Source: Rhodoligotrophos defluvii
Lineage (GTDB): Bacteria > Pseudomonadota > Alphaproteobacteria > Rhizobiales > Im1
NCBI RefSeq assembly: GCF_005281615.1
Contig: NZ_SZZM01000006.1
Location: 124,001-188,000 of the forward strand
Direction of reading: 5' to 3'
DNA: 64,000 nt
Shown: positions 1 through 64,000 of the stretch, piece by piece
Layout of the letters: each line of letters starts with the position of its first letter
Numbering within the stretch: position 1 is the stretch's first letter
Notes under the pieces: model-generated
Seen by the model: the letters and a program-made list of their open reading frames with translations, nothing else
What the model was told of the DNA's origin: nothing
Databases searched by the model: none
Position numbers and translations under genes: made by a program

Positions 1-408
1 ACCTTCGACCACCTGCGCGAGCGCTTGCCCGGACGGGAGATCTTCGTGTTCGAGCGCAGCCCGGCTGCGCATCCGAAATCGATGCCGGATGAGGCACACC
101 TGATCATTGGGGACGTGACGAAGACCCTGCCCGCCGCCGTCGAACGCTTTGCCGGTCGGGTGGTGCTACTGCACAGCGATCTGGGCAGCGCGGATCTCGA
201 GGAGAATGCCCGGCTGGCCCGGTTCCTGTCAGGCACCATTCCCCCGCTTCTGGCGGAGGGCGCAATCGTGCTGTGCGACCCCGCCCTGGATCTGCCGAGG
301 GCGGAGCGCCTGCAACTTCCGCCTACCGTGCAGAAGGATCGCTACTATATGTATCGGTGGAAGATGCGCGCGGCGCAGCCGGCATCGGCTATTCAAGAAT
401 CATTCTAA
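1..408 (+). CDS. Class I SAM-dependent methyltransferase, C-terminal part
   Basis: The frame is open from the first base, so the gene begins before the window; only about the last 135 residues are present. The visible part starts TFDHLRERLPGREIFVFER and contains the acidic loop IIGDVTKTLP and the stretch VVLLHSDLGS. This fits the second half of a Rossmann-type methyltransferase of the kind common in Rhizobiales. The glycine-rich SAM motif would lie upstream and cannot be checked, and the substrate is unknown. The stop codon sits inside the Irr-like box that precedes the next gene, so the two genes are adjacent but probably separately controlled. Confidence 0.7.
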   Translation, partial: TFDHLRERLPGREIFVFERSPAAHPKSMPDEAHLIIGDVTKTLPAAVERFAGRVVLLHSDLGSADLEENARLARFLSGTIPPLLAEGAIVLCDPALDLPRAERLQLPPTVQKDRYYMYRWKMRAAQPASAIQESF

Positions 409-409
409 T
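393..409 (+). promoter_or_regulatory. Candidate Irr box (ICE) upstream of the Rrf2 regulator
   Basis: TCAAGAATCATTCTAAT contains the near-palindrome AGAAT-C-ATTCT. It fits the alphaproteobacterial iron control element TTTRGAAYNRTTCYAAA at 14 of 17 positions. It overlaps the stop codon of the methyltransferase and lies 75 bp before the regulator start. Irr boxes control iron genes in Rhizobiales. The match was made by eye. Confidence 0.45.
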
Positions 410-483
410 ATGCTAGAGTGCCGGTTGGAGCCTGTGACGGCCTCCAGACGTCCGGTACGGACGCTTCAAGCGGAACCAGACCC

Positions 484-969
484 ATGCGCCTGACGAAGAT
501 GACCAGCTATGCCCTACGGATCCTGATCCATTGCGGGCAGACTCCGTCGCGGAAGGTCAAGACGTCCGATATTGCGCAAGCCTATCAGATCACCGAGGCC
601 AACGTGTCGAAGGTGGTGCAGCTGCTGGTGCGCGCCGGCCTGCTGGAGACGGTGCGCGGGCCCGGCGGCGGATTGACGCTGGCGCGGGCCCCGGAGGAGA
701 TCCGCATCGGCGACATCATTCGGGCGACCGAAGACACCACCATCCAGACCGATTGCTTCGGCCAGGGCGTCGACGAGTGCGCCATTCTCAAGGCGGTGCC
801 GATCAACCGGGTGTTCGACAATGCGGTGAATGCGTTCATCGAGGTGCTGGACCGCCACACCCTCGCCGAGTTCATCCGCGCCCGGCCGGGCTCGGCCCTG
901 TTCGCGCAGATCGCAGCCGCCGGCGAGGCGGGCGACGAGGCGCGGCGACCAGCCGGCGGGCTGGTCTAG
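484..969 (+). CDS. RirA-like Rrf2 family iron-responsive regulator
   Basis: This 161-residue Rrf2 protein starts MRLTKMTSYALRIL, as RirA proteins do. Its N-terminal winged helix (about 1-80) includes the recognition region ITEANVSKVVQLLVRAG and the GPGGGLTLA wing. RirA binds a fragile Fe-S cluster through three cysteines at positions 91, 99 and 105. Here C91 (TDCFGQ) and C99 (DECAIL) are present, but position 105 is Val (LKAVPI). The gene stands next to the heme uptake operon, has an Irr-like box upstream, and a RirA-type operator lies in front of hmuP. A role in iron-dependent repression of heme uptake is inferred. An NsrR- or IscR-type sensor is less likely because of the context. ATG 484 is chosen because the family always begins MRLT. 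Confidence 0.75.
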   Translation: MRLTKMTSYALRILIHCGQTPSRKVKTSDIAQAYQITEANVSKVVQLLVRAGLLETVRGPGGGLTLARAPEEIRIGDIIRATEDTTIQTDCFGQGVDECAILKAVPINRVFDNAVNAFIEVLDRHTLAEFIRARPGSALFAQIAAAGEAGDEARRPAGGLV

Positions 970-1024
970 AGCGTCCCGGGTTCGGGTGCTTTATGGGCCC
1001 CACCCGGCCACCTTACGGCGTCCA

Positions 1025-1088
1025 CCCTCCCCTCCAGGAAGGGACAATCCGCAGACCCTCGCTTCCTTCCCTCCCTTCCAGGGGAGGG
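1025..1088. terminator. Long imperfect inverted repeat between convergent genes
   Basis: The arms at 1025-1044 and 1072-1088 pair over 17 bp with a 3-nt bulge (CCCTCCCCT, CCA bulge, GGAAGGGA against TCCCTTCC, AGGGGAGGG). The loop is about 27 nt. It lies between the convergent regulator and hmuV, so a bidirectional transcription stop is plausible. There is no clear T-run. Confidence 0.4.
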
Positions 1089-1116
1089 ACGCGCGTAAAT
1101 GGCTCACTGGTACTGC

Positions 1117-1929
1117 TCATCGTGCGGTATGGGGCAGGAGGAACGGCTTGCCTCCGCTCGGCACCTGATTGAGCGTTACCGGCACGTCGAACACCTGCGC
1201 GATCACCTCGGTGGTGAGGGTTTCGGCGGGAGTGCCCCGCGCGGCGACCCGGCCGTTGGAGAGAATGACGAGCTCGTCCGCATAGAGGCTCGCCAGGTTG
1301 ATGTCGTGCAGGATGGCGAAGGCCCCGCCGCCTTGGGCGACGAAATCCCGGACGATATCGAGCGTCTCGAGCTGGTGCCGGAGATCGAGATTGGAGATTG
1401 GCTCGTCCAGGAAGAGATAGGGTGCCGCGCCAAGCCGGCGCGAGACTTCCAGCTGACAGCAGATGCGGGCGATATGCACCCGCTGCTGCTCACCTCCGGA
1501 TAGTTGCTGGTAATACCGGCCTGCATAGCTCAGCAGCCCCACCCGCGACAAAGCGACGCGAACCGCCTCCTCCTGCTGGCGGTGCCGGTCGCGTCCGCCG
1601 CCCGCGAGGGAATGACCCCCGGCGGCAATCAGGCCGAGCTCGACGACCTCGCGCACGGTGAAGGGAAAGGCGAGATGGCTCTTCTGCGGGAGAACGGCCC
1701 GACGCAAGGCCAGCTCGCTCTTGCGCCAGGCGGCGAGCGGGCGGCCGTCAAGGGTGATGCGGCCGGCGCTCACGGGAAGATCGGCGGTGAGGCAGGCTAG
1801 CAGCGTGGATTTGCCTGCCCCGTTCGGCCCCAGCACCACCGTCAGCCGGCCAGGCTGCACCGAGAGGCTGACATCGGACAGAATCTCGCGGGCGCCACGC
1901 CGGCATGTGATGTGAGCAGCTTCGATCAT
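1117..1929 (-). CDS. hmuV: Heme ABC transporter ATP-binding protein HmuV
   Basis: This 270-residue ABC ATPase powers import of heme from the periplasm. Visible motifs in order are Walker A GPNGAGKS, a Q-loop region (VLPQKSHLAFPF), the signature LSGGEQQR, Walker B YLFLDEP and the switch His in AILHDINLA. The FecC/BtuD-type subfamily and the order behind hmuT and hmuU support heme (hemin) as substrate. I chose ATG 1929 (MIEAAHITCRRG) because it lies 2 bp after the hmuU stop; a longer frame reaching 1971 would run into hmuU. It is the last gene of the hmuPTUV set and converges on the Rrf2 regulator. Confidence 0.92.
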   Translation of the reverse strand: MIEAAHITCRRGAREILSDVSLSVQPGRLTVVLGPNGAGKSTLLACLTADLPVSAGRITLDGRPLAAWRKSELALRRAVLPQKSHLAFPFTVREVVELGLIAAGGHSLAGGGRDRHRQQEEAVRVALSRVGLLSYAGRYYQQLSGGEQQRVHIARICCQLEVSRRLGAAPYLFLDEPISNLDLRHQLETLDIVRDFVAQGGGAFAILHDINLASLYADELVILSNGRVAARGTPAETLTTEVIAQVFDVPVTLNQVPSGGKPFLLPHTAR

Positions 1930-1931
1930 GG

Positions 1932-3026
1932 TCACAGATCCACAAGCGAGCGGCGGCGCAGCAGCAGCCACAAGAAGAACGGCGCGCCGATCAGAGCGGT
2001 GACGATGCCGATGGGCAGCTCGGCCGGCGCGACCGCCGTGCGGCTCACGATATCGGCACCGATCAGCAGGATGGCGCCGAGCAGGGCGCTGCCGATCAGC
2101 AGAGCGCGGTGGCGCGGGCCTATCCCCAAGCGCAGGAGGTGCGGCACCACGATGCCGATGAAGCCGATCGGCCCGGCCGCGGCCACCGAGGCACCGACGC
2201 TCAATGCCACGATCACGATAGCGAGCCGCTTCACAGTCTGCACCTCCACCCCGAGATGGCCAGCCTCAGCTTCGCCGAGCAGAAGGGCATCGAGACGGTC
2301 CGCCAGCCAGGGAATGGAGATGAGGGCCACAAGGATGAAGGGCGCCGAGATCAACACCTTTTCCATGGTGGCACCGCCCAAGCTGCCCATGGTCCAGAAG
2401 GTGAGGTCGCGCAGCTGCTGGTCATCGCTCAGATAGGTGAGATAGCCGGTCAGGGCGCCGGCCAGGGCCCCCAAGGCGATGCCGGCCAGCAGCATGGTGG
2501 CGACCGAGGTGCGCCCGGCGCGGGTGGCGATGCGGTAGAGCAGCGTGGTGGTGATAAGCGCGCCGAAGAAGGCCGCCACCGGCAGGGCGTAGGGTCCGAT
2601 CAGCCGGGCGGTTTCGGGCAGGAAAATCGGGATCCCGATGATGACGATCACTGCCGCCAGGCCGGCGCCGGAGGACACACCCACCAGGCCCGGATCAGCC
2701 AGGGGATTGCGGAACAGGCCCTGGAGCACGACGCCCGAGACCGCCAGCGCCGCACCGATGATGATGCCCAAGAGGGTGCGCGGCAGTCTGATATCGAGGA
2801 TGATCGTATCGCGTAGGGCAGCTTCATTTCCCGAGGCTCCCCTGAGGCTTGCCCAGATGGCCTCCCAGGCCGCCCCGGGCGTGAACCCGGTGGCGCCGAT
2901 GCTCAGCGAGAGGAATGCCGCGAGCGCCAGTCCGCCAACCAGCAGCCAGATGACGAGCCGGGCGGTCCGGCGACGATCACCGCCTAAGACGGCGATCTCT
3001 TCTGATTTGCTTTCGGCTATGGCCAC
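1932..3026 (-). CDS. hmuU: Heme ABC transporter permease HmuU (FecCD family)
   Basis: This 364-residue polytopic inner-membrane protein has the FecCD permease pattern of about ten hydrophobic helices. Conserved stretches include RLPRTLLGIIIGAALAVSG near residue 80, FRNPLADPGLVGVSSGAGLAA, and the C-terminal GPIGFIGIVVPHLLR and RTAVAPAELPIGIVTALIGAPFF. It forms the channel through which HmuT-delivered heme passes, driven by HmuV. It lies 46 bp downstream of hmuT and 2 bp before hmuV, so it is clearly co-transcribed. Confidence 0.93.
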   Translation of the reverse strand: MAIAESKSEEIAVLGGDRRRTARLVIWLLVGGLALAAFLSLSIGATGFTPGAAWEAIWASLRGASGNEAALRDTIILDIRLPRTLLGIIIGAALAVSGVVLQGLFRNPLADPGLVGVSSGAGLAAVIVIIGIPIFLPETARLIGPYALPVAAFFGALITTTLLYRIATRAGRTSVATMLLAGIALGALAGALTGYLTYLSDDQQLRDLTFWTMGSLGGATMEKVLISAPFILVALISIPWLADRLDALLLGEAEAGHLGVEVQTVKRLAIVIVALSVGASVAAAGPIGFIGIVVPHLLRLGIGPRHRALLIGSALLGAILLIGADIVSRTAVAPAELPIGIVTALIGAPFFLWLLLRRRSLVDL

Positions 3027-3072
3027 TGTACCGACACCACTGCTGTCCCGTTATAGAATGGGCGCTGCGGGG

Positions 3073-4020
3073 TCACTTCGTCCATGGCCGCTCGGGGAGC
3101 GGCGCGATCGCCGCGTCCGGATGGAGCTTGGCGGCCAGGGTCGCGGCCGCATGCGCGGTGCGCGGGCCGAAGCCGAGTAGATACAGGCCGTCCATGGTGA
3201 TCAGCCGCTTGTTGCGCCCTGCCGGCGTCTGAGCGATCGCGGGATTGGCGAAAAGGGCCTCGCCCGGCGCATGGGCGCCAGAGCGGGTCATCATCAGGAT
3301 CACGTCCGGTGCCGCCGCGATTATGGCTTCGCCATTCACCTGCTTGTAGCCGGCAAAATCGGTCAGCGCATTTTCGGCTTTGGCCAGCTTGATCATCTCG
3401 TCAGCCGAGGTGCCCGCGCCGGCGGCCATCATGCGGTCGCCCGCCGTGCTCAGAATGAACAGGACCTTCGGCCGGTCGTTCACCTTGGCAAGCTGCTCCT
3501 CAAGGCTACGGAAATCCGCAAGCAGCGTGGCGGCCAGGTGCTCACCCTCGGAGGGCTTGCCCATGACCTTGCCGACGAAGCGGATCTTCTCGGCAATGCC
3601 CTCAGGGCTCGCCTCGTCCGGAACGGTCACGAAGGGGACCGACGCGTTCTGCAGCTGGCCGACCACATCCTTGGGCCCGGCATCAGCTTCGGCAAGGATG
3701 AGGGTGGGCTTCACGGAGAGCAAGCCTTCCGAGGAAAGCGCGCGCAGATAGCCGACATTCGGGTGTTCGGCCAGAGCGGCCGCCGGATAGAGGCTGGTGG
3801 TGTCCACCGCGACGATACGGTCCTGCAGCCCGAGCGCATAGAGAATCTCGGTCACGGAGCCGCCCGCGGCAACCGTGCGAGAGGTATCCGTCACCTCGAC
3901 CTGTCGTCCGCTGCCATCGGTTATGGTGGCAGCGGTTGCCGGTTGCATCAGTGCAGCCGAAGCCAGCATTGCCATAACCAGAAGGCGGCGGCCCTGCTGC
4001 AGTCCCTTCATCGAACCCAT
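3073..4020 (-). CDS. hmuT: Heme ABC transporter substrate-binding protein HmuT
   Basis: This 315-residue protein has an N-terminal signal peptide (MLASAALMQPATA). It is followed by a periplasmic binding protein fold of the TroA/FecB cluster: DGSGRQVEVTDTSRTVAAGG, then SVTEILYALGLQDRIVAVD, and NVGYLRALSSEGLLSVKPTLIL. The Tyr in NVGYLRALS is the conserved candidate axial heme ligand of HmuT and ShuT proteins. It captures heme delivered by the outer-membrane receptor and hands it to HmuUV. It lies between hmuP and hmuU. No HmuS-type heme chaperone gene is next to it; cytoplasmic heme degradation is probably done by the IsdG-type enzyme at 8285. Confidence 0.9.
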   Translation of the reverse strand: MGSMKGLQQGRRLLVMAMLASAALMQPATAATITDGSGRQVEVTDTSRTVAAGGSVTEILYALGLQDRIVAVDTTSLYPAAALAEHPNVGYLRALSSEGLLSVKPTLILAEADAGPKDVVGQLQNASVPFVTVPDEASPEGIAEKIRFVGKVMGKPSEGEHLAATLLADFRSLEEQLAKVNDRPKVLFILSTAGDRMMAAGAGTSADEMIKLAKAENALTDFAGYKQVNGEAIIAAAPDVILMMTRSGAHAPGEALFANPAIAQTPAGRNKRLITMDGLYLLGFGPRTAHAAATLAAKLHPDAAIAPLPERPWTK

Positions 4021-4056
4021 GAAAAAAGCCTCTGTCCAATCCTCTTCCGCGGCGGC

Positions 4057-4254
4057 TCACTTGTTCAGAACGAGCTTGCCCTGCTTGGTGACGCGAAGCG
4101 TGTACACCTCGCCTCCATGGGCGATCAGGGCGCTGGTCTGGCCGCAGAAGATCGCCTCCGACTGGATGAGCCGGCGCGTCTTGCCCAGCAACTCCGACTC
4201 AACTTCAACCGACGGAAGTCCGGCGTCGCGCCGCTCGTCCTTTTCCTCTGCCAT
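4057..4254 (-). CDS. hmuP: Hemin uptake protein HemP/HmuP
   Basis: This is a small 65-residue protein ending in the HemP/HmuP pattern EVYTLRVTKQGKLVLNK, with an upstream TSALIAHGG strand. HmuP proteins act in Bradyrhizobium and Burkholderia as activators of the heme receptor gene. ATG 4254 (MAEEKDERR) gives the usual family length. The frame could extend to 4299 (MCGTELVPRG), but that would place the start only 5 bp from the operator core. First gene of hmuPTUV and divergent from the receptor, which fits a role in coordinating both transcripts. Confidence 0.85.
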   Translation of the reverse strand: MAEEKDERRDAGLPSVEVESELLGKTRRLIQSEAIFCGQTSALIAHGGEVYTLRVTKQGKLVLNK

Positions 4255-4303
4255 CGTCACTTCAACCCTTCCCCGAGGCACCAATTCCGTGCCGCACAAT
4301 TGT

Positions 4304-4318
4304 TGACTTTAATAGTCA
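4304..4318. promoter_or_regulatory. RirA-type iron-responsive operator (TGA-N9-TCA)
   Basis: TGACTTTAATAGTCA is a perfect TGACT/AGTCA palindrome with a 5-nt centre. It fits the rhizobial iron-responsive operator TGA-N9-TCA bound by RirA. It sits between the divergent hmuP and hmuR genes and overlaps the predicted hmuP -10 element, so repression in iron-replete cells is expected. Confidence 0.65.
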
Positions 4319-4336
4319 GCTTATCCTAGAACGCAA
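4309..4336 (-). promoter_or_regulatory. Candidate sigma-70 promoter of hmuPTUV
   Basis: On the minus strand, TTGCGT (4336-4331) and TATTAA (4314-4309) are separated by 16 bp and point toward hmuP. The -10 element is inside the TGA-N9-TCA operator. Found by eye; no start site is known. Confidence 0.35.
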
Positions 4337-4453
4337 GAGACAAGCTTTGGGGCGGGGCTCCGGCTTGGCGATGCCAGCCAAAGATCATCCGGTCGAGTAG
4401 CCAGCGAACCACACGCTCGGGGTTGAGCGGGATTTGGGTTCGGAGGGTGAACC

Positions 4454-6529
4454 ATGTGTAGTCGGTTGGCGTGGCTGCGCCGAGCGATCATGACGAGTGC
4501 TGCATTCACGGCCATGATGGCGGCCGCAAATGCTCAGGAAACGGCAGCGGTCCAGGGTCCAGTGCCACCGGAGGGAGAGCCGGTGCCGCAGGAATGGCTG
4601 ACGCTTGATGAAATCACCGTCGTGCCGGGGAAGATCGAGGAGACGCCGATCGACTCGCCTACGGCGGTGAGCATCGTGAACGAGGAAAAGCTGCAGCTGC
4701 GGCAGGCGGAAACCTTGAACGACATTTTCCGCGGCATGCCGAGCGTTACCGCAGTGCAGGACCGCGACCAGCCGGGCGGAGCCATCAATATCCGCGGCCT
4801 GCAGGATTTCGGACGGGTGGCCGTGATCGTGGACGGGGCGCGGCAGAACTTCCAGATCTCCAAGCATAACGGCCAGAACCTGATCTTCATCGAGCCGGAG
4901 CTGCTGAAGGCGGTGACGGTGGTACGCGGCCCGGTGGCCAATATCTATGGTTCCGGCGCGATCGGTGGCGTGGTTGCCTTCGAGACCAAGGATGCCCGTG
5001 ACATTCTCGATCCCGGCCAGTTCGCAGGCGGCATTCTGCGCAGCGGCTATGAGACCAATGGCGATGGCTGGTTCCTCAGCGGTTCAGGCGCCATGCAGTA
5101 CGAGGCGTTCGATGCGGTGGGGAACATCACCTATCGCGAGCGCGACGACTACAAGAACGGCAAGGGCGAGACCGTCGACGGGTCGGGCTTCGACATCCTG
5201 AGCGGCTTTGCCAAGATGGGCTACCGGCCGGCCGAAGGGCACGAGATCAAGGTCAGCTATATCGGCACGGACGACCATTGGCTGGACGAATCGGAAAGCG
5301 TCGCCCGCGACAGCCGGCTCACCAGCAATATTGGCGTTCTGCGCTATACCTTCGATGATCCGACCGGGGATTTCTGGAACCTGTCGGCCAGCGGCTACAT
5401 CTCCAATACGGATCTTGACCAGCGCAACGAGACCGGCGTGGCGGAAGGCTTCAGCCGCGATTTCAAGCTCACCACCTATGGCTTCGACGTCTATAACACG
5501 ACGCTGTTCGAGACCGGCTTCATCGGCCACACCCTCACCTATGGCGGCGACTTCTTCACTGACGACGTGAAGACCGAGGACGTTGCCGGCACGGGTGACC
5601 TGTTCACGCCGGGCGGCACGCGCGATGCCTATGGCGCCTTCATCCAGGACAGGATGACCTTCACGCCCTGGCTTTATCTGATCGCCGCCGGCCGTTTCGA
5701 CGGCTATGAGCTCAATGGCACCGACACCATCACGGGCGACCCGGTCGATAACGAGGGCGACCGGATCTCGCCGAAGGTGACCGTGGCAGTGAAGCCGTTC
5801 TATACGTATTTCGAAGGGCTGGAGCTTTACGGCACCTATGCGGAGGGATATCGCGCGCCGAGCGTGACGGAGACGCTGATCTCCGGCATCCACCCGCCGC
5901 CGGCCACCTTCCCTTTCCTGCCCAATCCCAACCTGAAGCCCGAGACGGCCAAGACGATCGAGCTGGGCATCAACTTCAAATACAATAGCCTGTTCACCGC
6001 TGGCGACGCCCTGCGGATCAAGACTGCCGTATTCCAGAACGACGTGGATGACCTGATCTCGTTCGAGCAGGTGCTGCCGACGCCCTTTCCGTTCGGCAGT
6101 TATCAATACATCAACGTGGCCAAGGCGCGGATCAAGGGCTTCGAATTCGAGGGCATGTATGATGCCGGGTTCATGTTCGCGGGCCTGAGCGGACAAATCC
6201 TGCGCGGCAAGGACCAGACCACCGATGAGTGGCTGAACTCGATACCGCCGGACCAGCTTACCGGCATTCTCGGCTTCCGCTTTCTGGACGAGCGGCTCGA
6301 GGTGGGCACCGAGGTCACCGCCACCGCCAAGCAGCATAGGGTGAGCGACCCCGACCTGAAGACCAGCCCTTTCACTCTGGTCGACCTGTTCGTGGGCTAT
6401 GCCTATAGCCGCGACCTGCGGTTCGACGTGCGCTTCAACAATATTCTCGATGAAAACTACCGGCCGTTCCTGAACCAGACGGATATGCCCGGCTTCAATA
6501 CGAAGTTCGCCATGACGATGAGGTTCTGA
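4454..6529 (+). CDS. hmuR: TonB-dependent heme/hemoglobin receptor HmuR
   Basis: This 691-residue outer-membrane receptor has a signal peptide ending near AAANAQ. A TonB box-like segment LDEITVVPG follows near residue 50. Then come the plug domain (TLNDIFRGMPSVTAVQDRD, INIRGLQDFGRVAVIVDGARQ, VVRGPVANIYGSGAIGGVV) and a beta-barrel ending in the aromatic RF, with the receptor motif YAEGYRAPSVTE. The plug most resembles TonB-hemoglobin/heme receptors. ATG 4454 follows GGAGG with good spacing. Divergence from hmuP across an iron operator and the nearby tonB and heme oxygenase genes support heme as substrate. A strong hairpin follows the stop codon. Confidence 0.88.
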   Translation: MCSRLAWLRRAIMTSAAFTAMMAAANAQETAAVQGPVPPEGEPVPQEWLTLDEITVVPGKIEETPIDSPTAVSIVNEEKLQLRQAETLNDIFRGMPSVTAVQDRDQPGGAINIRGLQDFGRVAVIVDGARQNFQISKHNGQNLIFIEPELLKAVTVVRGPVANIYGSGAIGGVVAFETKDARDILDPGQFAGGILRSGYETNGDGWFLSGSGAMQYEAFDAVGNITYRERDDYKNGKGETVDGSGFDILSGFAKMGYRPAEGHEIKVSYIGTDDHWLDESESVARDSRLTSNIGVLRYTFDDPTGDFWNLSASGYISNTDLDQRNETGVAEGFSRDFKLTTYGFDVYNTTLFETGFIGHTLTYGGDFFTDDVKTEDVAGTGDLFTPGGTRDAYGAFIQDRMTFTPWLYLIAAGRFDGYELNGTDTITGDPVDNEGDRISPKVTVAVKPFYTYFEGLELYGTYAEGYRAPSVTETLISGIHPPPATFPFLPNPNLKPETAKTIELGINFKYNSLFTAGDALRIKTAVFQNDVDDLISFEQVLPTPFPFGSYQYINVAKARIKGFEFEGMYDAGFMFAGLSGQILRGKDQTTDEWLNSIPPDQLTGILGFRFLDERLEVGTEVTATAKQHRVSDPDLKTSPFTLVDLFVGYAYSRDLRFDVRFNNILDENYRPFLNQTDMPGFNTKFAMTMRF

Positions 6530-6534
6530 GCAAC

Positions 6535-6556
6535 AGGTGGAGCTGCGGCTCCACCT
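6535..6556 (+). terminator. Hairpin after hmuR
   Basis: Perfect 9-bp stem AGGTGGAGC/GCTCCACCT with a TGCG tetraloop, starting 5 bp after the hmuR stop. Only a short T-run (CTTTG) follows, so it may be a weak terminator or an mRNA-protecting stem between hmuR and the tonB pair. Confidence 0.55.
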
Positions 6557-6610
6557 GACCTTTGCAGCGATTGGACGTATGATCCATTCCGCAAAGAGGG
6601 AGGACGTGCC

Positions 6611-7123
6611 ATGAAGGGAGATCAGATCTTGAGCCTGCTTCGGAGATTGCGCGTCATATCATCGCGTTGCGTCGCAGGTGTTTTGTTCGTCGTGGCCGCG
6701 CCAGCGGTGTTCGCGTCCGCGGCTCTGGCGCAAAGCAATGCGCAACCCGAGGCGGCCAGCGCGCGCACGCTGGAGGTTGAGCTGAACCGGCTGGAGCAGC
6801 GCGAAGGCGCCTGCCGGTTGAGCATGGTCTACCGCAATCGCCTCGGCGCCGACATCGAAGCCCTGCAGCTTGAAGCGGTGCTGTTCGATGGCGATCAGCG
6901 GGTGGAGCGCTTCTTGGTGTTTTCCTCGAAGGCGCTGCCGGCCGGGAAGATCAGGGTTCAGCAGTTCGACATCCAGGGGCTTGAATGCGCCAGCGTCGGA
7001 TCGGTGCTGATCAACGACGTGAAGGCCTGCCAAGGCACCGGCCTCGAGCCGGCGCAATGCCTCGCGGCCCTCAGCCTATCGTCCAGGGCGGATACCAAGC
7101 TGATGAGCTCCGTGGACCAATGA
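6611..7123 (+). CDS. Conserved exported protein linked to TonB
   Basis: This 170-residue protein has a basic N-terminus and a hydrophobic signal (VAGVLFVVAAPAVFASAALAQ). The mature domain is soluble and contains four cysteines (EGACRLSM, GLECASV, VKACQG, PAQCLAA) that could form two periplasmic disulfides. Related alphaproteobacterial proteins of unknown function occur beside tonB and heme genes. GGGAGG lies before ATG 6611, and the stop overlaps the tonB start (ATGA), so the two are translationally coupled. A periplasmic accessory role in heme or TonB function is a guess from context only. Confidence 0.75.
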   Translation: MKGDQILSLLRRLRVISSRCVAGVLFVVAAPAVFASAALAQSNAQPEAASARTLEVELNRLEQREGACRLSMVYRNRLGADIEALQLEAVLFDGDQRVERFLVFSSKALPAGKIRVQQFDIQGLECASVGSVLINDVKACQGTGLEPAQCLAALSLSSRADTKLMSSVDQ

Positions 7124-8250
7124 AACGTGTCCCCTCCCGCTGGATCCTCGGCTTCATGGGCGCATTGGCCATGCATGTGGTGGTGCTGGGCATGGTGCCG
7201 TGGCCGCGGGAGGAGGCGCTGAGCGAGCGATCTGCCGGCGAAGAGGCGGACGTCTGGGGTGCGCCGACCAGTACGGTGATGATCGAGCTGGCGGCGGTGG
7301 AGTCGATCGCTGGGGACGCACCCGAAGCGGCTGAAGCAGAAGCAGAGGTGGTGGATGAAGCCACCACCGTCGAGACGGAGCCGGTCGAGACCGAAACGGT
7401 TGAGAACGAGCCGGTTGAGACTGAGCCGGTCGAGCCGAGCGCTGAACCCGAGGAGGTGGCAGCGCTCGAACCAGAACCTGTTTCGCAGGCCGAGACCATT
7501 GAGCACAGCACGGCGAAGCCCACTGAAGTGGCTGTTGCCGACGCTGAGGAAATCGAGGCGAAGCCCGTCGATCAACCGCCTACAACCGAGCCCGCCGGTC
7601 GCGTTGTCGCGGCAGTCGACCCGCTGTCGCCACTCGAACCAGTCGAGGACGTGCAGGAAACCATCGAAGCCTCAGCGCCTGTCCCGAAGCCGAAGTCCAA
7701 GCCGGTGGTGGAAAAGCCCGCGGCCGAGCCGAAGAAGGCGGAGCCCGAGCGCAAAGTGACGGAGAAGGCCGCACCCGAGCGGAAGCGGGACCGGAAGGAG
7801 GCCACGAAGGCGAGCCCGCGGGCAACCCGCCAGAAAACCGCCCGCAGCCGCAGCAAGGGCCCGGCAAAGGCGGATGCGGGCAATGCCAGGGTGTCGGCCA
7901 GCGCCGCGAGCGGCATTGCCCGGGGCAATCGCGGGATCCGCCAGGCTGAGGCAGGCTGGTCCAGTCGTTCCAACTATGCCGGCCGGATCGTCGCACATCT
8001 GCAACGGCACAAGCATTACCCCGAAGCCGCCGCCCGCAACGGCACCACGGGCGTAGCCACGCTGACCTTCTCAATCGCATCCAACGGCCGGCTGACCTCC
8101 GTGCGTCTGCGCGGTAGCTCCGGGGCCGCCATTCTCGACCAAGCGGCGCTCGATACTGTGCGCCGCGCGTCACCGTTCCCGCCAATTCCCCCTGAGGCAG
8201 GGGTTTCGGCCATGACCTTCACCGTGCCGCTGCGCTACAAGCGGCAATAG
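7120..8250 (+). CDS. tonB: TonB family energy transducer
   Basis: This 376-residue protein has one N-terminal membrane anchor (WILGFMGALAMHVVVLGMVP) with the His typical of the TonB anchor. A very long Glu/Pro/Lys-rich periplasmic linker follows (about residues 30-290) and begins with VETEP repeats. The C-terminal TonB domain includes YPEAAARNGTTGVATLTF, GRLTSVRL, SSGAAILDQAALDTVRRASPFPPIP and the end LRYKRQ. It would couple the proton-motive force to HmuR. No exbB or exbD is in the window, so those partners must be elsewhere. It overlaps the preceding gene by 4 bp. Confidence 0.9.
   Translation: MKRVPSRWILGFMGALAMHVVVLGMVPWPREEALSERSAGEEADVWGAPTSTVMIELAAVESIAGDAPEAAEAEAEVVDEATTVETEPVETETVENEPVETEPVEPSAEPEEVAALEPEPVSQAETIEHSTAKPTEVAVADAEEIEAKPVDQPPTTEPAGRVVAAVDPLSPLEPVEDVQETIEASAPVPKPKSKPVVEKPAAEPKKAEPERKVTEKAAPERKRDRKEATKASPRATRQKTARSRSKGPAKADAGNARVSASAASGIARGNRGIRQAEAGWSSRSNYAGRIVAHLQRHKHYPEAAARNGTTGVATLTFSIASNGRLTSVRLRGSSGAAILDQAALDTVRRASPFPPIPPEAGVSAMTFTVPLRYKRQ
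7369..7437 (+). repeat. 15-bp imperfect tandem repeat in tonB
   Basis: About 4.6 copies of a 15-bp unit encode VETEP/VETET/VENEP/VETEP/VEP at the start of the TonB linker. The codons differ between units (gtc/gtt, gag/gaa), so this is an old repeat rather than a fresh slippage tract. Confidence 0.7.
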
Positions 8251-8284
8251 GTTTCAACCATCGCATGACAGCCAAGGAGATCTC

Positions 8285-8614
8285 ATGTTTATCGCGATGA
8301 ACCGCTTCAAGGTGGCCAAGGGCAGCGAGGCCGATTTCGAGCATGTGTGGAAAAGCCGCGACACGCATCTGCATGAGGTGCCGGGCTTCGTGGAGTTCCA
8401 TCTGCTGAAGGGGCCGGTGCGCGAGGACCACACGCTCTATTCCTCGCATACGATCTGGCAGGACAAGGCGGCATTCGAAGGGTGGACCAAGTCCGAGGCC
8501 TTCCGCAAGGCACACCAGGATGCGGGCACGCGCAAGCCGCTCTATCTCGGACATCCGGAATTCGAGGGCTTCGAGGTGGTGCAGACGGTGACGAAGAGCG
8601 ACCGCGCTGCATAG
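8285..8614 (+). CDS. IsdG/HmuQ-type heme-degrading monooxygenase
   Basis: This 109-residue ferredoxin-like ABM-fold protein carries the three residues used by IsdG-type heme oxygenases at the expected places: Asn6 (IAMNRF), Trp67 (FEGWTK) and His77 (RKAHQD). These enzymes open the heme ring in the cytosol to release iron; the rhizobial members are HmuQ and HmuD. It follows tonB by 34 bp and completes the local route of receptor, TonB, HmuTUV and heme degradation. A purine-rich AAGGAGA precedes ATG 8285. Confidence 0.88.
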   Translation: MFIAMNRFKVAKGSEADFEHVWKSRDTHLHEVPGFVEFHLLKGPVREDHTLYSSHTIWQDKAAFEGWTKSEAFRKAHQDAGTRKPLYLGHPEFEGFEVVQTVTKSDRAA

Positions 8615-8640
8615 AGCGGGACGATCCGGGAACTGACGTG

Positions 8641-8742
8641 CCGTATGGCCCTGGATGCCCCGGTCAAGCTGGGGCATGACGATTTTTGTTAAAATCAATG
8701 ACTTACGTCATCATCGGCTTGGAGCCGGTAATCCAGGGCCAT
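8641..8742. repeat. Two-armed palindromic intergenic repeat, copy 1
   Basis: A perfect 12-bp terminal inverted repeat (ATGGCCCTGGAT at 8645-8656, ATCCAGGGCCAT at 8731-8742) encloses two hairpins. The first is GATGCCCCGG...GGGGCATGACG and the second is CGTCAT...GGCTTGGAGCC. They are joined by an AT-rich spacer. Related copies are at 23649, 59222 and 60932. It fills most of the 285-bp gap between the heme oxygenase and plcP-like genes, which otherwise holds only a candidate Pho box. Confidence 0.75.
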
Positions 8743-8831
8743 GAGGGAAGGCTTAATGCCATGTGGTCCGGCTTCAGCGCCCAGGCGCGGCTGGCATGGC
8801 CTGATATTCGCTGGCGCAAACGGGCCAGTCA

Positions 8832-8849
8832 CCGTCATCAGGGCGACAT
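8832..8849 (+). promoter_or_regulatory. Possible Pho box upstream of the plcP-agt pair
   Basis: CCGTCAT-CAGG-GCGACAT resembles the PhoB site CTGTCAT-N4-CTGTCAT. It matches 6 of 7 in the first half and 4 of 7 in the second, 50 bp before the start codon. PhoB control would fit the lipid-remodelling role suggested for the pair. Weak match. Confidence 0.25.
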
Positions 8850-8899
8850 GTGAATCACTCATAGGGCTGCTGCATGGTTCCGAACGGCAGTAGTCCTCC

Positions 8900-9751
8900 A
8901 TGAATGTCCAGCCGCACCGTCCCTTTCGCTACCGGACCATCTGGATATCCGATTTTCATCTCGGTACGCGGCGGGCCCAGACGGAACTCCTGCTCAATTT
9001 CCTGCGCCACACGGAATCGGACACGCTCTACCTGGTGGGCGATGTCATCGACAACTGGGCGCTGAAGAAGCGCTGGTACTGGGCGCAGACCCATAACGAC
9101 GTGATCCAAAAGATCCTGCGCAAGGCCCGCAAGGGCACCAAGGTCATCTACATCCCCGGCAATCACGACGAGTATTTCCGCGATTTCGCCGAAGCCCGGT
9201 TCGGGCGCATCAGCGTGCAGCTGGAGGCGATGCACATCATGGCGGACGGGCGCCGCTATCTCGTGCTGCATGGGGACAAGTTCGACGGGGTGGTGCGCTA
9301 TGCCAAGTGGCTCGCCGTGCTTGGCGACCGCGCTTACGGCTTGTCGATTGCCATCAACAGCGTCTTCAACCGGGCGCGGCGACTGTTCGGCCTGCCCTAC
9401 TGGTCGCTCTCGGCCTTTCTCAAATACAAGGTGAAGCGCGCGGTCGAGTTCGTGTCGCGCTTCGAGGACGCGCTGGTGCACGAGGCACAGCGGCGCGGTG
9501 CGGACGGCGTGATCTGCGGGCACGTGCACACCCCGCAGATGCGCGAGATCAACGGCATTCACTACTGCAACGACGGCGATTGGGTGGAGAGCTGCACGGC
9601 GCTGGTCGAGACCTTCTCGGGATCGCTGGAGATCATCCGCTGGACGGCGCTCAATCCAGGCGAAGATGACCCGCAAGGGCACATTCCCCTGCCTGCGATC
9701 GAGATGCCCTTCCCCGCTGCGCCGGTGCGAGAGCCGGTGGCCGCACGCTGA
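8900..9751 (+). CDS. PlcP/LpxH-like metallophosphoesterase
   Basis: This 283-residue calcineurin-type phosphoesterase has all the metal motifs: SDFHLGT, GDVIDNW, GNHDE, LHGDKFD and GHVHTPQ. The signature stretches LVGDVIDNW, LAVLGDRAYG and NDGDWVESCTALVE are shared by proteins annotated as UDP-2,3-diacylglucosamine diphosphatase (LpxH-like) and by rhizobial PlcP. PlcP is the phospholipase C that removes phosphocholine head groups under phosphate starvation. The partner glycosyltransferase overlaps it by one base, the arrangement known for plcP-agt. I therefore favour PlcP-like, with LpxH as the alternative. The protein is cytosolic or peripheral, with no signal peptide. Confidence 0.85.
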   Translation: MNVQPHRPFRYRTIWISDFHLGTRRAQTELLLNFLRHTESDTLYLVGDVIDNWALKKRWYWAQTHNDVIQKILRKARKGTKVIYIPGNHDEYFRDFAEARFGRISVQLEAMHIMADGRRYLVLHGDKFDGVVRYAKWLAVLGDRAYGLSIAINSVFNRARRLFGLPYWSLSAFLKYKVKRAVEFVSRFEDALVHEAQRRGADGVICGHVHTPQMREINGIHYCNDGDWVESCTALVETFSGSLEIIRWTALNPGEDDPQGHIPLPAIEMPFPAAPVREPVAAR

Positions 9752-10878
9752 TGGCCCTCATTCGGCTGCGACCTCCTCTGAAACTGCTGATCGTGACGGA
9801 TGCCTGGCACCCCCAGGTCAACGGCGTGGTGCAGACCCTGACACGCACCGCCGAGGCTCTGCGTGCCGGCGGCCACCAGGTGTCGATGCTGACGCCGGAG
9901 CCATTTGCGACCTTTCCCTTGCCCAGCTATCCGGAGATCCGCCTGGCAAGCCCGCGTCCGTCGGCGGTGGCGCGCTTCATCGAGACCGCCGATCCGGATG
10001 CCATTCATATCGCCACCGAGGGCGTGCTCGGTCTGCTCGCCCGGCGCCATTGCCTGCGCACCGGGCGCAGCTTCACCACGAGCTATCACACCCGCTTTCC
10101 AGAATATCTGGCGGCCCGCATGGGTCATCCGGCGGCTGGCCGTGCGGCATGCCGGCTTGCCTATGCGGCTCTGCGGTGGTTCCATCGCCCGAGCCGCGCC
10201 GTCATGGTGGGCACGCCTTCCATGTACGATACGTTGCGCGCCCAGGGCTTCCGGGCCGTCCGGCTGTGGACGCGCGGGGTCGACCATGCGCTGTTCCACC
10301 CCAACCGGCGGCGCGCCCTGCCCCATCCGGGGCCGATCATGCTCTATGCCGGCCGGGTGGCGGTGGAGAAGAATCTCGACGCGTTCCTGTCGCTCGAAAT
10401 GCCTGGCACCAAATACGTGGTCGGCGACGGGCCGGATCTCGCGCGGCTGAAGATCCGCTATCCCACAGCGGTGTTCACCGGCTATCTGCATGGGGAGGCG
10501 CTCGCCGGGATGATGGCCTCGGCAGACGTGTTCGTGTTCCCCAGCCGGACCGATACGTTCGGCCTGGTGCTGCTGGAGGCCATGGCGAGCGGCGTTCCGG
10601 TGGCGGCGTTTCCCGTGCCCGGTCCGCGCGACATCGTGGAGGATGGCATCTCGGGCGCGCTGGACGAGGATCTCGGCGCCGCGATAAGCCGCGCGCTGGG
10701 CTGTTCCCGAGCGGCGGCCCGCGCCCGCTCGCTTGAGTTCAGCTGGGAGCGCACGGCCGAGATATTCGTGCAGCTGGTTTCCGAGGCACAGCTGGATAAG
10801 GAAAGGGCCCGCCAGATTGGCAGGCCCTCCATCAACCACCAGCCGACTAGTTTGGGGGCGGACGACGCCGGCGGCTGA
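9751..10878 (+). CDS. GT4 glycosyltransferase, Agt-like
   Basis: This 375-residue GT-B enzyme has the N-terminal TDAWHPQVNGVVQTL, acceptor-side SYHTRFPEYLAAR, donor-side YAGRVAVEKNLDAFL, and the EX7E-type region FPSRTDTFGLVLLEAMASG. It begins inside the phosphoesterase stop codon (TGATG). Genes paired this way (plcP-agt) glycosylate diacylglycerol to make phosphorus-free glycolipids. GDP-mannose-dependent mannosyltransferases are close relatives. The last 30 residues (from about DKERARQ) do not look like GT4 sequence, and a hairpin lies in this stretch. The true homologous end may have been extended by reading into former intergenic DNA. Confidence 0.85.
   Translation: MALIRLRPPLKLLIVTDAWHPQVNGVVQTLTRTAEALRAGGHQVSMLTPEPFATFPLPSYPEIRLASPRPSAVARFIETADPDAIHIATEGVLGLLARRHCLRTGRSFTTSYHTRFPEYLAARMGHPAAGRAACRLAYAALRWFHRPSRAVMVGTPSMYDTLRAQGFRAVRLWTRGVDHALFHPNRRRALPHPGPIMLYAGRVAVEKNLDAFLSLEMPGTKYVVGDGPDLARLKIRYPTAVFTGYLHGEALAGMMASADVFVFPSRTDTFGLVLLEAMASGVPVAAFPVPGPRDIVEDGISGALDEDLGAAISRALGCSRAAARARSLEFSWERTAEIFVQLVSEAQLDKERARQIGRPSINHQPTSLGADDAGG
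10804..10828. terminator. Hairpin inside the glycosyltransferase 3' end
   Basis: AGGGCCCGCCA-GAT-TGGCAGGCCCT forms an 11-bp stem with one mismatch. On the minus strand it is followed by TTTCC. It would serve as a terminator for the convergent galE transcript or for the glycosyltransferase itself. Confidence 0.4.
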
Positions 10879-10945
10879 TGGTCGTGATCATCGCGGAAGC
10901 CGGCTGAGCGCTGCCTGAATGGAAAAGTTAGCTGCCATTCATGTT

Positions 10946-11938
10946 CTAGGCCGGCGCCAATTTGGCCTTCAGCCGGTTCTCCCATTGCAGCGCGCTCGAG
11001 ACGATCTCGTCCAAACTGTCATGCTCGGGCACCCAGCCAAGCCGCTCGCGCACCTTCTGCGCGCCGGCCACCAGCATCGGCGCGTCGCCCGGACGCGGCG
11101 GCCCATCCCGCACCACGAGGGGATGATTGGTGGCGCGCTCGACCGCGGCGATCACCTCCAGAACCGAATAGCCCTTGCCATAGCCGCAATTGAACACATC
11201 GCTGCGGCCGCCGGCGCGCAGATAGTCGAGCGCCGCGACATGGGCCGCGATCAGGTCGGTCACGTGGATATAGTCGCGGATGCAGGTTCCATCCGGCGTG
11301 GGATAGTCGCGGCCGAAGATTTCGAGATAGGGCCTCTCGCCCAGCGCCGCCTGGGATGCGACCTTGATCAGGTGCGTGGCGCGGGGCGAGGACTGGCCGC
11401 TGCGGCCCAAGGGGTCGGCGCCGGCCACGTTGAAATAGCGCAGCGCGGCATAGGTGATGTCATGGGCAACGGCGGCATCGCGCAGCATCACTTCCGACAT
11501 GAGCTTCGACGTCCCGTAGGGAGAAATCGGGTCGAGCCGGGCGGTCTCATAGACCGGCATCTCGTCCTGGATGCCGTAGACGGCCGCGGTGGAGGAGAAG
11601 ATGAAGTGAGGCACGCCTGCCGCGACCGCCGCCGCGATCAGGCCGCGCGTCTTCACCGTGTTGTTGAGATAGTATCCCAGGGGATCGGCCACCGAGTCCG
11701 GTACGACGATGGAACCGGCGAAGTGGATGATCGCCTCGTAACGAGCGCTGGACAGCACGCGCTCGAGCAGGCCGTCGTCGCCGATATCGCCCTGGATGAA
11801 ACGCGCCGCTTCAGGCACGGCCCAGCGGAAGCCGGTGGACAAGTTGTCGATGACCGTCACATCCTCACCGCTGTCCAGCAGGGCAAGAACCATATGGCTG
11901 CCGATATAGCCGGCGCCGCCCGTCACGAGGATTGCCAT
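10946..11938 (-). CDS. galE: UDP-glucose 4-epimerase
   Basis: This 330-residue extended SDR has the NAD motif VTGGAGYIGSHM at its N-terminus, DNLSTG, the catalytic Ser region FSSTAAVYG and the catalytic YGTSK. The C-terminal substrate region includes DPLGRSGQSSP. It interconverts UDP-glucose and UDP-galactose for polysaccharide and lipid glycosylation. It is divergent from galU, which makes its substrate, across a 120-bp gap. Length matches the family. Confidence 0.95.
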   Translation of the reverse strand: MAILVTGGAGYIGSHMVLALLDSGEDVTVIDNLSTGFRWAVPEAARFIQGDIGDDGLLERVLSSARYEAIIHFAGSIVVPDSVADPLGYYLNNTVKTRGLIAAAVAAGVPHFIFSSTAAVYGIQDEMPVYETARLDPISPYGTSKLMSEVMLRDAAVAHDITYAALRYFNVAGADPLGRSGQSSPRATHLIKVASQAALGERPYLEIFGRDYPTPDGTCIRDYIHVTDLIAAHVAALDYLRAGGRSDVFNCGYGKGYSVLEVIAAVERATNHPLVVRDGPPRPGDAPMLVAGAQKVRERLGWVPEHDSLDEIVSSALQWENRLKAKLAPA

Positions 11939-12058
11939 TACGCCTCCGAACCAAAATTCACGCGCCGCGTTTTTGCCACCGTGCCGCTACATTAAGCTTC
12001 CGGATCTTTTTCTTGAGCGGCTAAGCTAGCAAACATCGGGCCATAGAGAGAGGATTTT

Positions 12059-12964
12059 ATGTCGCGCCGTCTTCGCAAAGCCGTATTTCCCGTGGCGGGC
12101 CTCGGCACCCGCTTCCTCCCAGCAACCAAGGCGGTGCCTAAGGAAATGCTCACCATCGTGGACCGGCCGGTCATCCAACTGGCGGTGGATGAGGCGCGCG
12201 AGGCGGGCATCGAACACTTCGTCTTCGTCACCGGCCGCAACAAGGGCGTCATCGAGGACCATTTCGACAAGCAGTTCGAACTCGAGACGACCCTGAAGAA
12301 CCGAGGCAAGACCAAGGAGCTCGACCTGCTCGCCTCCGATCTGCCCAGCGCGGGCCAGACGAGCTTCACCCGCCAGCAGGAGCCGCTTGGCCTGGGCCAC
12401 GCGGTTTGGTGCGCGCGGGAGTTGATCGGGGACGAACCCTTCGCCCTGCTCCTTCCCGACATGCTCATTCATGCGAGCCCCGGCTGCCTTGCCCAGATGA
12501 TCGAGATCTACAACAGCCACGGCGGCAATGTGCTGGCGGTGGAAGAGGTCCCGCATGAGGACGTACATCGCTATGGCGTGGTCGACGTGGAGGCGCCGGG
12601 GCCCGACGGCGCCCAGAAGGTGAAGGGGATGGTGGAGAAGCCCAGGCGTGAGGACGCCCCCTCCAACCTGATCATCTCCGGCCGCTATATCCTGCAGCCG
12701 GAAATCTTCCGGAAATTGGAGATCCAGAAGCCCGGCTCGGGCGGCGAGATCCAGCTGACGGACGCGATGCTGGCCCTGATGCAGGACCAGGTGTTTCATG
12801 CCCTCAAATTCAAGGGCAAGACCTATGATTGCGGCGACAAGGTCGGCTTCCTCGCCGCGAACGTGGCCTATGGGCTCGCCCGCAAGGACTTGGGCCCAGC
12901 CTTCCGCAAGGCATTGCAGGAGGTTCTCGCGGCGAACGGGGAAGACGTCGACATCAATATCTGA
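12059..12964 (+). CDS. galU: UTP--glucose-1-phosphate uridylyltransferase
   Basis: This 301-residue nucleotidyltransferase makes UDP-glucose. It has the nucleotide-binding FPVAGLGTRFLPATKAVPKEML, the LPDM metal/nucleotide region (ALLLPDMLI), VEKPRRE, and the end region KFKGKTYDCGDKVGF. ATG 12059 is preceded by GAGAGGA. With galE it forms the local UDP-sugar supply for the plcP-linked glycosyltransferase and other envelope genes. Confidence 0.96.
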   Translation: MSRRLRKAVFPVAGLGTRFLPATKAVPKEMLTIVDRPVIQLAVDEAREAGIEHFVFVTGRNKGVIEDHFDKQFELETTLKNRGKTKELDLLASDLPSAGQTSFTRQQEPLGLGHAVWCARELIGDEPFALLLPDMLIHASPGCLAQMIEIYNSHGGNVLAVEEVPHEDVHRYGVVDVEAPGPDGAQKVKGMVEKPRREDAPSNLIISGRYILQPEIFRKLEIQKPGSGGEIQLTDAMLALMQDQVFHALKFKGKTYDCGDKVGFLAANVAYGLARKDLGPAFRKALQEVLAANGEDVDINI

Positions 12965-13000
12965 AGACGCGTGGGGCGGGTCGCGGCATCCGCCTCTGCC

Positions 13001-14266
13001 TCATTGCTGCAGCTTCACCCCGACCATGACGCGGTTCTCGGTGTAGTCGCGGGTGCGGCCGGTGAGCGTGTAGTCGGTGAATTCGTAGCTGCCGATCACC
13101 GCCAGCCGTGGTGTCAGAAAATAGGACACATCGAGCCCGGCGCTCCAGGTCTGTTCCGTGAGCTTGATGCCGATATAGTCCTCAAGGGTATAGCGCGCCA
13201 TTGCGGCGGCGATCAGGTTGTAGCGGAAGGCATGGTCCACCCGCAGCCCGACCGTGAAGTCGCGGGTGGCGGTGGCGCCGGTGACGTTGGTCTCGCCGAT
13301 GCCGCTGGATGCGTCGAGGGTCACCGCCGTGATCTGCCGCGGACGCCAGATCACGTTGGCATCGAAGCCCACGCCCTCGACCATCTTGCGCGCCAGGTGG
13401 CGGTAGTCGCGGATCTCGTAGGTTAGGGCCGCCATGCCTCTCCAGATCGGGCTCGGTTCGAATTCGGCGCCGATGGCGAACCTGGCGCCATCAGATGATC
13501 GTTTCACGCCGAGCTCGTCGTCCGGCCGGTCATAGATGCGCGGCACATAGGCCGCCTCGATATAGGGGGTGAGGATCGGCGCATCCTGATATTTCACCCG
13601 CAGCTCGGCAAGGGGCGCGGTGTAATTGAGATCCTTGTTCACCTGGACGCTGCCGTCGGACAGCCGGACGTCACCGAAACGGTACCAGCTGGTGCCACCG
13701 CGTATCGTGGCGGCGATGCGGCCGGCGTCATAGGTAAGGCCGGCGCGGATGCGGTACGTCTCGTCCTTGCGCGGATCGAGCGCGTTCACCGGAATGTCTG
13801 GCTGCGCCAGCCCCTCCTGCTGCAGTTCGTAGCGGGCCTCGAATTCCGCGGTGAAGTCGCGGCGAATGTCCAGCCTGTAGGTGGCGCCGATATCGGCATT
13901 GTCGATGTTCTGGCGCGACTCCTTCGCATAGAGCACATGCTCGCTTTCGGCATGAACCTCGAGGCCGTGCCGGTTCCAGTCACTGCGCGCCTCGAATATG
14001 GGCTTCAAGCGCAGGCCCACATCCGACCGACGATCGGTGCGGGACTGGCGCACATTGTCGGTGTAGACGCCGCCGATCTCCAGCGAAGGATAGAGGGTCA
14101 GGCCGCCGACATCGATGCCCAACGGCTCATAGGCTTCGGTGGTCATGACATCGGCCGCTTGCGCCTGGTTTGGCCAGGCGCAGACCGCGATGAGCGCAGC
14201 GGCGCCAAGACAACTGCGGATTGCGGTACCCCGGCGCCGCGCCGCTGCCGGTGCGCCTGGGTTCAT
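13001..14266 (-). CDS. Outer-membrane beta-barrel protein (BBP2-like)
   Basis: The protein is 421 residues from ATG 14266 (MNPGAPAAARRR), which is preceded by AGGGAGAG. A signal peptide (LGAAALIAVCAWPNQAQA) is followed by alternating amphipathic strands throughout, for example LTLYPSLEIGGVYTDNVR, FTAEFEARYELQQEG and LAVIGSYEFTDYTL, with a C-terminal VMVGVKLQQ. The VYTDNVR start of the barrel is typical of the BBP2_2 outer-membrane family linked to capsule and exopolysaccharide loci. The longer frame to 14347 lacks a signal at its start. The neighbours galU and kdsD suggest an envelope role; no transported substrate can be named. Confidence 0.75.
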   Translation of the reverse strand: MNPGAPAAARRRGTAIRSCLGAAALIAVCAWPNQAQAADVMTTEAYEPLGIDVGGLTLYPSLEIGGVYTDNVRQSRTDRRSDVGLRLKPIFEARSDWNRHGLEVHAESEHVLYAKESRQNIDNADIGATYRLDIRRDFTAEFEARYELQQEGLAQPDIPVNALDPRKDETYRIRAGLTYDAGRIAATIRGGTSWYRFGDVRLSDGSVQVNKDLNYTAPLAELRVKYQDAPILTPYIEAAYVPRIYDRPDDELGVKRSSDGARFAIGAEFEPSPIWRGMAALTYEIRDYRHLARKMVEGVGFDANVIWRPRQITAVTLDASSGIGETNVTGATATRDFTVGLRVDHAFRYNLIAAAMARYTLEDYIGIKLTEQTWSAGLDVSYFLTPRLAVIGSYEFTDYTLTGRTRDYTENRVMVGVKLQQ

Positions 14267-14382
14267 GCTGTCTCTCCCTGCTCCGCATTCGGTTACCGTA
14301 CGAGCGGATAGTGTTTCGTTAAGGTTAATATTGGGTTTATGCCGCACTGCCTCCCATTGCAGTCAATGACCGATCGGAGTAC

Positions 14383-15405
14383 ATGGACGTGATCACTGAG
14401 GGGTGCCCATTGCCTGTGCTGGCCGTCACAACGCATCCGATCGTCGCCTCTGCCATGTCTGCGATCGACACGGAGGCGCGTGGGCTGACACAGCTCAAAG
14501 CCGCGCTGATGGGCGCACTGGAAGGCCCCTTCCTCGCGACCATCGAGGCCATCGAAAGGGTCTATGCGAGCGGTGGTCGCGTGATTGTCTCGGGCATTGG
14601 CAAGAGCGGGATCATCGGCCGCAAGATCGCGGCGACTCTGGCTTCCACCGGCACGCCCGCATTGTTCGTGCATGCGAGCGAGGCGAGCCATGGCGACCTC
14701 GGCATGATCACCGATCAAGACGGGGTGATCGTCTTGTCCAATTCAGGCGAAACGCCGGAACTGGCGGATCTCGTGGCCTATGCCAAGCGCCGGCAGGTGC
14801 CGCTGATCGCCATCACGGGGTCGGAGGCCAGCACGCTGGCGCGCGTTGCCGATATCGTACTCGCTCTGCCGCGCCACGAGGAGGCCTGCCCGCACGGGCT
14901 TGCCCCCACCACCTCCACCACCATGCAGGCGGCGCTTGGAGACGCGATCGCGGTGACGCTGCTCAAGAACCGCGGCTTCGGCCCGCAAGACTTCAAGGCC
15001 CTGCATCCCGGCGGGAAGCTTGGGGCGCAGCTGTGCTTCGTGCACGAGATCATGCACGGGCGCGACGAGCTCCCGTTGATCGGGCCCGATGCGATCATGA
15101 GCGAGGCCCTGGTGGAGATGACGTCGAAGCGGTTCGGCTGCGTGGGAGTGGTCGGCAACGCTGGTGCACTGGTCGGCGTCATCACCGATGGCGATTTGCG
15201 CCGTCACATGGCGCCGGACCTGCTGAGCCGCACCACGGCCAGCGTGATGACCCGCAACCCTGTGACAATCGCGCCTAGAGCCCTTGCCTCGACGGCCCTT
15301 GCCGTGCTGAACGAGCGCAAGATCACTTCGCTGTTCGTGGTGGAGGGCACTTGCCCGATCGGCATCGTTCACATTCACGACCTGCTGCGGGTCGGGGTGA
15401 AATAG
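14383..15405 (+). CDS. kdsD: Arabinose-5-phosphate isomerase KdsD/KpsF
   Basis: This 340-residue protein has an SIS domain (about 50-180: SGIGKSGIIGRKIAATLASTG, HASEASHGDLGMI, SNSGETPEL, TTSTTMQAALGDAIAV) followed by two CBS domains (about 210-340). It converts ribulose-5-phosphate to arabinose-5-phosphate, the first step of Kdo synthesis for lipopolysaccharide. ATG 14383 gives 340 residues, slightly longer than usual; the ATG at 14455 (MSAIDTEARG) could be the true start. It is divergent from the barrel gene. Confidence 0.9.
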   Translation: MDVITEGCPLPVLAVTTHPIVASAMSAIDTEARGLTQLKAALMGALEGPFLATIEAIERVYASGGRVIVSGIGKSGIIGRKIAATLASTGTPALFVHASEASHGDLGMITDQDGVIVLSNSGETPELADLVAYAKRRQVPLIAITGSEASTLARVADIVLALPRHEEACPHGLAPTTSTTMQAALGDAIAVTLLKNRGFGPQDFKALHPGGKLGAQLCFVHEIMHGRDELPLIGPDAIMSEALVEMTSKRFGCVGVVGNAGALVGVITDGDLRRHMAPDLLSRTTASVMTRNPVTIAPRALASTALAVLNERKITSLFVVEGTCPIGIVHIHDLLRVGVK

Positions 15406-15414
15406 GCGCGGGTC

Positions 15415-15963
15415 ATGGCCAACGATCTCACGGCCGAGGAGATCCGGACCCTGCTGAAGCTGGAGCCGAATGCGACCTGCGGCGAGGTACGGGTGACGTT
15501 CGTGAGCCAGCAGGCGGTGGCGCCGGGCGGCCTTGCTGGACCCTTCGCCGACGGCCGGCCGCTCGGATCGGCCCTGTATTTCCTGGTGAGGCCGGACGCG
15601 CCAGTCAGGCTGCATCGCATCCGCAACGACCAGCTCTATCACTACTATCTCGGCGATCCGATCGAGGTGTTTCTGCTGCACGGGGCCGGGCGCAGCGAGC
15701 GGGTGGTGGTGGGGCCCGACCTGCGCAATGGCCAGCAGGTTCAGCTGTTCATCCCGGGCAATACGTTCCACACCGCCCGGTTGCTCGGCGGCGGACGCTG
15801 GTTTCTCGGCGCCAGCACCGAGTGGCCGGGCGTTGTGCCGGCGGATGTGGAGATCGGCAATGTTGAGCGGCTGGCCGAAGACCACCCGCAGCTGGCCCCG
15901 GTGCTGCATGCTATCGCCTCGGCAGCGGCCAATACTGCCCCAGGGCCAAGCTCTCCGCGGTGA
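15415..15963 (+). CDS. Cupin protein, DUF985 family
   Basis: This 182-residue protein shows the DUF985 cupin pattern: ALYFLVRPD, the metal-site region RLHRIRNDQLYHYYLGDPIEV, and PGNTFHTARLLGGGRWFLGASTEWPG. The His and Glu residues of the cupin motif are present. The biochemical role of this family is not settled; a sugar-related epimerase-like fold is suggested by relatives. It starts 9 bp after kdsD and probably shares its transcript. Confidence 0.85.
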   Translation: MANDLTAEEIRTLLKLEPNATCGEVRVTFVSQQAVAPGGLAGPFADGRPLGSALYFLVRPDAPVRLHRIRNDQLYHYYLGDPIEVFLLHGAGRSERVVVGPDLRNGQQVQLFIPGNTFHTARLLGGGRWFLGASTEWPGVVPADVEIGNVERLAEDHPQLAPVLHAIASAAANTAPGPSSPR

Positions 15964-15983
15964 TCGCCGCGGCGGGCGGTCTG

Positions 15984-16430
15984 CTACTCCTCGCGCTCGA
16001 CAAGCAGATCCATGCCATCGGTCCCGGTGACCCGGACCCAGCTTCCTGCCGGCGCGTCAGGGCCCTTGATCACCCAAGATGTATCGTTGATCCACAAGCG
16101 GCCGCGTCCATCGGTGATGGGTGCATCGAGCCTGTAACGCTGGCCGACAAAGCCCTGCTGGCGGCGGTTGAGGTTGGGCTGATCGCTTGCCGCGCCGGGA
16201 CCGCTGAAATAGCGGCGGGCGATGAGCACCGCGACGACGGCCAACGCCGCGAAGACCAGGAGCTGCGCCTGCCAGGGGATGCCCACCACCAGAACGATCA
16301 GGCCAACCGCAAAGGCCGCCGCGCCGATCCAGATGAGGAAGACGCCGGGCATCATCAGCTCGAGCAAGAGCAGCACGCCGGCCAGGATCCACCATCCCCA
16401 GAAGCCGATCCCTCCGAGCAACTGTTCCAT
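15984..16430 (-). CDS. NfeD family membrane protein
   Basis: This 148-residue protein has two or three N-terminal membrane helices (GFWGWWILAGVLLLLELMMPG, WIGAAAFAVGLIVLVVG, QAQLLVFAALAVVAVLIA). A C-terminal OB-fold follows (GFVGQRYRLDAPITDGRGRL...GSWVRVTG). NfeD-type proteins are partners of SPFH/stomatin membrane scaffolds. The stomatin-like gene lies 11 bp upstream on the same strand, the classical pair. Confidence 0.9.
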   Translation of the reverse strand: MEQLLGGIGFWGWWILAGVLLLLELMMPGVFLIWIGAAAFAVGLIVLVVGIPWQAQLLVFAALAVVAVLIARRYFSGPGAASDQPNLNRRQQGFVGQRYRLDAPITDGRGRLWINDTSWVIKGPDAPAGSWVRVTGTDGMDLLVEREE

Positions 16431-16441
16431 GGGCTCCTCGG

Positions 16442-17476
16442 CTAGCCGGGCGTCGGGCCAGGCGGCGGGGAACCGGGCGACGTGGCCACGCCAACCTGGG
16501 GTACCGTGCCGGTGCTGCGCGGCGGGGTCCTCGGCGCATCCGGCGGGCTTGCGCCATCGCCACCGCCAAAGGCGGCGCGGGTGAGTTCGGCAATGCCACC
16601 GACTGCGCCCAGGACAGAGGTGGCATCGACGGGCAGCATCAGCACCTTTTGGTTCGGCGCGGTCGCCAGGGAGCGGAGAGCATCCACATATTTGGTCGCG
16701 ACGAAATAGTTCACCGCCTGGATGTTGCCGCCTGCGATGGCCTGGCTCACCATCTGGGTTGCCTTGGCTTCGGCCTCGGCGGCGCGCTCACGGGCCTCAG
16801 CGTCGCGGAAAGCGGCCTCGCGCCGGCCTTCCGCCTCGAGCACGATGGCCTGCTTTTGGCCCTCCGCCCGCAGGATCTCGGCGGCGCGAACGCCCTCGGC
16901 ATCCAGGATGCGCGCCCGCTTTTCCCGTTCCGCCTTCATCTGCCGGGCCATGGAATCGACGAGATCGCGCGGGGGATTGATGTCGCGAATCTCGATGCGG
17001 GTAACCTTGACGCCCCACGGATGGGTTGCCTGGTCGACCACCGCGATCAGCCGGTGATTGATCTCGTCGCGCTTGGAGAGGAGCTCGTCGAGGTCCATGG
17101 AGCCCATGACCGTGCGAATATTGGTGAGGGTGAGATTGACGATGGCGTTCTCCAGGCCGGAGACCTCATAGGCGGCCTTGGCCGCGTCCAGCACCTGGTA
17201 GAACGCCACGCCGTTCACCTCGACCATGGCGTTGTCGCGGGTGATGACCTCCTGGCTCGGAATGTCGAGCACCTGCTCCATCATGTTGAGCTTGGCACCG
17301 ACGCGGTCGATGAACGGAATGATCAGATTGAGACCCGGCTCAAGCGTCTTGGTGTAGCGGCCGAAACGCTCGACTGTCCAATTGGAGCCCTGCGGAATGA
17401 CTCGGATGCCCTGGAAAATCGCCAGCAGCACCACGACCAAGAGCACGATGACGAATATGGATACGCCCTCGAACAT
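16442..17476 (-). CDS. SPFH/stomatin-like membrane protein (QmcA type)
   Basis: The protein is 344 residues, with an N-terminal anchor (FVIVLLVVVLLAIFQGI). The band-7 domain includes GSNWTVERFGRYTKTLEPGLNLIIPFID, TRDNAMVEVNGVAFYQV and INPPRDLVDSM, followed by an Ala/Glu-rich coiled coil (about 185-245). The C-terminal tail is rich in Pro, Thr and Gly. It forms membrane microdomain assemblies with the NfeD partner encoded immediately downstream. The substrate of any linked protease is unknown. Confidence 0.9.
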   Translation of the reverse strand: MFEGVSIFVIVLLVVVLLAIFQGIRVIPQGSNWTVERFGRYTKTLEPGLNLIIPFIDRVGAKLNMMEQVLDIPSQEVITRDNAMVEVNGVAFYQVLDAAKAAYEVSGLENAIVNLTLTNIRTVMGSMDLDELLSKRDEINHRLIAVVDQATHPWGVKVTRIEIRDINPPRDLVDSMARQMKAEREKRARILDAEGVRAAEILRAEGQKQAIVLEAEGRREAAFRDAEARERAAEAEAKATQMVSQAIAGGNIQAVNYFVATKYVDALRSLATAPNQKVLMLPVDATSVLGAVGGIAELTRAAFGGGDGASPPDAPRTPPRSTGTVPQVGVATSPGSPPPGPTPG

Positions 17477-17617
17477 ACGCCGGTCTCCCTATGGCGGGTG
17501 GTCGCATTCTCATAACGATGCGCGTGCGAGTTGTCCACGGGAGTTGCTCGCGGTTTGGCGCCGCGACGGGGTCATCCGGCGCCATACGCCGCGTCCGTCC
17601 CCGGTGGCGTTGACCAC

Positions 17618-18715
17618 TTAACGCCAGCCCTGCAGTTCGTCCTCGATGATGGTGGCGAGCATTTCGATCGAGAGCTCGCTGTCGTTCAGGCATGGCACGA
17701 GCGAGAAGTGTTCACCGCCGGCCTCGTGGAAAATCTCCGCAGCGCCGATGGCGATCTCCTCCAGGGTCTCGACACAATCGGCCGCGAATCCGGGAGTGAT
17801 CACGACCAGGTTCTTCACACCCTGCTTGGGTAGAGCCTCGATCGTCTCGGCGGTATAAGGCTTGATCCATTCGGCGCGGCCGAAGCGTGACTGGAACGTC
17901 ATGACCAGGTCTTCCTCGCCAAGACCCATGCGTTCGCGCAGCAGGTGAGTGGTCTCGGCGCAGTGGTCGTAGTACGGATCGCCCTTCTCGACATATTCTT
18001 CCGGCAGGCCGTGGTAGGAGGCGACGATCCGGTCCGGCCGCCACGGCAGGCTCTGCAGATGTGCACCCAGAGACTGGGCAAGGGCATCGATATAGGCGGG
18101 GTGGTCGTAATAGGCCGGCACGGTGCGCAAGGCCGGCTGGCGGCGCAGGCACTTCAGAGCATCGAACGCCTTGTCCTGAACGGTCGCAGTGGTGGCTGCG
18201 GCATATTGCGGATAGAGCGGAAACAGCAGGACGCGATCACAACCCTGTGCCACCAAGCCTTCCAGGCGCTCGGCAATCGGGGGCAGGCCATAGCGCATGG
18301 CCCAATCGACCACGACGCCCGGGATCGCGGACAGGCGCGCCGCGATCTTCTCCGCCTGGGCCCGGGTCGCGGTCTTGAGCGGGCTCTCGTTGCGCGCCTT
18401 GTTCCAGATCTTGTCGTAGGCCTTGCCGCTCTTTTGCGGACGAGTGGAGAGCACGAACAGGTTGAGGATCACCTGCCACAGGATCGGGTTGACCTCGATG
18501 ACACGCCGGTCGGACAGGAACTCGCGGAGATAGCGACGCATCGGCCAGTAAGACGTGGCCTCGGGCGTGCCGAGATTGACGATCAGGACCCCGATCTTGC
18601 CGCCCTCGACACCGCGATGCCGGATGAACGGCATGGCTGACACCGGCGCCGCGGCGTCCTCCTCTGCGGCATCACCCGCAGCACCCGTCGTGCTGTATTC
18701 GCTTAATCGTGCCAT
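17618..18715 (-). CDS. hemH: Ferrochelatase
   Basis: The enzyme inserts Fe(II) into protoporphyrin IX in the last step of heme synthesis. The 365-residue protein has KIGVLIVNLGTPEA near residue 40, the active-site His in SYHGLPEEYVEKGDPYYDHC, and the acidic ITPGFAADCVETLEEIA near the C-terminus. About 35 residues rich in Ala, Asp and Glu precede the conserved start. The frame is open to 18757 with a TTG and holds ATGs at 18724 and 18715; no Shine-Dalgarno decides, so the start is uncertain. Confidence 0.94.
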   Translation of the reverse strand: MARLSEYSTTGAAGDAAEEDAAAPVSAMPFIRHRGVEGGKIGVLIVNLGTPEATSYWPMRRYLREFLSDRRVIEVNPILWQVILNLFVLSTRPQKSGKAYDKIWNKARNESPLKTATRAQAEKIAARLSAIPGVVVDWAMRYGLPPIAERLEGLVAQGCDRVLLFPLYPQYAAATTATVQDKAFDALKCLRRQPALRTVPAYYDHPAYIDALAQSLGAHLQSLPWRPDRIVASYHGLPEEYVEKGDPYYDHCAETTHLLRERMGLGEEDLVMTFQSRFGRAEWIKPYTAETIEALPKQGVKNLVVITPGFAADCVETLEEIAIGAAEIFHEAGGEHFSLVPCLNDSELSIEMLATIIEDELQGWR

Positions 18716-18837
18716 ATGGGGCATTAATGATCGCGCCAAGCGAAACGCAAGAGGCAATTCGCCTTGCGATCGGTCAAATCAGAAGATCACCCGGACACCG
18801 GCCCGGAATGAGGCTCTGCCGCCTTCTGCGGAGAGCC

Positions 18838-19956
18838 CTAGTTGCTCCCGTAGGGATAATCGCCGCCGCCATAGGGCGGAGGATCCTCTCCACCGTAGGG
18901 AGGGGGCTCCTCACCCCCGCCGCCATAGGGATCCTCGGGGAAGAAGATGTCCTCCCAATCCGGGCGGTTCGGCACTTCGATTTCGTCCGGCCGCGGGATC
19001 ACCACCGGCTCCGGGTCCGGAGGCGGCTCGCCACCGCCGCCGCCGTAAGGATCAGGCGGCACGTTGCTGTCCTGGATAGCGTCGTCACGCTCCTGCTCCA
19101 GCGGGTCGGTATCGGTGGTCGGCTCGTTGAACAGGTTCTGGTCGCTGAGGGCGCCGCCGGTTTCCCGTACATCCGACGGATTGATGCCGCGGCCCTGGGG
19201 CGTTGACCTGAGCCATGTATCGAAATAGGCCAAGGCATTCGCGTCGAGCCGGAACGGCCCGAGCGGCGCGGCGCCCTCATAGGGCACGCACACCGCGTAA
19301 CCCGGCTCGGAGATCTCCACGCTGCGGCCGCCGCCGGTGATGACGATGCGCCCCATTTTGTCGAACGAGTTGCGTCCGCGGCCGGGCCCACGCAGCGCCA
19401 CCAGGCTGGCGCTGGCGGGGTCGAACCTGACGCCGCTGCCGATGCCCGCCGCCTTGCAGATGGCCACCGCATCGGGCCCTACCGCCACCTCGCCCATGGT
19501 GCCGCGAATACCTATGGTGGAGGCCGGCGTGCGCAGGGAGACAGCGGAGGGGTTGGCGGTGCCGATCTTGCCGGTCATGAAGCGGAAAGCGCCTTTGGCG
19601 ATGCTCGCCGCCACCTTGCCCGACCCGGCATTGGGGTCGTAGACGAACTCGTCGATGGTGATTTCGCAGTTCTGGCCAACGGTAAAGACCGTCTCGTCGA
19701 CCAGCAGAATCTGCAGGGCAGACTGGCGCAGCGTCTCGACCACATCGCCGCGATAGACATCCTCCCTGACCTGCGCCTTACGCTTGTTGGCATCGGCCGC
19801 GCCGGTCACATAGACCTGGCCCGATACGGCAGCGTTCACGCCAACCCGGCTCGACTGGGCATAGGCGTCGAGTGCGGCGCCCGAGACGGTGTTGAGCAAA
19901 AGCCCCAAGGCGAACGCGGTTCGCGCTGCCTTCGGCACTTTCGGAGTTCGGCTCAT
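18838..19956 (-). CDS. FecR-domain exported protein with a PYGGGG-rich tail
   Basis: The 372-residue protein has a signal peptide (LGLLLNTVSGAALDAYA). A FecR-like beta domain follows (about 60-170: EDVYRGDVVETLRQSALQILLVDETVFTVGQ, SLRTPASTIGIRGTMGEV). The low-complexity C-terminus (about 290-372) repeats DPYGGGG, EPPP and PPPYGG. There is no sigma factor or receptor partner as in true FecR iron systems. Instead it pairs with a TPR-barrel gene 13 bp upstream and a divergent CHASE2 cyclase, an association seen in other bacteria. It is probably a periplasmic or surface protein; function unknown. Confidence 0.82.
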   Translation of the reverse strand: MSRTPKVPKAARTAFALGLLLNTVSGAALDAYAQSSRVGVNAAVSGQVYVTGAADANKRKAQVREDVYRGDVVETLRQSALQILLVDETVFTVGQNCEITIDEFVYDPNAGSGKVAASIAKGAFRFMTGKIGTANPSAVSLRTPASTIGIRGTMGEVAVGPDAVAICKAAGIGSGVRFDPASASLVALRGPGRGRNSFDKMGRIVITGGGRSVEISEPGYAVCVPYEGAAPLGPFRLDANALAYFDTWLRSTPQGRGINPSDVRETGGALSDQNLFNEPTTDTDPLEQERDDAIQDSNVPPDPYGGGGGEPPPDPEPVVIPRPDEIEVPNRPDWEDIFFPEDPYGGGGEEPPPYGGEDPPPYGGGDYPYGSN

Positions 19957-19969
19957 CTGCCTTGTCTCC

Positions 19970-21304
19970 TCAGAAGCTGAAGCGCTTCGTGAACAGGCCC
20001 TCGACGCTCCAGTTCTCGAAGTCCAGGTTCTTGATGGTTGAGTCCTGATAGGTGTACGACCCGGAGATCTGGAAGTTCATGTCTCCCAGGGTGGGCGGCA
20101 GCTCTGCCTCGAACAGGTCGGCCACCGTTTGCAATGGCGTGCCATAGGCCAGCTTTGCCTTCAGCCGGAAGTCCTCGCGGATAATGGTCGAGGAATAGCG
20201 CGGGTCCGGCGCATCATAGGTGAAGTTCCACAGCGTCAGCTGGGAGAGAAGATAGGTGCCCTTGCCCAGCAGGGTCAGGTTGGAGGCGCGGCCCCATGGG
20301 CCATCGAAGGCGAAGCTCGCGTCATCCGCCTCCTTGTCCACGTAATAGGCTTCGAGGCTGAAGATGTTCCACTGCACCGGCCGCCAGCTGAAGCCACCAC
20401 CCGCATCGAGGCGCAAGCCATCGCGCGCGCTGCCGACATTGCTCAAAGATGTCTTGTAATAGTCCTGGTCGACGGCGATGACCTCGGCCTTCAGCGCGAG
20501 ATGCGGGCTCACCGCGAAGCCGATTTCGAGCTCGCCGCCGAATTCGTCGAGATAGTGGTCGCCGTCCAGGGTGAGACCAGTGTAGATGCCGGCGGGCGAC
20601 ACGGAAAATGGCCCGAAGAAGAAGGTGCCGCCGGCCCTCACGCGGCCGGAGATGTAGTCCTGCTTGTCGAAACTGAACTGCTCGTTCAGCCAGCCACGGG
20701 TATCGAAGAACAGGAAATCGCCGTTGCCGGTGCCAAGCGAATGTTCGAGCCGGGCTCGCCCGGAGGTGTAGAACGCGGTGTCCGGATCCTTGTCGATCTC
20801 GTTGTCGACCGGCACGTCCTCGAACAGGATCGTGCTGCCGTCCGGCGCGAGGTTCGGGTTGGTGTCGTGGCGGAAGCCGAAGGTCCATTCGCCGAACAGC
20901 CGTGTCGGCGCATTACGGGTGGTTGCGAGGTGGTAGTAGCGCTCGACCTCGCGCCGCTGGTCGGCCGTCAGGTCGCGGGTGCGCAGAATGGCAAGCTCGC
21001 GGACCGCGCCGTCCATATCGTCGAGGCGGTAGAGCACGATGGCGTAGAACAGCCGGGCGGCGTCCCACTCGGGCTCCAGCAGGAGCAAGCGCTCGAGACT
21101 GCCGGCCGACTGCTGCAGGTTGCCCTTGCTCGCCTCCTGGCGCGCATAGGCGAAGGACAGCCGGAGATCATCCGGGTTCTGCAGGATCTGATCATAGGTG
21201 ATGGGCTGACCGACCTGTGTCTGCGCTGTCGCTTGCGGGGATGCCGCAACCGTGAACAGCATCAGCGTCCCCGCAACACCCACGAGGTGCGCCTTGACTA
21301 GCAT
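19970..21304 (-). CDS. TPR outer-membrane barrel protein (Slam-like)
   Basis: The 444-residue protein has a signal peptide (GVAGTLMLFTVAASPQATAQ). A short helical TPR-like region follows (DLRLSFAYARQEASKGNLQQSAGSLERLLLLEPEWDAARLFYAIVLYRLDD). After it comes a long beta-barrel (from about 150: GEWTFGFRHDTNPNLAPDG onward) ending WSVEGLFTKRFSF. This architecture matches the DUF560/surface lipoprotein assembly modifier group, although a Slam function is not shown. ATG 21304 is chosen over TTG 21337; AGGGGG lies upstream. It shares a transcript with the FecR protein. Confidence 0.75.
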   Translation of the reverse strand: MLVKAHLVGVAGTLMLFTVAASPQATAQTQVGQPITYDQILQNPDDLRLSFAYARQEASKGNLQQSAGSLERLLLLEPEWDAARLFYAIVLYRLDDMDGAVRELAILRTRDLTADQRREVERYYHLATTRNAPTRLFGEWTFGFRHDTNPNLAPDGSTILFEDVPVDNEIDKDPDTAFYTSGRARLEHSLGTGNGDFLFFDTRGWLNEQFSFDKQDYISGRVRAGGTFFFGPFSVSPAGIYTGLTLDGDHYLDEFGGELEIGFAVSPHLALKAEVIAVDQDYYKTSLSNVGSARDGLRLDAGGGFSWRPVQWNIFSLEAYYVDKEADDASFAFDGPWGRASNLTLLGKGTYLLSQLTLWNFTYDAPDPRYSSTIIREDFRLKAKLAYGTPLQTVADLFEAELPPTLGDMNFQISGSYTYQDSTIKNLDFENWSVEGLFTKRFSF

Positions 21305-21420
21305 AAATGCGCTCTTTCCCCCTGACGGCTTCCCCAAACCAGCCGGACAGGATGCACAATACTGTCCAATCGGCTAATAATCCAACGGAATCACGACCGT
21401 CTTTAGAATGATTTTCCCCA

Positions 21421-23631
21421 ATGGCAGCAGCAAAGCCACAGTTGAAGCGCCGTTGGGCTCGCTTGGCCGGGCTGCTGACCCTCGCCGGGCTCCTGGCGCT
21501 GACGGTGTTCCGCCCAGCGGTGCTCGAATCCTCCACATTGGCCCTGTTCGACAGCTACCAGCGCCTGAACCCGCGCGGCGTCTTCGATTCTCCGATCCGG
21601 ATCATAGACATAGACGAGGAGAGCCTGCGCCGGCTGGGGCAGTGGCCGTGGGACCGCGATCTGATCGCGAGCATCGTGCAACGGCTGCAAGCGGCGGGTG
21701 CGGCAGCCATCGCCTTCGACATCGTGTTTGCCGAGCCGGACCGCACGTCGCCCGCGCGCGTCCTGAAACGGCTGGAGCAGCGGGACCCCGCCTTGAGCAT
21801 CGCCCTGCCGGACAAGCTGCCCGACAATGACGCCATTCTGGCCGAGGCATTCCGGCAGGCACCCGTGGTAACCGGCGTCATCCTCACCGGCCTGGGCGAT
21901 GATCCGCCACCGCCGGCCAAGGCCGGGTTCGCCCATGCGGGGGCCGATCCGCGGAGCTATCTTGCGGATGCCGGCGGGGCGGTGGCAAATCTGCCCATAT
22001 TCGATGAAGCGGCCTCCGGCCTGGGCTTCATCAATTTCCAGCCGGGCTATGACCGGGTGGTGCGCTCCGTGCCCCTGATCGCCCGCTATGGCGACCAGCT
22101 CTATCCTTCTCTGGCGCTCGAAGCGCTGCGGGTGGCTCAGGGTGCAAGCACCTTCCAGATCCGCTCGACCGGAGCGAGCCGCGAGATCCAAATGGGCGAG
22201 CGAGCCGGCATGGTGGCGGTGAGGGCGGGCGATTTCACGATTCCAACCTCTGCTGACGGCGAGATCTGGATCCACTTCACCACCGGACCGAGCCAGAACA
22301 TCGTTCCCGCATGGCAAGTCACCGAGGCCGGCCTGGATGCCGAGCAGCTGCGCGCCCTCATGGAAGGCCATATCGTGCTGATCGGCACCAGCGCCGCAGG
22401 GCTGCTCGACATCGTCGCCACGCCCATGTCCAATGCCGTGCCGGGTGTCGCGGTGCAGGCGGAGATCATCGATCAGATTCTGGATGGCGGCTTCTTGCGC
22501 CGGCCAGACTGGGCGCCGGGTGCCGAGCAGACGTTCGTGCTGGTGCTGGGTCTGCTGCTCATCGCACTACTGCCCTGGTTCAGCCCGGCCAGCGGCGCGC
22601 TGATCGGCCTTGCCGGCATCGCCCTGGCGATCGGTCTTTCCTGGTTTGCCTTCGATCACGAGAAGCTTCTGCTGACGCCGCTTTACGCCATTCTGTGCGT
22701 GATCTTGGTCTATCTCGCCGTCACCGGGGTGTTGTTTCTCGCAACCGAGCGGGAACGCCAGAGCATCCGGCAGGCCTTCAGCCTCTATCTCGCGCCGGCC
22801 TTAGTGGAGCGGCTCGCGGAAGAGCCCGAGCGGCTCAAGCTCGGCGGGGAGGACCGGGAGCTCACCATCATGTTCTCGGATATCCGCGGCTTCACCACGC
22901 TCTCGGAAGGCTTGGCGCCGCAGGAGCTTACCAAGCTGATCAATGATTTCCTGACACCGATGAGCGATGAGTTGCTCAAGGGCGGTGCCACCATCGACAA
23001 GTATATCGGCGATGCGATCATGGCGTTCTGGAACGCGCCGTTGCCGACGGATGACCACGCCACCCGCGCTTGCGCCACGGTGCTCAAAATGCTGAAGCGG
23101 CTGGACGAGGTGCGGGACAAAATCCATCGCCCGCTGCAGATTGGCATCGGGCTCAATACCGGTGTGTGCTGCGTCGGCAATCTCGGCTCGGCGCAGCGCT
23201 TCAACTATTCGGCCATCGGCGATTGCGTGAACCTCGCCTCCCGCATCGAGGGGCTGACCAAGAAATATGGCGTTCCCATCCTGGCGGGGCAGTCCACGGT
23301 GGATGAAGCGCGGGACTTTGCCTTCATCGAGGTGGACCAGGTGCGTGTGGTGGGCAAGACCGAACCGGTGCGCATTCATGCCCTGCTCGGCGGGCCCGAA
23401 ATGAAAGCCGATCCGGCATTTGCGCGGATGACCTCGGCCCATGAGGAGATGCTGGGTGCGTTCCGCAGGGGCTGCTGGGACAAATCGGAGCGGCTGCTCG
23501 AGGCGACGGAAGCCTGCGCGGGCTCCTATCCGGTGGCCGGGCTGCTGGGCAGCTATCGCCGCCGCATCGCCCAGTATCGCTCGGCCCCGCCGCCGGACTG
23601 GGACGGCATCACGGACATGGAGAGCAAGTAA
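21421..23631 (+). CDS. CHASE2-domain adenylate/guanylate cyclase
   Basis: The 736-residue sensor has an N-terminal helix and a periplasmic CHASE2 domain (about 40-340: IRIIDIDEESLRRLGQWPWDR, VAFDIVF-like AIAFDIVFAEPDR, HIVLIGTSAAGLLD). Three membrane helices follow (about 365-445). A class III cyclase domain comes last (about 475-650). All catalytic residues are visible: metal Asp in FSDIRGFT and IGDAIMAFW, Lys in IDKYIG, and Asp, Asn and Arg in IGDCVNLASR. The Lys/Asp pair predicts cAMP rather than cGMP. It is divergent from the FecR/TPR-barrel genes, so a periplasmic signal sensed by CHASE2 may be tied to them. Confidence 0.92.
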   Translation: MAAAKPQLKRRWARLAGLLTLAGLLALTVFRPAVLESSTLALFDSYQRLNPRGVFDSPIRIIDIDEESLRRLGQWPWDRDLIASIVQRLQAAGAAAIAFDIVFAEPDRTSPARVLKRLEQRDPALSIALPDKLPDNDAILAEAFRQAPVVTGVILTGLGDDPPPPAKAGFAHAGADPRSYLADAGGAVANLPIFDEAASGLGFINFQPGYDRVVRSVPLIARYGDQLYPSLALEALRVAQGASTFQIRSTGASREIQMGERAGMVAVRAGDFTIPTSADGEIWIHFTTGPSQNIVPAWQVTEAGLDAEQLRALMEGHIVLIGTSAAGLLDIVATPMSNAVPGVAVQAEIIDQILDGGFLRRPDWAPGAEQTFVLVLGLLLIALLPWFSPASGALIGLAGIALAIGLSWFAFDHEKLLLTPLYAILCVILVYLAVTGVLFLATERERQSIRQAFSLYLAPALVERLAEEPERLKLGGEDRELTIMFSDIRGFTTLSEGLAPQELTKLINDFLTPMSDELLKGGATIDKYIGDAIMAFWNAPLPTDDHATRACATVLKMLKRLDEVRDKIHRPLQIGIGLNTGVCCVGNLGSAQRFNYSAIGDCVNLASRIEGLTKKYGVPILAGQSTVDEARDFAFIEVDQVRVVGKTEPVRIHALLGGPEMKADPAFARMTSAHEEMLGAFRRGCWDKSERLLEATEACAGSYPVAGLLGSYRRRIAQYRSAPPPDWDGITDMESK

Positions 23632-23648
23632 CCGTCGATGCTGAGGCG

Positions 23649-23694
23649 CCGTATGGCCCTGGATGCCCCGGTCAAGCCGGGGCCGGGGCATGAC
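23649..23694. repeat. Palindromic intergenic repeat, copy 2 (half element)
   Basis: The unit GCCGTATGGCCCTGGATGCC onward is identical to copy 1 for about 30 bases. It then carries an extra GGGGCC that lengthens the stem: ATGCCCCGG (23663-23671) pairs with CCGGGGCAT (23683-23691). It starts 17 bp after the cyclase stop and may also act in 3'-end formation. Confidence 0.7.
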
Positions 23695-23749
23695 GGTTTG
23701 CGCGCTGAGATCAGGAGGACACGTGGCGGCTGGGCTGACTGCGGAGCGG

Positions 23750-24160
23750 CTAACCCTTCAGCAGCCGCCGGGCATCGCGCATGATCTGGCCGTGGTCGAA
23801 GGCGAACTCGATGCTGTCCCAGTTTTCGACCAGCTCGGCTTCGGCCGCATCGTCGCCGGCCTGAGGCATTTGCGTGCCGATATGGGTCAGGAACACCACG
23901 CTGGCAGTGTGGAAGCGCGGGTCGCGATCCGGCGAGGAATAGACGCCCACCAACCTGAGATCGCGGGCAATTAGGCCGGTTTCCTCCTCGAGTTCGCGCC
24001 GGCAGGCCTGCTCGACCGTTTCCCCCACATCGACAAAGCCGCCGGGCAACGCATAGGCGCCCTGGAAAGGCGGGTTCTTACGGCGAATCAGCACGATGCG
24101 TCCGGCATCGTCCACGGCGATGCAGTCCGTGGTCAAAAGCGGCGTCTCGGGTTTCGGCAT
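23750..24160 (-). CDS. NUDIX hydrolase
   Basis: The 136-residue protein has a complete Nudix box, GGFVDVGETVEQACRRELEEETGL, at about residues 41-64. The N-terminal TDCIAVDDAGRIVLIRRKNPPFQGAYALPGG resembles ADP-ribose pyrophosphatase-type members. The product is probably a nucleotide-sugar or ADP-ribose hydrolase. ATG 24160 (MPKPETPLLT) is preferred; the frame extends to a TTG at 24187 that would overlap the upstream gene. It is the last gene of the minus-strand block. Confidence 0.9.
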   Translation of the reverse strand: MPKPETPLLTTDCIAVDDAGRIVLIRRKNPPFQGAYALPGGFVDVGETVEQACRRELEEETGLIARDLRLVGVYSSPDRDPRFHTASVVFLTHIGTQMPQAGDDAAEAELVENWDSIEFAFDHGQIMRDARRLLKG

Positions 24161-24183
24161 GAATGCGGCTGGCCTCTCGTCAA

Positions 24184-25419
24184 TCAATCATAGGTACGCT
24201 CGTCGGCGATCACCTTGCCATCGGCCGGCAGAGATCCGGGCGGAACCAGCTCCACGCTGCCGCGGATCTTAGTGAGGGCCTGCAGGGTTTCCGCGAGCTT
24301 CTGCCTGAACCCCTCGTCGTTCGAGGCACTTTCCGCCCGCAGGATCATGGCATCCTGCTCGCCCTGCCGGGTTATAACCAGGCGCAGCCGGCCAAGTTCC
24401 GGATGCCGCTTGCCGATTTCGGCAACCTGGCCGGGGCGCACGAACATGCCCTTCACCTTCGCCGTCTGATCGGCGCGCCCCATCCACCCCTTGATGCGCA
24501 TGTTGGTGCGGCCGCAGGGGGAGGTTCCGGGCAGGGCGGCGGACAAGTCGCCGGTGGCGAGGCGGATCATGGGATAGGTCTCGCTGAAGGAGGTGACCAC
24601 TACTTCGCCGATCTCCCCTTCCGGCACGGGATCGCCGGTGCCGGGCCTCACGATCTCGACGATGATGTTCTCGTCCACCACCATGCCTTCGGGCGCCTCG
24701 GTCTCGTAGGCGACCGTCCCCACCTCGGCCAGGCCATAGGACTGGCGCACGCTCACGCCGCGACCTTGCAGCTCGTTGCGGAGCGAGGCCGGAAGCGCCG
24801 CGCCCGAGACGAGCGCCTTGACAAGAGAGGACGCGTCCTTGCCGAGCTCCTGCGCCTTGTCGAGCAGGATCTTCAGGAAGTCCGGCGTGCCGGCATAAGC
24901 GGTTGGCCTGAGGTGGGCGATGGCGTCCACCTGCATCTCGGTATTGCCGACGCCGCCGGGGATCACGCTGCAGCCAAGGGCGCGCGCGGCGGTATCCATC
25001 ATGAATCCGCCGGGGGTTAAGTGATAGGCGAAGCAGTTGAGCACGATATCGCCCGGCCGGAAGCCAGCGGCGAACATGGAGCGCGCGCCGCGCCAGGGAT
25101 CGCTGCCCGCGCTTTGCGGCTCGAAAATGGGACCGGGCGACATGAACAGGCGCGGCGGCGTTCTGGCTTCCTTCACAGCGAAGCCGCCAAAGGGCGGTTC
25201 CGCTTCCTGAAGCACCCTAAGATCGCTCTTGCGCAGCACCGGCAGCTCGGCCAAGGCCTCCCGGCTGGTGATTTGGGCCGGATCGACATTTGCAAGATGC
25301 CTCGCCCAGCCCGGGGCTCGGGAAATGGCCATTTCAATAAGCGCTGGCAGACGCTGGAACAGGTCGCGCTCACGCTCGTGCGGATGCCGTGTCTCAAGAG
25401 CATCGAAGTGTTCGGTCAT
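24184..25419 (-). CDS. Phenylacetate-CoA ligase-like adenylate-forming enzyme
   Basis: The 411-residue member of the PaaK group of ANL enzymes has QSYGLAEVGTVAYETEAPEG, ATGDLSAALPG, and the C-terminal IKGWMGRADQTAKVKGMFVRPGQVAEI. It would activate an organic acid to its CoA thioester. The usual phosphate-binding SSGTTG motif is replaced by the region MSPGPIFEPQSAG, so the substrate or activity may differ. ATG 25419 follows GGGGGAG. It stands between the RpiR regulator and NUDIX genes; its acid substrate might come from the upstream dehydrogenases, but that is a guess. Confidence 0.82.
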   Translation of the reverse strand: MTEHFDALETRHPHERERDLFQRLPALIEMAISRAPGWARHLANVDPAQITSREALAELPVLRKSDLRVLQEAEPPFGGFAVKEARTPPRLFMSPGPIFEPQSAGSDPWRGARSMFAAGFRPGDIVLNCFAYHLTPGGFMMDTAARALGCSVIPGGVGNTEMQVDAIAHLRPTAYAGTPDFLKILLDKAQELGKDASSLVKALVSGAALPASLRNELQGRGVSVRQSYGLAEVGTVAYETEAPEGMVVDENIIVEIVRPGTGDPVPEGEIGEVVVTSFSETYPMIRLATGDLSAALPGTSPCGRTNMRIKGWMGRADQTAKVKGMFVRPGQVAEIGKRHPELGRLRLVITRQGEQDAMILRAESASNDEGFRQKLAETLQALTKIRGSVELVPPGSLPADGKVIADERTYD

Positions 25420-25503
25420 GACTCCCCCAACCAACGCACGCTCGGTGAGAAACTGTATGCGGCCCGGTGGTGGAGGGCAATGCCGGTGCTGCACACGGCA
25501 CGG

Positions 25504-26400
25504 TCATTTCCGAAACCGTCGCATCTCGTCGAACAGTTGCTCCATGAGCCGCAGCCGCTCCGCGGCCTGCGGCCAGATGCGCTCCGCGGTGGCGGCGAGC
25601 AGTGCCTCGACCATGATCATGGGCACGGCAAGCGAGTCCCAGCTCGACGGCGCCTCGATGCGCAGGGGCAGGATGTGGGCGGCGACAGCGCTGATCGGCG
25701 ACATCCACTGATCGGTGAACAGAACGATGACTGCGCGGCGCCGGGCGGCGATCTCGGCGAGCTCGATCAGATCGCGCTCGTAGCGGCGCACATCGAAGAT
25801 CACCAAGATATCGCCGGGCTGCATGTTGGCGAGATGCTGGGGCCAGAGGGTGGTCGTAGCCGGCAGGGCCGAAACACCGGGCCTCAGTCCATGCAGCTGG
25901 GTGAAAAGATAGTCGGCCAACACCCGGCTGAGCCGCCCGCCCACCGTGTGCACGGCGCGTTCGCAATCGGACAGGCAGCCGACGACGGCATCGAATGCTC
26001 GGTGATCGGTGAGCTTGAGGGAGTGTTCGAGATTTTCGATGACCGCGCCGGCGAAGCGATTGAGCATATGGCTTTCCGGCGCGCGTCCAGACCAGCGCTC
26101 GAACTTCGCCAGCGGCGTCGACAGCTGGGCTGCCAACTCGCCGCGCAAAGTCTCCTGGAACTCGGGATAGCCCGCAAAGCCAAGCTTCTGCACCATGCGG
26201 ATCACGGTGGGTGCGCTGACCTCCGCGCGCCGGGCGAGTTCGGCAACGCTGGTGAGGCCAGCGATGGGATAATCGGACAGCAGAGCCATAGCCAGCTGGC
26301 GCTCGGCACGGGTGAGGCGGTCGAGGCCCAGCCTGAGCCGCTCGGCCACGGTGGCGCCGGCCCTATCGCCAGCGGATACTCCGGCGCCGCTCTTGGTCAT
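25504..26400 (-). CDS. MurR/RpiR family regulator (first copy)
   Basis: The 298-residue protein has an N-terminal HTH_6 domain (about 25-100: LTRAERQLAMALLSDYPIAGLTSVAELARRAEVSAPTVIRMVQKLG). The C-terminal SIS domain (about 130-270) includes VHTVGGRLSRVLADYLFTQLHGL, ILVIFDVRRYERDLIELAEIAARR and VIVLFTDQWMSP. It lies 21 bp downstream of the iron ADH gene and probably controls the 24-31 kb catabolic block in response to an intermediate. It is clearly different from the second RpiR at 56100. Confidence 0.92.
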   Translation of the reverse strand: MTKSGAGVSAGDRAGATVAERLRLGLDRLTRAERQLAMALLSDYPIAGLTSVAELARRAEVSAPTVIRMVQKLGFAGYPEFQETLRGELAAQLSTPLAKFERWSGRAPESHMLNRFAGAVIENLEHSLKLTDHRAFDAVVGCLSDCERAVHTVGGRLSRVLADYLFTQLHGLRPGVSALPATTTLWPQHLANMQPGDILVIFDVRRYERDLIELAEIAARRRAVIVLFTDQWMSPISAVAAHILPLRIEAPSSWDSLAVPMIMVEALLAATAERIWPQAAERLRLMEQLFDEMRRFRK

Positions 26401-26421
26401 GGAACAGCTCCCTTGCGGGGG

Positions 26422-27585
26422 TTACAGGCCCAGCTCACCCCGGACGGCGCGAGCCGCGATTGTCCGATACTGCGCCTGGCTTAACGGGATGGGGTTGCCG
26501 CCGGCAGAAGGGTCGCGGGTCGCCATTTCGGCAATCTGGTCGAGCTTGTCCTCGGCGATGCCGAGTTCGCTCAGCATGTTCGGTATTCCGAGTTCCGAGC
26601 GCAAGGCGACGAGCCAGTCGAGGAAGCCTTTGAAGCCGCCCGGCAGGCCCATGTAATTGGCGGCATCGCCGATGCGGCTTTCGATTGCGTCGCGATTCGC
26701 CATCAGCACATAGGGCATGAGCACGCCATTAAGTGTGCCGTGGTGGGCATCATAAAGACCGCCGATCGGATGAGACAGGGCATGCACCGCGCCGAGGCCG
26801 CGCTGGAAGGCGGCGGCGCCCATGGAGGAGGCCGCGAGCATATGGCTGCGGGCCTCGATGTCGCGGCCGTCCGACACGGCTTTCGGCAGCCATTGCTTGA
26901 TCAGGCGCATGCCTTCGACCGCGATACCAGCGGCCATCGGGTGGAAGGCGGGCGCGCAATAGGCTTCGAGATTATGGGCCAGCGCGTCCATGCCGGTCGC
27001 GGCCGTGAGCCTGGCGGGCAGGCCGATGGTCAGCTCGGGGTCGGCGATGACAATCGCGGGCAGGAGCTTGGGGTGGAAGATGATCTTCTTCTCGTGGGTC
27101 TCCTCGTTGGTGATGACCGACGCGCGGCCCACCTCGGAGCCGGTGCCGGCGGTGGTCGGCACGGCGACAATGGGAGCGATGGCCTTGGCGCTGGCCCTGG
27201 TCCACCAGTCACCGATGTCCTCGAAATCCCAGATCGGCCGGGTCTGCCCCTGCATGAAGGCCACCGCCTTGCCGGCATCGAGTCCCGAGCCGCCGCCGAG
27301 GGCGATCACGCCGTCATGGCCCCCTTTCCGGTAGGCGTCGACGCCCGCGGCAACATTGGCCTCATTAGGGTTGGCCTTCACATCCGAGAAAACGGCAGCG
27401 GCGACGCCATCCGCTTGCAGGATGTTCAGGATGTCCGAGAGCATCGGCAGGGCAGCAAGGCCGGGGTCGGTGACCAGCAGCGGCCTGCTGATGCCGGCAT
27501 CACGGCAGGCCTTGCCCAACTCCTTGATGCGGCCGGGGCCGAAACGGACGGTGGTGGGGTAATTCCAGTTGGCGGTCAGTGTCAT
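26422..27585 (-). CDS. Iron-containing alcohol dehydrogenase
   Basis: The 387-residue group III ADH has the NAD-binding GGGSGLDAGKAVAF and TTAGTGSEV. The metal ligands are in TGMDALAHNLEAY and HALSHPIGGLYDAHHG. ATG 27585 (MTLTANWNYPTTVRFGPG) follows AGGACAG. It oxidises an alcohol to an aldehyde or the reverse. The ALDH gene begins 34 bp upstream and a glutamine-synthetase-like gene precedes that, so the alcohol may be a gamma-glutamylated amino alcohol. Confidence 0.92.
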   Translation of the reverse strand: MTLTANWNYPTTVRFGPGRIKELGKACRDAGISRPLLVTDPGLAALPMLSDILNILQADGVAAAVFSDVKANPNEANVAAGVDAYRKGGHDGVIALGGGSGLDAGKAVAFMQGQTRPIWDFEDIGDWWTRASAKAIAPIVAVPTTAGTGSEVGRASVITNEETHEKKIIFHPKLLPAIVIADPELTIGLPARLTAATGMDALAHNLEAYCAPAFHPMAAGIAVEGMRLIKQWLPKAVSDGRDIEARSHMLAASSMGAAAFQRGLGAVHALSHPIGGLYDAHHGTLNGVLMPYVLMANRDAIESRIGDAANYMGLPGGFKGFLDWLVALRSELGIPNMLSELGIAEDKLDQIAEMATRDPSAGGNPIPLSQAQYRTIAARAVRGELGL

Positions 27586-27619
27586 TGTTCTGTCCTGGCA
27601 TAAGCGCGGCGGATGCAAC

Positions 27620-29014
27620 TCAGCTGGTTTTGGCGCGGAGGTGGAAGGACTTGGGCCGGGTCAGCGCCTCATAGCCGATGCGCGACAGGGTCACACCGCG
27701 GCCGGAGTGCTTCACTCCGGTCCAGGCCAGGGCCGGGTCGAGATAATCGCAACGATTGAGGAATACGGTGCCAGCCTCGAGCCTCTCGCCGATCGCCTCC
27801 GCCGCCTCCACATCCTCGCTCCAGATAGCAGCGGTGAGGCCGAATGGGCTATCGTTCATCAGCGTCACCGCCTCGTCGTCGCCCGCTACCTTCATGATGC
27901 CGACCACCGGCCCGAAGCTTTCATCGCGCATGACAGACATCTGGTGGTCCACCTCGGTGAGAATCTGCGGTGCGAGGTAGGGCGTTCCCCGCTTGCTCAT
28001 GGGGAAAGCGCTCTCGTCGATAAGGGCGCGGGCGCCAGCGCGCACGGCCGCCTCGATCTGGGCGCGCACGAAATTCGCGGCGCTCGCCTTTACCATCGGG
28101 CCGAGGGTGATTGCCTCCTCAAGCGGATTGCCCAGAACATAGCTGCGGGTGAGCGCGACGGCCCCCTCCACGAACGCGTCATAGACCGGCGCATCCACAT
28201 AGATCCGCTCGATGCCGCAGCAGGACTGGCCGGAATTGAAGAAGGCGCCGTCAACCAGGTTCTCGACCGCATGGGCAATGTTCGCGTCGCGGCGGACGTA
28301 GGCCGGGTCCTTGCCACCAAGCTCCAGCCCTAAGCCGATGAATTGGCCGGCCGCAGCCGCTTCCATGGACCGGCCGCCTTCGACGGAGCCGGTGAAGCAG
28401 ACCATGTCGGCAAGGCCGCTGCTGATGGCCTTGGTGGTGAGGTCATGACTCATCACCAAATTGTGGAACAGGCCATCGGGCAGGCCGGCCGCCCTGAAGG
28501 CCTCGGCAATGCGCTCGCCCACCAGCAGGGTCTGGCTCGCGTGCTTCAGCACGACCGCATTGCCGGCCATCAGCGCCGGGACCATCCCGTTCACTGCGGT
28601 GAGATAGGGGTAGTTCCACGGGGCGATGATGAAGACCAGCCCAAGCGGCTCGCGCTTGATGTAGCGCTCGAACCCATCCTTCTGGCCGGGGTCGATGGGG
28701 GCGAGCGCCTCTTGCGCGATCTCGATCATGTAGCGCGCCCGCTCCTCGAAGCCGCGCAGCTCGCCCGGGCCATAGCGCACCGGCCGGCCCATCTGCCAGG
28801 CCAGCTCCGGCACGATCTCGGTGCTTTTTGACTTGAGCGCATCCACCATGGCGGCGCAATAGCGGCCCCGTTCGGCGATGGAGAGCCGCGCCCAATCCTT
28901 CTGAGCGGTCCGGGCGGCGCGGAAGGCGGCCCATATCTCGGCCTCGCTGGCCATGGGGCGCTCGGCATAGACCCGCCCGTCGACGGGCGAGATGATCTTC
29001 ACCGTATCGGTCAA
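27620..29014 (-). CDS. NAD(P)-dependent aldehyde dehydrogenase
   Basis: The 464-residue ALDH has APWNYPYLTAVNGMVPALMAGNAVVLKHA, FTGSVEGGRSM, the general base Glu in LELGGKDP, and the catalytic Cys in FNSGQSCCGIERIYV. No ATG lies near the conserved start. TTG 29014 has GAGAGG nine bases upstream, while GTG 29002 is less well placed. It sits between the GS-like gene (13 bp upstream) and iron ADH. It is not a clear BetB; a PuuC-like role on a gamma-glutamyl aldehyde is suggested by position. Confidence 0.9.
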   Translation of the reverse strand: MTDTVKIISPVDGRVYAERPMASEAEIWAAFRAARTAQKDWARLSIAERGRYCAAMVDALKSKSTEIVPELAWQMGRPVRYGPGELRGFEERARYMIEIAQEALAPIDPGQKDGFERYIKREPLGLVFIIAPWNYPYLTAVNGMVPALMAGNAVVLKHASQTLLVGERIAEAFRAAGLPDGLFHNLVMSHDLTTKAISSGLADMVCFTGSVEGGRSMEAAAAGQFIGLGLELGGKDPAYVRRDANIAHAVENLVDGAFFNSGQSCCGIERIYVDAPVYDAFVEGAVALTRSYVLGNPLEEAITLGPMVKASAANFVRAQIEAAVRAGARALIDESAFPMSKRGTPYLAPQILTEVDHQMSVMRDESFGPVVGIMKVAGDDEAVTLMNDSPFGLTAAIWSEDVEAAEAIGERLEAGTVFLNRCDYLDPALAWTGVKHSGRGVTLSRIGYEALTRPKSFHLRAKTS

Positions 29015-29027
29015 GGAGGTGGTCCTC

Positions 29028-30398
29028 TCAGCTCTGCTCGAAGCCGCGGCGCAGCTCCCAATCGGTGACCCGCCGGTCGTATTCGAACTGCTCCCAGCGG
29101 CCGGTATGCACGTAATGGTCGATGACATCATCGCCGAAGGCCTTGCGCAGCATTTCCGAGCGGTCGAGTGCCGCCACGGCATCGCGCAAGGTCTTCGGGA
29201 TCTCGCGCAGATTTGCGCCGGTATAGGCATCGCCCACATAATCCGGCTCGAGCTCCAGCCCCTCGTCGATGCCGGCCTGGCCTGCCGCGAGCACGGCGGC
29301 GAAGGCCAGATAAGGGTTGAGGTCAGCCCCACCGATGCGACACTCGCAGCGGATGCCGTTGGTGTGCTCGCCGCAGAGACGGAACCCGGCGGTGCGGTTG
29401 TCGCGGCTCCAGATCGCGCGGGTGGGCGCGAAGGTTCCGGCCTGGAAGCGCTTGTACGAGTTGATATAGGGCGCGAGGAAATAGGTAATCTCCTCGGCGT
29501 ATTTCAAAAGACCGGCCATATACTGCTTCATCAGCTGCGACATGCCCAAGCGGTCGCTCTCATCGAAGAACAGGGGCGCCTTGCCGTCGGCGCTCCACAG
29601 GGACTGGTGGATGTGGGCGGAGGAGCCGGCGAGGCCATAATTCCACTTGGCCATGAAGGTCACCGCCTTCCCATGGAGATGGGCGATCTCCTTGATACCG
29701 TTCTTCAGAATCACGTGACGGTCGGCCATGGTGAGCGCATCCGCATAACGGACATTGATCTCCTCCTGGCCGGGACCCCATTCGCCCTTGGAGTTCTCCA
29801 CCGGGATGCCGGCAGCCTGCAGCCCCTTGCGGATGGCCCGCATGACATCCTCTTCCTTGGTGGTCTGCAGGATGTGGTAGTCCTCGATGTAGTAGCCAGC
29901 CGTTCTGAGCTCGCGGTAGCCTTTCTCGAAAGCGGAGCGGAAGCTCTCGTCGAACAGGTAGAACTCGAGCTCGGAGGCCGTATAGGCTTTCATGCCGCGC
30001 GCATTCAGCCGCTCGATCTGCGCCTTGAGAATCGCGCGGGGACTGTGGGGGACCGGCTCGTGGGTGTGATGGTCGACCACATCGCACAGCACCATGGCCG
30101 TTCCCTCCAGCCAAGGCACGCGAGTGAGGGTTGCGAGGTCCGGCTTGAGAGTGAAGTCGCCATAGCCCAGGGCCCAGTTCGCGGCCTTATAGCCGGGCAC
30201 CGGCTCCATATCGATGTCATCAGCCAGGAGGTAATTGCAGGCATGGGTCTCGTCGATGCCGCTGTCGAGGAAGAATTCGGCTTGAAAGCGCTTGCCGAGC
30301 GGCCTGCCCTGCATATCCGGGAAGCAGACCAGAACCGTGTCGATCGATCCGTCCGCGATCGCCTGCTTGAGCGCGTCCACTGTCAGCTGTCCCGCCAT
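29028..30398 (-). CDS. Gamma-glutamylamine synthetase-like glutamine synthetase
   Basis: The 456-residue protein is a glutamine-synthetase-fold enzyme with DMQGRPLGKRF near the N-terminus, ASELEFYLF, GPGQEEINV, HGKAVTFMAKW, GSSAHIHQSLW, and NRTAGFRLCGE. It belongs to the PuuA/GlnA4-like branch that joins the gamma-carboxyl of glutamate to an amine with ATP, rather than to the housekeeping GlnA. It lies between the amidohydrolase-like gene (22 bp upstream) and ALDH, forming a synthetase, oxidase and hydrolase set. The amine is unknown; a hydroxylated amine would explain the ADH. Confidence 0.88.
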   Translation of the reverse strand: MAGQLTVDALKQAIADGSIDTVLVCFPDMQGRPLGKRFQAEFFLDSGIDETHACNYLLADDIDMEPVPGYKAANWALGYGDFTLKPDLATLTRVPWLEGTAMVLCDVVDHHTHEPVPHSPRAILKAQIERLNARGMKAYTASELEFYLFDESFRSAFEKGYRELRTAGYYIEDYHILQTTKEEDVMRAIRKGLQAAGIPVENSKGEWGPGQEEINVRYADALTMADRHVILKNGIKEIAHLHGKAVTFMAKWNYGLAGSSAHIHQSLWSADGKAPLFFDESDRLGMSQLMKQYMAGLLKYAEEITYFLAPYINSYKRFQAGTFAPTRAIWSRDNRTAGFRLCGEHTNGIRCECRIGGADLNPYLAFAAVLAAGQAGIDEGLELEPDYVGDAYTGANLREIPKTLRDAVAALDRSEMLRKAFGDDVIDHYVHTGRWEQFEYDRRVTDWELRRGFEQS

Positions 30399-30420
30399 GC
30401 TCTCCCCCGCTGCGATCCAA

Positions 30421-31191
30421 TCACTGTTCCCGAAGGTCCAGAGCGCCGATCCGGGCGAGCGCCTCGGTGAGCACGCCCGTCAGCCGCTCCGCCCAGCGTG
30501 CCTGTCCGGTCTCGCTGGTGACGAGATCGTTGCGCACCTCGATCATGGTGTGTGGAATGCCGCGCTGCTCGCCATGCACCGGAATGGTGTAGTGGGTGAG
30601 GTCATTGACCGGATAGGGCACGTTGTCTGCGATCTCCAGAGCGGGATCGCGGGCGAGCAGGGCATTGAGGGCGTGGGACAGGGCCGGTGCGCGGTTGTAT
30701 TGCGCACCTACGTGCCAGGGCCGCTGGAAGCCCTTGTAGATCGGCGTGAAGGAATGGAGCGTCACCAGCACGGACTGACGGCCGGCCATCTGCCGCTCGT
30801 CAAGGAGCGCGGCGATGCGGTCGTGAAACGGCGTGAACACGGCATCGATACGCGCCTGTCGGCCTTCGGGCGTGAGCGCCATGTTTCCGGGTATCGGCGT
30901 GAGTTCGCTCACCTCCGGCATGGCCTCGCTGCTCGCCGGCGGGCGGTTGCAGTCGACTACCAGGCGGGAATAGCGCTGCAGCACCAGGGTGGCATCCAGG
31001 ATGTCGGCCATCAATCGGGCCATGGGCTCGGCGCCGATGTCCCAGGCGATGTGGGTGCGCAAATCCTGCTCGGAGAGGCCGAGGGTGCCGAGGGCGCGAG
31101 GTATGCGGTTGCCCGCGTGCTCGCAGACCAGGAAGAACGGCGAAGCGCCCGAGGGGTTGATCACCTCGACGGGTTCAACTTCTCCATCCAT
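30421..31191 (-). CDS. N-formylglutamate amidohydrolase family protein
   Basis: The protein is about 256 residues and has VCEHAGNRIPRALGTLG, AWDIGAEPMARLM, VDCNRPP, TLHSFTP and NDLTHYTIPVHGE. The family hydrolyses N-formylglutamate to formate and glutamate. No other histidine utilisation genes are present, so here it may cut another glutamate amide, such as the end product of the gamma-glutamyl route. ATG 31191 gives the usual start MDGEVEPVEVINPSG. GTG codons at 31206 and 31212 are alternatives, and GGAG is best spaced for 31206. It is the first gene of the block. Confidence 0.88.
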   Translation of the reverse strand: MDGEVEPVEVINPSGASPFFLVCEHAGNRIPRALGTLGLSEQDLRTHIAWDIGAEPMARLMADILDATLVLQRYSRLVVDCNRPPASSEAMPEVSELTPIPGNMALTPEGRQARIDAVFTPFHDRIAALLDERQMAGRQSVLVTLHSFTPIYKGFQRPWHVGAQYNRAPALSHALNALLARDPALEIADNVPYPVNDLTHYTIPVHGEQRGIPHTMIEVRNDLVTSETGQARWAERLTGVLTEALARIGALDLREQ

Positions 31192-31296
31192 CAGCAGAGA
31201 CACCAGCACCACTCCAGCTTTAGACGATTTGTACGAAACATTTCATAACGACCCGATGCCGTCAATATTATTACAGAAGTGGCACAGCGGAATGTT

Positions 31297-32955
31297 CTAA
31301 CGCTGGTTCTCGCGCCAGCGGGGGCTGATCCAGGGCTGCTGGTTGGACGGCGGCAGGGGACTGCGGCCGAGCACGTGGTCGCTGCCCTTCTCGCCGATCA
31401 TCAGCGAGGGGGCATTGAGATTGCCATTGGTGATGCGCGGGATGATCGAGCTGTCGATCACACGCAGACCGGCGACGCCGATCACCCGGCATTCCGGGTC
31501 GACCACCGCCATTGGGTCGTCCGCCGCGCCCATACGGCAGGTGCCACAGGGGTGGTAGGCGCTCTCCACGTGTTCGCGAATGAAGCCGTCCAGCTCCTCG
31601 TCCGTGACGAGCTGCGCGCCGGGCTGGATCTCGCGACCCGCGAAACCCTTGAACGCCTCCTGCGCGAAGATCTCTCGGGTGAGCCTAAGGCAGGTGCGGA
31701 AGTCCTCCCAGTCCTCCGGGTGAGACATGTAGTTGAAGCGGATGATGGGCGGGGTTTCAGGTCTTGCGTCGCGTAGACGCACATGCCCGCGGGATTTCGA
31801 GCGCATAGGCCCCACATGGGCCTGGAAACCATGGGCCTTCACCGCCGACTTGCCGTCGTAGCGGATGGCCACGGGCAGGAAGTGATACTGGATATCGGGA
31901 TAACGGACGCCCGCCTTGGAGCGGATGAAGGCTGCGCTCTCGAAATGGTTGGTGGCGCCGAGCCCCCGCTTGAACAGGAGCCAGTTCAGGCCGATCCATG
32001 CTTTCGAGGGGAGATTGAGCTTGCTGTAGAGGGTGATGGGCTTGAGGCATTCCATCTGGAAGTAGATCTCCAGATGGTCCTGCAGGTTCTCGCCGACGCC
32101 GGGCAGGTGGTGCACGAGGGGAATGCTCAAGTCCTTGAGCTGTTCGCCATCGCCTATGCCCGACAGCATGAGCAGCTTGGGCGAGTTTATGGCCGAGGCG
32201 GCGAGCACCACCTCGCGCCGCGCCCCGGCGGTGAGCACGCGTCCGCCCCGGCTATATTCCACGCCGGTGGCCTTGCGGCCCTCGAACAGCACGCGCCGGG
32301 CGAGCGCCCGCGCCACCAGCCGCACGTTCCCGCGCTTGAGCGCCGGACGGAGATAGGCCCGGGCCGCCGACCAGCGCCTGCCCCGCCACACCGTCATCTC
32401 CATGGGTCCGAAGCCCTCCTGCTTCTCCCCGTTGTAATCTTCGGTGATCTCATAGCCGGCTTGGGCCCCGGCCTCGACAAAGGCATGGTAGAGCGGATTG
32501 GACCGGAGGCCGCGGGTCACGTGCAGCGGGCCGGAGGTGCCGCGCCAGCCCTCCTGCCCGCCATGCGCATTCTCCATGCGCTTGAAATAGGGCAGCACAT
32601 GGCGGAAGCCCCAGCCATAGGCGCCCATCTCCTCCCAGGTATCGTAGTCGAGGGCATGGCCGCGCACATAGACCATGCCGTTGATGGAGGACGAGCCGCC
32701 GATCACCTTGCCGCGCGGGGTGGCCAGCACGCGGCCGCCGAGATGGGGCTCGGGCTCGGAGGAGAAACCCCAGTCATAAAGGCGCATGTTCATGGGATAG
32801 GACAGGGCCGAGGGCATCTGGATCAGCGGCCCCCTGTCTGTCCCGCCATATTCCAGCACCAGGACGGAATGGCGGCCATCCTCGGAAAGGCGATTGGCCA
32901 GCACGCAGCCCGAACTGCCCGCACCCACGATGATGTAGTCGAACTCCTGGTCCAT
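31297..32955 (-). CDS. betA: Choline dehydrogenase-like GMC oxidoreductase
   Basis: The 552-residue flavoprotein has the FAD motif [36 protein letters not shown], a GMC signature 2-type region ([20 protein letters not shown]) and the C-terminal catalytic region [14 protein letters not shown]...[22 protein letters not shown]. BetA oxidises choline to betaine aldehyde at the membrane. The assignment over other GMC enzymes rests on the overlapping betI regulator and the divergent choline transporter. ATG 32955 is chosen; a GTG at 32964 overlaps the betI stop. Confidence 0.87.
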
Positions 32956-32960
32956 GCCGG

Positions 32961-33548
32961 TCACGCCCGGTTCAGCGCGATCTGGCTGTCCACGTAATCG
33001 CGCGTGAGCGTGCGCGGGACCTTGGGATCATCGGGTCCGCCGTGCAGTGCATATTGCAGCCACAACCCGTCGATCATGGCGACCGTGCCCTCGGCCACGG
33101 TCTTCACCCGTTCAGCACCGACCATCGGCTTCAAGGCATTGGCGAGGTCGGAGCGCAGGCGCCGAGCATAGACCCTCAGGATGCGCAACAGCCGGGGTGA
33201 ATGTTTCGCCTGGCCGTAGAGGGCAAGCCAGGCGGCCATGACTTCGGGGGCGAACTGCTCGTCCGCCAGGCAGGCATCAATGATGGCATGCACCCGCTCG
33301 ACTGGCGTGCGCGCCTTGGCCAAGCGCGCGACCGCCGCCTGGCGCAGATCCTCCAGCAGGTGGCGCATGGTCTCGAACAGCAGGTCGTCCTTGTCCTTGA
33401 AATAGTGGTGGACGATGCCGGCGGACACGCCGGCGCGAGCCGCGATCTTCGAGACCGTCGCATCCTGAAGGCCATGGTCGTGGATCGACATGATCGCCGC
33501 ATCGATCAATTGCCGCCGCCTGATGGGCGCCATTCCGAGCTTGGGCAT
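32961..33548 (-). CDS. betI: TetR family repressor BetI
   Basis: The 195-residue protein begins [19 protein letters not shown], the hallmark of BetI. The HTH ([28 protein letters not shown]) and BetI C-terminal domain ([22 protein letters not shown]) follow. It represses choline uptake and oxidation genes until choline is present. It precedes betA by a few bases and is divergent from choX, so it can control both transcripts from the 33549-33709 gap. Confidence 0.95.
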
Positions 33549-33588
33549 TGCCTCCGCCGAACAAATGCTGCTTCGCGGGATTCCTACA

Positions 33589-33617
33589 TTGTCATTGGTT
33601 GGTCATTCAATTAAAAA
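33589..33617 (+). promoter_or_regulatory. Candidate choX promoter with BetI-like repeat
   Basis: TTGTCA (33589-33594) and TAAAAA (33612-33617) are spaced 17 bp. GTCATT occurs at 33591 and again 11 bp later at 33602, and ATTG-N10-CAAT spans 33595-33612. The AT-rich patch and repeats make this the likely control site between betI and choX. Found by eye. Confidence 0.4.
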
Positions 33618-33709
33618 TACTGGCGGCTACCTGTGATTGGTTGCCCCAGGGGCGCCGAAACAGGCCGTTGCCACGAGAACCGGAACAAGTCGGCAGGGGA
33701 GAGGGCGTC

Positions 33710-34666
33710 ATGCGCAATTCTGTGAAAGGCATGGTGGCGGCAGCCGCCATGGGATTAGGAGTGCTCGCCGGCTCGCTGGCCGCAAGCGCCCAGGAGCCGG
33801 CCTCGTGCAAGGTGGTGCGCTTTTCCGACGTGGGCTGGACCGATATCACCGCCACCACCGGGCTTGCGTCCGTGGTGCTTTCGGCGCTCGGCTACGAGCC
33901 CCAGGTGCAGGTGCTCTCGGTGCCGGTGACCTATGCCAGCCTGAAGAACAAGGACATCGACGTGTTCCTGGGCAACTGGATGCCCACCATGGAGGCCGAC
34001 ATCAAGCCTTACCGGGAAGACGGATCGGTGGAGACCGTGCGCACCAATCTGGAAGGGGCGAAATATACCCTGGCGGTGCCGAGCTATACCTATGAGAAGG
34101 GACTCAAGAGCTTTGCCGATATCGCCAAGTTCAAGGACGAGCTCGGCGGCAAGATCTACGGCATCGAACCGGGCAACGACGGCAACCGGCTGATCCTGGG
34201 CATGATCGAAAAGGACCAGTTCGGCCTGAAGGGTTTCGAGCTGGTTGAGAGCTCCGAGCAGGGCATGCTCTCCCAGGTGCAGCGCGCCACTCGGCGCAAC
34301 GAGGACATCGTGTTCCTCGGCTGGGAGCCGCATCCGATGAACACCAACTTCCAGCTCAAATATCTGGAGGGCGGCGACGAGGTGTTCGGCCCCAATCTCG
34401 GTGGTGCGACAGTGCACACCAACGTGCGCAAAGGTTATCTCGAGGAATGCCCCAATGTGGGGCAGTTCCTGAAGAATCTCAGCTTTACCCTGCCCATGGA
34501 GAACGAGATCATGGGTGCGATCCTGGACAAGGGCCAGTCGGCCAATGATGCGGCCAGTGCCTGGCTGAAGCAGCATCCTGAGGTTCTGGACGACTGGCTC
34601 GAGGGCGTGAAGACGTTCGACGGCCAGGACGGCCGTGAAGCCGTCAAAGGAAAGCTCGGCGCATGA
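33710..34666 (+). CDS. choX: Choline ABC transporter substrate-binding protein ChoX
   Basis: The 318-residue periplasmic protein has a signal peptide (GLGVLAGSLAASAQ). The ChoX/ProX fold contains VRFSDVGWTDITATTGLASVVL, VPVTYASLKNKDIDVFLGNWMPTM, YGIEPGNDGNRLI and FLGWEPHPMN. The aromatic residues Trp and Tyr in these stretches fit the cation-pi box that holds choline. ATG 33710 follows GGGGAGAGGG. It feeds ChoW and ChoV. Its stop overlaps the next gene by 4 bp. Confidence 0.95.
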   Translation: MRNSVKGMVAAAAMGLGVLAGSLAASAQEPASCKVVRFSDVGWTDITATTGLASVVLSALGYEPQVQVLSVPVTYASLKNKDIDVFLGNWMPTMEADIKPYREDGSVETVRTNLEGAKYTLAVPSYTYEKGLKSFADIAKFKDELGGKIYGIEPGNDGNRLILGMIEKDQFGLKGFELVESSEQGMLSQVQRATRRNEDIVFLGWEPHPMNTNFQLKYLEGGDEVFGPNLGGATVHTNVRKGYLEECPNVGQFLKNLSFTLPMENEIMGAILDKGQSANDAASAWLKQHPEVLDDWLEGVKTFDGQDGREAVKGKLGA

Positions 34667-35067
34667 TGGTCGCGGGCGGCTGCCTCTGCGGGGATGTCCG
34701 CTACGAGGCGGAAGTGCACGCGAGCGACGTGGCAGACTACTGCCACTGCAGCCAGTGCCGGCGGGCGGGCGGTGCTCCGGTCATCGCCTGGGTGCAAGTC
34801 TCGCCGGACCGGTTTCGGGTCACCAAAGGGAGCCCGCTGAGTTTTGCCTCCTCCCCGGGGGCAGCACGATGGTTCTGTGGCCGCTGCGGCAGTCCCCTCT
34901 ATATGACCGACGAGGGCGACCGCTCGGTCGGCATCACGCTGGGCACACTGGATCATCCCGAGGCGGTGCCGCCAACGGTGCACGGCTGGCATTCCGCCCG
35001 CATCCCTTGGTTCGAGACGACGGACACGCTCAAGCGGTACCCGAAGACCCCGCCCTATGATCTCTAG
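34663..35067 (+). CDS. GFA/CENP-V family zinc protein within the cho operon
   Basis: The 134-residue protein has the Cys pattern of the GFA (formaldehyde-activating) fold: C7 and C9 (GGCLCGD), C27, C29 and C32 (YCHCSQC), C72 and C75 (FCGRCG). This gives seven Cys for two Zn sites. Its start overlaps choX (ATGATG) and choW follows after 41 bp, so it is co-transcribed with choline uptake. The family once thought to bind glutathione-formaldehyde adducts is mostly uncharacterised. A link to one-carbon release from choline methyl groups is possible but not shown. Confidence 0.85.
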   Translation: MMVAGGCLCGDVRYEAEVHASDVADYCHCSQCRRAGGAPVIAWVQVSPDRFRVTKGSPLSFASSPGAARWFCGRCGSPLYMTDEGDRSVGITLGTLDHPEAVPPTVHGWHSARIPWFETTDTLKRYPKTPPYDL

Positions 35068-35108
35068 GGCCGCCCGGATCCCGCGACCTACACTACAGAG
35101 GCCCTACC

Positions 35109-35971
35109 ATGGACTGGCTGACCAGTGAGATCACCGCGCACAAGATCCCGATCGGCCAGTGGGGCAAGGCGTTTTTCGATTTTCTGACGACCTATCTCTA
35201 CTGGTTTTTCGATGGGGTGGCGCTGGCGATCGAGCACACGCTGGATGCGGCCATCGCCGGCGCTTTATGGCTACCGCCTCTGGTGCTGGTGGCGCTGATC
35301 GCATTGCTCGCCTACGGCCTCCACCGCAGCTGGAAGCTGGCGGTGGGCGTCGCGCTCGGCCTTTTGTTCATCATCAACCAGGGCTATTGGCCGGAGACGG
35401 TGCAGACCCTTGCTTTGGTGCTGGGGGCAACGCTGGTGTCGCTGGCCATCGGCATACCGCTCGGGATTGCGGCGGCGCATCGGCCCTGGCTGTACCAGGC
35501 GCTGCGCCCGGTGCTGGACCTGATGCAGACGCTGCCCACTTTCGTCTATCTCATCCCTGCCCTGGTGCTGTTCGGACTGGGATTGGCGCCGGGGCTGATC
35601 GCCACGGTGGTGTTCGCCATCCCTGCCCCCATCCGCCTCACCCATCTCGGCATCACCTCCGTGCCGCGCAGCCTGATCGAGGCGGGCGAGGCCTTCGGGG
35701 CCACCCGGCGGCAGCTGCTGTGGAAGGTCGAGATCCCGCATGCCTGGCCCACCATCATGGCCGGCCTCACCCAATGCATCATGCTGTCCCTATCCATGGT
35801 GGTGATCGCCGCCCTGGTGGGCGCGGACGGGCTGGGCAAGCCGGTGGTGCGGGCGCTCAACTCGGTCAACGTGCCCATGGGGCTCGAAGCGGGTCTCGCC
35901 ATCGTGGTGGTGGCGATCATCCTCGACCGCATATTCCGGGCGGAGGGGCGGCAGCCGGAGGGACAGGCGAA

Positions 35972-35975
<4 letters not shown>
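35109..35975 (+). CDS. choW: Choline ABC transporter permease ChoW
   Basis: The 288-residue inner-membrane permease of the ProW/OpuAB type has about six helices. The loop that contacts the ATPase is visible as GEAFGATRRQLLWKVEIPHAWPTIMAG, the EAA motif. Other helices include ALVLGATLVSLAIGIPLGIAAA and FVYLIPALVLFGLGLAPGL. It shares an ATGA overlap with choV. The N-terminal 40 residues, including DWLTSEITAHKIPIGQWGKAF, resemble those of rhizobial ChoW. Confidence 0.93.
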
Positions 35976-38349
<2,374 letters not shown>

Positions 38350-38445
38350 CTCATCGCGTCAGCAGGGGGCTGGAGAATAGGCACTCTCCTGCTCCCGTGA
38401 TCCGATTGCCATTTACTTTCTGGCGGGATCTTTGAGGCATACTGC

Positions 38446-38463
38446 AACTTATTGTTGTAAGTT
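38446..38463. promoter_or_regulatory. Palindrome upstream of the DUF992 gene
   Basis: AACTTA-TTGTTG-TAAGTT is a perfect 6-bp inverted repeat with a 6-bp centre, 17 bp before the start codon in an AT-rich patch. It could be an operator or an mRNA 5' hairpin next to the AAGGGA ribosome site. Confidence 0.35.
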
Positions 38464-38480
38464 TCAAGGGATGCCACCTT

Positions 38481-39659
38481 ATGAACATGTTGAAATCTCT
38501 CGCCGTCGGCGTTGCCGCATCCGCGGTCATGGCGGCTTCGGCTTTTGCGGCCGATCTCTACATTCCAGGAGATCACGGGCACCGGGCGACGCCTGCTGCC
38601 GACTACTCGTCGTCTGGTTCGAGTGGTGGGACTCATGAGCCATCATCCTCGAGGTCATCCGCAAATGCCGGCGGCATGTCTTCTTCTCCCTCGTCCGCAG
38701 GCTCCAGCTATGCCGGCAGCAACGGCACCACGATGAACAAATCCGCTGCCGCGCCTCAGGGGACCGTACCATCCACGTCCAAGCAGGCTAGCTCGGATCT
38801 CTTAGGCAAGCCGGCCGATGCCATTGCCAACGCGGCGGCGGGTCTCCTTGGGAAGCAGATCGGCGCCCCATCCAGCAATGCTTCCTCCTCCGGTTCAACC
38901 AACGCGAAAAATGCGGGCACCACGGTCGGCAAGCCGGCCAGCAACGGGTCGACGGTCAATAACACGACGCTGACCAAGCCCGGCACCGGCGGCATGGTTC
39001 GGTTTGACTCGCAAGGCAAGCCGAATATCGGCGGCAAGGCGGGATCCGATCCAACCAAGGCCGCGTCCGCCTCGCCGGGGACCAGCACGGCACCCTCGTC
39101 CAGCACACCGGGCGCGGGCAGCACCGCACCGGCGGCGGGCGCAGTGCCGGGGGTTGCAACCGGGCCAGCTGCAGGAACCAATCCGTCCGGCAATCAAGTT
39201 GCCGGGACCACCCCTGCCACCAACACGCCGGAATCGCTGCTCAACAAGCAAGGAACCAAGGTCGGCCAGCTGAACTGCGACGTGGCCACAGGAGTCGGCC
39301 TGATCATCGGCTCGACTAAGAGGCTGGATTGCAGCTTTACCGGGCCAGGTCGTGCGCCTGAGCACTACACGGGCCATTTCGACACGCTCGGGCTCGATGT
39401 GGGCGTCACCGGCAAGTCGAAGATGAGCTGGGATGTGCTCGCGCCCGAAGGGGATAAGCTCGCCCCGGGATCGCTGGCGGGCACGTTCAGCGGTGCGAGC
39501 GCGCAGGCGACTGCTGGGGTCGGCGTCGGCGGCAAGACGCTGTTCCATGGCAATCGCAATGGCCTGAGACTGGCGCCGTCGGCGACCGGCAACAAGCAGA
39601 CCGGGCTCGATGTGGCCGGCGGCGTCACCGCAATGACGCTGAACTATGCGGGCAAGTAA
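38481..39659 (+). CDS. Exported Ser/Thr/Gly-rich protein with a DUF992 domain
   Basis: The 392-residue protein has a signal peptide (SLAVGVAASAVMAASAFA). A long low-complexity segment rich in Ser, Gly, Ala, Pro, Thr and Asn follows (about 25-255). The C-terminal DUF992 domain (about 260-392) contains VGQLNCDVATGVGLIIGSTKRLDCSFTGP, EHYTGHFDTLGLDVGVTG and TGLDVAGGVTAMTLNYAGK. The two Cys of the domain (LNCDV, LDCSF) may form a disulfide. DUF992 is a Rhizobiales envelope domain of unknown function, usually a stand-alone small protein, so the disordered arm is unusual. AAGGGA precedes ATG 38481. Confidence 0.82.
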   Translation: MNMLKSLAVGVAASAVMAASAFAADLYIPGDHGHRATPAADYSSSGSSGGTHEPSSSRSSANAGGMSSSPSSAGSSYAGSNGTTMNKSAAAPQGTVPSTSKQASSDLLGKPADAIANAAAGLLGKQIGAPSSNASSSGSTNAKNAGTTVGKPASNGSTVNNTTLTKPGTGGMVRFDSQGKPNIGGKAGSDPTKAASASPGTSTAPSSSTPGAGSTAPAAGAVPGVATGPAAGTNPSGNQVAGTTPATNTPESLLNKQGTKVGQLNCDVATGVGLIIGSTKRLDCSFTGPGRAPEHYTGHFDTLGLDVGVTGKSKMSWDVLAPEGDKLAPGSLAGTFSGASAQATAGVGVGGKTLFHGNRNGLRLAPSATGNKQTGLDVAGGVTAMTLNYAGK

Positions 39660-39713
39660 ACCGCGCCGCCAAAGACATCGCCGCACCATGCCGAACCGTT
39701 CTATAAGGGCGGC

Positions 39714-40898
39714 ATGGTGCAGCGAAAAATTCTGCTTGGCTGGGAGATGGGCTCCGGCCTCGGCCATGTGGTCCCGCTGAAGCTGATCGGCGAGGCCCTG
39801 AAGCGCCGGGGCCACGCGGTGGTCTATGGGGTGCAGAACAGCCGATCGGCGCTCGATATCGGCATAGAATGCCGAGAGATCCGGCAGGCACCCCACTGGA
39901 CCCCGGGCGCTCGGCGCCCGCCCCTTCCCCCCGGCTATTCCGCCTTTACCTTCGGCCAGATCCTCGGTCTGTTCGGGATCGGCGAGGCGGAGGCGACCGC
40001 GCGCATGATACGCGAGTGGTCGCGCCTGCTCGAGGCAGAGAGGCCGGACGTGGTGATCAGCGATTTCGCACCGGGGCTCAACCTGGCTGCGCGTGGTCGC
40101 TACCCGTTGCTGGTGTTCGGCAACGGCTATACCCACCCGCCAGAGCATCTCGAGCGGTTTCCGCGGCTCTGGCGGACGGACGCCACGCCCTATTACGACG
40201 AAGACCGATTGCTCGACAGCCTGGATCGGGTGCTCGCGGCGGAAGGCCGCCCGCGGCTTTACCGCCTGCCAGCGATCATGGCGGGCCAGGCGAGCGCCGT
40301 GCGCACCTTCAGCCTGCTCGATCCCTACCGCGACTGGCGGCAGACGCCGCCGCTTGCCCCCATTCTCAGCCATGTGCCGCAGCCGCTTTCGCAGCTGGGC
40401 GATGAGGTGCTGTGCGCTGCCCTGCCCCGCTTCATGAGCAAGCCGGACTTTGTCGAAGGTCTGGCGCGGCTCGACCTGCCAGGCCGGCTGCTCGCGCACA
40501 ATATGGGCGAGACGGGGTTGGACAAGCTTCGGGGAACGCCCTGGCAGGTGGAGCGGCAGGTGGTCGATCTCGGCGCGAGGCTGAGCGCCACCAGAATGGT
40601 GGTGGGTTATGGTGGGCTCGGCTTTGCCAGTCTGGCGCTCGCCGCTGGACTGCCGCAGCTGATCCTCTATACGGACAACGAAAAATATCTGACCGGCCGG
40701 GCGTTGCAACGGGCCGGGGTGGCCCGGGCGATCCACATCGACCGGCTCGATGCAGACACGTTCGTGAAAACGGTGGCGCGGCTGTACTTGGACCCCGCGG
40801 TGCAGGCGCGGGCACATGCGCATGCCATGGCCCTTGCCCCCGTGCTCGAGAAGGATCCGGTTGCCTCCGTGGTGGAAATGGCCTGCACCTTGCTTTGA
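39714..40898 (+). CDS. UGT-like GT-B glycosyltransferase
   Basis: The 394-residue protein resembles the nucleotide-disphosphosugar-binding glycosyltransferases (GT1/GT28-like). The N-terminal GWEMGSGLGHVVPLKLIGEALKRRGHAV is the acceptor Rossmann half. The C-terminal half has VVGYGGLGFASLALAAGLPQLILYTDNEKYLTGRALQRAGVA, which corresponds to the donor motif HGGxGT in degenerate form (YGGLGF replaces the His). The substrate is unknown. Its gap to the DUF992 gene is 54 bp, so the two may share a transcript. Confidence 0.78.
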   Translation: MVQRKILLGWEMGSGLGHVVPLKLIGEALKRRGHAVVYGVQNSRSALDIGIECREIRQAPHWTPGARRPPLPPGYSAFTFGQILGLFGIGEAEATARMIREWSRLLEAERPDVVISDFAPGLNLAARGRYPLLVFGNGYTHPPEHLERFPRLWRTDATPYYDEDRLLDSLDRVLAAEGRPRLYRLPAIMAGQASAVRTFSLLDPYRDWRQTPPLAPILSHVPQPLSQLGDEVLCAALPRFMSKPDFVEGLARLDLPGRLLAHNMGETGLDKLRGTPWQVERQVVDLGARLSATRMVVGYGGLGFASLALAAGLPQLILYTDNEKYLTGRALQRAGVARAIHIDRLDADTFVKTVARLYLDPAVQARAHAHAMALAPVLEKDPVASVVEMACTLL

Positions 40899-40997
40899 CA
40901 ACCAGCGGCAAGCGTCAGATGCGTGTTCCTGTGTCGTGCTTTTGCCCGTTTTGGCGCTAGAATGGCAGCATAATCCTAATTCGGAGCACTTATCGAG

Positions 40998-41687
40998 ATG
41001 AAGGCGTGGATCCGAAGCCTGAGCCTTGCCGTCGTCGCCCTCGGATTTGTCGCCGGGGCCGGGCGGACGGCTGACGCCCATCCCCATGTCTGGATCGAGA
41101 GCCGGTCCGATCTCGTGCTGGACGATGAAGGACGGATCACCGCGATCAACGTGGAATGGCGCTTCGACGAGATGTACAGCCTGGCCGCCGTCGAGGGGCT
41201 CGATGCGAACGGCGACGGCATTTACGAGGCCGAAGAGACCCAGTCGCTGGCCAAGGAGAATATCGAAGCCCTGAAGGAATACGACTATTTCGTGTATGCA
41301 CAGGCCAATGGCCAGAAGGTGCCATATGGAGAGGTGACCGAATACGGCAATCTCTTCGCCAATGGCGTGCTGACCCTCTATTTCCGCGTGCCCTTGGCAA
41401 CGCCTGTGGATCCCACCAATACGAACTTCACCTACTCCATCTACGATCCGTCATTCTACATCGCCATCGAGCTACCCAAGCAGGATCCCATCCAGGTGCT
41501 CGGCACCTTGGCTTCGCCCTGCCACATCAAGATATCCAAGAGTGCGGCCGAGGCGGAGAACTACCAGTATTCAGAGGATTTCTGGGATCAGGAGGCAAAC
41601 AAGGGCATGGGCGCCATGTTTGCGCAGCCCATCTCCGTCGACTGCACGGCAACGGCCAAGAAGGCGGCCGACAGCACACAGCACTGA
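40998..41687 (+). CDS. DUF1007 family exported protein
   Basis: The 229-residue protein has a signal peptide (LSLAVVALGFVAGAGRTADA) followed directly by HPHVWIESRSDLVLDDEGRI, the DUF1007 signature with a His-rich mature N-terminus. An EF-hand-like loop, DANGDGIYEAEE, lies near residue 75. DUF1007 proteins usually precede a NicO/RcnA-type metal transporter gene. None is next to this one, so it is an orphan member. It is probably periplasmic and metal-binding; function unproven. Confidence 0.88.
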   Translation: MKAWIRSLSLAVVALGFVAGAGRTADAHPHVWIESRSDLVLDDEGRITAINVEWRFDEMYSLAAVEGLDANGDGIYEAEETQSLAKENIEALKEYDYFVYAQANGQKVPYGEVTEYGNLFANGVLTLYFRVPLATPVDPTNTNFTYSIYDPSFYIAIELPKQDPIQVLGTLASPCHIKISKSAAEAENYQYSEDFWDQEANKGMGAMFAQPISVDCTATAKKAADSTQH

Positions 41688-41694
41688 TTGCTCT

Positions 41695-42492
41695 TCAGGC
41701 GGCGGCAAATCCGGTCTGCCGGGCTGCCGAATAGCGCCGGGCCGCGTCTCCGAAAGCGCGGAAGATCCTCACCGAAACGGGATTGTCGATGGCCTTATAT
41801 TCGGGGTGCCACTGCACGCCCAGCACGAAGCCCTTGCCATCCCTGATGGAAACCGCCTCGATGGTGCCATCCTCGGCCGTGGCTTCCACCTTCAAACGCG
41901 GGGCGAGCCGGTCTATGGCCTGGCGATGGAGCGAATTGACCATGATGCGCTCGGCGCCGAGAATCTCGTGCAGCAAGCCGCCTCGTTCCAGGTTCACCAC
42001 ATGCCGTGGGCCATAGCGCTGGTCCAAGTCGTCCACCTTCGGTGCGCGATGATCCAGCCTTCCCTTGATGCGCTGGATCTCCGTGGCCAGGGTACCGCCG
42101 AGGACGACGTTGAGCTCCTGATAGCCGCGGCAGATGCAGAGAAGCGGCATGCCGCGAGCGACGGCCTTGCCGATGAGGGGGATGGTGGTATCGTCCCGCG
42201 CCTGGTCGTAAGGCTCATAATCGGAATGGGCGGAGGCGCCATAGCGGCTGGGATGGACGTTCGACAGCGCGCCGGTAAGGACGAGCCCGTCCAGTCGGTC
42301 GAGAAGGGAATCGAGATCGATCACTGAGGCAAGCGCCGGGATGACCAGGGGAATGCCCCCTGCGGCCTCCGCCACGGCCCGCACATATTTGTCGCCGATC
42401 GAATGAAACGGCACGTCCTTGTTATCTGCCGTGTCCGCCGGCAAGCCAATCAGAGGTTTCACCGCCCTGCTCCGATGCACGTCCCGCACCAT
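41695..42492 (-). CDS. Gamma-glutamyl-GABA hydrolase-like class I amidotransferase (PuuD type)
   Basis: The 265-residue peptidase C26 protein has the nucleophile region LLCICRGYQELNVVLGG, SLHRQAIDRLAPRL and the catalytic His/Glu in GVQWHPEYKA. It hydrolyses gamma-glutamyl amides such as gamma-glutamyl-GABA to glutamate and the amine or acid. It is alone here, 10 kb from the PuuA-like synthetase at 29028, but could act on products of that route. It is divergent from an SDR across 90 bp. Confidence 0.88.
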   Translation of the reverse strand: MVRDVHRSRAVKPLIGLPADTADNKDVPFHSIGDKYVRAVAEAAGGIPLVIPALASVIDLDSLLDRLDGLVLTGALSNVHPSRYGASAHSDYEPYDQARDDTTIPLIGKAVARGMPLLCICRGYQELNVVLGGTLATEIQRIKGRLDHRAPKVDDLDQRYGPRHVVNLERGGLLHEILGAERIMVNSLHRQAIDRLAPRLKVEATAEDGTIEAVSIRDGKGFVLGVQWHPEYKAIDNPVSVRIFRAFGDAARRYSAARQTGFAAA

Positions 42493-42582
42493 GGATTAGC
42501 ACGCCGCGCCCTGCTCGTCACTTGACGACAGCGCCGGAATTTGCGCTGTTCCCGCCGGGATGTACAGGGAAGGACGAATGGC

Positions 42583-43374
42583 ATGACTTCACCGATCAAG
42601 GCATCGGATCTGTTCGACTTGCAGGGCGAGGTAGCACTGGTGACCGGCGCCTCGAGCGGCTTGGGCTGGCGCTTTGCCAAGGCTCTGGCTGCCAATGGCG
42701 CCAAGGTGGTGATCGGCGCCCGCAGGGTCGACCGGCTGCACGCGCTGGCCGAGGAGATCGCCGCAGGCGGCGGTGCGGCGCTCGCCGTGCCGCTGGACAC
42801 CAGCGATGCGGGCTCGATCAAGGCCGCTTTCGACCAGGCCGAGCGAGCCTTCGGCACGGTGACCATCGTGGTGAACAATGCGGGGGTTTCCGGAAACAAG
42901 CGGACCATCGATGTGAGCGCGGAGGACTGGCGCGGCGTCATTTCCGTCAATCTCGACGGGGTGTGGTACACCGCGCATGAAGCCATAAAGCGGATGATCG
43001 CCGCCGGCAAACCGGGCTCGATCATCAACATCGCCTCAATTCTCAGCTTCCGCGCATCAAAGACCCTCGCGGCCTATGCGGCATCCAAAGGCGGCGTGCT
43101 GCAGCTCACGCGCGCGCTGGCGGTAGAATTCGCCCGCAACGGCATAAGGGTGAACGCCATCGCGCCGGGCTATATCGAGACCGAGATGAACAGCGATTTC
43201 TTCAAGACGGAGAAGGGCGAGTACCTGAAGCGCGGCATTCCGCAAAACCGGATCGGCGACCCTAGCGAGTTGGATGGGGCTCTGCTGCTGCTGGCTTCGC
43301 CGCGCGCCTCGTCGTTCATGACCGGCTCGGTGGTGACGGTCGATGGCGGGCAATCGATTTCCCTCGATCACTAG
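42583..43374 (+). CDS. SDR family oxidoreductase
   Basis: The 263-residue classical SDR has the cofactor motif VTGASSGLGWRFAKAL, an Arg-rich turn GARRVDRLHAL (NADP-leaning), NNAGVSGNK, the catalytic Ser in NIASILSF and YAASKGG. The end VVTVDGGQSI is typical. ATG 42583 follows AAGGA; the frame extends upstream to 42541 without support. Substrate unknown. Confidence 0.9.
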   Translation: MTSPIKASDLFDLQGEVALVTGASSGLGWRFAKALAANGAKVVIGARRVDRLHALAEEIAAGGGAALAVPLDTSDAGSIKAAFDQAERAFGTVTIVVNNAGVSGNKRTIDVSAEDWRGVISVNLDGVWYTAHEAIKRMIAAGKPGSIINIASILSFRASKTLAAYAASKGGVLQLTRALAVEFARNGIRVNAIAPGYIETEMNSDFFKTEKGEYLKRGIPQNRIGDPSELDGALLLLASPRASSFMTGSVVTVDGGQSISLDH

Positions 43375-43493
43375 GGGCGGTCAGAGCCATCCCCGTGACT
43401 GTTTTGTGACTCCACTCCCGGCGGCAAAGGGTGTAGCTGACCAGCCATGATTGCCGTCACAAGCCAGCTCGCCACTGCAGCGCCAGGCCAGCC

Positions 43494-44225
43494 ATGACCG
43501 TATCCTATGCCGCGGCCCTGCTGGCGGGCGCGATCAGCTTCCTGAGCCCATGCGTGCTGCCGCTGGTGCCGCCATATCTCTGCTTCATCGCCGGCACCTC
43601 GCTCGAGGAAATGGCCGATAAGCAGGCGTCGCCGCGCGTGACGGCGCGGGTGATGCTGGCCGCACTTCTGTTCGTGCTGGGCTTTGCGACGGTGTTCGTG
43701 ATGCTCGGGGCGACCGCCTCGGCCATCGGCCAGCTCGTCCGCGAATACCTGTGGCTGCTCGCGCAGATCGCCGGCGTGGTGATCATCATCATGGGCCTGC
43801 ACTTCCTCGGCCTGTTCCGGATCCCAATCCTCAATCGGGAGGCACGCTACCATCACGAGAGCCGGCCGGCAGGCCTGATCGGCGCCTATGTGGTGGGACT
43901 CGCCTTCGCCTTCGGCTGGACACCGTGCATCGGACCGGTGCTCGCCGCCATTCTAACCCTGGCCGCGGCGGAAGACAGCGTTACCCGCGGCGCCGTGCTG
44001 CTCGGCGTCTATTCGCTGGGTCTGGGCATTCCGTTTCTCGCCTCCGCAGCCGCCATCAGGGCGTTTCTCACATTCATGCAGCGATTCCGGCGCCATATCG
44101 GCACGGTAGAGAAGGTCATGGGCGGGCTGTTGGTGCTGGCCGGCATCATGTTCCTGACGGGTACGATGACCGCGTTCTCGTTCTGGCTGCTCGAGACTTT
44201 CCCGGCGCTCGGCCGGATCGGGTGA
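43494..44225 (+). CDS. ccdA: Cytochrome c biogenesis protein CcdA
   Basis: The 243-residue polytopic membrane protein carries electrons from cytosolic thioredoxin to periplasmic thiol pathways. The redox Cys pair lies in SFLSPCVLPLVPPYLCFIAG and GWTPCIGPVLAAIL, the two CP motifs. About six membrane helices are visible. It stands alone, without ccmG or thioredoxin-like partners. Confidence 0.93.
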   Translation: MTVSYAAALLAGAISFLSPCVLPLVPPYLCFIAGTSLEEMADKQASPRVTARVMLAALLFVLGFATVFVMLGATASAIGQLVREYLWLLAQIAGVVIIIMGLHFLGLFRIPILNREARYHHESRPAGLIGAYVVGLAFAFGWTPCIGPVLAAILTLAAAEDSVTRGAVLLGVYSLGLGIPFLASAAAIRAFLTFMQRFRRHIGTVEKVMGGLLVLAGIMFLTGTMTAFSFWLLETFPALGRIG

Positions 44226-44330
44226 TCAAGGCTCCCCGACGGGAGGGCAGCGCCCATCCACCCCATGGACGAACGGGCCGTTTCTGCTTACAAGGCGCTG
44301 CTGATTTTCTTTCGCTGAGGACCGAGCCCA

Positions 44331-45173
44331 ATGAGCCGCATCGTCCATTTGAACGGCGCCTATCTGCCCGAGCAGGACGCCAAGGTTTCCATTTTCGATC
44401 GCGGCTATGTGTTCGCCGACGGCGTTTACGAGGTGACGGCGGTCATCGACGGCAAGCTCGTGGACTTCGAACCCCATGTGCAGCGCCTCGAGCGGTCGCT
44501 GCGCGAGCTGGCGATGGCCTGGCCATGCAGCAAGGATGAGCTGCGGGAGGTGCATCAAGAGCTCGCCAGGCGCAATAATGTCACCGAGGGCGTGGTCTAT
44601 ATGCAGGTGACCCGCGGGGTGGCCGAGCGGGATTTCGCCTTTCCCAAGGACGTTCCCAGCACGCTGATGGCCTTCACCCAGCACAAGTCGCTGCTCGACA
44701 GCCCCCATGCCGCCAACGGGGTCAAGGTGATCAGCGTGCCGGACATCCGGTGGAAGCGCCGCGACATCAAGTCCATCGCCCTGCTGCCCCAGTGCATTGG
44801 GAAGCAGCAGGCTGCGGAGGCCGGCGCCTTCGAGGGCTGGATGGTGGAGGACGGCCTCGTGACCGAAGGCACCTCGTCCACCGCCTATATCGTTCGGGAT
44901 GGCCGGGTGATCACCCGTCCGCTGTCCCAGGCCATTCTGCCGGGCGTCACGCGCAAGTCGCTGATAAGACTTGCCACAGAGGAGAGGGTCGTGGTGGAGG
45001 AGCGGCCGTTCACGCTCGAGGAGGCCTATGCGGCCGACGAGGCTTTCCTCACCAGCGCCTCCACCTTCGTCATGCCGATCGTCGCGATCGACGGGCGGGC
45101 GATCGGTTCCGGCAAGCCTGGTCCCGTGGCCACATCGCTGCGGAAGATCTATCTCGATGCCGCACGCAGCTAA
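44331..45173 (+). CDS. D-amino-acid aminotransferase
   Basis: The 280-residue fold-type IV PLP enzyme has FDRGYVFADGVYEV at its N-terminus, VTRGVAERDFAFP, the PLP Lys in RRDIKSIALLPQ, and VTEGTSSTAYIV with PGVTRKSLIRLA. It resembles D-alanine aminotransferase (Dat), which makes D-glutamate or D-alanine, more than the branched-chain enzymes. It is a stand-alone gene. Confidence 0.9.
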   Translation: MSRIVHLNGAYLPEQDAKVSIFDRGYVFADGVYEVTAVIDGKLVDFEPHVQRLERSLRELAMAWPCSKDELREVHQELARRNNVTEGVVYMQVTRGVAERDFAFPKDVPSTLMAFTQHKSLLDSPHAANGVKVISVPDIRWKRRDIKSIALLPQCIGKQQAAEAGAFEGWMVEDGLVTEGTSSTAYIVRDGRVITRPLSQAILPGVTRKSLIRLATEERVVVEERPFTLEEAYAADEAFLTSASTFVMPIVAIDGRAIGSGKPGPVATSLRKIYLDAARS

Positions 45174-45330
45174 CCTGCAAGCCACCCGCTCCTGCGCATG
45201 AACCAAGCCGCGCCAGCCTTCTGCAAGACTGAGCCGGCGCCGCATCGGCAGCAGGCGGATTGCTGGCATGCTCCTTGCCTTGGCCCCGGGGACACTGTGC
45301 CATCGCGGCACGCGAACCAGGAGGGGCGCG

Positions 45331-46611
45331 ATGACGAGCGCGAGCTCTGCCGAAAAGCTGACAGCCTTCTCGCGATCCGGAGCCGTCGGCTCAAGGCTCG
45401 ACTATTCCTCGGCAGTCGTGAATCCGCCCGCGCTGCCCATTGATCTCATGGCGTCCTTCGGGCCCTGGCGCATTGCGGCCTACCGGAGCTTCGCACCCGT
45501 CGAGCAGCAGTGGCGTGCCCTGGAACAGACCGCCATTGGCTTTCCGTTCCAACATTTCGACTGGCTCAACATCTGGCATGAGCAGATCGGCCGCCCTTCC
45601 GGCGCAGATCCGTTCATCGTGCTGGTGACCGATGAAAGCGGCCGGCCTGTCATGGTCCTGCCGCTCGTCATCGAGCGGGTCTTGGGCATCCGCAGGCTCG
45701 CGGCCATGGGCGACCCGGTCTGCGATTATCATGGCCCGCTCATTGCGCCGGATCTTGCCACCCAACTGACGCCTGGCGCCGTTCGTACGCTGCTCGATCA
45801 CATCTTGCGGCTCGCCTCGGCGGATTATGTACTCTTGACCCGGATTCCACCGCAGCTCAGCGGTGGGATCGCCAACCCGTTCGCCGCCTTGAAGCTGCAG
45901 CCGTTCAGCGCGTCTGCACATCGCACCAGCCTCGGCGCCGACTGGGAGAGCTTCTATGCGGCGCGGCGCAGCACGAAGACCCGCCGCCGCTTCCGGGAAA
46001 AGGAGAAGGCGCTCGCCAAGCTCGGGCCGATCAGCTTCGAGATCGTCACCGCGCCCTCCGAGCGGTTGGCTTTGGCCGCTGAGATGATGGCGCTGAAGGC
46101 CAGCCAGCTGCAGGCGACCGCCGGCACGTTCAATACATTCGCAGACACGCATGTGCAGAACTTCTTCCGTGCGGTGGCCAGCGACCCAGCGGTGGCGAAC
46201 GTGTACATGTTCAGGCTCAAAGTCGGTAACAGGCTTGCGGCAGCTACGGCCGGTCTGCTGCAGAATAGCTGTTTTTACTATCAAGTCCCGGTTTATCCGG
46301 ATGGCGAGCTCCAGCGTTATTCACCCGGTAATCTTCTGCTGCACAAGATCATGGCATGGGCCATCGACCAGGGCTGCACCCATTTCGATTTCACCATTGG
46401 CGACGAACCCTACAAGCTGGACTGGTGCGAGGAGACCTGGATTTTGGGGTGCGGTGCCTGGACCGGGACTTTGCGCGGCCGTATCGGCGCCGGAATCGCG
46501 TTGGCGGAGATCGCGGCGAAGCGGCGCGTGAAGCAGAGCCCAAAGCTCATGGCGGGTGCCGTGCGCCTGCGCAACCTCTTGGGGCGCCTGCGCGCCCGGC
46601 ATGGTTCTTGA
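45331..46611 (+). CDS. FemAB/BioF2-like acyltransferase, first of two
   Basis: The 426-residue protein is a GNAT-fold acetyltransferase of the PF13480 type: FQHFDWLNIWHEQIGRP near residue 75, RRSTKTRRRFREKEKALAKLG mid-protein, and the C-terminal RYSPGNLLLHKIMAWAIDQGCTHFDFTIGDEPYKLDWCEE. This family acylates sugars during exopolysaccharide and lipid assembly. ATG 45331 follows GGAGGGG. A second related gene and a Wzx-type flippase come next, making a three-gene envelope unit. Acceptor unknown. Confidence 0.85.
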   Translation: MTSASSAEKLTAFSRSGAVGSRLDYSSAVVNPPALPIDLMASFGPWRIAAYRSFAPVEQQWRALEQTAIGFPFQHFDWLNIWHEQIGRPSGADPFIVLVTDESGRPVMVLPLVIERVLGIRRLAAMGDPVCDYHGPLIAPDLATQLTPGAVRTLLDHILRLASADYVLLTRIPPQLSGGIANPFAALKLQPFSASAHRTSLGADWESFYAARRSTKTRRRFREKEKALAKLGPISFEIVTAPSERLALAAEMMALKASQLQATAGTFNTFADTHVQNFFRAVASDPAVANVYMFRLKVGNRLAAATAGLLQNSCFYYQVPVYPDGELQRYSPGNLLLHKIMAWAIDQGCTHFDFTIGDEPYKLDWCEETWILGCGAWTGTLRGRIGAGIALAEIAAKRRVKQSPKLMAGAVRLRNLLGRLRARHGS

Positions 46612-46679
46612 TACGCCATTCCGTAGATGTGTCCCGGTGGTACAGCCGGATTGAGCCAAAAGAGCCAGGACTCGCAGAC

Positions 46680-47813
46680 ATGACCGCCCGAGCCTTCTCC
46701 AGTGAGCCTCTTGTGAGCGATGAGGGCGAGGTGCTGTTGGTCCGGCGGCAAGCGCTCAGCGATACCACCGTTCATGCGCTCACCCCTGCCGAGTGGGACA
46801 TCCTTGCCCAGCAGTTTCGGGACGTGGTGCCGGAACAGACTGCTGTTTACGCCTGCGCCCGCTGGGGGGAGAAGCGGGTTCGCTGTCTTTCGGTCACGCA
46901 ATCGGGCCAGCTGATCGGCGGTGCCGTGCTGATCGATTTTACCGTGCCGCTCGTGAGGCGCGGCCTATCGGTGATCAAGTTCGGACCACTTTGGCGCAGG
47001 CAGCAGGAGCCGGACGACGCGGCTCGACTGGCGAATGTCGTCAGCGCGCTTCAGCAGCAAGTCGCCATCGAGGACAAGCGCTGCCTCGTCATAAATCCGC
47101 TGCCCGATCCGCTGGCCGAAGGCCGAATGGCGGACGTGCTCCAGGCGCACGGCTTCTGGCATTGCGGCAGCACGGCAGATCCGGCGCGATATCTCGTCAA
47201 TCTCGGAATCGATCTCGATGCGCAGCGGGCCAGCTTGCATGGCAAGTGGCGCTACAACCTCAAAAAGGCGCAGAGCAATCGGCTTGACGTAGGGGTCGAG
47301 GAAGGCGAGGCCGGACTTAGCGCCTTCATGGCGTTGTATGATGCCATGCTTTCACGCAAGCGGTTCCATGATCGATCCGCAATCGACGCGCTGCCGGCGA
47401 TGCTGCAAGCGGATGTTCCGTCGCTGCGGCCGGAAATCGTGATCGCACGGCTGGACGGCCGACCGACAGCCGGTGCCGTGATCAGCCGGGCCGGCGATCG
47501 CGCCATTTACCTGTTCGGGGCGAGCGATGAGCGCGCCCTTCCGGCAAAGGCCGGCTATGCCTTGCACTGGTGGATCGTCGAGCGCCTGACCGGCAGCGGA
47601 TGCCTTTGGTATGATCTCGGCGGCGCCGAGGGTGATGCCGGCCTCGCCCAGTTCAAGCGGCAATTCGTCGGCGCACGCGGCGTCATCACCAAGCGGCTCG
47701 ATGAGTTTGCCTTTGCCGCCGATCCGGCGAGCCGGCTGCTCGCGAAGGCCGCCTTCACGCTGCGTGAAGCCAAACGCCGCTGGCCCGGGCGCGCCGAGGC
47801 CACGAGCGGATGA
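46680..47813 (+). CDS. FemAB/BioF2-like acyltransferase, second of two
   Basis: The 377-residue protein has VIKFGPLWRRQQEP, the acceptor-like WRYNLKKAQSNRLDVGVEEG, RPTAGAVISRAGDRAIYLFGASDE and LHWWIVERLTGSGCLWYDLGGAEGDAGLAQFKRQF. The last pattern is that of FemAB-related peptidoglycan or lipid acyltransferases. It is similar in plan to the preceding gene but clearly diverged. It starts 68 bp after it and overlaps the flippase by 4 bp (ATGA). Confidence 0.85.
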   Translation: MTARAFSSEPLVSDEGEVLLVRRQALSDTTVHALTPAEWDILAQQFRDVVPEQTAVYACARWGEKRVRCLSVTQSGQLIGGAVLIDFTVPLVRRGLSVIKFGPLWRRQQEPDDAARLANVVSALQQQVAIEDKRCLVINPLPDPLAEGRMADVLQAHGFWHCGSTADPARYLVNLGIDLDAQRASLHGKWRYNLKKAQSNRLDVGVEEGEAGLSAFMALYDAMLSRKRFHDRSAIDALPAMLQADVPSLRPEIVIARLDGRPTAGAVISRAGDRAIYLFGASDERALPAKAGYALHWWIVERLTGSGCLWYDLGGAEGDAGLAQFKRQFVGARGVITKRLDEFAFAADPASRLLAKAAFTLREAKRRWPGRAEATSG

Positions 47814-49147
47814 AACAGATCAGCGGTTCGCGCCTGCTCACCTTGTCCGCCACCTTGATCGGGGCGCGCATTGCGGGCGCCGGCCTCACCTTCCTGACCC
47901 AGATCCTGATCGCGCGCTGGCTGGGCGCCGATACCCTTGGCCAATACGCGGTCGCCATGTCGCTTGGCGGTGTGCTCGCGATCCTGGCGGCCGGCGGGTA
48001 TCCCTCCATCGCCCAGCGCTACATCTCCCGTTACCGGGTGGATCAGCGGCCGGACCTCAGCGCCGGCTTCACCAGCTCCGGGCTGCGCAACCTGTTCTTG
48101 GGTTCGGCCGGTCTGATCGTCCTTACGTGGGCGGGACTGTGGCTGACGGCCGGCGAGCGCAGCCCCGACTACAGCCTGGCGCTGGCCGTCGGCGCCCTGA
48201 TCGCGCCGGCCATGGCCATGCTCAATTTCCATGGCGGCGTCTGCAATGCCTTTCGACGGCCGTTTCTCGGCTTTCTCCCGGATACGCTGCTACGTCCGGT
48301 GCTGTTCATCGCCGTTGTCGCGGTGGTGAACCTTGCCCTTGCCGCAAGCGCTTCCGCAACCGAGCTGATGGTGATGAATCTCGGGGTCGTGATCGTCGCG
48401 GCCATGCTGCAGTGGATCGTGATGCGCCGGGAGGCGCTGCTGCCCCGCCGGAGGGCACGGCGCGCCTACGAGACGGCCCAATGGCGCAAATCCGCCCTTC
48501 CACTGGTCCTGGCGGTTTTGTTCACCAACTACTTCATCGAGATCGACATCCTTCTGCTCAGCACACTGATGGCGCCAGAGCAGATCGCGGTGTTCAACAT
48601 CTGTGTGCGGTTCACCGCCTTCATCGTGTTCGCACTCCAGTCGGTCAATCAGATCGCCCTGCCCGATCTCGCCGATGCGCACGCACGCACCGACGGCGGC
48701 GGCGTCATGCAGGCGCTGGCCCGGGCCAATTTTGCGGGTGTGGGGCTTGCGGTGTCGGCGACGATTGGGCTGGTGCTGCTCGGGCAGCCGATCCTGAGCA
48801 TGATCGGCCCGCAGTTTGCGGGTGGCTACAAGCTGCTGGTCCTGCTCGCCATCGCCCAGGTGGCCCGCGCGAGCCTCGGCTCGGCATCCGTTCAGCTGCT
48901 CACGGTCACCGGGCATCAGGTGAAGGTGCTCCCGAGCCTCGGAGTCGGCCTGGCGGTGCTCATCATCCTCAATTTCGTGCTGGTGCCCCGATTCGGCCTG
49001 GAAGGCGCCGGCCTTGCCATGCTGGTCTCGATCATCCTGTGGTCGGCCTCGCTCGCCGTGGTGGCGCATCGGGTGACCGGCTATGACGTGACCTTGTGGA
49101 CGCCGCTGCGGCAGCTGGTTGCCAGGCATTTCGCCAGGACGGCCTGA
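47810..49147 (+). CDS. Oligosaccharide flippase (Wzx-like)
   Basis: The 445-residue MOP-superfamily protein has about 12 to 14 membrane helices. The N-terminal GARIAGAGLTFLTQILIARWLGADTLGQYAVAMSLGG is the typical Wzx entry, and FTNYFIEIDILLLSTLMAPEQIAVFNICVRF lies near the midpoint. It would flip a lipid-linked sugar across the inner membrane. The genes on its 5' side modify that sugar. No Wzy or chain-length gene is adjacent. Confidence 0.88.
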   Translation: MKQISGSRLLTLSATLIGARIAGAGLTFLTQILIARWLGADTLGQYAVAMSLGGVLAILAAGGYPSIAQRYISRYRVDQRPDLSAGFTSSGLRNLFLGSAGLIVLTWAGLWLTAGERSPDYSLALAVGALIAPAMAMLNFHGGVCNAFRRPFLGFLPDTLLRPVLFIAVVAVVNLALAASASATELMVMNLGVVIVAAMLQWIVMRREALLPRRRARRAYETAQWRKSALPLVLAVLFTNYFIEIDILLLSTLMAPEQIAVFNICVRFTAFIVFALQSVNQIALPDLADAHARTDGGGVMQALARANFAGVGLAVSATIGLVLLGQPILSMIGPQFAGGYKLLVLLAIAQVARASLGSASVQLLTVTGHQVKVLPSLGVGLAVLIILNFVLVPRFGLEGAGLAMLVSIILWSASLAVVAHRVTGYDVTLWTPLRQLVARHFARTA

Positions 49148-49295
49148 TCCGCGCCCAGCCTCTGTCGTCCGCGTCCGCCGCAAAAGCGCCGCAAGCTTGT
49201 CCTGTTAATGTTCACGCGCACTGTATGCGAGCGACTGTCCGTTTCGGTACGGAAATGCTAATCTTGTGGCGCATTGAGTGAGCCGAGGCACGAGT

Positions 49296-50210
49296 ATGAC
49301 ACAGCACGCCACGCCGGCCGTTCTGGATTTGGGAGAACTGGATGGCGTGCTTCTGGCGTTCGGGGGCGTTGACGGCAATCTCGATGCGCTCGAGGCCCTG
49401 CTGAAGGTGGCCGCCGAGCAGGGCATTCCCTTTACCCGCCTTGTCCACACGGGCAGCGTGGCCCCGTTTTGCGCCGAACCTGCCGCCTGCGCCACGCGGC
49501 TTGCCGAGCTCGGCATCGCCGCCGTGAAAGGCGCTTTCGAGGTGGACGCACCTCAGTTGGTTCGCGGTGATACGGACGGTCTTTCCGATGCGCTTGCGCC
49601 CGGTTGGCGGCGCCTCATCGATGACGGCTTGCCGAATGAGGTGGTGCGGTGGATGGAAGCGCTGCCGAGCGAGATCGTCTTCACCTATGGCGGCCACAGC
49701 TTCCGCATCGTGCACGGCGGTGTGACCAGCATGGAGAAGCTGCTGTTCTGGTCGTCGCCCGGTCCCGCCTTCGATGCCGAACTGGAGCTCTCCGGCACGG
49801 ATGTGGTGATCGCCGGCCGCTCCGGCTTTCCGTTCACCCGGTTGTTCCCACGCCCGAGCGGACGAGAGCGTGCCTGGCACAACCCCGGCAGCCTGGGCCT
49901 GCCGCCCAATGACGGCACGCCACGGCTGTGGATGTCTCTCATCCGTGCAAGCCGCAGCGGCCTCAGCTTCGAGCACCTGCCATTGGCTTATGACTACCGG
50001 AGGGCGGCGTCACGCTTGCGGCGGCTCTGCGGCGACGAGGATTTCGCCCGTAGTCTCGAAACCGGGCTGTGGCCGAGCCTCGAGGAGGTCCCGCAGGGCG
50101 AGCGCCGACGCCGCGGCAAGCCTTTCGAGCCGCAGACCATCAGCCTCGGTACGACCGATGACCTGCAGGCGCGAGGCCAGGCCGGCGATGCTCTCATGCG
50201 ACGTCAATAG
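49296..50210 (+). CDS. Degenerate metallophosphoesterase-like protein
   Basis: The 304-residue protein follows the line of YfcE/calcineurin-type phosphoesterases, but the metal motifs are changed. The first motif SDIHGN reads GGVDGNLDAL, the GDxVGYG motif reads TGSVAPFCAEPAACATRL, GNHD reads KGAFEVD, and GHTH reads AGRSGF. Only IVHGGVTSMEKLLF keeps a motif His. It is unlikely to be a metal-dependent hydrolase and may bind a ligand or protein instead. ATG 49296 follows GAGG; GTG 49278 is an alternative. It overlaps the next gene by 7 bp, tail to tail. Confidence 0.75.
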   Translation: MTQHATPAVLDLGELDGVLLAFGGVDGNLDALEALLKVAAEQGIPFTRLVHTGSVAPFCAEPAACATRLAELGIAAVKGAFEVDAPQLVRGDTDGLSDALAPGWRRLIDDGLPNEVVRWMEALPSEIVFTYGGHSFRIVHGGVTSMEKLLFWSSPGPAFDAELELSGTDVVIAGRSGFPFTRLFPRPSGRERAWHNPGSLGLPPNDGTPRLWMSLIRASRSGLSFEHLPLAYDYRRAASRLRRLCGDEDFARSLETGLWPSLEEVPQGERRRRGKPFEPQTISLGTTDDLQARGQAGDALMRRQ

Positions 50211-50659
50211 GTGTGCAGGAGATCGGCTGCTGGCGCGTGATACGGGTAGGCGTCCGGCGCAACGCCCTGGACAAATCTATGAAGCTCGTCATGCCCGTAA
50301 ATCTCATGGAGGGCATCGAGAAAACCAAGCTGCTCCTTGAGCTTCAGCTGATCCCAATTGGCCCTCGCCAGCGTCGTCCTTTCCGCCAGATGTTCATCCG
50401 CCGGCCGAATGCCTCCCGGAGCTTCCGGCACAGTATCGAGAAAGGAGAAGGCCTGCCGAATTCTGCTGGAATGATCAGGACTGCCCCAGCCCAATTCTTT
50501 CAGGTGGGAAACTCGCTGACTCGAGGTGAAATCGTACCAATGGTTTCTCGTATATTCCTCATTGGCCAGTGACGGTCCGTAGAGGCGAGGCGGGCATAAC
50601 TCGGAGGGAATGACCCGGTCCAAGATGTATGTGTCGAAAAGAACCTTCAGTGCGTGCAT
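50204..50659 (-). CDS. Orphan hypothetical protein
   Basis: The open frame from ATG 50659 gives 151 residues, beginning MHALKVLFDTYILDRVIPSEL. It is rich in His, Asp and Leu, without membrane segments or a signal peptide: ...EEYTRNHWYDFTSSQRVSHLKELGW..., and ALHEIYGHDELHRFVQG near the C-terminus. I do not recognise a family. No clear Shine-Dalgarno is present; a GTG at 50671 is possible. The 5' end and upstream 90 bases are AT-rich against a GC-rich background, suggesting acquired or relaxed DNA. The encoded residues upstream of the ATG still look protein-like, so the gene may be truncated. Confidence 0.5.
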   Translation of the reverse strand: MHALKVLFDTYILDRVIPSELCPPRLYGPSLANEEYTRNHWYDFTSSQRVSHLKELGWGSPDHSSRIRQAFSFLDTVPEAPGGIRPADEHLAERTTLARANWDQLKLKEQLGFLDALHEIYGHDELHRFVQGVAPDAYPYHAPAADLLHTY

Positions 50660-50750
50660 ATTAAAAGACACATTAAAATCAATTAAGCTCGAAAAGCGAA
50701 ATCCATCACGTAATAAGCTGTGATCTGGTCGATATTTGGGCGCTAAACAC
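50660..50750. other. AT-rich gap between soxG and the orphan gene
   Basis: The stretch is visibly AT-rich, with TTAAAAGACACATTAAAATC and similar, and contains no gene beyond the possible upstream extension of the orphan frame. It probably holds the orphan's promoter and the end of the sox transcript. Confidence 0.4.
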
Positions 50751-51353
50751 TTATGCCCTGATTTCGAGCCCCAACCCCTCGGCCTGATGCACCAGCCATT
50801 CCCAGTGGGACAGGGCGAAGGTGCCGGGGATATGCAGGTCGAAGATGTCGCCGTCGCTGGCGCTGCCGGAGAAGTGCAGGAGCACGCCGACGCCGTGCAT
50901 GATGGTTTGGGCAATGCTGTCGCGGGGGAATACGGCAGGGTGGAGATCGATGGGCACCACTCTGGCTAGGAGGTCCCGGGCCTTGGGGCCGGTGATGCGC
51001 ACGATGGTGCGGGCATGGGAAAGGTCGGTGACAACGGCCTCTTCCGCCGAGAAGGCCGCCTCGAGCCGTTGGCGCAGATCGGAGGATGCGGGCACCACGA
51101 ACCACCAGCGCTCCGGGCCCACCTGCAGCACCGTCGTCTGGCCGCTGATACCGATGCGCATGGACGGCGGCATCGCAGTTTGCGCCACCTGCCCGGCCTT
51201 GACCGCAACTGCGCTGGCCGTGTCGGGCCAGGCGGTCAGCTGCACGGTGACGAGCCCTCGGCCTTCCGAGAGCACGACGCCCGGTTCGTCCACATTGGCG
51301 CCGTGGCGGCCGGCTTTCACATGGCCATCGAGCGCAGACAGGATCTCAGCCAC
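50751..51353 (-). CDS. soxG: Sarcosine oxidase gamma subunit
   Basis: The 200-residue small subunit has VGPERWWFVVP, SHARTIVRITGPKARDLLARVVPIDLHP and the end SDGDIFDLHIPGTFALSHWEWLVHQAEGLG, typical of SoxG, which is GcvT-like in origin. It overlaps soxA by 8 bp. It completes the heterotetramer SoxABDG, which oxidises sarcosine to glycine and passes the methyl carbon to THF. Confidence 0.93.
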   Translation of the reverse strand: MAEILSALDGHVKAGRHGANVDEPGVVLSEGRGLVTVQLTAWPDTASAVAVKAGQVAQTAMPPSMRIGISGQTTVLQVGPERWWFVVPASSDLRQRLEAAFSAEEAVVTDLSHARTIVRITGPKARDLLARVVPIDLHPAVFPRDSIAQTIMHGVGVLLHFSGSASDGDIFDLHIPGTFALSHWEWLVHQAEGLGLEIRA

Positions 51354-54300
51354 GGAGACGTTCTCCTTCCGGATCGAAGAAATGGGGTGAGACCACCCGC
51401 GCCGGCACGACGTCGCCCTTCAGAGGATAGCAGGCATCGACCATGCGCTCGGGCGCCTGGTCATCGCGCCCTCCCGCCACCAGGCCCAGGGCGATGTAGC
51501 GCTTGAGCTGCGGGCTGTAGGTGGTGGAGGTGACCCGGCCGAGGCCGAAGCCCGAATGATCGCCATTGTGCACATGGATGATGCTGCCAGGCCGGATGCG
51601 CGCGGCGGGATCGACCGGAAGCAGGCCCACGAAGCGCTGGCGCATGGGATCGAGGTAGGCCTCGCGCCGGGCCAGCAGCTTGCCGATATAGGGCTTGGCC
51701 TTGCTGGCCATGGCGCCGAGGCCGAGGTCGTCAAGCGTGGTGCGACCGTCGAGCTCCGGCGCCGAGACATGGCCCTTCTCGATGCGCAAGGTGCCCAGGG
51801 CCTCGGAGCCGTAAAGCACCAGCCCATGCTTCTCGCCCTTGGCCAGGATGGCATCCCACACGGCCTCGCCAAAGCCCGCCGGCGTATAGACCTCATAGGC
51901 CAGCTCGCCGGAGAAGGACAGCCGATGCACGCGCACCGGGATATCGCCGATGAAGCCTTCGCGCATGCCCATGTGGGGCAGGCCTGCATTGGACATGTCG
52001 ATTTGGGATACCAGGTCCTGCAGCAGCGACCGGGAATTCGGCCCGGCAATGGCAACGCCGGCCCACTGGTCGGTGACCGAGGTGACCGACACCTTGAGGT
52101 TCGGCCAGGCGGTCTGCAGTAGGTTTTCGAGGTGGGCCATCACCTTGGCCGCACCGGCGGTGGTGGTGGTCATGAAGTAGTGGTGCTCGGCGATGCGGGT
52201 GGTGGTGCCGTCGTCGAACACCACGCCGTCGTCGCGAAGCATCACGCCGTAGCGGCCCTTGCCGACTTCCAGCTTCGACCAGCCGTTCACATAGACCCGG
52301 TTCAGGAACTCCGCCGCGTCCGGCCCCTGCACGTCAATCTTGCCGAGGCTGGAGACGTCCACCATGCCGACGGTCGCCCGGGTCTGCTCCGCTTCGCGCT
52401 TATAGGCGGCGTTCACATCCTCGCCGGCCTTGGGATAGTACCAGGGCCGCTTCCACAGGCCCACATCGATGAAGGCGGCGCCGATACGCTCGTTCGCCCG
52501 GTGGAACGGGGTGCGGCGCACAGGCTTGAAGTGCAGTTCGGTCTCGGCGCCGGCTACTGCGCCCAGGGATACCGGCGTGTAGGGCGGCCGGAAGGTGGTG
52601 GTGCCCACATCGTTTATGGGATCTCCCCTGAGGCCCGCCAGAATCGCCAGCCCCGGCACATTGGCGAGCTTGCCCTGATCGGTGGCCATGCCGAGGGTGG
52701 TGTAGCGCTTCATGTGCTCCACCGAGACATAGCCTTCCTGGTGGGCCAGCGCCACGTCGGAGGCGGCTACATCGTGCTGGAAGTCGAGGAAGCGCTTGCG
52801 GGCGCGCAAGGGCCGCGGCGGCTTCACGTCCCAGACCGGCACGATCGGCTGCTGGGGGGCATCGGCCGGAAGGTCGCCGCCATCGAGCGCCGTGCCGGCC
52901 GTATCCGTGGCGAAGCCCAAGCTGGCGGCCGCCTGCTGACCCTTGGCGAAGCCGTCCAGTGCTGCCGCCCGGGCATCGAACTGGCCGTTGCAAGCGCCGG
53001 CAAGCCGCATGCCCGGCGCGGTCGGGTGCTCCGGCGGTATCTCGGCCAGGAAGGCGGCGGCCGTCTCGTCGTAACGCGGGCGGATGCCGCGCTGGCTGGC
53101 GAGATGCACGGCCGGGTTCCAGCCGCCGGACATGGCGACCACGTCGCAACGGATCTCCTTCCAGCCGTTGTCCGTCTGGCCCGTCTTGGCATCATAGGGC
53201 GCGACAAGGGCCTTGCGCACGCTCTTGCCACCGACCACCTGGACGACCGCGTGAGCACCGAGGATTTCGATGCCGGCCGCGCGCGCCTCGGCGGCCAAAG
53301 CCTCCGGAAGTTGGTCACGCGCGTCCGCCAGGGTGACGGCGCCAGCGCGGGCGGCATCTATGGCCGTGCGATAGGCGCTGTCGTTATTGGTGAAGACCAG
53401 GATGTTGCGGCCGGGCAGCACGCCGTAGCGGTTGACATAGCTGCGCAAGGCGGATGCGAGCATGACCCCCGGCCGGTCGTTATTGCCGAAGCCGATGGGC
53501 CGCTCGATGGCGCCGGCGGCAACGACCGCGGCCCGGGATCGCACCGTGATATAGCGGTGCCGCGGCTCGAAGGGTGCAGGCTCGGCCTTGTGGTCGGCCA
53601 CCCGCTCGACGAGACCGAACACGCCATGGTCGTAGGCGCCGAACACGGTGGTGCGCGGAAGAATGCGCACATTGTTCAAGCCGGCAAGCTCGGCCAGCGC
53701 GCGCTCCCGCCAGCGATCGGCCTCGGAGCCTTCCGGCTCGTCCAGCAGCATGCCGCCGAGCACGGGACCCTCGTCGGCCAGCACCACGCGCGCACCCGTA
53801 CGGCCGGCCGCCAGGGCGGCCGCAAGGCCAGCCGGCCCGCCACCCACCACCAGAACGTCGCAGAACAGGTTCAGCCGCTCGTAGCGGTCGGGGTCGCGCT
53901 CGTCCGCCGCAGCACCAAGGCCTGCGGCGCGGCGGATGAAGGGCTCGAACCACATCCACGCCTTCTCGGTGGGGCCCATGAAGGTCTTGTAGTAAAATCC
54001 CGCGGCGAGGAAGGGCTTCACCAAGCCATTGACCGCGCCGACATCGAAATCTAGGGATGGCCAGCGGTTCTGGCTGATGGCGGAAAGCCCGTCATAAAGC
54101 TCGGCGACCGTTGCCGGGATATTGGGCTCGCGCCGGCCGCCCGCCCTTAGCGTGACGAGCGCGTTGGGTTCGGCTGAGCCGGCGGCCACTACGCCGCGTG
54201 GCCGGTGATATTTGAAGCTGCGGCCCATGAGCGTGACGCCATTGGCAAGGAGGGCCGAGGCCAATGTGTCGCCGGGATGTCCCAGATAGGTGCGGCCGTC

Positions 54301-54375
54301 GAACGTGAAGCTGACGGTTCTGGAACGGTCGATGCGGCCGCCCGCGGGCAGCCTGCCCGGTGCAACGATGCTCAT
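51346..54375 (-). CDS. soxA: Sarcosine oxidase alpha subunit
   Basis: The 1009-residue subunit has an N-terminal 2Fe-2S-like ferredoxin fold ([22 protein letters not shown]), then the dinucleotide domain [32 protein letters not shown] and [24 protein letters not shown]. From about residue 600 there is a GcvT-like folate domain ([33 protein letters not shown] region, [29 protein letters not shown]). It oxidises sarcosine and hands the carbon to THF as 5,10-methylene-THF. ATG 54375 overlaps soxD. Confidence 0.95.
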   Translation of the reverse strand: [1009 protein letters not shown]

Positions 54376-54704
54376 GGCTTCATCCCCGCGACCCTCTTGG
54401 GCCGTGCTTCGGCGGGACTCTGCACCTCGGGCAGATCGGCCGGCTTCACCACATCGCGGGCCGGCACCACGCTCGTAACCTGATGAGTCAGCGTGTCGCG
54501 GGTGGCGACCAGCCATTGCCGGCAACCATAGAGATGGTGCCAGAACTCCTTATGAGGACCGCGGGGATTGTCGCGCAGATAGACATAGGTGTACCAGCGC
54601 TCCATGTCCTCGTCGGCGAGGTCGGGCCGTTCCAGGCTGGCATCGCCGCCATAGGTGAACTCTTCCAGGCTACGCAGGCCGCAATAGGGACAGTTGATCA
54701 GCAT
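54372..54704 (-). CDS. soxD: Sarcosine oxidase delta subunit
   Basis: The 110-residue zinc-binding subunit begins MLINCPYCGLRSLEEFTYGG, with Cys5 and Cys8 as ligands. The second pair is HLYGCRQW (His and Cys four apart). ATG 54704 lies 11 bp after the soxB stop, and the stop overlaps the soxA start (ATGA). Confidence 0.95.
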   Translation of the reverse strand: MLINCPYCGLRSLEEFTYGGDASLERPDLADEDMERWYTYVYLRDNPRGPHKEFWHHLYGCRQWLVATRDTLTHQVTSVVPARDVVKPADLPEVQSPAEARPKRVAGMKP

Positions 54705-54715
54705 GGGACTAATTC

Positions 54716-55969
54716 CTAATGATGTCCCGGCACGGGGCCGGCGCCCTTCTCGTCTATGGGCCGGCCGGTGCGGAAACGGTCGAGCCGGAACTTGGCGGCA
54801 ACCGGGTGCGGCTCGTCGCGGGCGATGAGATGGGCAAAGCAGAAGCCCGAGCCCGGCACCGCCTTGAAACCGCCATAGCACCAGCCGGTGTTGAGGTAGA
54901 GCCCCGGCATGGGGGTCAAGTCGATGATCGGGCTGCCATCCATGCTCATGTCCATGACGCCGGCCCAATGCCGCAGCATTCTGAGACGAGACAGGCGCGG
55001 GATGAGGGCCTTGCCCTCGGTGAGCACGTGCTCGACGATGGGCAGGTTGCCGCGCTGGGCATAGGAATTGTAGCCGTCGAGGTCGCCGCCGAACACAAGC
55101 GAGCCCTTGTCCGACTGGCTGATATAGAAGTGGCCGGCGCCGAAGGTGATGACGGTGTCGATCAGCGGCTTGATCGACTCGGTGACGAAAGCCTGCAACA
55201 GGTGGCTTTCGATGGGCAGCCGCAAGCCCGCCTTCTCCGCGAGCACGCTGGTATGGCCGGCCACGGCCATGGCCACCTTCTTCGCCCGGATGGCCCCACG
55301 CGTGGACTCCACGCCGACGATGCGGTCGCCCTCGCGGATGAAGCCGGTGACCTCGCAGTTCTGGATGATGTCCACGCCACGCATGTCGGCCGCGCGGGCA
55401 TAGCCCCAGGCGACCGCATCATGGCGCGCGGTGCCGCCGCGCCGCTGCACCAGCGCGCCATACACGGGGAAGCGGGCTTTCTCCGAAAAATCGAGATAGG
55501 GGAGTTCCTTGCGCACCTCCTCACGGGTGAGGATCTCGGCGTCGATGCCGTTGGAGCGCATGACATTGCCGCGATAGGCAAAGGCGTCGTACTGTGAAGG
55601 GGTGTGCGCCAGGTTGAACACGCCGCGGTGCGAGACCATGGCATTGTAGTTGATGTCGTGCGACAGCCCTTCCCACAGCTTCAGGGACAACTCGTAAAAC
55701 TGGGTGTTGCCATCCATCATGTAGTTGGAGCGGATGATGGTGGTGTTGCGGCCCACATTGCCGCCGCCCAGCCAACCCTTTTCCAGCACGGCCACCTTGG
55801 TGAGCCCATGCTCCTTGGCGAGGTAATAGGCGGTGGAGAGGCCATGGCCGCCGCCGCCCACCACGATCACGTCATAGGCCGGCTTGGGTTCGGGATCGCG
55901 CCAGGCGCGGCCCCAGCCCTTGTTGCCGAAGAGGCCCTCGCGGATGACGCTCGCAACTGAATAGCGCAT
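54716..55969 (-). CDS. soxB: Sarcosine oxidase beta subunit
   Basis: The 417-residue DAO-family subunit has the FAD motif VIVVGGGGHGLSTAYYLAKEHG near residue 35, GGGNVGRNTTIIRSNY, a candidate covalent-FMN His at 183 (GGTARHDAVAW), and the C-terminal PMPGLYLNTGWCYGGFKAVPGSG. It carries the sarcosine oxidation site of the SoxBDAG complex. It is the first gene of the operon, divergent from an RpiR regulator, which may control it. No glyA or glycine-betaine demethylase gene follows locally. Confidence 0.95.
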   Translation of the reverse strand: MRYSVASVIREGLFGNKGWGRAWRDPEPKPAYDVIVVGGGGHGLSTAYYLAKEHGLTKVAVLEKGWLGGGNVGRNTTIIRSNYMMDGNTQFYELSLKLWEGLSHDINYNAMVSHRGVFNLAHTPSQYDAFAYRGNVMRSNGIDAEILTREEVRKELPYLDFSEKARFPVYGALVQRRGGTARHDAVAWGYARAADMRGVDIIQNCEVTGFIREGDRIVGVESTRGAIRAKKVAMAVAGHTSVLAEKAGLRLPIESHLLQAFVTESIKPLIDTVITFGAGHFYISQSDKGSLVFGGDLDGYNSYAQRGNLPIVEHVLTEGKALIPRLSRLRMLRHWAGVMDMSMDGSPIIDLTPMPGLYLNTGWCYGGFKAVPGSGFCFAHLIARDEPHPVAAKFRLDRFRTGRPIDEKGAGPVPGHH

Positions 55970-56041
55970 GGCCGTGATGTTCCGTTGTTCGCAGCGCGCC
56001 GGAGTGCTCGGCTGAAGCGCTGAACGACTTCTAGCAAATCC

Positions 56042-56055
56042 GGCACAAATGTTCC
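56042..56055. promoter_or_regulatory. Candidate RpiR operator between soxB and its regulator
   Basis: GGCACAAATGTTCC is an imperfect palindrome (GGCACA against TGTTCC, 5 of 6 pairs, 2-bp centre) in the 130-bp divergent gap. ATCCG on its left and CGGAT 30 bp to the right add symmetry. By-eye call; the binding protein is inferred from position. Confidence 0.3.
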
Positions 56056-56099
56056 ATACTCAATTTGGTTCGGATCATTTTGCGTGCAAGGAGCGATCG

Positions 56100-56984
56100 T
56101 TGGAGGCTGTGGACCACAGGGCCATTCTCGGCAGGCTGTCCGGCGCGTTTTCCGAGCTGCCGCCGCAGCTTGCCCAGGCGGCGAAGGCGGTGCTCGATGC
56201 GCCGGAAGAGGTGGCCATGCATTCCATGCGCAGGTTTGCCGCGCGATTCGGCATCGCGCCGACCACCATGGTTCGCCTTGCCCGGTTTGCCGGTTTCGAC
56301 AGCTATGACGACTTTCGCCGGCCGTTCCAGGAAGCACTGCGCGGTGGTGGCGGCTTTGCCGATCGCGCGGAGTGGCTGCAGGGCCTGTCGGCAAGCGGCG
56401 ATATCGGCGCGGTGATCAGCGGCATGGCCGAAGCGAGCCTCAGCAATGTGGAAACGGCCTTCCGCAACGCGGATGCGGCGGTGGTGGCCAAGGCGGCCGA
56501 TGCGCTGCTCGGCGCGCGGCGGGTGTATGTGGTCGGCATTGGCGGCCTCCAGGGTCTTGCCGCCTATTTCGCCTACGTCACCCGCATGATGCTGCCGGAC
56601 GTGCGCCTCGCCTCGCCGGCCATGGCCTCCATGGTGGACGAGCTGGCGGGGATCACCGCGCGGGACGTGCTGGTGATCCTCAGTATCGAGCCCTATGCGC
56701 GCGAGACCGTGCGCACGGCCGAGCTCGCGGCCAGCCGGCGCAGCCGGGTGATTGCCGTCACCGACAGCCTCGCGTCGCCGATCGCCAAGCCGGCATCGCA
56801 TCTCCTCATCGTGCCTGCCGCGAGTCCGCAGTTCTTCCCCTCCCAAACGGCTGTGGTCGCGATGCTGGAGACCCTGGTTGCCGCCGTGGTCTCGCGCGGC
56901 GACCGCTCGCTGGTGGCACGGATCGAAGCGGTTGACCGGTTCCGCGAGGAGCAGGGCATCTACTGGCGTTCTAGCCGATCCTAA
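56100..56984 (+). CDS. MurR/RpiR family regulator (second copy)
   Basis: The 294-residue protein has an HTH_6 domain (AVDHRAILGRLSGAFSELPPQLAQAAKAVLDAPEEVAMHSMRRFAARFGIAPTTMVRLARFAGF region) and an SIS domain (about 130-260: RVYVVGIGGLQGLAAYFAYV, DVLVILSIEPYARETVRTAELAASRRSRVIAVTDS). AAGGAG lies six bases before TTG 56100, better than the unsupported ATG at 56049, so the TTG is chosen. It is divergent from soxBDAG and upstream of the SDR and thiolase genes, so it probably controls one or both. Confidence 0.88.
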   Translation: MEAVDHRAILGRLSGAFSELPPQLAQAAKAVLDAPEEVAMHSMRRFAARFGIAPTTMVRLARFAGFDSYDDFRRPFQEALRGGGGFADRAEWLQGLSASGDIGAVISGMAEASLSNVETAFRNADAAVVAKAADALLGARRVYVVGIGGLQGLAAYFAYVTRMMLPDVRLASPAMASMVDELAGITARDVLVILSIEPYARETVRTAELAASRRSRVIAVTDSLASPIAKPASHLLIVPAASPQFFPSQTAVVAMLETLVAAVVSRGDRSLVARIEAVDRFREEQGIYWRSSRS

Positions 56985-57097
56985 CGCCATCGTGTTTTTC
57001 CATAGCCAGTGACGCATAGCACGCTTGCGTGTGCGGCGGTCCACAGACGTGGCCGCGCGTGCTAGCCTCTGCGAGCGTGCAAGGCAAGGGAGGACGG

Positions 57098-57898
57098 ATG
57101 GCGAGATTACTGGGCAAGGTAGCCCTGGTGACCGGCGCGGGCTCGATCGGCCCGGGATGGGGCAATGGCAAAGCGATTTCCACACTATTCGCCCGCGAAA
57201 GCGCCCAGGTCTTCGCGGTCGACATCAACAAGCAGGCGGCCGACGAGACCCGCTCCATCATCGAAGATGAGTGCGGGGTATGCGCGACCTTCGCGGCCGA
57301 CGTTTCCAAGGCAGAGGATGTGAAGCGCGCAGTCGATGCCTGCATCGCCGCCTTCGGGCGCATCGACATTCTCGTAAACAATGTGGGTGTGGTCCGGCTC
57401 GGCAATGTGGTCGAGCTTTCCGAGGAGGAATGGGACCGCGCCAATGAAATCAACCTCAAGAGCGTGTTCCTCACCTGCAAGCATGTGCTGCCGCACATGG
57501 CGCGCCAGGGCGCGGGCGCGATCATCAACATCTCGTCCATCGCGGCAATCCGCTATACAGGCGTGCCTTACGCCAGCTACTACGCGACAAAGGGGGCGCT
57601 GCTGTCGCTGACCCGGAGCATCGCGCTCGAGTATGCCGCCAAGGGCATTAGAGCGAATTCCATCCTGCCCGGGCTGATGGACACGCCCTTGGTCTATGCC
57701 GACGTGGCCGCGGCTTACGATGCGGAGAAAGACCGCGCAGCAATCAAAGCGAAGCGCGACGCCATGTGCCCCACCGGCCGCATGGGAGACGCGTGGGACG
57801 TGGCGTATGCGGCCTTGTATCTTGCCTCGGACGAGGCAAAATATGTCACCGGAACAGAGCTCGTGGTGGACGGCGGCATTACGGCCAAATTCGCCTGA
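57098..57898 (+). CDS. SDR oxidoreductase with extended glycine motif
   Basis: The 266-residue SDR has a cofactor motif that differs from the usual TGxxxGIG: TGAGSIGPGWGNGKAISTLFA. It keeps NNVG, the catalytic Ser in NISSIAAI, YYATKGAL and the end ELVVDGGITAKFA. The Asp in FAVDINKQ favours NAD. ATG 57098 follows GGGAGGA. A thiolase gene starts 46 bp downstream and is probably co-transcribed. Confidence 0.9.
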   Translation: MARLLGKVALVTGAGSIGPGWGNGKAISTLFARESAQVFAVDINKQAADETRSIIEDECGVCATFAADVSKAEDVKRAVDACIAAFGRIDILVNNVGVVRLGNVVELSEEEWDRANEINLKSVFLTCKHVLPHMARQGAGAIINISSIAAIRYTGVPYASYYATKGALLSLTRSIALEYAAKGIRANSILPGLMDTPLVYADVAAAYDAEKDRAAIKAKRDAMCPTGRMGDAWDVAYAALYLASDEAKYVTGTELVVDGGITAKFA

Positions 57899-57944
57899 GC
57901 GGCGCGCTTCACCACTCAGCATAACCCGCAAAAGGAACAATCAG

Positions 57945-59105
57945 ATGGGCTGTATCGTAGGATGGGCGCATTCCCAGTTCGGCAAGCTCGAGGGGCAGGC
58001 GCTGGAAGAGATGATCGCGCGGGTGGCGCATGATGCGGTGAAAGACGCCGGCATCGCGTTTTCCGACATCGACGCGATCTATGTGGGCAATTTCGGCGGG
58101 TTCGAAAAGCAGAGCTTCCCGGCGGCCTTTGCGCTGGATGCGGACCCGGCCTTGCGCTTCAAGCCCGCGACGCGGGTTGAGAACGCCTGCGCCACCGGCT
58201 CGGCCGCGGTGCAGATGGGCCTGAACGAGATCTATGCGAAGAAGAGCCGGTTCGTGCTGGTGGTGGGCGCGGAGAAGATGACGGTCGCCTCGGGTGCGGA
58301 TATCGGCGATGCGCTTCTGAACGCCTCCTACCGCAAGACCGAAGCCGATACGCCGGGTGGCTTTGCCGGCGTTTTCGCCCGCATCCAGGACCTCTACCAG
58401 CAGCGCTATGGCGACCAGTCGGAGGCCACGGCCCGCATTGCCGCCAAGAACCATAAGAATGGGGTTGAGAATCCTTTCGCGCAGATGCGCAAGGATTTCG
58501 GCTTCGAATTCTGCAACACGGTGAGCGACAAGAACCCCATCGTGGTGGGCAATATCCGCCGCACCGACTGCTCGCTGGTGTCGGATGGCGCGGCCGCGAT
58601 CGTGCTGACCGATGTGGAAACGGCCATGCGCATGGCGAAGGCCGTGCATTTCCGCGGCCTGGCCCATGCCCAGGACTACTTGCCCATGGCCAAGCGCGAC
58701 ATCGTGGCCTTCGAGGGCTGCGAGGCGGCGTGGAAAAAGGCGCATGAGCGGGCCGGCACCACGATTAACGACTTGTCCTTCGTCGAGACCCATGACTGCT
58801 TCACCATTGCCGAGCTGATCGAGTACGAGGCGATGGGACTGACGCCGCGCGGCCAGGGCGCCCGCGCCATCAACGAGGGTTGGACCGAGAAGGATGGCAA
58901 GCTGCCGGTCAATCCGTCGGGCGGCCTCAAGTCGAAAGGCCACCCGATCGGCGCGACGGGCGTTTCCATGCACATCATGGCTTCGCTGCAGCTGCTGGGC
59001 CAGGCGGGCGGCATGCAGGTGAAGGACCCGCAGCTTGCGGGCATCTTCAACATGGGTGGCGCGGCGGTGGCCAATTACGTGTCCATTCTCGAGCGCCTGC
59101 GCTGA
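57945..59105 (+). CDS. Thiolase-family acetyl-CoA acetyltransferase (SCP-x-like)
   Basis: The 386-residue protein has AIYVGNFGGFEKQSFPAAFALD, the nucleophile Cys in VENACATGSAAVQMGLNEI, CFTIAELIEYEAMGL, NPSGGLKSKGHPIGATG and the end IFNMGGAAVANYVSILERL. This is the SCP-x/acetyl-CoA acetyltransferase branch, which lacks the second Cys motif of classical thiolases. Substrate unknown; the preceding SDR may make or use its hydroxyacyl partner. ATG 57945 follows AAAGGA. Confidence 0.9.
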   Translation: MGCIVGWAHSQFGKLEGQALEEMIARVAHDAVKDAGIAFSDIDAIYVGNFGGFEKQSFPAAFALDADPALRFKPATRVENACATGSAAVQMGLNEIYAKKSRFVLVVGAEKMTVASGADIGDALLNASYRKTEADTPGGFAGVFARIQDLYQQRYGDQSEATARIAAKNHKNGVENPFAQMRKDFGFEFCNTVSDKNPIVVGNIRRTDCSLVSDGAAAIVLTDVETAMRMAKAVHFRGLAHAQDYLPMAKRDIVAFEGCEAAWKKAHERAGTTINDLSFVETHDCFTIAELIEYEAMGLTPRGQGARAINEGWTEKDGKLPVNPSGGLKSKGHPIGATGVSMHIMASLQLLGQAGGMQVKDPQLAGIFNMGGAAVANYVSILERLR

Positions 59106-59453
59106 TCGGTTTGCCTAACCCTCCTCACAGATCCAAGAGCTTTGGAGAGGAGTCGGGCTTGTTGCACTCAGGCGGTCCGGACGGAGAGGGCTGCTCGGAA
59201 GCGCATCAACTTCTTCTTTAACCCTGGATGGCCCGGTCGAGCCGGGCCACGACGATTTTTAAGTAACTTCAATGGCTTATGTCATTGCCGGGCTTGACCC
59301 GGCAATCCAGGAGCCATGACCGAAAGCTACTGCCCTGCTTTGCTATTCTCCCCCGGGAGAGATTGGGCATCCCTCCCCTTTTTCATGCTTGACCGGCGCG
59401 CCGTGACGCGCTCTTCATTGCGCCATATTTCCGCCACACATGAGAAACGCACC
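59106..59453. other. Gene-free region of 348 bp
   Basis: The stretch between the thiolase and DUF3574 genes holds repeat copy 3 at 59222-59315. The rest has no convincing reading frame; a frame running upstream of the DUF3574 start lacks a ribosome site. Confidence 0.6.
59222..59315. repeat. Two-armed palindromic intergenic repeat, copy 3
   Basis: CCTGGAT (59223-59229) pairs with ATCCAGG (59305-59311). Inside are the hairpins TGGCCCGG-TCGAG-CCGGGCCA and TTGCCGGG-CTTGA-CCCGGCAA. The spacer GACGATTTTT...CAATGGCTTATGTCA is clearly related to that of copy 1. Confidence 0.75.
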
Positions 59454-59876
59454 ATGCACCCCAGGATCGCGCTCTTCCTCGCCGTCATGTTTTTGGGGCT
59501 GGCGGCCAGCCTGGGTCAGGCCCAGCAGCAAAATTCGGCACCGTCGTATGACGCCGTGCAATCGCAGCTGTTCTTCGGGCTGCGCAGCAAGGACGGCACC
59601 GGCGTATCGGAGCAGGCCTGGGCCAAGTTCCTGGCGGAGGTGATCACGCCCCGCTTTCCCGACGGGCTGACGGTGCTGAGCGCCTATGGGCAGGGCCGCG
59701 CCGGACCGCCATCGCCGGCGCTGACGTCAGCCGAGACAACCAAGCTGCTGGTAGTCGTTCACCCGGACACGGACGAGGCGCGGCAGAAGCTTCAGGAGAT
59801 CAGGGCGGAGTATGTCCGGCGCTTCAACCAGGACTCCGTATTTCACGTCGAGGTGCCGGCCCGGATCGTCGAGTGA
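59454..59876 (+). CDS. DUF3574 family exported protein
   Basis: The 140-residue protein has a signal peptide (MHPRIALFLAVMFLGLAASLGQAQ). The DUF3574 core follows: SQLFFGLRSKDGTGVSEQAWAKFLAEVITPRFPDGLTVLSAYGQ and TKLLVVVHPDTDEARQKLQEIRAEYVRRFNQDSVFHVE. Function is unknown. ATG 59454 gives a proper signal. Its last 34 bases overlap the convergent FolD paralogue. Confidence 0.85.
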   Translation: MHPRIALFLAVMFLGLAASLGQAQQQNSAPSYDAVQSQLFFGLRSKDGTGVSEQAWAKFLAEVITPRFPDGLTVLSAYGQGRAGPPSPALTSAETTKLLVVVHPDTDEARQKLQEIRAEYVRRFNQDSVFHVEVPARIVE

Positions 59877-60805
59877 CCCTCGTCGGCTGGCTTGAGGTTC
59901 ACCACGTCCGTGGTCCCGAAGCTTTTCTCGTAAGCCGCGCGCTGGAGCGAGGCGGCCTTGATGGCATTGCGCATGAGGGTGGCGACGGTGACCGGTCCCA
60001 CCCCGCCCGGCACCGGCGTGATCCAGCCGGCAACCGTGACACAGCTGTCGAAGTCCGCGTCTCCCACCACCTTTGACGTGCCGTCCGGCAGGGTGACCTG
60101 ATTGATACCGATGTCGATCAGCGCGGCGCCGGGTTTCAGCATCTCCGCAGTGACCAGGCCGGGCTTGCCGACCGCCACGAAAACCGCATCCGCCTGCCGC
60201 GAATGGATGGCGAGATTGCGGGTCATGGCGTGGCAGACGGTGACGGTCGCGCCCTCCCCCATGAGCAGGAAGGCTATGGGCTTGCCGACGATCTCGGAAT
60301 GGCCGATCACCACCACCTCCAGGCCTTCCAGGCTGAGCGGGGTGGTCTTGAGGATTTCGACGGCCGCCACCGCCGTGCAGGGCCCCATGACCAGGTCGTT
60401 ATAGACGATGTCGCCGATGGACGAGGGGTGCAGGCCTTCCACATCCTTGAAGGGATGCACGGCGCGCTGCACCGCCCGCACCGGGATGTGCCGGGGCAGT
60501 GGCCGCTGGATGATGACGCCGCTCACCCGCGGGTCAACGTTGAGGCCGTGGATGATGCCGAGCAGCTCATCGGCACCCATGCCATCGGGATAGAAACGGC
60601 TTTCGAACTGGATGCCGACCTTCTCGGCCACGCGCGCCTGGTTGCGAATATAAAGCTCAGCCGGCTTGCTGTCGCCCACGGCGATCGATACGAGCCTGAC
60701 CGGCCAGCCGCTCTCCTTCAGCGCTTCCGCATCTTGCCGGATGACCTCGTGCATCCTGGCTGCGATCTTCCGCCCATCGAGCAGCTTGTGGGAATAATCG
60801 GTCAT
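59843..60805 (-). CDS. Divergent FolD paralogue lacking the catalytic lysine
   Basis: The 320-residue member of the methylene-THF dehydrogenase/cyclohydrolase family keeps Tyr52 and the NAD(P) region VVVIGHSEIVGKPIAFLLMGEGATVTVCH, with VTPVPGG-like [14 protein letters not shown]. However, LYIRNQAR has Gln56 where the catalytic Lys of FolD stands. VQLPLP reads IIQRPLP, and KDVDG reads KDVEG. Loss of Lys56 removes cyclohydrolase activity in studied enzymes. It may be a dehydrogenase only, or act on another substrate. It lies 228 bp from the canonical folD on the same strand. Confidence 0.88.
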   Translation of the reverse strand: MTDYSHKLLDGRKIAARMHEVIRQDAEALKESGWPVRLVSIAVGDSKPAELYIRNQARVAEKVGIQFESRFYPDGMGADELLGIIHGLNVDPRVSGVIIQRPLPRHIPVRAVQRAVHPFKDVEGLHPSSIGDIVYNDLVMGPCTAVAAVEILKTTPLSLEGLEVVVIGHSEIVGKPIAFLLMGEGATVTVCHAMTRNLAIHSRQADAVFVAVGKPGLVTAEMLKPGAALIDIGINQVTLPDGTSKVVGDADFDSCVTVAGWITPVPGGVGPVTVATLMRNAIKAASLQRAAYEKSFGTTDVVNLKPADEGHSTIRAGTST

Positions 60806-60931
60806 TTCGGCTCCTCAATATACGAGGCGGCAAAGCGGGACGCTTGGGCCGGCAGTTCCCGAGCATTGTTCCGGGAATGCAAACAAATCATGACGTCGCG
60901 CGAAGCGCGTGGGGTGGGATCTTCCCTCGTC

Positions 60932-61012
60932 GCCCTGGATCACCGGGTCAAGCCCGGTGATGACGTAAATCGTTGAATTGCCAGCTAAAATGCCATGGCA
61001 TCCAGAGCCAAG
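60932..61012. repeat. Palindromic intergenic repeat, copy 4
   Basis: GCCCTGGATCACCGGGTCAA onward forms the hairpin TCACCGGG-TCAAG-CCCGGTGA, followed by TGACG as in the other copies. A degraded second arm, GGCATCCAGAGCC, lies about 35 bp further on. It fills the gap between the two folD genes. Confidence 0.65.
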
Positions 61013-61033
61013 GTCTCCGAGTGTTCGATCAAC

Positions 61034-61942
61034 CTAAACCGCAGTCTCCAGCAAGTACGGCTCGGGCAGGCCATTGGCGCGGCAGGTGGCGGTGAGCGTG
61101 TTGGCGAGCAGGCAGGCGATGGTCATGGGGCCGACGCCGCCCGGCACGGGGGTGATGGCGCCGGCAACCGCGGAGGCCGAAGCGAAGTCCACGTCACCCA
61201 CCAGCTTGTGCTTATCGGGTCCCTTTTCCGGCGCCGGCACCCGGTTGATGCCGACATCGATCACCGTGGCGCCCGGCTTGATCCAGTCGCCCTTGATCAT
61301 CTCCGGGCGGCCGACCGCGGCCACCAGGATATCGGCGCGGCGGCAGATGCCTGGCAGGTCGCGGCTCTTGGAATGGGCGATAGTGACCGTGCAGCTTTCC
61401 CCGAGCAGCAGCTGGGCCATGGGCTTGCCCACGATGTTAGAGCGGCCCACAACCACCGCCTCCGAGCCTGCGAGATCACCGAGCGTGTCCTTGAGCAGCA
61501 TGAGACAGCCGAGCGGCGTGCACGGCACCATGGCCTTCTGGCCGGTCGCCAAAAGGCCGGCGTTCACCACGTGGAAGCCGTCCACGTCCTTCTCCGGACT
61601 GATCGCCGCCAGCACCCGATCGGTGTTGATCTGCTTCGGCAAGGGCAGCTGCACCAGGATGCCATTCACCGTGGGGTCGGCATTGAGCTTGGCGACCAGG
61701 GCCAGCAGATCGGCTTCCGAAGTCGCAGCACCGAGCTTGTGCTCAAAGGAGGCCATCCCGACCTCCACGGTCTGCTTGGCCTTGGAGCGCACATAGACGG
61801 TACTGGCAGGGTCTTCACCCAGCAGCACGACGGCGAGGCCTGGCGTGATGCCATGCTGTGCCTTCAGGGTTGAGACCTCGTCGGCGATCCGTTCCCGCAA
61901 TCGCTCGGCGAAGGCCTTGCCGTCGATAATCCTGGCGGTCAT
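61034..61942 (-). CDS. folD: Methylene-THF dehydrogenase/cyclohydrolase FolD
   Basis: The 302-residue bifunctional enzyme has the catalytic Tyr50 and Lys54 ([10 protein letters not shown]), [23 protein letters not shown], the NADP motif [17 protein letters not shown] and [14 protein letters not shown]. It interconverts 5,10-methylene-THF and 10-formyl-THF. It follows fhs by 26 bp, so the two are one transcript that handles the carbon released by sarcosine oxidase. Confidence 0.96.
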
Positions 61943-61968
61943 TCCGAAACTCCGGTCCGGTGTCGTGT

Positions 61969-63648
61969 CTAGAACAGGCCAACCACCTCGCCGGCCTCGT
62001 TGAGGCCGATGACCTCGGCCGCCGGCTTCTTGGGCAGGCCCGGCATGGTCATGATCTCACCGCACACGGCGACGATGAACTCGGCCCCCGCCGCAAGCCT
62101 CACCTCGCGCACCGGGACTACGTGGTGCGAGGGTGCGCCACGCAGGTTCGGGTCAGTGGAGAAAGAGTACTGCGTCTTGGCCATGCAGATGGGGAACCGG
62201 CCATAGCCGGCCTTCTCGTAGTCGGCGAACTGCGCCCGCACCGCCTTGTCGGCAATAGCGTCCTCCGCACCGTAGATCTCGCGACAGATGGTGCGCACCT
62301 TTTCCCACAGCGGCATATCGTCGGGATAAAGGGTGCGGAATTGGGCGTGCTCGCCCTCGGCCAATTCGGCCACCCTGCGCGCCAGCTCCTCGATGCCGGC
62401 CGAGCCCTTGCCCCAATGCTCGCAAAGCACGGCTTCCACGCCGAACTCTTTGCAATATTTCTGGATCGCCTCGATCTCGGCCATGGTATCCGAGCCGAAA
62501 CGATTGATGCCCACCACGGCCGGCACGCCGAACTTGGCCAGATTGCGCAGGTGGCGGCCGAGATTGGCGGCGCCTTTGATCACCGCCTCGACATTCTCCT
62601 TGTTCAGGTCTTCCTTGGCAACGCCGCCATGGTGCTTCAGCGCGCGGACCGTTGCCACCACCACCGCGGCCGAGGGTTTTAGCCCGGCCTTGCGGCACTT
62701 GACGTCGAAAAACTTCTCCGCGCCGAGGTCGGCGCCGAAGCCTGCCTCGGTCACCACGAAATCGGCGAGCTTCAGCGCGGTCTTGGTGGCGATCACCGAA
62801 TTGCAGCCATGGGCGATGTTGGCGAAGGGCCCGCCGTGGATGAGGGCCGGGTTGTTCTCCAGGGTCTGCACCAGGTTGGGCTGCATGGCCTGACGTAGCA
62901 GCACGGTCATGGCGCCGGCGGCCTTGATGTCGGCGGCAGTGACGGGGCTCTTGTCGCGCCGGTAGCCGATGACGATGTTGCCGAGCCGCCGTTCGAGATC
63001 GGCCAGGTCATCGGCGAGGCACAGGATCGCCATCACCTCCGAGGCCACGGTGATGTCGAAGCCCGCCTCACGCGGATAGCCGTTGGCCACCCCGCCCAGG
63101 GACGAGACGATGGAGCGCAGGGCGCGGTCGTTCATGTCGATCACGCGGCGATAGGCGATGCGCCGGATGTCGATGTTCTGCTCGTTCCCCCAGTAGATGT
63201 GGTTGTCGATCATCGCCGCCAGCAGGTTGTGGGCGGCGGTGATCGCGTGGAAATCGCCGGTGAAGTGGAGGTTGATGTCCTCCATGGGGATGACCTGGGC
63301 ATAGCCGCCGCCAGCCGCCCCACCCTTCATGCCGAAGCAGGGGCCGAGCGATGGCTCGCGGATGCAGATAATGGCCTTGCGTCCGATGCGGTTGAGGCCA
63401 TCGCCCAGGCCCACCGTGGTGGTCGTCTTCCCCTCGCCCGCCGGCGTCGGGCTGATGGCCGTGACCAGAATGAGGTGGCCGTTTGGCCGGTCCTTGAGCG
63501 AAGCGATGAATCGCTCGGAAATCTTGGCCTTGTCATGGCCGAAGGGCAGCAGGTCGCCTGGCGGGATGCCGAGCTTCTCGCCGATTTCCACGATCGGCTC
63601 GGCCTTGGCTGCTCGGGCAATCTCGATATCGCTTTTGACGTCCCCCAT
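61969..63648 (-). CDS. fhs: Formate--tetrahydrofolate ligase
   Basis: The 559-residue enzyme joins formate and THF with ATP, or runs in reverse. Motifs include the P-loop-like [70 protein letters not shown] and [22 protein letters not shown]. It is the first gene of fhs-folD. In methyl-group catabolism it can recover ATP from formyl-THF. Confidence 0.97.
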
Positions 63649-63768
63649 ACCCTGCGCTCCTCATTTCTCCGCCGTGGCGGATCAGACCAGTTCCTGCACG
63701 AGGTGGAGCAACCGCCCCTATCACAAGGGCAGGTGCCTGGAAACAAGTTTCTTGCTAGAGATTATTTT

Positions 63769-64000
63769 TTACCCTGATTTAACGCACCAGATCAGCTCAC
63801 CTCGTCCGAGCACGGCCATGTCGCCGACAAAGCGGCCCCATTGGCGCGCCGCCGGCCACAGGTCGGGCTCGATCCCTTTCTGCGCCAGATCGCGCAGCAG
63901 CACCTTCAGGAATACGTCATCCGCCTGTCCGGAACCGACAAAGGATGGACTGAGCTGCTCTGGCGCCTGCCCCAGGATGATGCTGCCGCGGCGCATGAGA
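63769..64000 (-). CDS. Unidentified gene, 3' part at window edge
   Basis: The frame is open from the window end down to TAA at 63769. An ATG at 63996 would give 75 residues (MRRGSIILGQAPEQLSPS...), but the frame continues beyond 64000, so this is probably the end of a longer gene. The sequence has GSGQADDVFLKVLLRDLAQKGIEPDLWPAAR and ends GRGELIWCVKSG. I do not recognise a family. It lies 120 bp upstream of fhs on the same strand. Confidence 0.45.
   Translation of the reverse strand, partial: LMRRGSIILGQAPEQLSPSFVGSGQADDVFLKVLLRDLAQKGIEPDLWPAARQWGRFVGDMAVLGRGELIWCVKSG

Follow-up and report, generated by a model that had tools for sequence, protein, structure and literature searches.

The window analysed here, a 64,000-nucleotide stretch of Rhodoligotrophos defluvii DNA, carries two genes of the FolD family, a formate-tetrahydrofolate ligase gene and a set of sarcosine oxidase family genes:

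50751–51353, minus strand: soxG, sarcosine oxidase gamma family (PF04268, 42 bits, cut-off 21)
51346–54375, minus strand: soxA, sarcosine oxidase alpha family (TIGR01372, 1307.9 bits, cut-off 1164; scanned as 51346–54525)
54372–54704, minus strand: soxD, sarcosine oxidase delta family (PF04267, 110.1 bits)
54716–55969, minus strand: soxB, sarcosine oxidase beta family (TIGR01373, 713.4 bits, cut-off 529.45)
59843–60805, minus strand: FolD paralogue of 320 amino acids, designated as FolD-Q, with Gln56, Arg101, Glu123, His169 and Ala193 (assigned by residues and by predicted fold against the PDB)
61034–61942, minus strand: canonical FolD with Lys56, Leu101, Asp125, Arg173 and Ser197 (NCBIfam NF010785, 511.9 bits, cut-off 396)
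61969–63648, minus strand: fhs, formate-tetrahydrofolate ligase (NCBIfam NF010030, 913.7 bits, cut-off 652)

The FolD-Q reading frame begins with ATG and has GAGGAG immediately upstream. Canonical folD lies 228 bp upstream on the same strand, and fhs is 26 bp upstream of canonical folD. A GC-rich inverted repeat, spotted by eye in the gap between the two folD genes (60941–60965), may be a repeat element. The soxBDAG operon is located 4–9 kb from FolD-Q, and the two modules are separated by genes for an SIS-domain (RpiR-like) regulator, an SDR, a thiolase-like protein and a DUF3574 protein (plus strand). The C-terminal part of soxA matches GcvT-type aminomethyltransferase models, and soxG scores 85.7 bits against TIGR01375, under the cut-off of 143.95. 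The gene order of the locus is also kept in a genome of the same genus (G001), and so is the order of the regulator, SDR and thiolase-like genes at 56049–59105. Around FolD-Q of another genome of this genus (G002), fhs and canonical folD are about 5 and 7 kb off on the opposite strand, and no sox gene is labelled in the 19.9-kb stretch. The earlier note had described a FolD paralogue with Gln at the Lys56 position that keeps Tyr52 and Gln100 and lies near canonical folD, fhs and soxBDAG; we confirmed each of these points.

Elsewhere in the window (31297–34666), at a distance of approximately 16–25 kb from the sox and folD modules, are betA (TIGR01810, 856 bits), betI (TIGR03384, 232.5 bits) and the gene for a choline ABC transporter binding protein (TIGR03414, 493 bits). 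They provide the entry from choline to betaine into the pathway to which the sox and folD genes belong. The genome also has a formate dehydrogenase alpha gene (916 bits), while a search for PurU gave nothing above the cut-off (top score 97.4 bits). PurU was accordingly rejected as the exit enzyme in this genome, and Fhs is the likely one.

Active-site signature and fold of FolD-Q

FolD-Q possesses both the catalytic and the NAD(P)-binding FolD domains (PF00763, 95.1 bits, cut-off 32.8; PF02882, 189.7 bits, cut-off 27) and hence belongs to the FolD/MTHFD superfamily. It shares the two-domain fold of canonical FolD (PF00763/PF02882; NF010785, NF010786) along its full length. An AlphaFold2 model (mean pLDDT 84) matched FolD/MTHFD structures in the PDB with a best Z of 39.5 over 283 residues; Z values to the H. 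pylori, C. jejuni, human, E. coli and P. aeruginosa structures were 35.5–39.5, and only FolD chain 5nhs was lower among these FolD comparisons, at 24.4. The two proteins also share Tyr52, Gln100 and PVPGGVGP, whereas Lys56, Leu101, Asp125, Arg173 and Ser197 of canonical FolD are all replaced in FolD-Q, where Glu123, His169 and Ala193 of the window protein correspond to human Asp125, Arg173 and Ser197. The motifs of FolD-Q read YIRNQ, QRPLP and KDVEG. As for the motifs against which the earlier note had compared them, QLPLP and KDVDG are indeed found in the neighbouring canonical FolD, but YVRNK is not, the neighbour reading YVRSK.

We compared these residues in an alignment of 223 FolD rows, in which the window gene may count more than once: full-length domains were present in 254 of 255 matches, 221 of which remained after identical sequences were dropped, and two window rows were added. 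Position 56 was Gln in 117 rows and Lys in 106, and nothing else occurred. Every Gln56 row had Arg101, Glu125 and His173 (117/117 each) together with Tyr52 and Gln100 (117/117 each), while Gln56, Arg101, Glu125 or His173 appeared in none of the 106 Lys56 rows. At position 197, the Gln56 rows had His (112), Ala (4) or Gln (1) and never Ser; His196 was retained in 116 of the 117. The Lys56 rows had Asp125 without exception (106), Leu (99), Met (5) or Phe (2) at position 101, Arg (95), Ala (10) or Thr (1) at position 173, and Ser197 in 99 cases. The named loci were fetched partly via a KDVE pattern, which biases position 125; in the rows obtained free of the pattern, by whole-protein or profile searches, Gln56, Arg101, Glu123 and His169 (window numbering) were each present in 34 of 34. 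At the thresholds used, 22 positions separated the two groups, and the median identity between them was 40%.

According to passages of PMC3368264, the key residues for substrate binding and catalysis in the human enzyme are Tyr52, Lys56, Gln100, Leu101, Asp125, Gly273 and Gly276, and Arg173, His196 and Ser197 bind the 2'-phosphate of NADP. Three of these seven key residues are jointly replaced in all 117 Gln56 rows (K56Q, L101R and D125E). The NADP 2'-phosphate site, on which the earlier note was silent, is changed from GRS to GHS and from AHS to CHA or CHH, and FolD-Q therefore lacks the intact Arg173, His196 and Ser197 set of an NADP-dependent FolD. Because K56Q, L101R and D125E co-vary with the 2'-phosphate positions, the catalytic and cofactor sites have changed in step; the cofactor loop is conserved, as is much of the active site. 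Among the features of a bifunctional FolD, FolD-Q has Tyr52 and Gln100 and lacks Lys56 and the Leu101/Asp125 pair. It also passed none of the curated NCBIfam FolD models, the best score being 277.5 bits against a cut-off of 421 among the 25 models shown of the 30 that it matched.

Distribution and phylogeny

A search of 60 relatives yielded five further FolD-Q proteins with 55–91% identity. With a six-row profile, 21 of the 385 genomes sampled from the class, which is Alphaproteobacteria as judged from the named matches, gave a FolD-Q match (435–569 bits). A 299-genome sample of the phylum gave a clean split of scores: 13 genomes, each bearing the label of the class or order of the window, had a match scoring 452 bits or more, all remaining matches were at 270 bits or below, and no FolD-Q was detected among the other-class genomes of this sample. 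The named loci, the best 80 of 522 relatives, belong mainly to Rhodobacterales and also to Kiloniellaceae, Rhodovibrionaceae, the Rhizobiaceae group and others. FolD-Q is plasmid-borne in Paracoccus aminovorans and Ponticoccus alexandrii, and both of these annotated public copies are named bifunctional. FolD serves as a standard example of an enzyme combining two functions, and its homologues tend to be annotated with both activities. Our literature search, for which most subscription papers were out of reach, found no paper describing the FolD-Q variant.

We thinned the rows by identity to 45 of the 117 Gln56 and 27 of the 106 Lys56 rows, removed the five trait columns and built an IQ-TREE phylogeny from the resulting 72 rows. 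The Gln56 proteins formed one clade with a support of 100/97 and a branch length of 1.46, and one change was sufficient to explain Gln56. The earlier note had set a conserved K56Q clade against Gln56 scattered over single genomes, and the tree upholds the former. This single clade, together with the identical residues in 117 of 117 rows, led us to reject a random or sequencing change. Within the genus, dN/dS of FolD-Q (NG86) was 0.058/1.05, 0.125/0.87 and 0.112/0.98, which corresponds to ratios of about 0.06–0.14; a pseudogene was rejected on these low values and on the intact frame. Since FolD-Q forms a single clade on a long branch, has a FolD-like predicted fold and shows low dN/dS, it is a deep paralogue and not a decaying copy. 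One locus (L096), from a metagenome-assembled genome titled Opitutae, grouped with Rhodobacterales rows in the tree, suggesting a mis-binned contig or a transfer.

Gene neighbourhood and partner enzymes

All 21 carriers in the class sample possess soxA and all 21 possess fhs, against a background of 148 genomes with soxA, 174 with fhs and 126 with both among the 385. With kinship ignored, hypergeometric probabilities were 7.5e-10 by genome and 2.5e-7 by genus for soxA, and 2.8e-8 and 2.7e-6, respectively, for fhs. FolD-Q is not needed for sarcosine oxidation, because 127 of the 148 soxA genomes had no FolD-Q match.

The neighbourhood set comprised 98 loci with flanks, namely the best 80 of 522 relatives (the named loci) and 18 others. 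Only listed reference genes were tallied, 17 of the 98 loci had less than 5 kb on one side, and the figures are raw counts with no background rate. Canonical folD was found within 400 bp of FolD-Q on the same strand at 61 loci. Within 10 kb on either strand, there were fhs at 63 loci, canonical folD at 61, N-methylglutamate-type GSIII/Glx genes at five and formate dehydrogenase alpha at two; sox genes occurred at two loci besides the window, one of them from the same genus. Taken together, 72 of the 98 loci had one or more of the genes fhs, canonical folD, formate dehydrogenase alpha, sox and Glx/GSIII within 10 kb, and the other 26 had none. When fhs, canonical folD and formate dehydrogenase were required to be on the same strand, the numbers were 71 with and 27 without. 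The 72 loci with C1 genes are mostly from Rhodobacterales and represent far fewer than 72 independent cases; the 61 with folD likewise come mostly from a single order.

Individual loci illustrate the arrangement. The Ponticoccus plasmid has the order fdhF-fhs-folD-folDQ-tdm, formate dehydrogenase alpha is located 7–40 bp upstream of FolD-Q in two genomes (G176 and G281), and a 2.4-Mb genome (G362) carries two fhs-folD-folDQ tandems (L139 and L140). In a 1.2-Mb genome (G122), FolD-Q adjoins sox genes on the opposite strand. According to passages of PMC4744692, genes found around the two fhs copies of Ruegeria pomeroyi include folD, tmm, tdm and those for formate dehydrogenase. An fhs-null mutant did not grow on glycine betaine as the sole carbon source, and formate is reported to ease its defect. 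Passages of PMC3160333 name one folD of SAR11 as well as the route of THF-linked oxidation, and the passages of these two papers do not mention a variant FolD.

The link to methyl-group catabolism proposed in the earlier note thus holds for THF-linked C1 genes in general (soxA and fhs in 21 of 21 carriers; a C1 gene at 72 of the 98 loci), whereas specificity for sox does not (2 of the 98), and we rejected a sox-specific enzyme as a general rule. The interpretation given in the earlier note is partly supported: FolD-Q is probably a neofunctionalised FolD with a role in THF-linked C1 oxidation, though not one specific to sox.

A second FolD exceeded the Pfam cut-off in all 26 carriers examined, so none of these genomes relies on FolD-Q as its only FolD. 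In 25 of them the second FolD is canonical, with Tyr52, Lys56, Gln100, Leu101 (Met in one), Asp125, Arg173 and Ser197. Canonical FolD is present in most bacteria, and its occurrence beside FolD-Q is for that reason weak evidence of cyclohydrolase loss in the latter. The second FolD of the 26th carrier (G075) is divergent, with Glu in place of Gln100, and adjoins FchA, which is a dedicated cyclohydrolase:

L135 (G075:C6) 5028–5915 and 4312–5673, minus strand: divergent FolD beside FchA

This divergent FolD, which has a very long branch and an unsure placement in the 72-row tree, is possibly a second, independent loss of cyclohydrolase. No FchA was detected with PF04961 in the other 25 carriers, and FchA was rejected as the usual partner of FolD-Q (1 of 26). 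The case of G075 is telling with respect to the probable loss of cyclohydrolase in FolD-Q.

Probable function of FolD-Q

On balance, we lean towards FolD-Q being an alphaproteobacterial subfamily of methylene-THF dehydrogenases that no longer catalyses the cyclohydrolase step and probably favours NAD+. Oxidases of the sarcosine, N-methylglutamate or dimethylglycine type would deliver methyl groups as 5,10-methylene-THF, which FolD-Q would oxidize to 5,10-methenyl-THF with the formation of NADH. Canonical FolD (or FchA) would then open the ring to give 10-formyl-THF, Fhs working in reverse would convert 10-formyl-THF to formate and ATP, and formate dehydrogenase would produce CO2 and further NADH. 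The dehydrogenase activity, the loss of cyclohydrolase, the use of NAD+ and this direction of flux are inferred.

Human K56Q reportedly keeps dehydrogenase activity and loses cyclohydrolase activity. The earlier note had stated that Lys56 is needed for the cyclohydrolase step, and the literature agrees in part: passages of PMC3338484 describe the lysine as the general acid/base of this step, and those of PMC3368264 likewise assign proton transfer to it, but in Table 2 of PMC6443876 silkworm Lys53Ala keeps cyclohydrolase activity, with a kcat/Km of 0.097 versus 0.13. Loss of Lys56 alone thus does not settle the loss of cyclohydrolase. PMC3368264 additionally implicates Lys56 in hydride transfer, so the dehydrogenase of FolD-Q could suffer too. 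Gln is, on the other hand, compatible with dehydrogenase activity in that MTHFD2 K88Q retains about 70% activity in PMC7434776, a value that its authors read as inhibition. Silkworm D120A loses dehydrogenase activity with methylene-THF (Table 2 of PMC6443876); the D125E change of FolD-Q retains a carboxylate. D125E and L101R, which are located at the pterin end, go beyond what a plain loss of cyclohydrolase would need.

It is unlikely, though it merits attention, that FolD-Q is still bifunctional, with another group, such as the invariant Arg101 or a water held by Gln56, replacing Lys56 and the other changes only tuning cofactor use or kinetics. Arg101 occurs exactly where Lys56 is lost (117/117), Tyr52 and Gln100 are unchanged, and the silkworm Lys53Ala result fits this explanation as well. 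It is opposed by the proton transfer assigned to Lys56 (PMC3338484 and PMC3368264) and by the presence of another candidate cyclohydrolase in all 26 carriers, although most bacteria keep a canonical FolD.

We consider it rather improbable that the substrate of FolD-Q is another folate or C1 adduct, the pocket having been reshaped at its pterin end by Arg101 and Glu123 to take a different oxidation state or derivative, which would make this a new reaction of methyl catabolism. According to PMC11387627, Leu101 (through its backbone oxygen) and Asp125 of MTHFD1 contact the diaminopyrimidine head of inhibitors; positions 101 and 125 are changed in all 117 Gln56 rows, and 22 positions split the two groups. 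However, Tyr52, Gln100 and a carboxylate at position 125 are retained, the Leu101 contact is made by the backbone, and the gene context suits ordinary oxidation of methylene-THF. A non-enzymatic FolD-Q that forms a heterodimer with canonical FolD and has a regulatory or structural role there is very unlikely: canonical folD is within 400 bp on the same strand at 61 of the 98 loci (the best 80 of 522 relatives and 18 others), but the remaining loci are not beside canonical folD, 26 of the 98 have none of the C1 genes sought, and conservation extends to the cofactor loop and a large part of the active site.

For the preferred dehydrogenase, the loss of Arg173 and Ser197 suggests NAD+ as the cofactor, whereas a His at the 2'-phosphate site can also bind phosphate. 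The FolD-Q profile scored human MTHFD2/MTHFD2L and silkworm MTHFD at 268–272 bits and human MTHFD1 at about 243, a preference that points weakly to NAD+; the canonical FolD of the window shows the reverse preference (MTHFD1 about 268 bits versus 228), and the FolD proteins of P. aeruginosa and X. albilineans reach 274–276 bits with the FolD-Q profile, as high as MTHFD2 or above. The residue and the profile arguments for NAD+ are both indirect. The PxTA-x-A stretch of FolD-Q is also present in silkworm MTHFD and MTHFD2L. MTHFD2/MTHFD2L and silkworm MTHFD use NAD+ or NADP+ (PMC6443876); they keep the equivalents of Lys56, Leu101 and Asp125 (for the human enzymes, Table 1 of PMC11387627), which FolD-Q is without, and are called bifunctional.

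Yeast MTD1 (1edz) is 27% identical to FolD-Q, with a Z of 29.6. It is reportedly an NAD-dependent, monofunctional methylene-THF dehydrogenase (Barlowe and Appling, 1990, is said to be the source), which is what the residues alone lead us to propose for FolD-Q; the loss of cyclohydrolase in FolD-Q would be independent of that in MTD1. Split systems are known as well, and Aluri (2016) is said to describe the FolD and FchA arrangement. Passages of PMC7219735 and PMC3621897 place cyclohydrolase on a separate protein in Clostridium perfringens (FolD and FchA) and Methylobacterium (MtdA and Fch), respectively. FolD-Q differs in that its second protein is a canonical FolD in 25 of 26 carriers.

A more ambitious reading, which we regard as speculative, is that FolD-Q constitutes an unrecognised alphaproteobacterial family, misnamed bifunctional in public records, in which Arg101 and Glu123 in the pterin pocket and His169 and His/Ala193 in the cofactor site reflect a rebuilding for the oxidation, with a yield of NADH, of a folate intermediate that derives from methyl groups. 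This intermediate may be other than plain methylene-THF, and FolD-Q would act in a relay together with canonical FolD, Fhs and formate dehydrogenase during the catabolism of methylated amines and betaine. The clade in any case offers a natural test of the roles of Lys56, Leu101 and Asp125, three of seven key residues being replaced in step. Many alphaproteobacteria carry a second FolD with the same active-site changes, which probably performs half of the job of FolD in an energy-yielding oxidation of methyl groups. If true, FolD-Q would alter models of how alphaproteobacteria convert the methyl groups of choline, betaine and methylamines to NADH and ATP.
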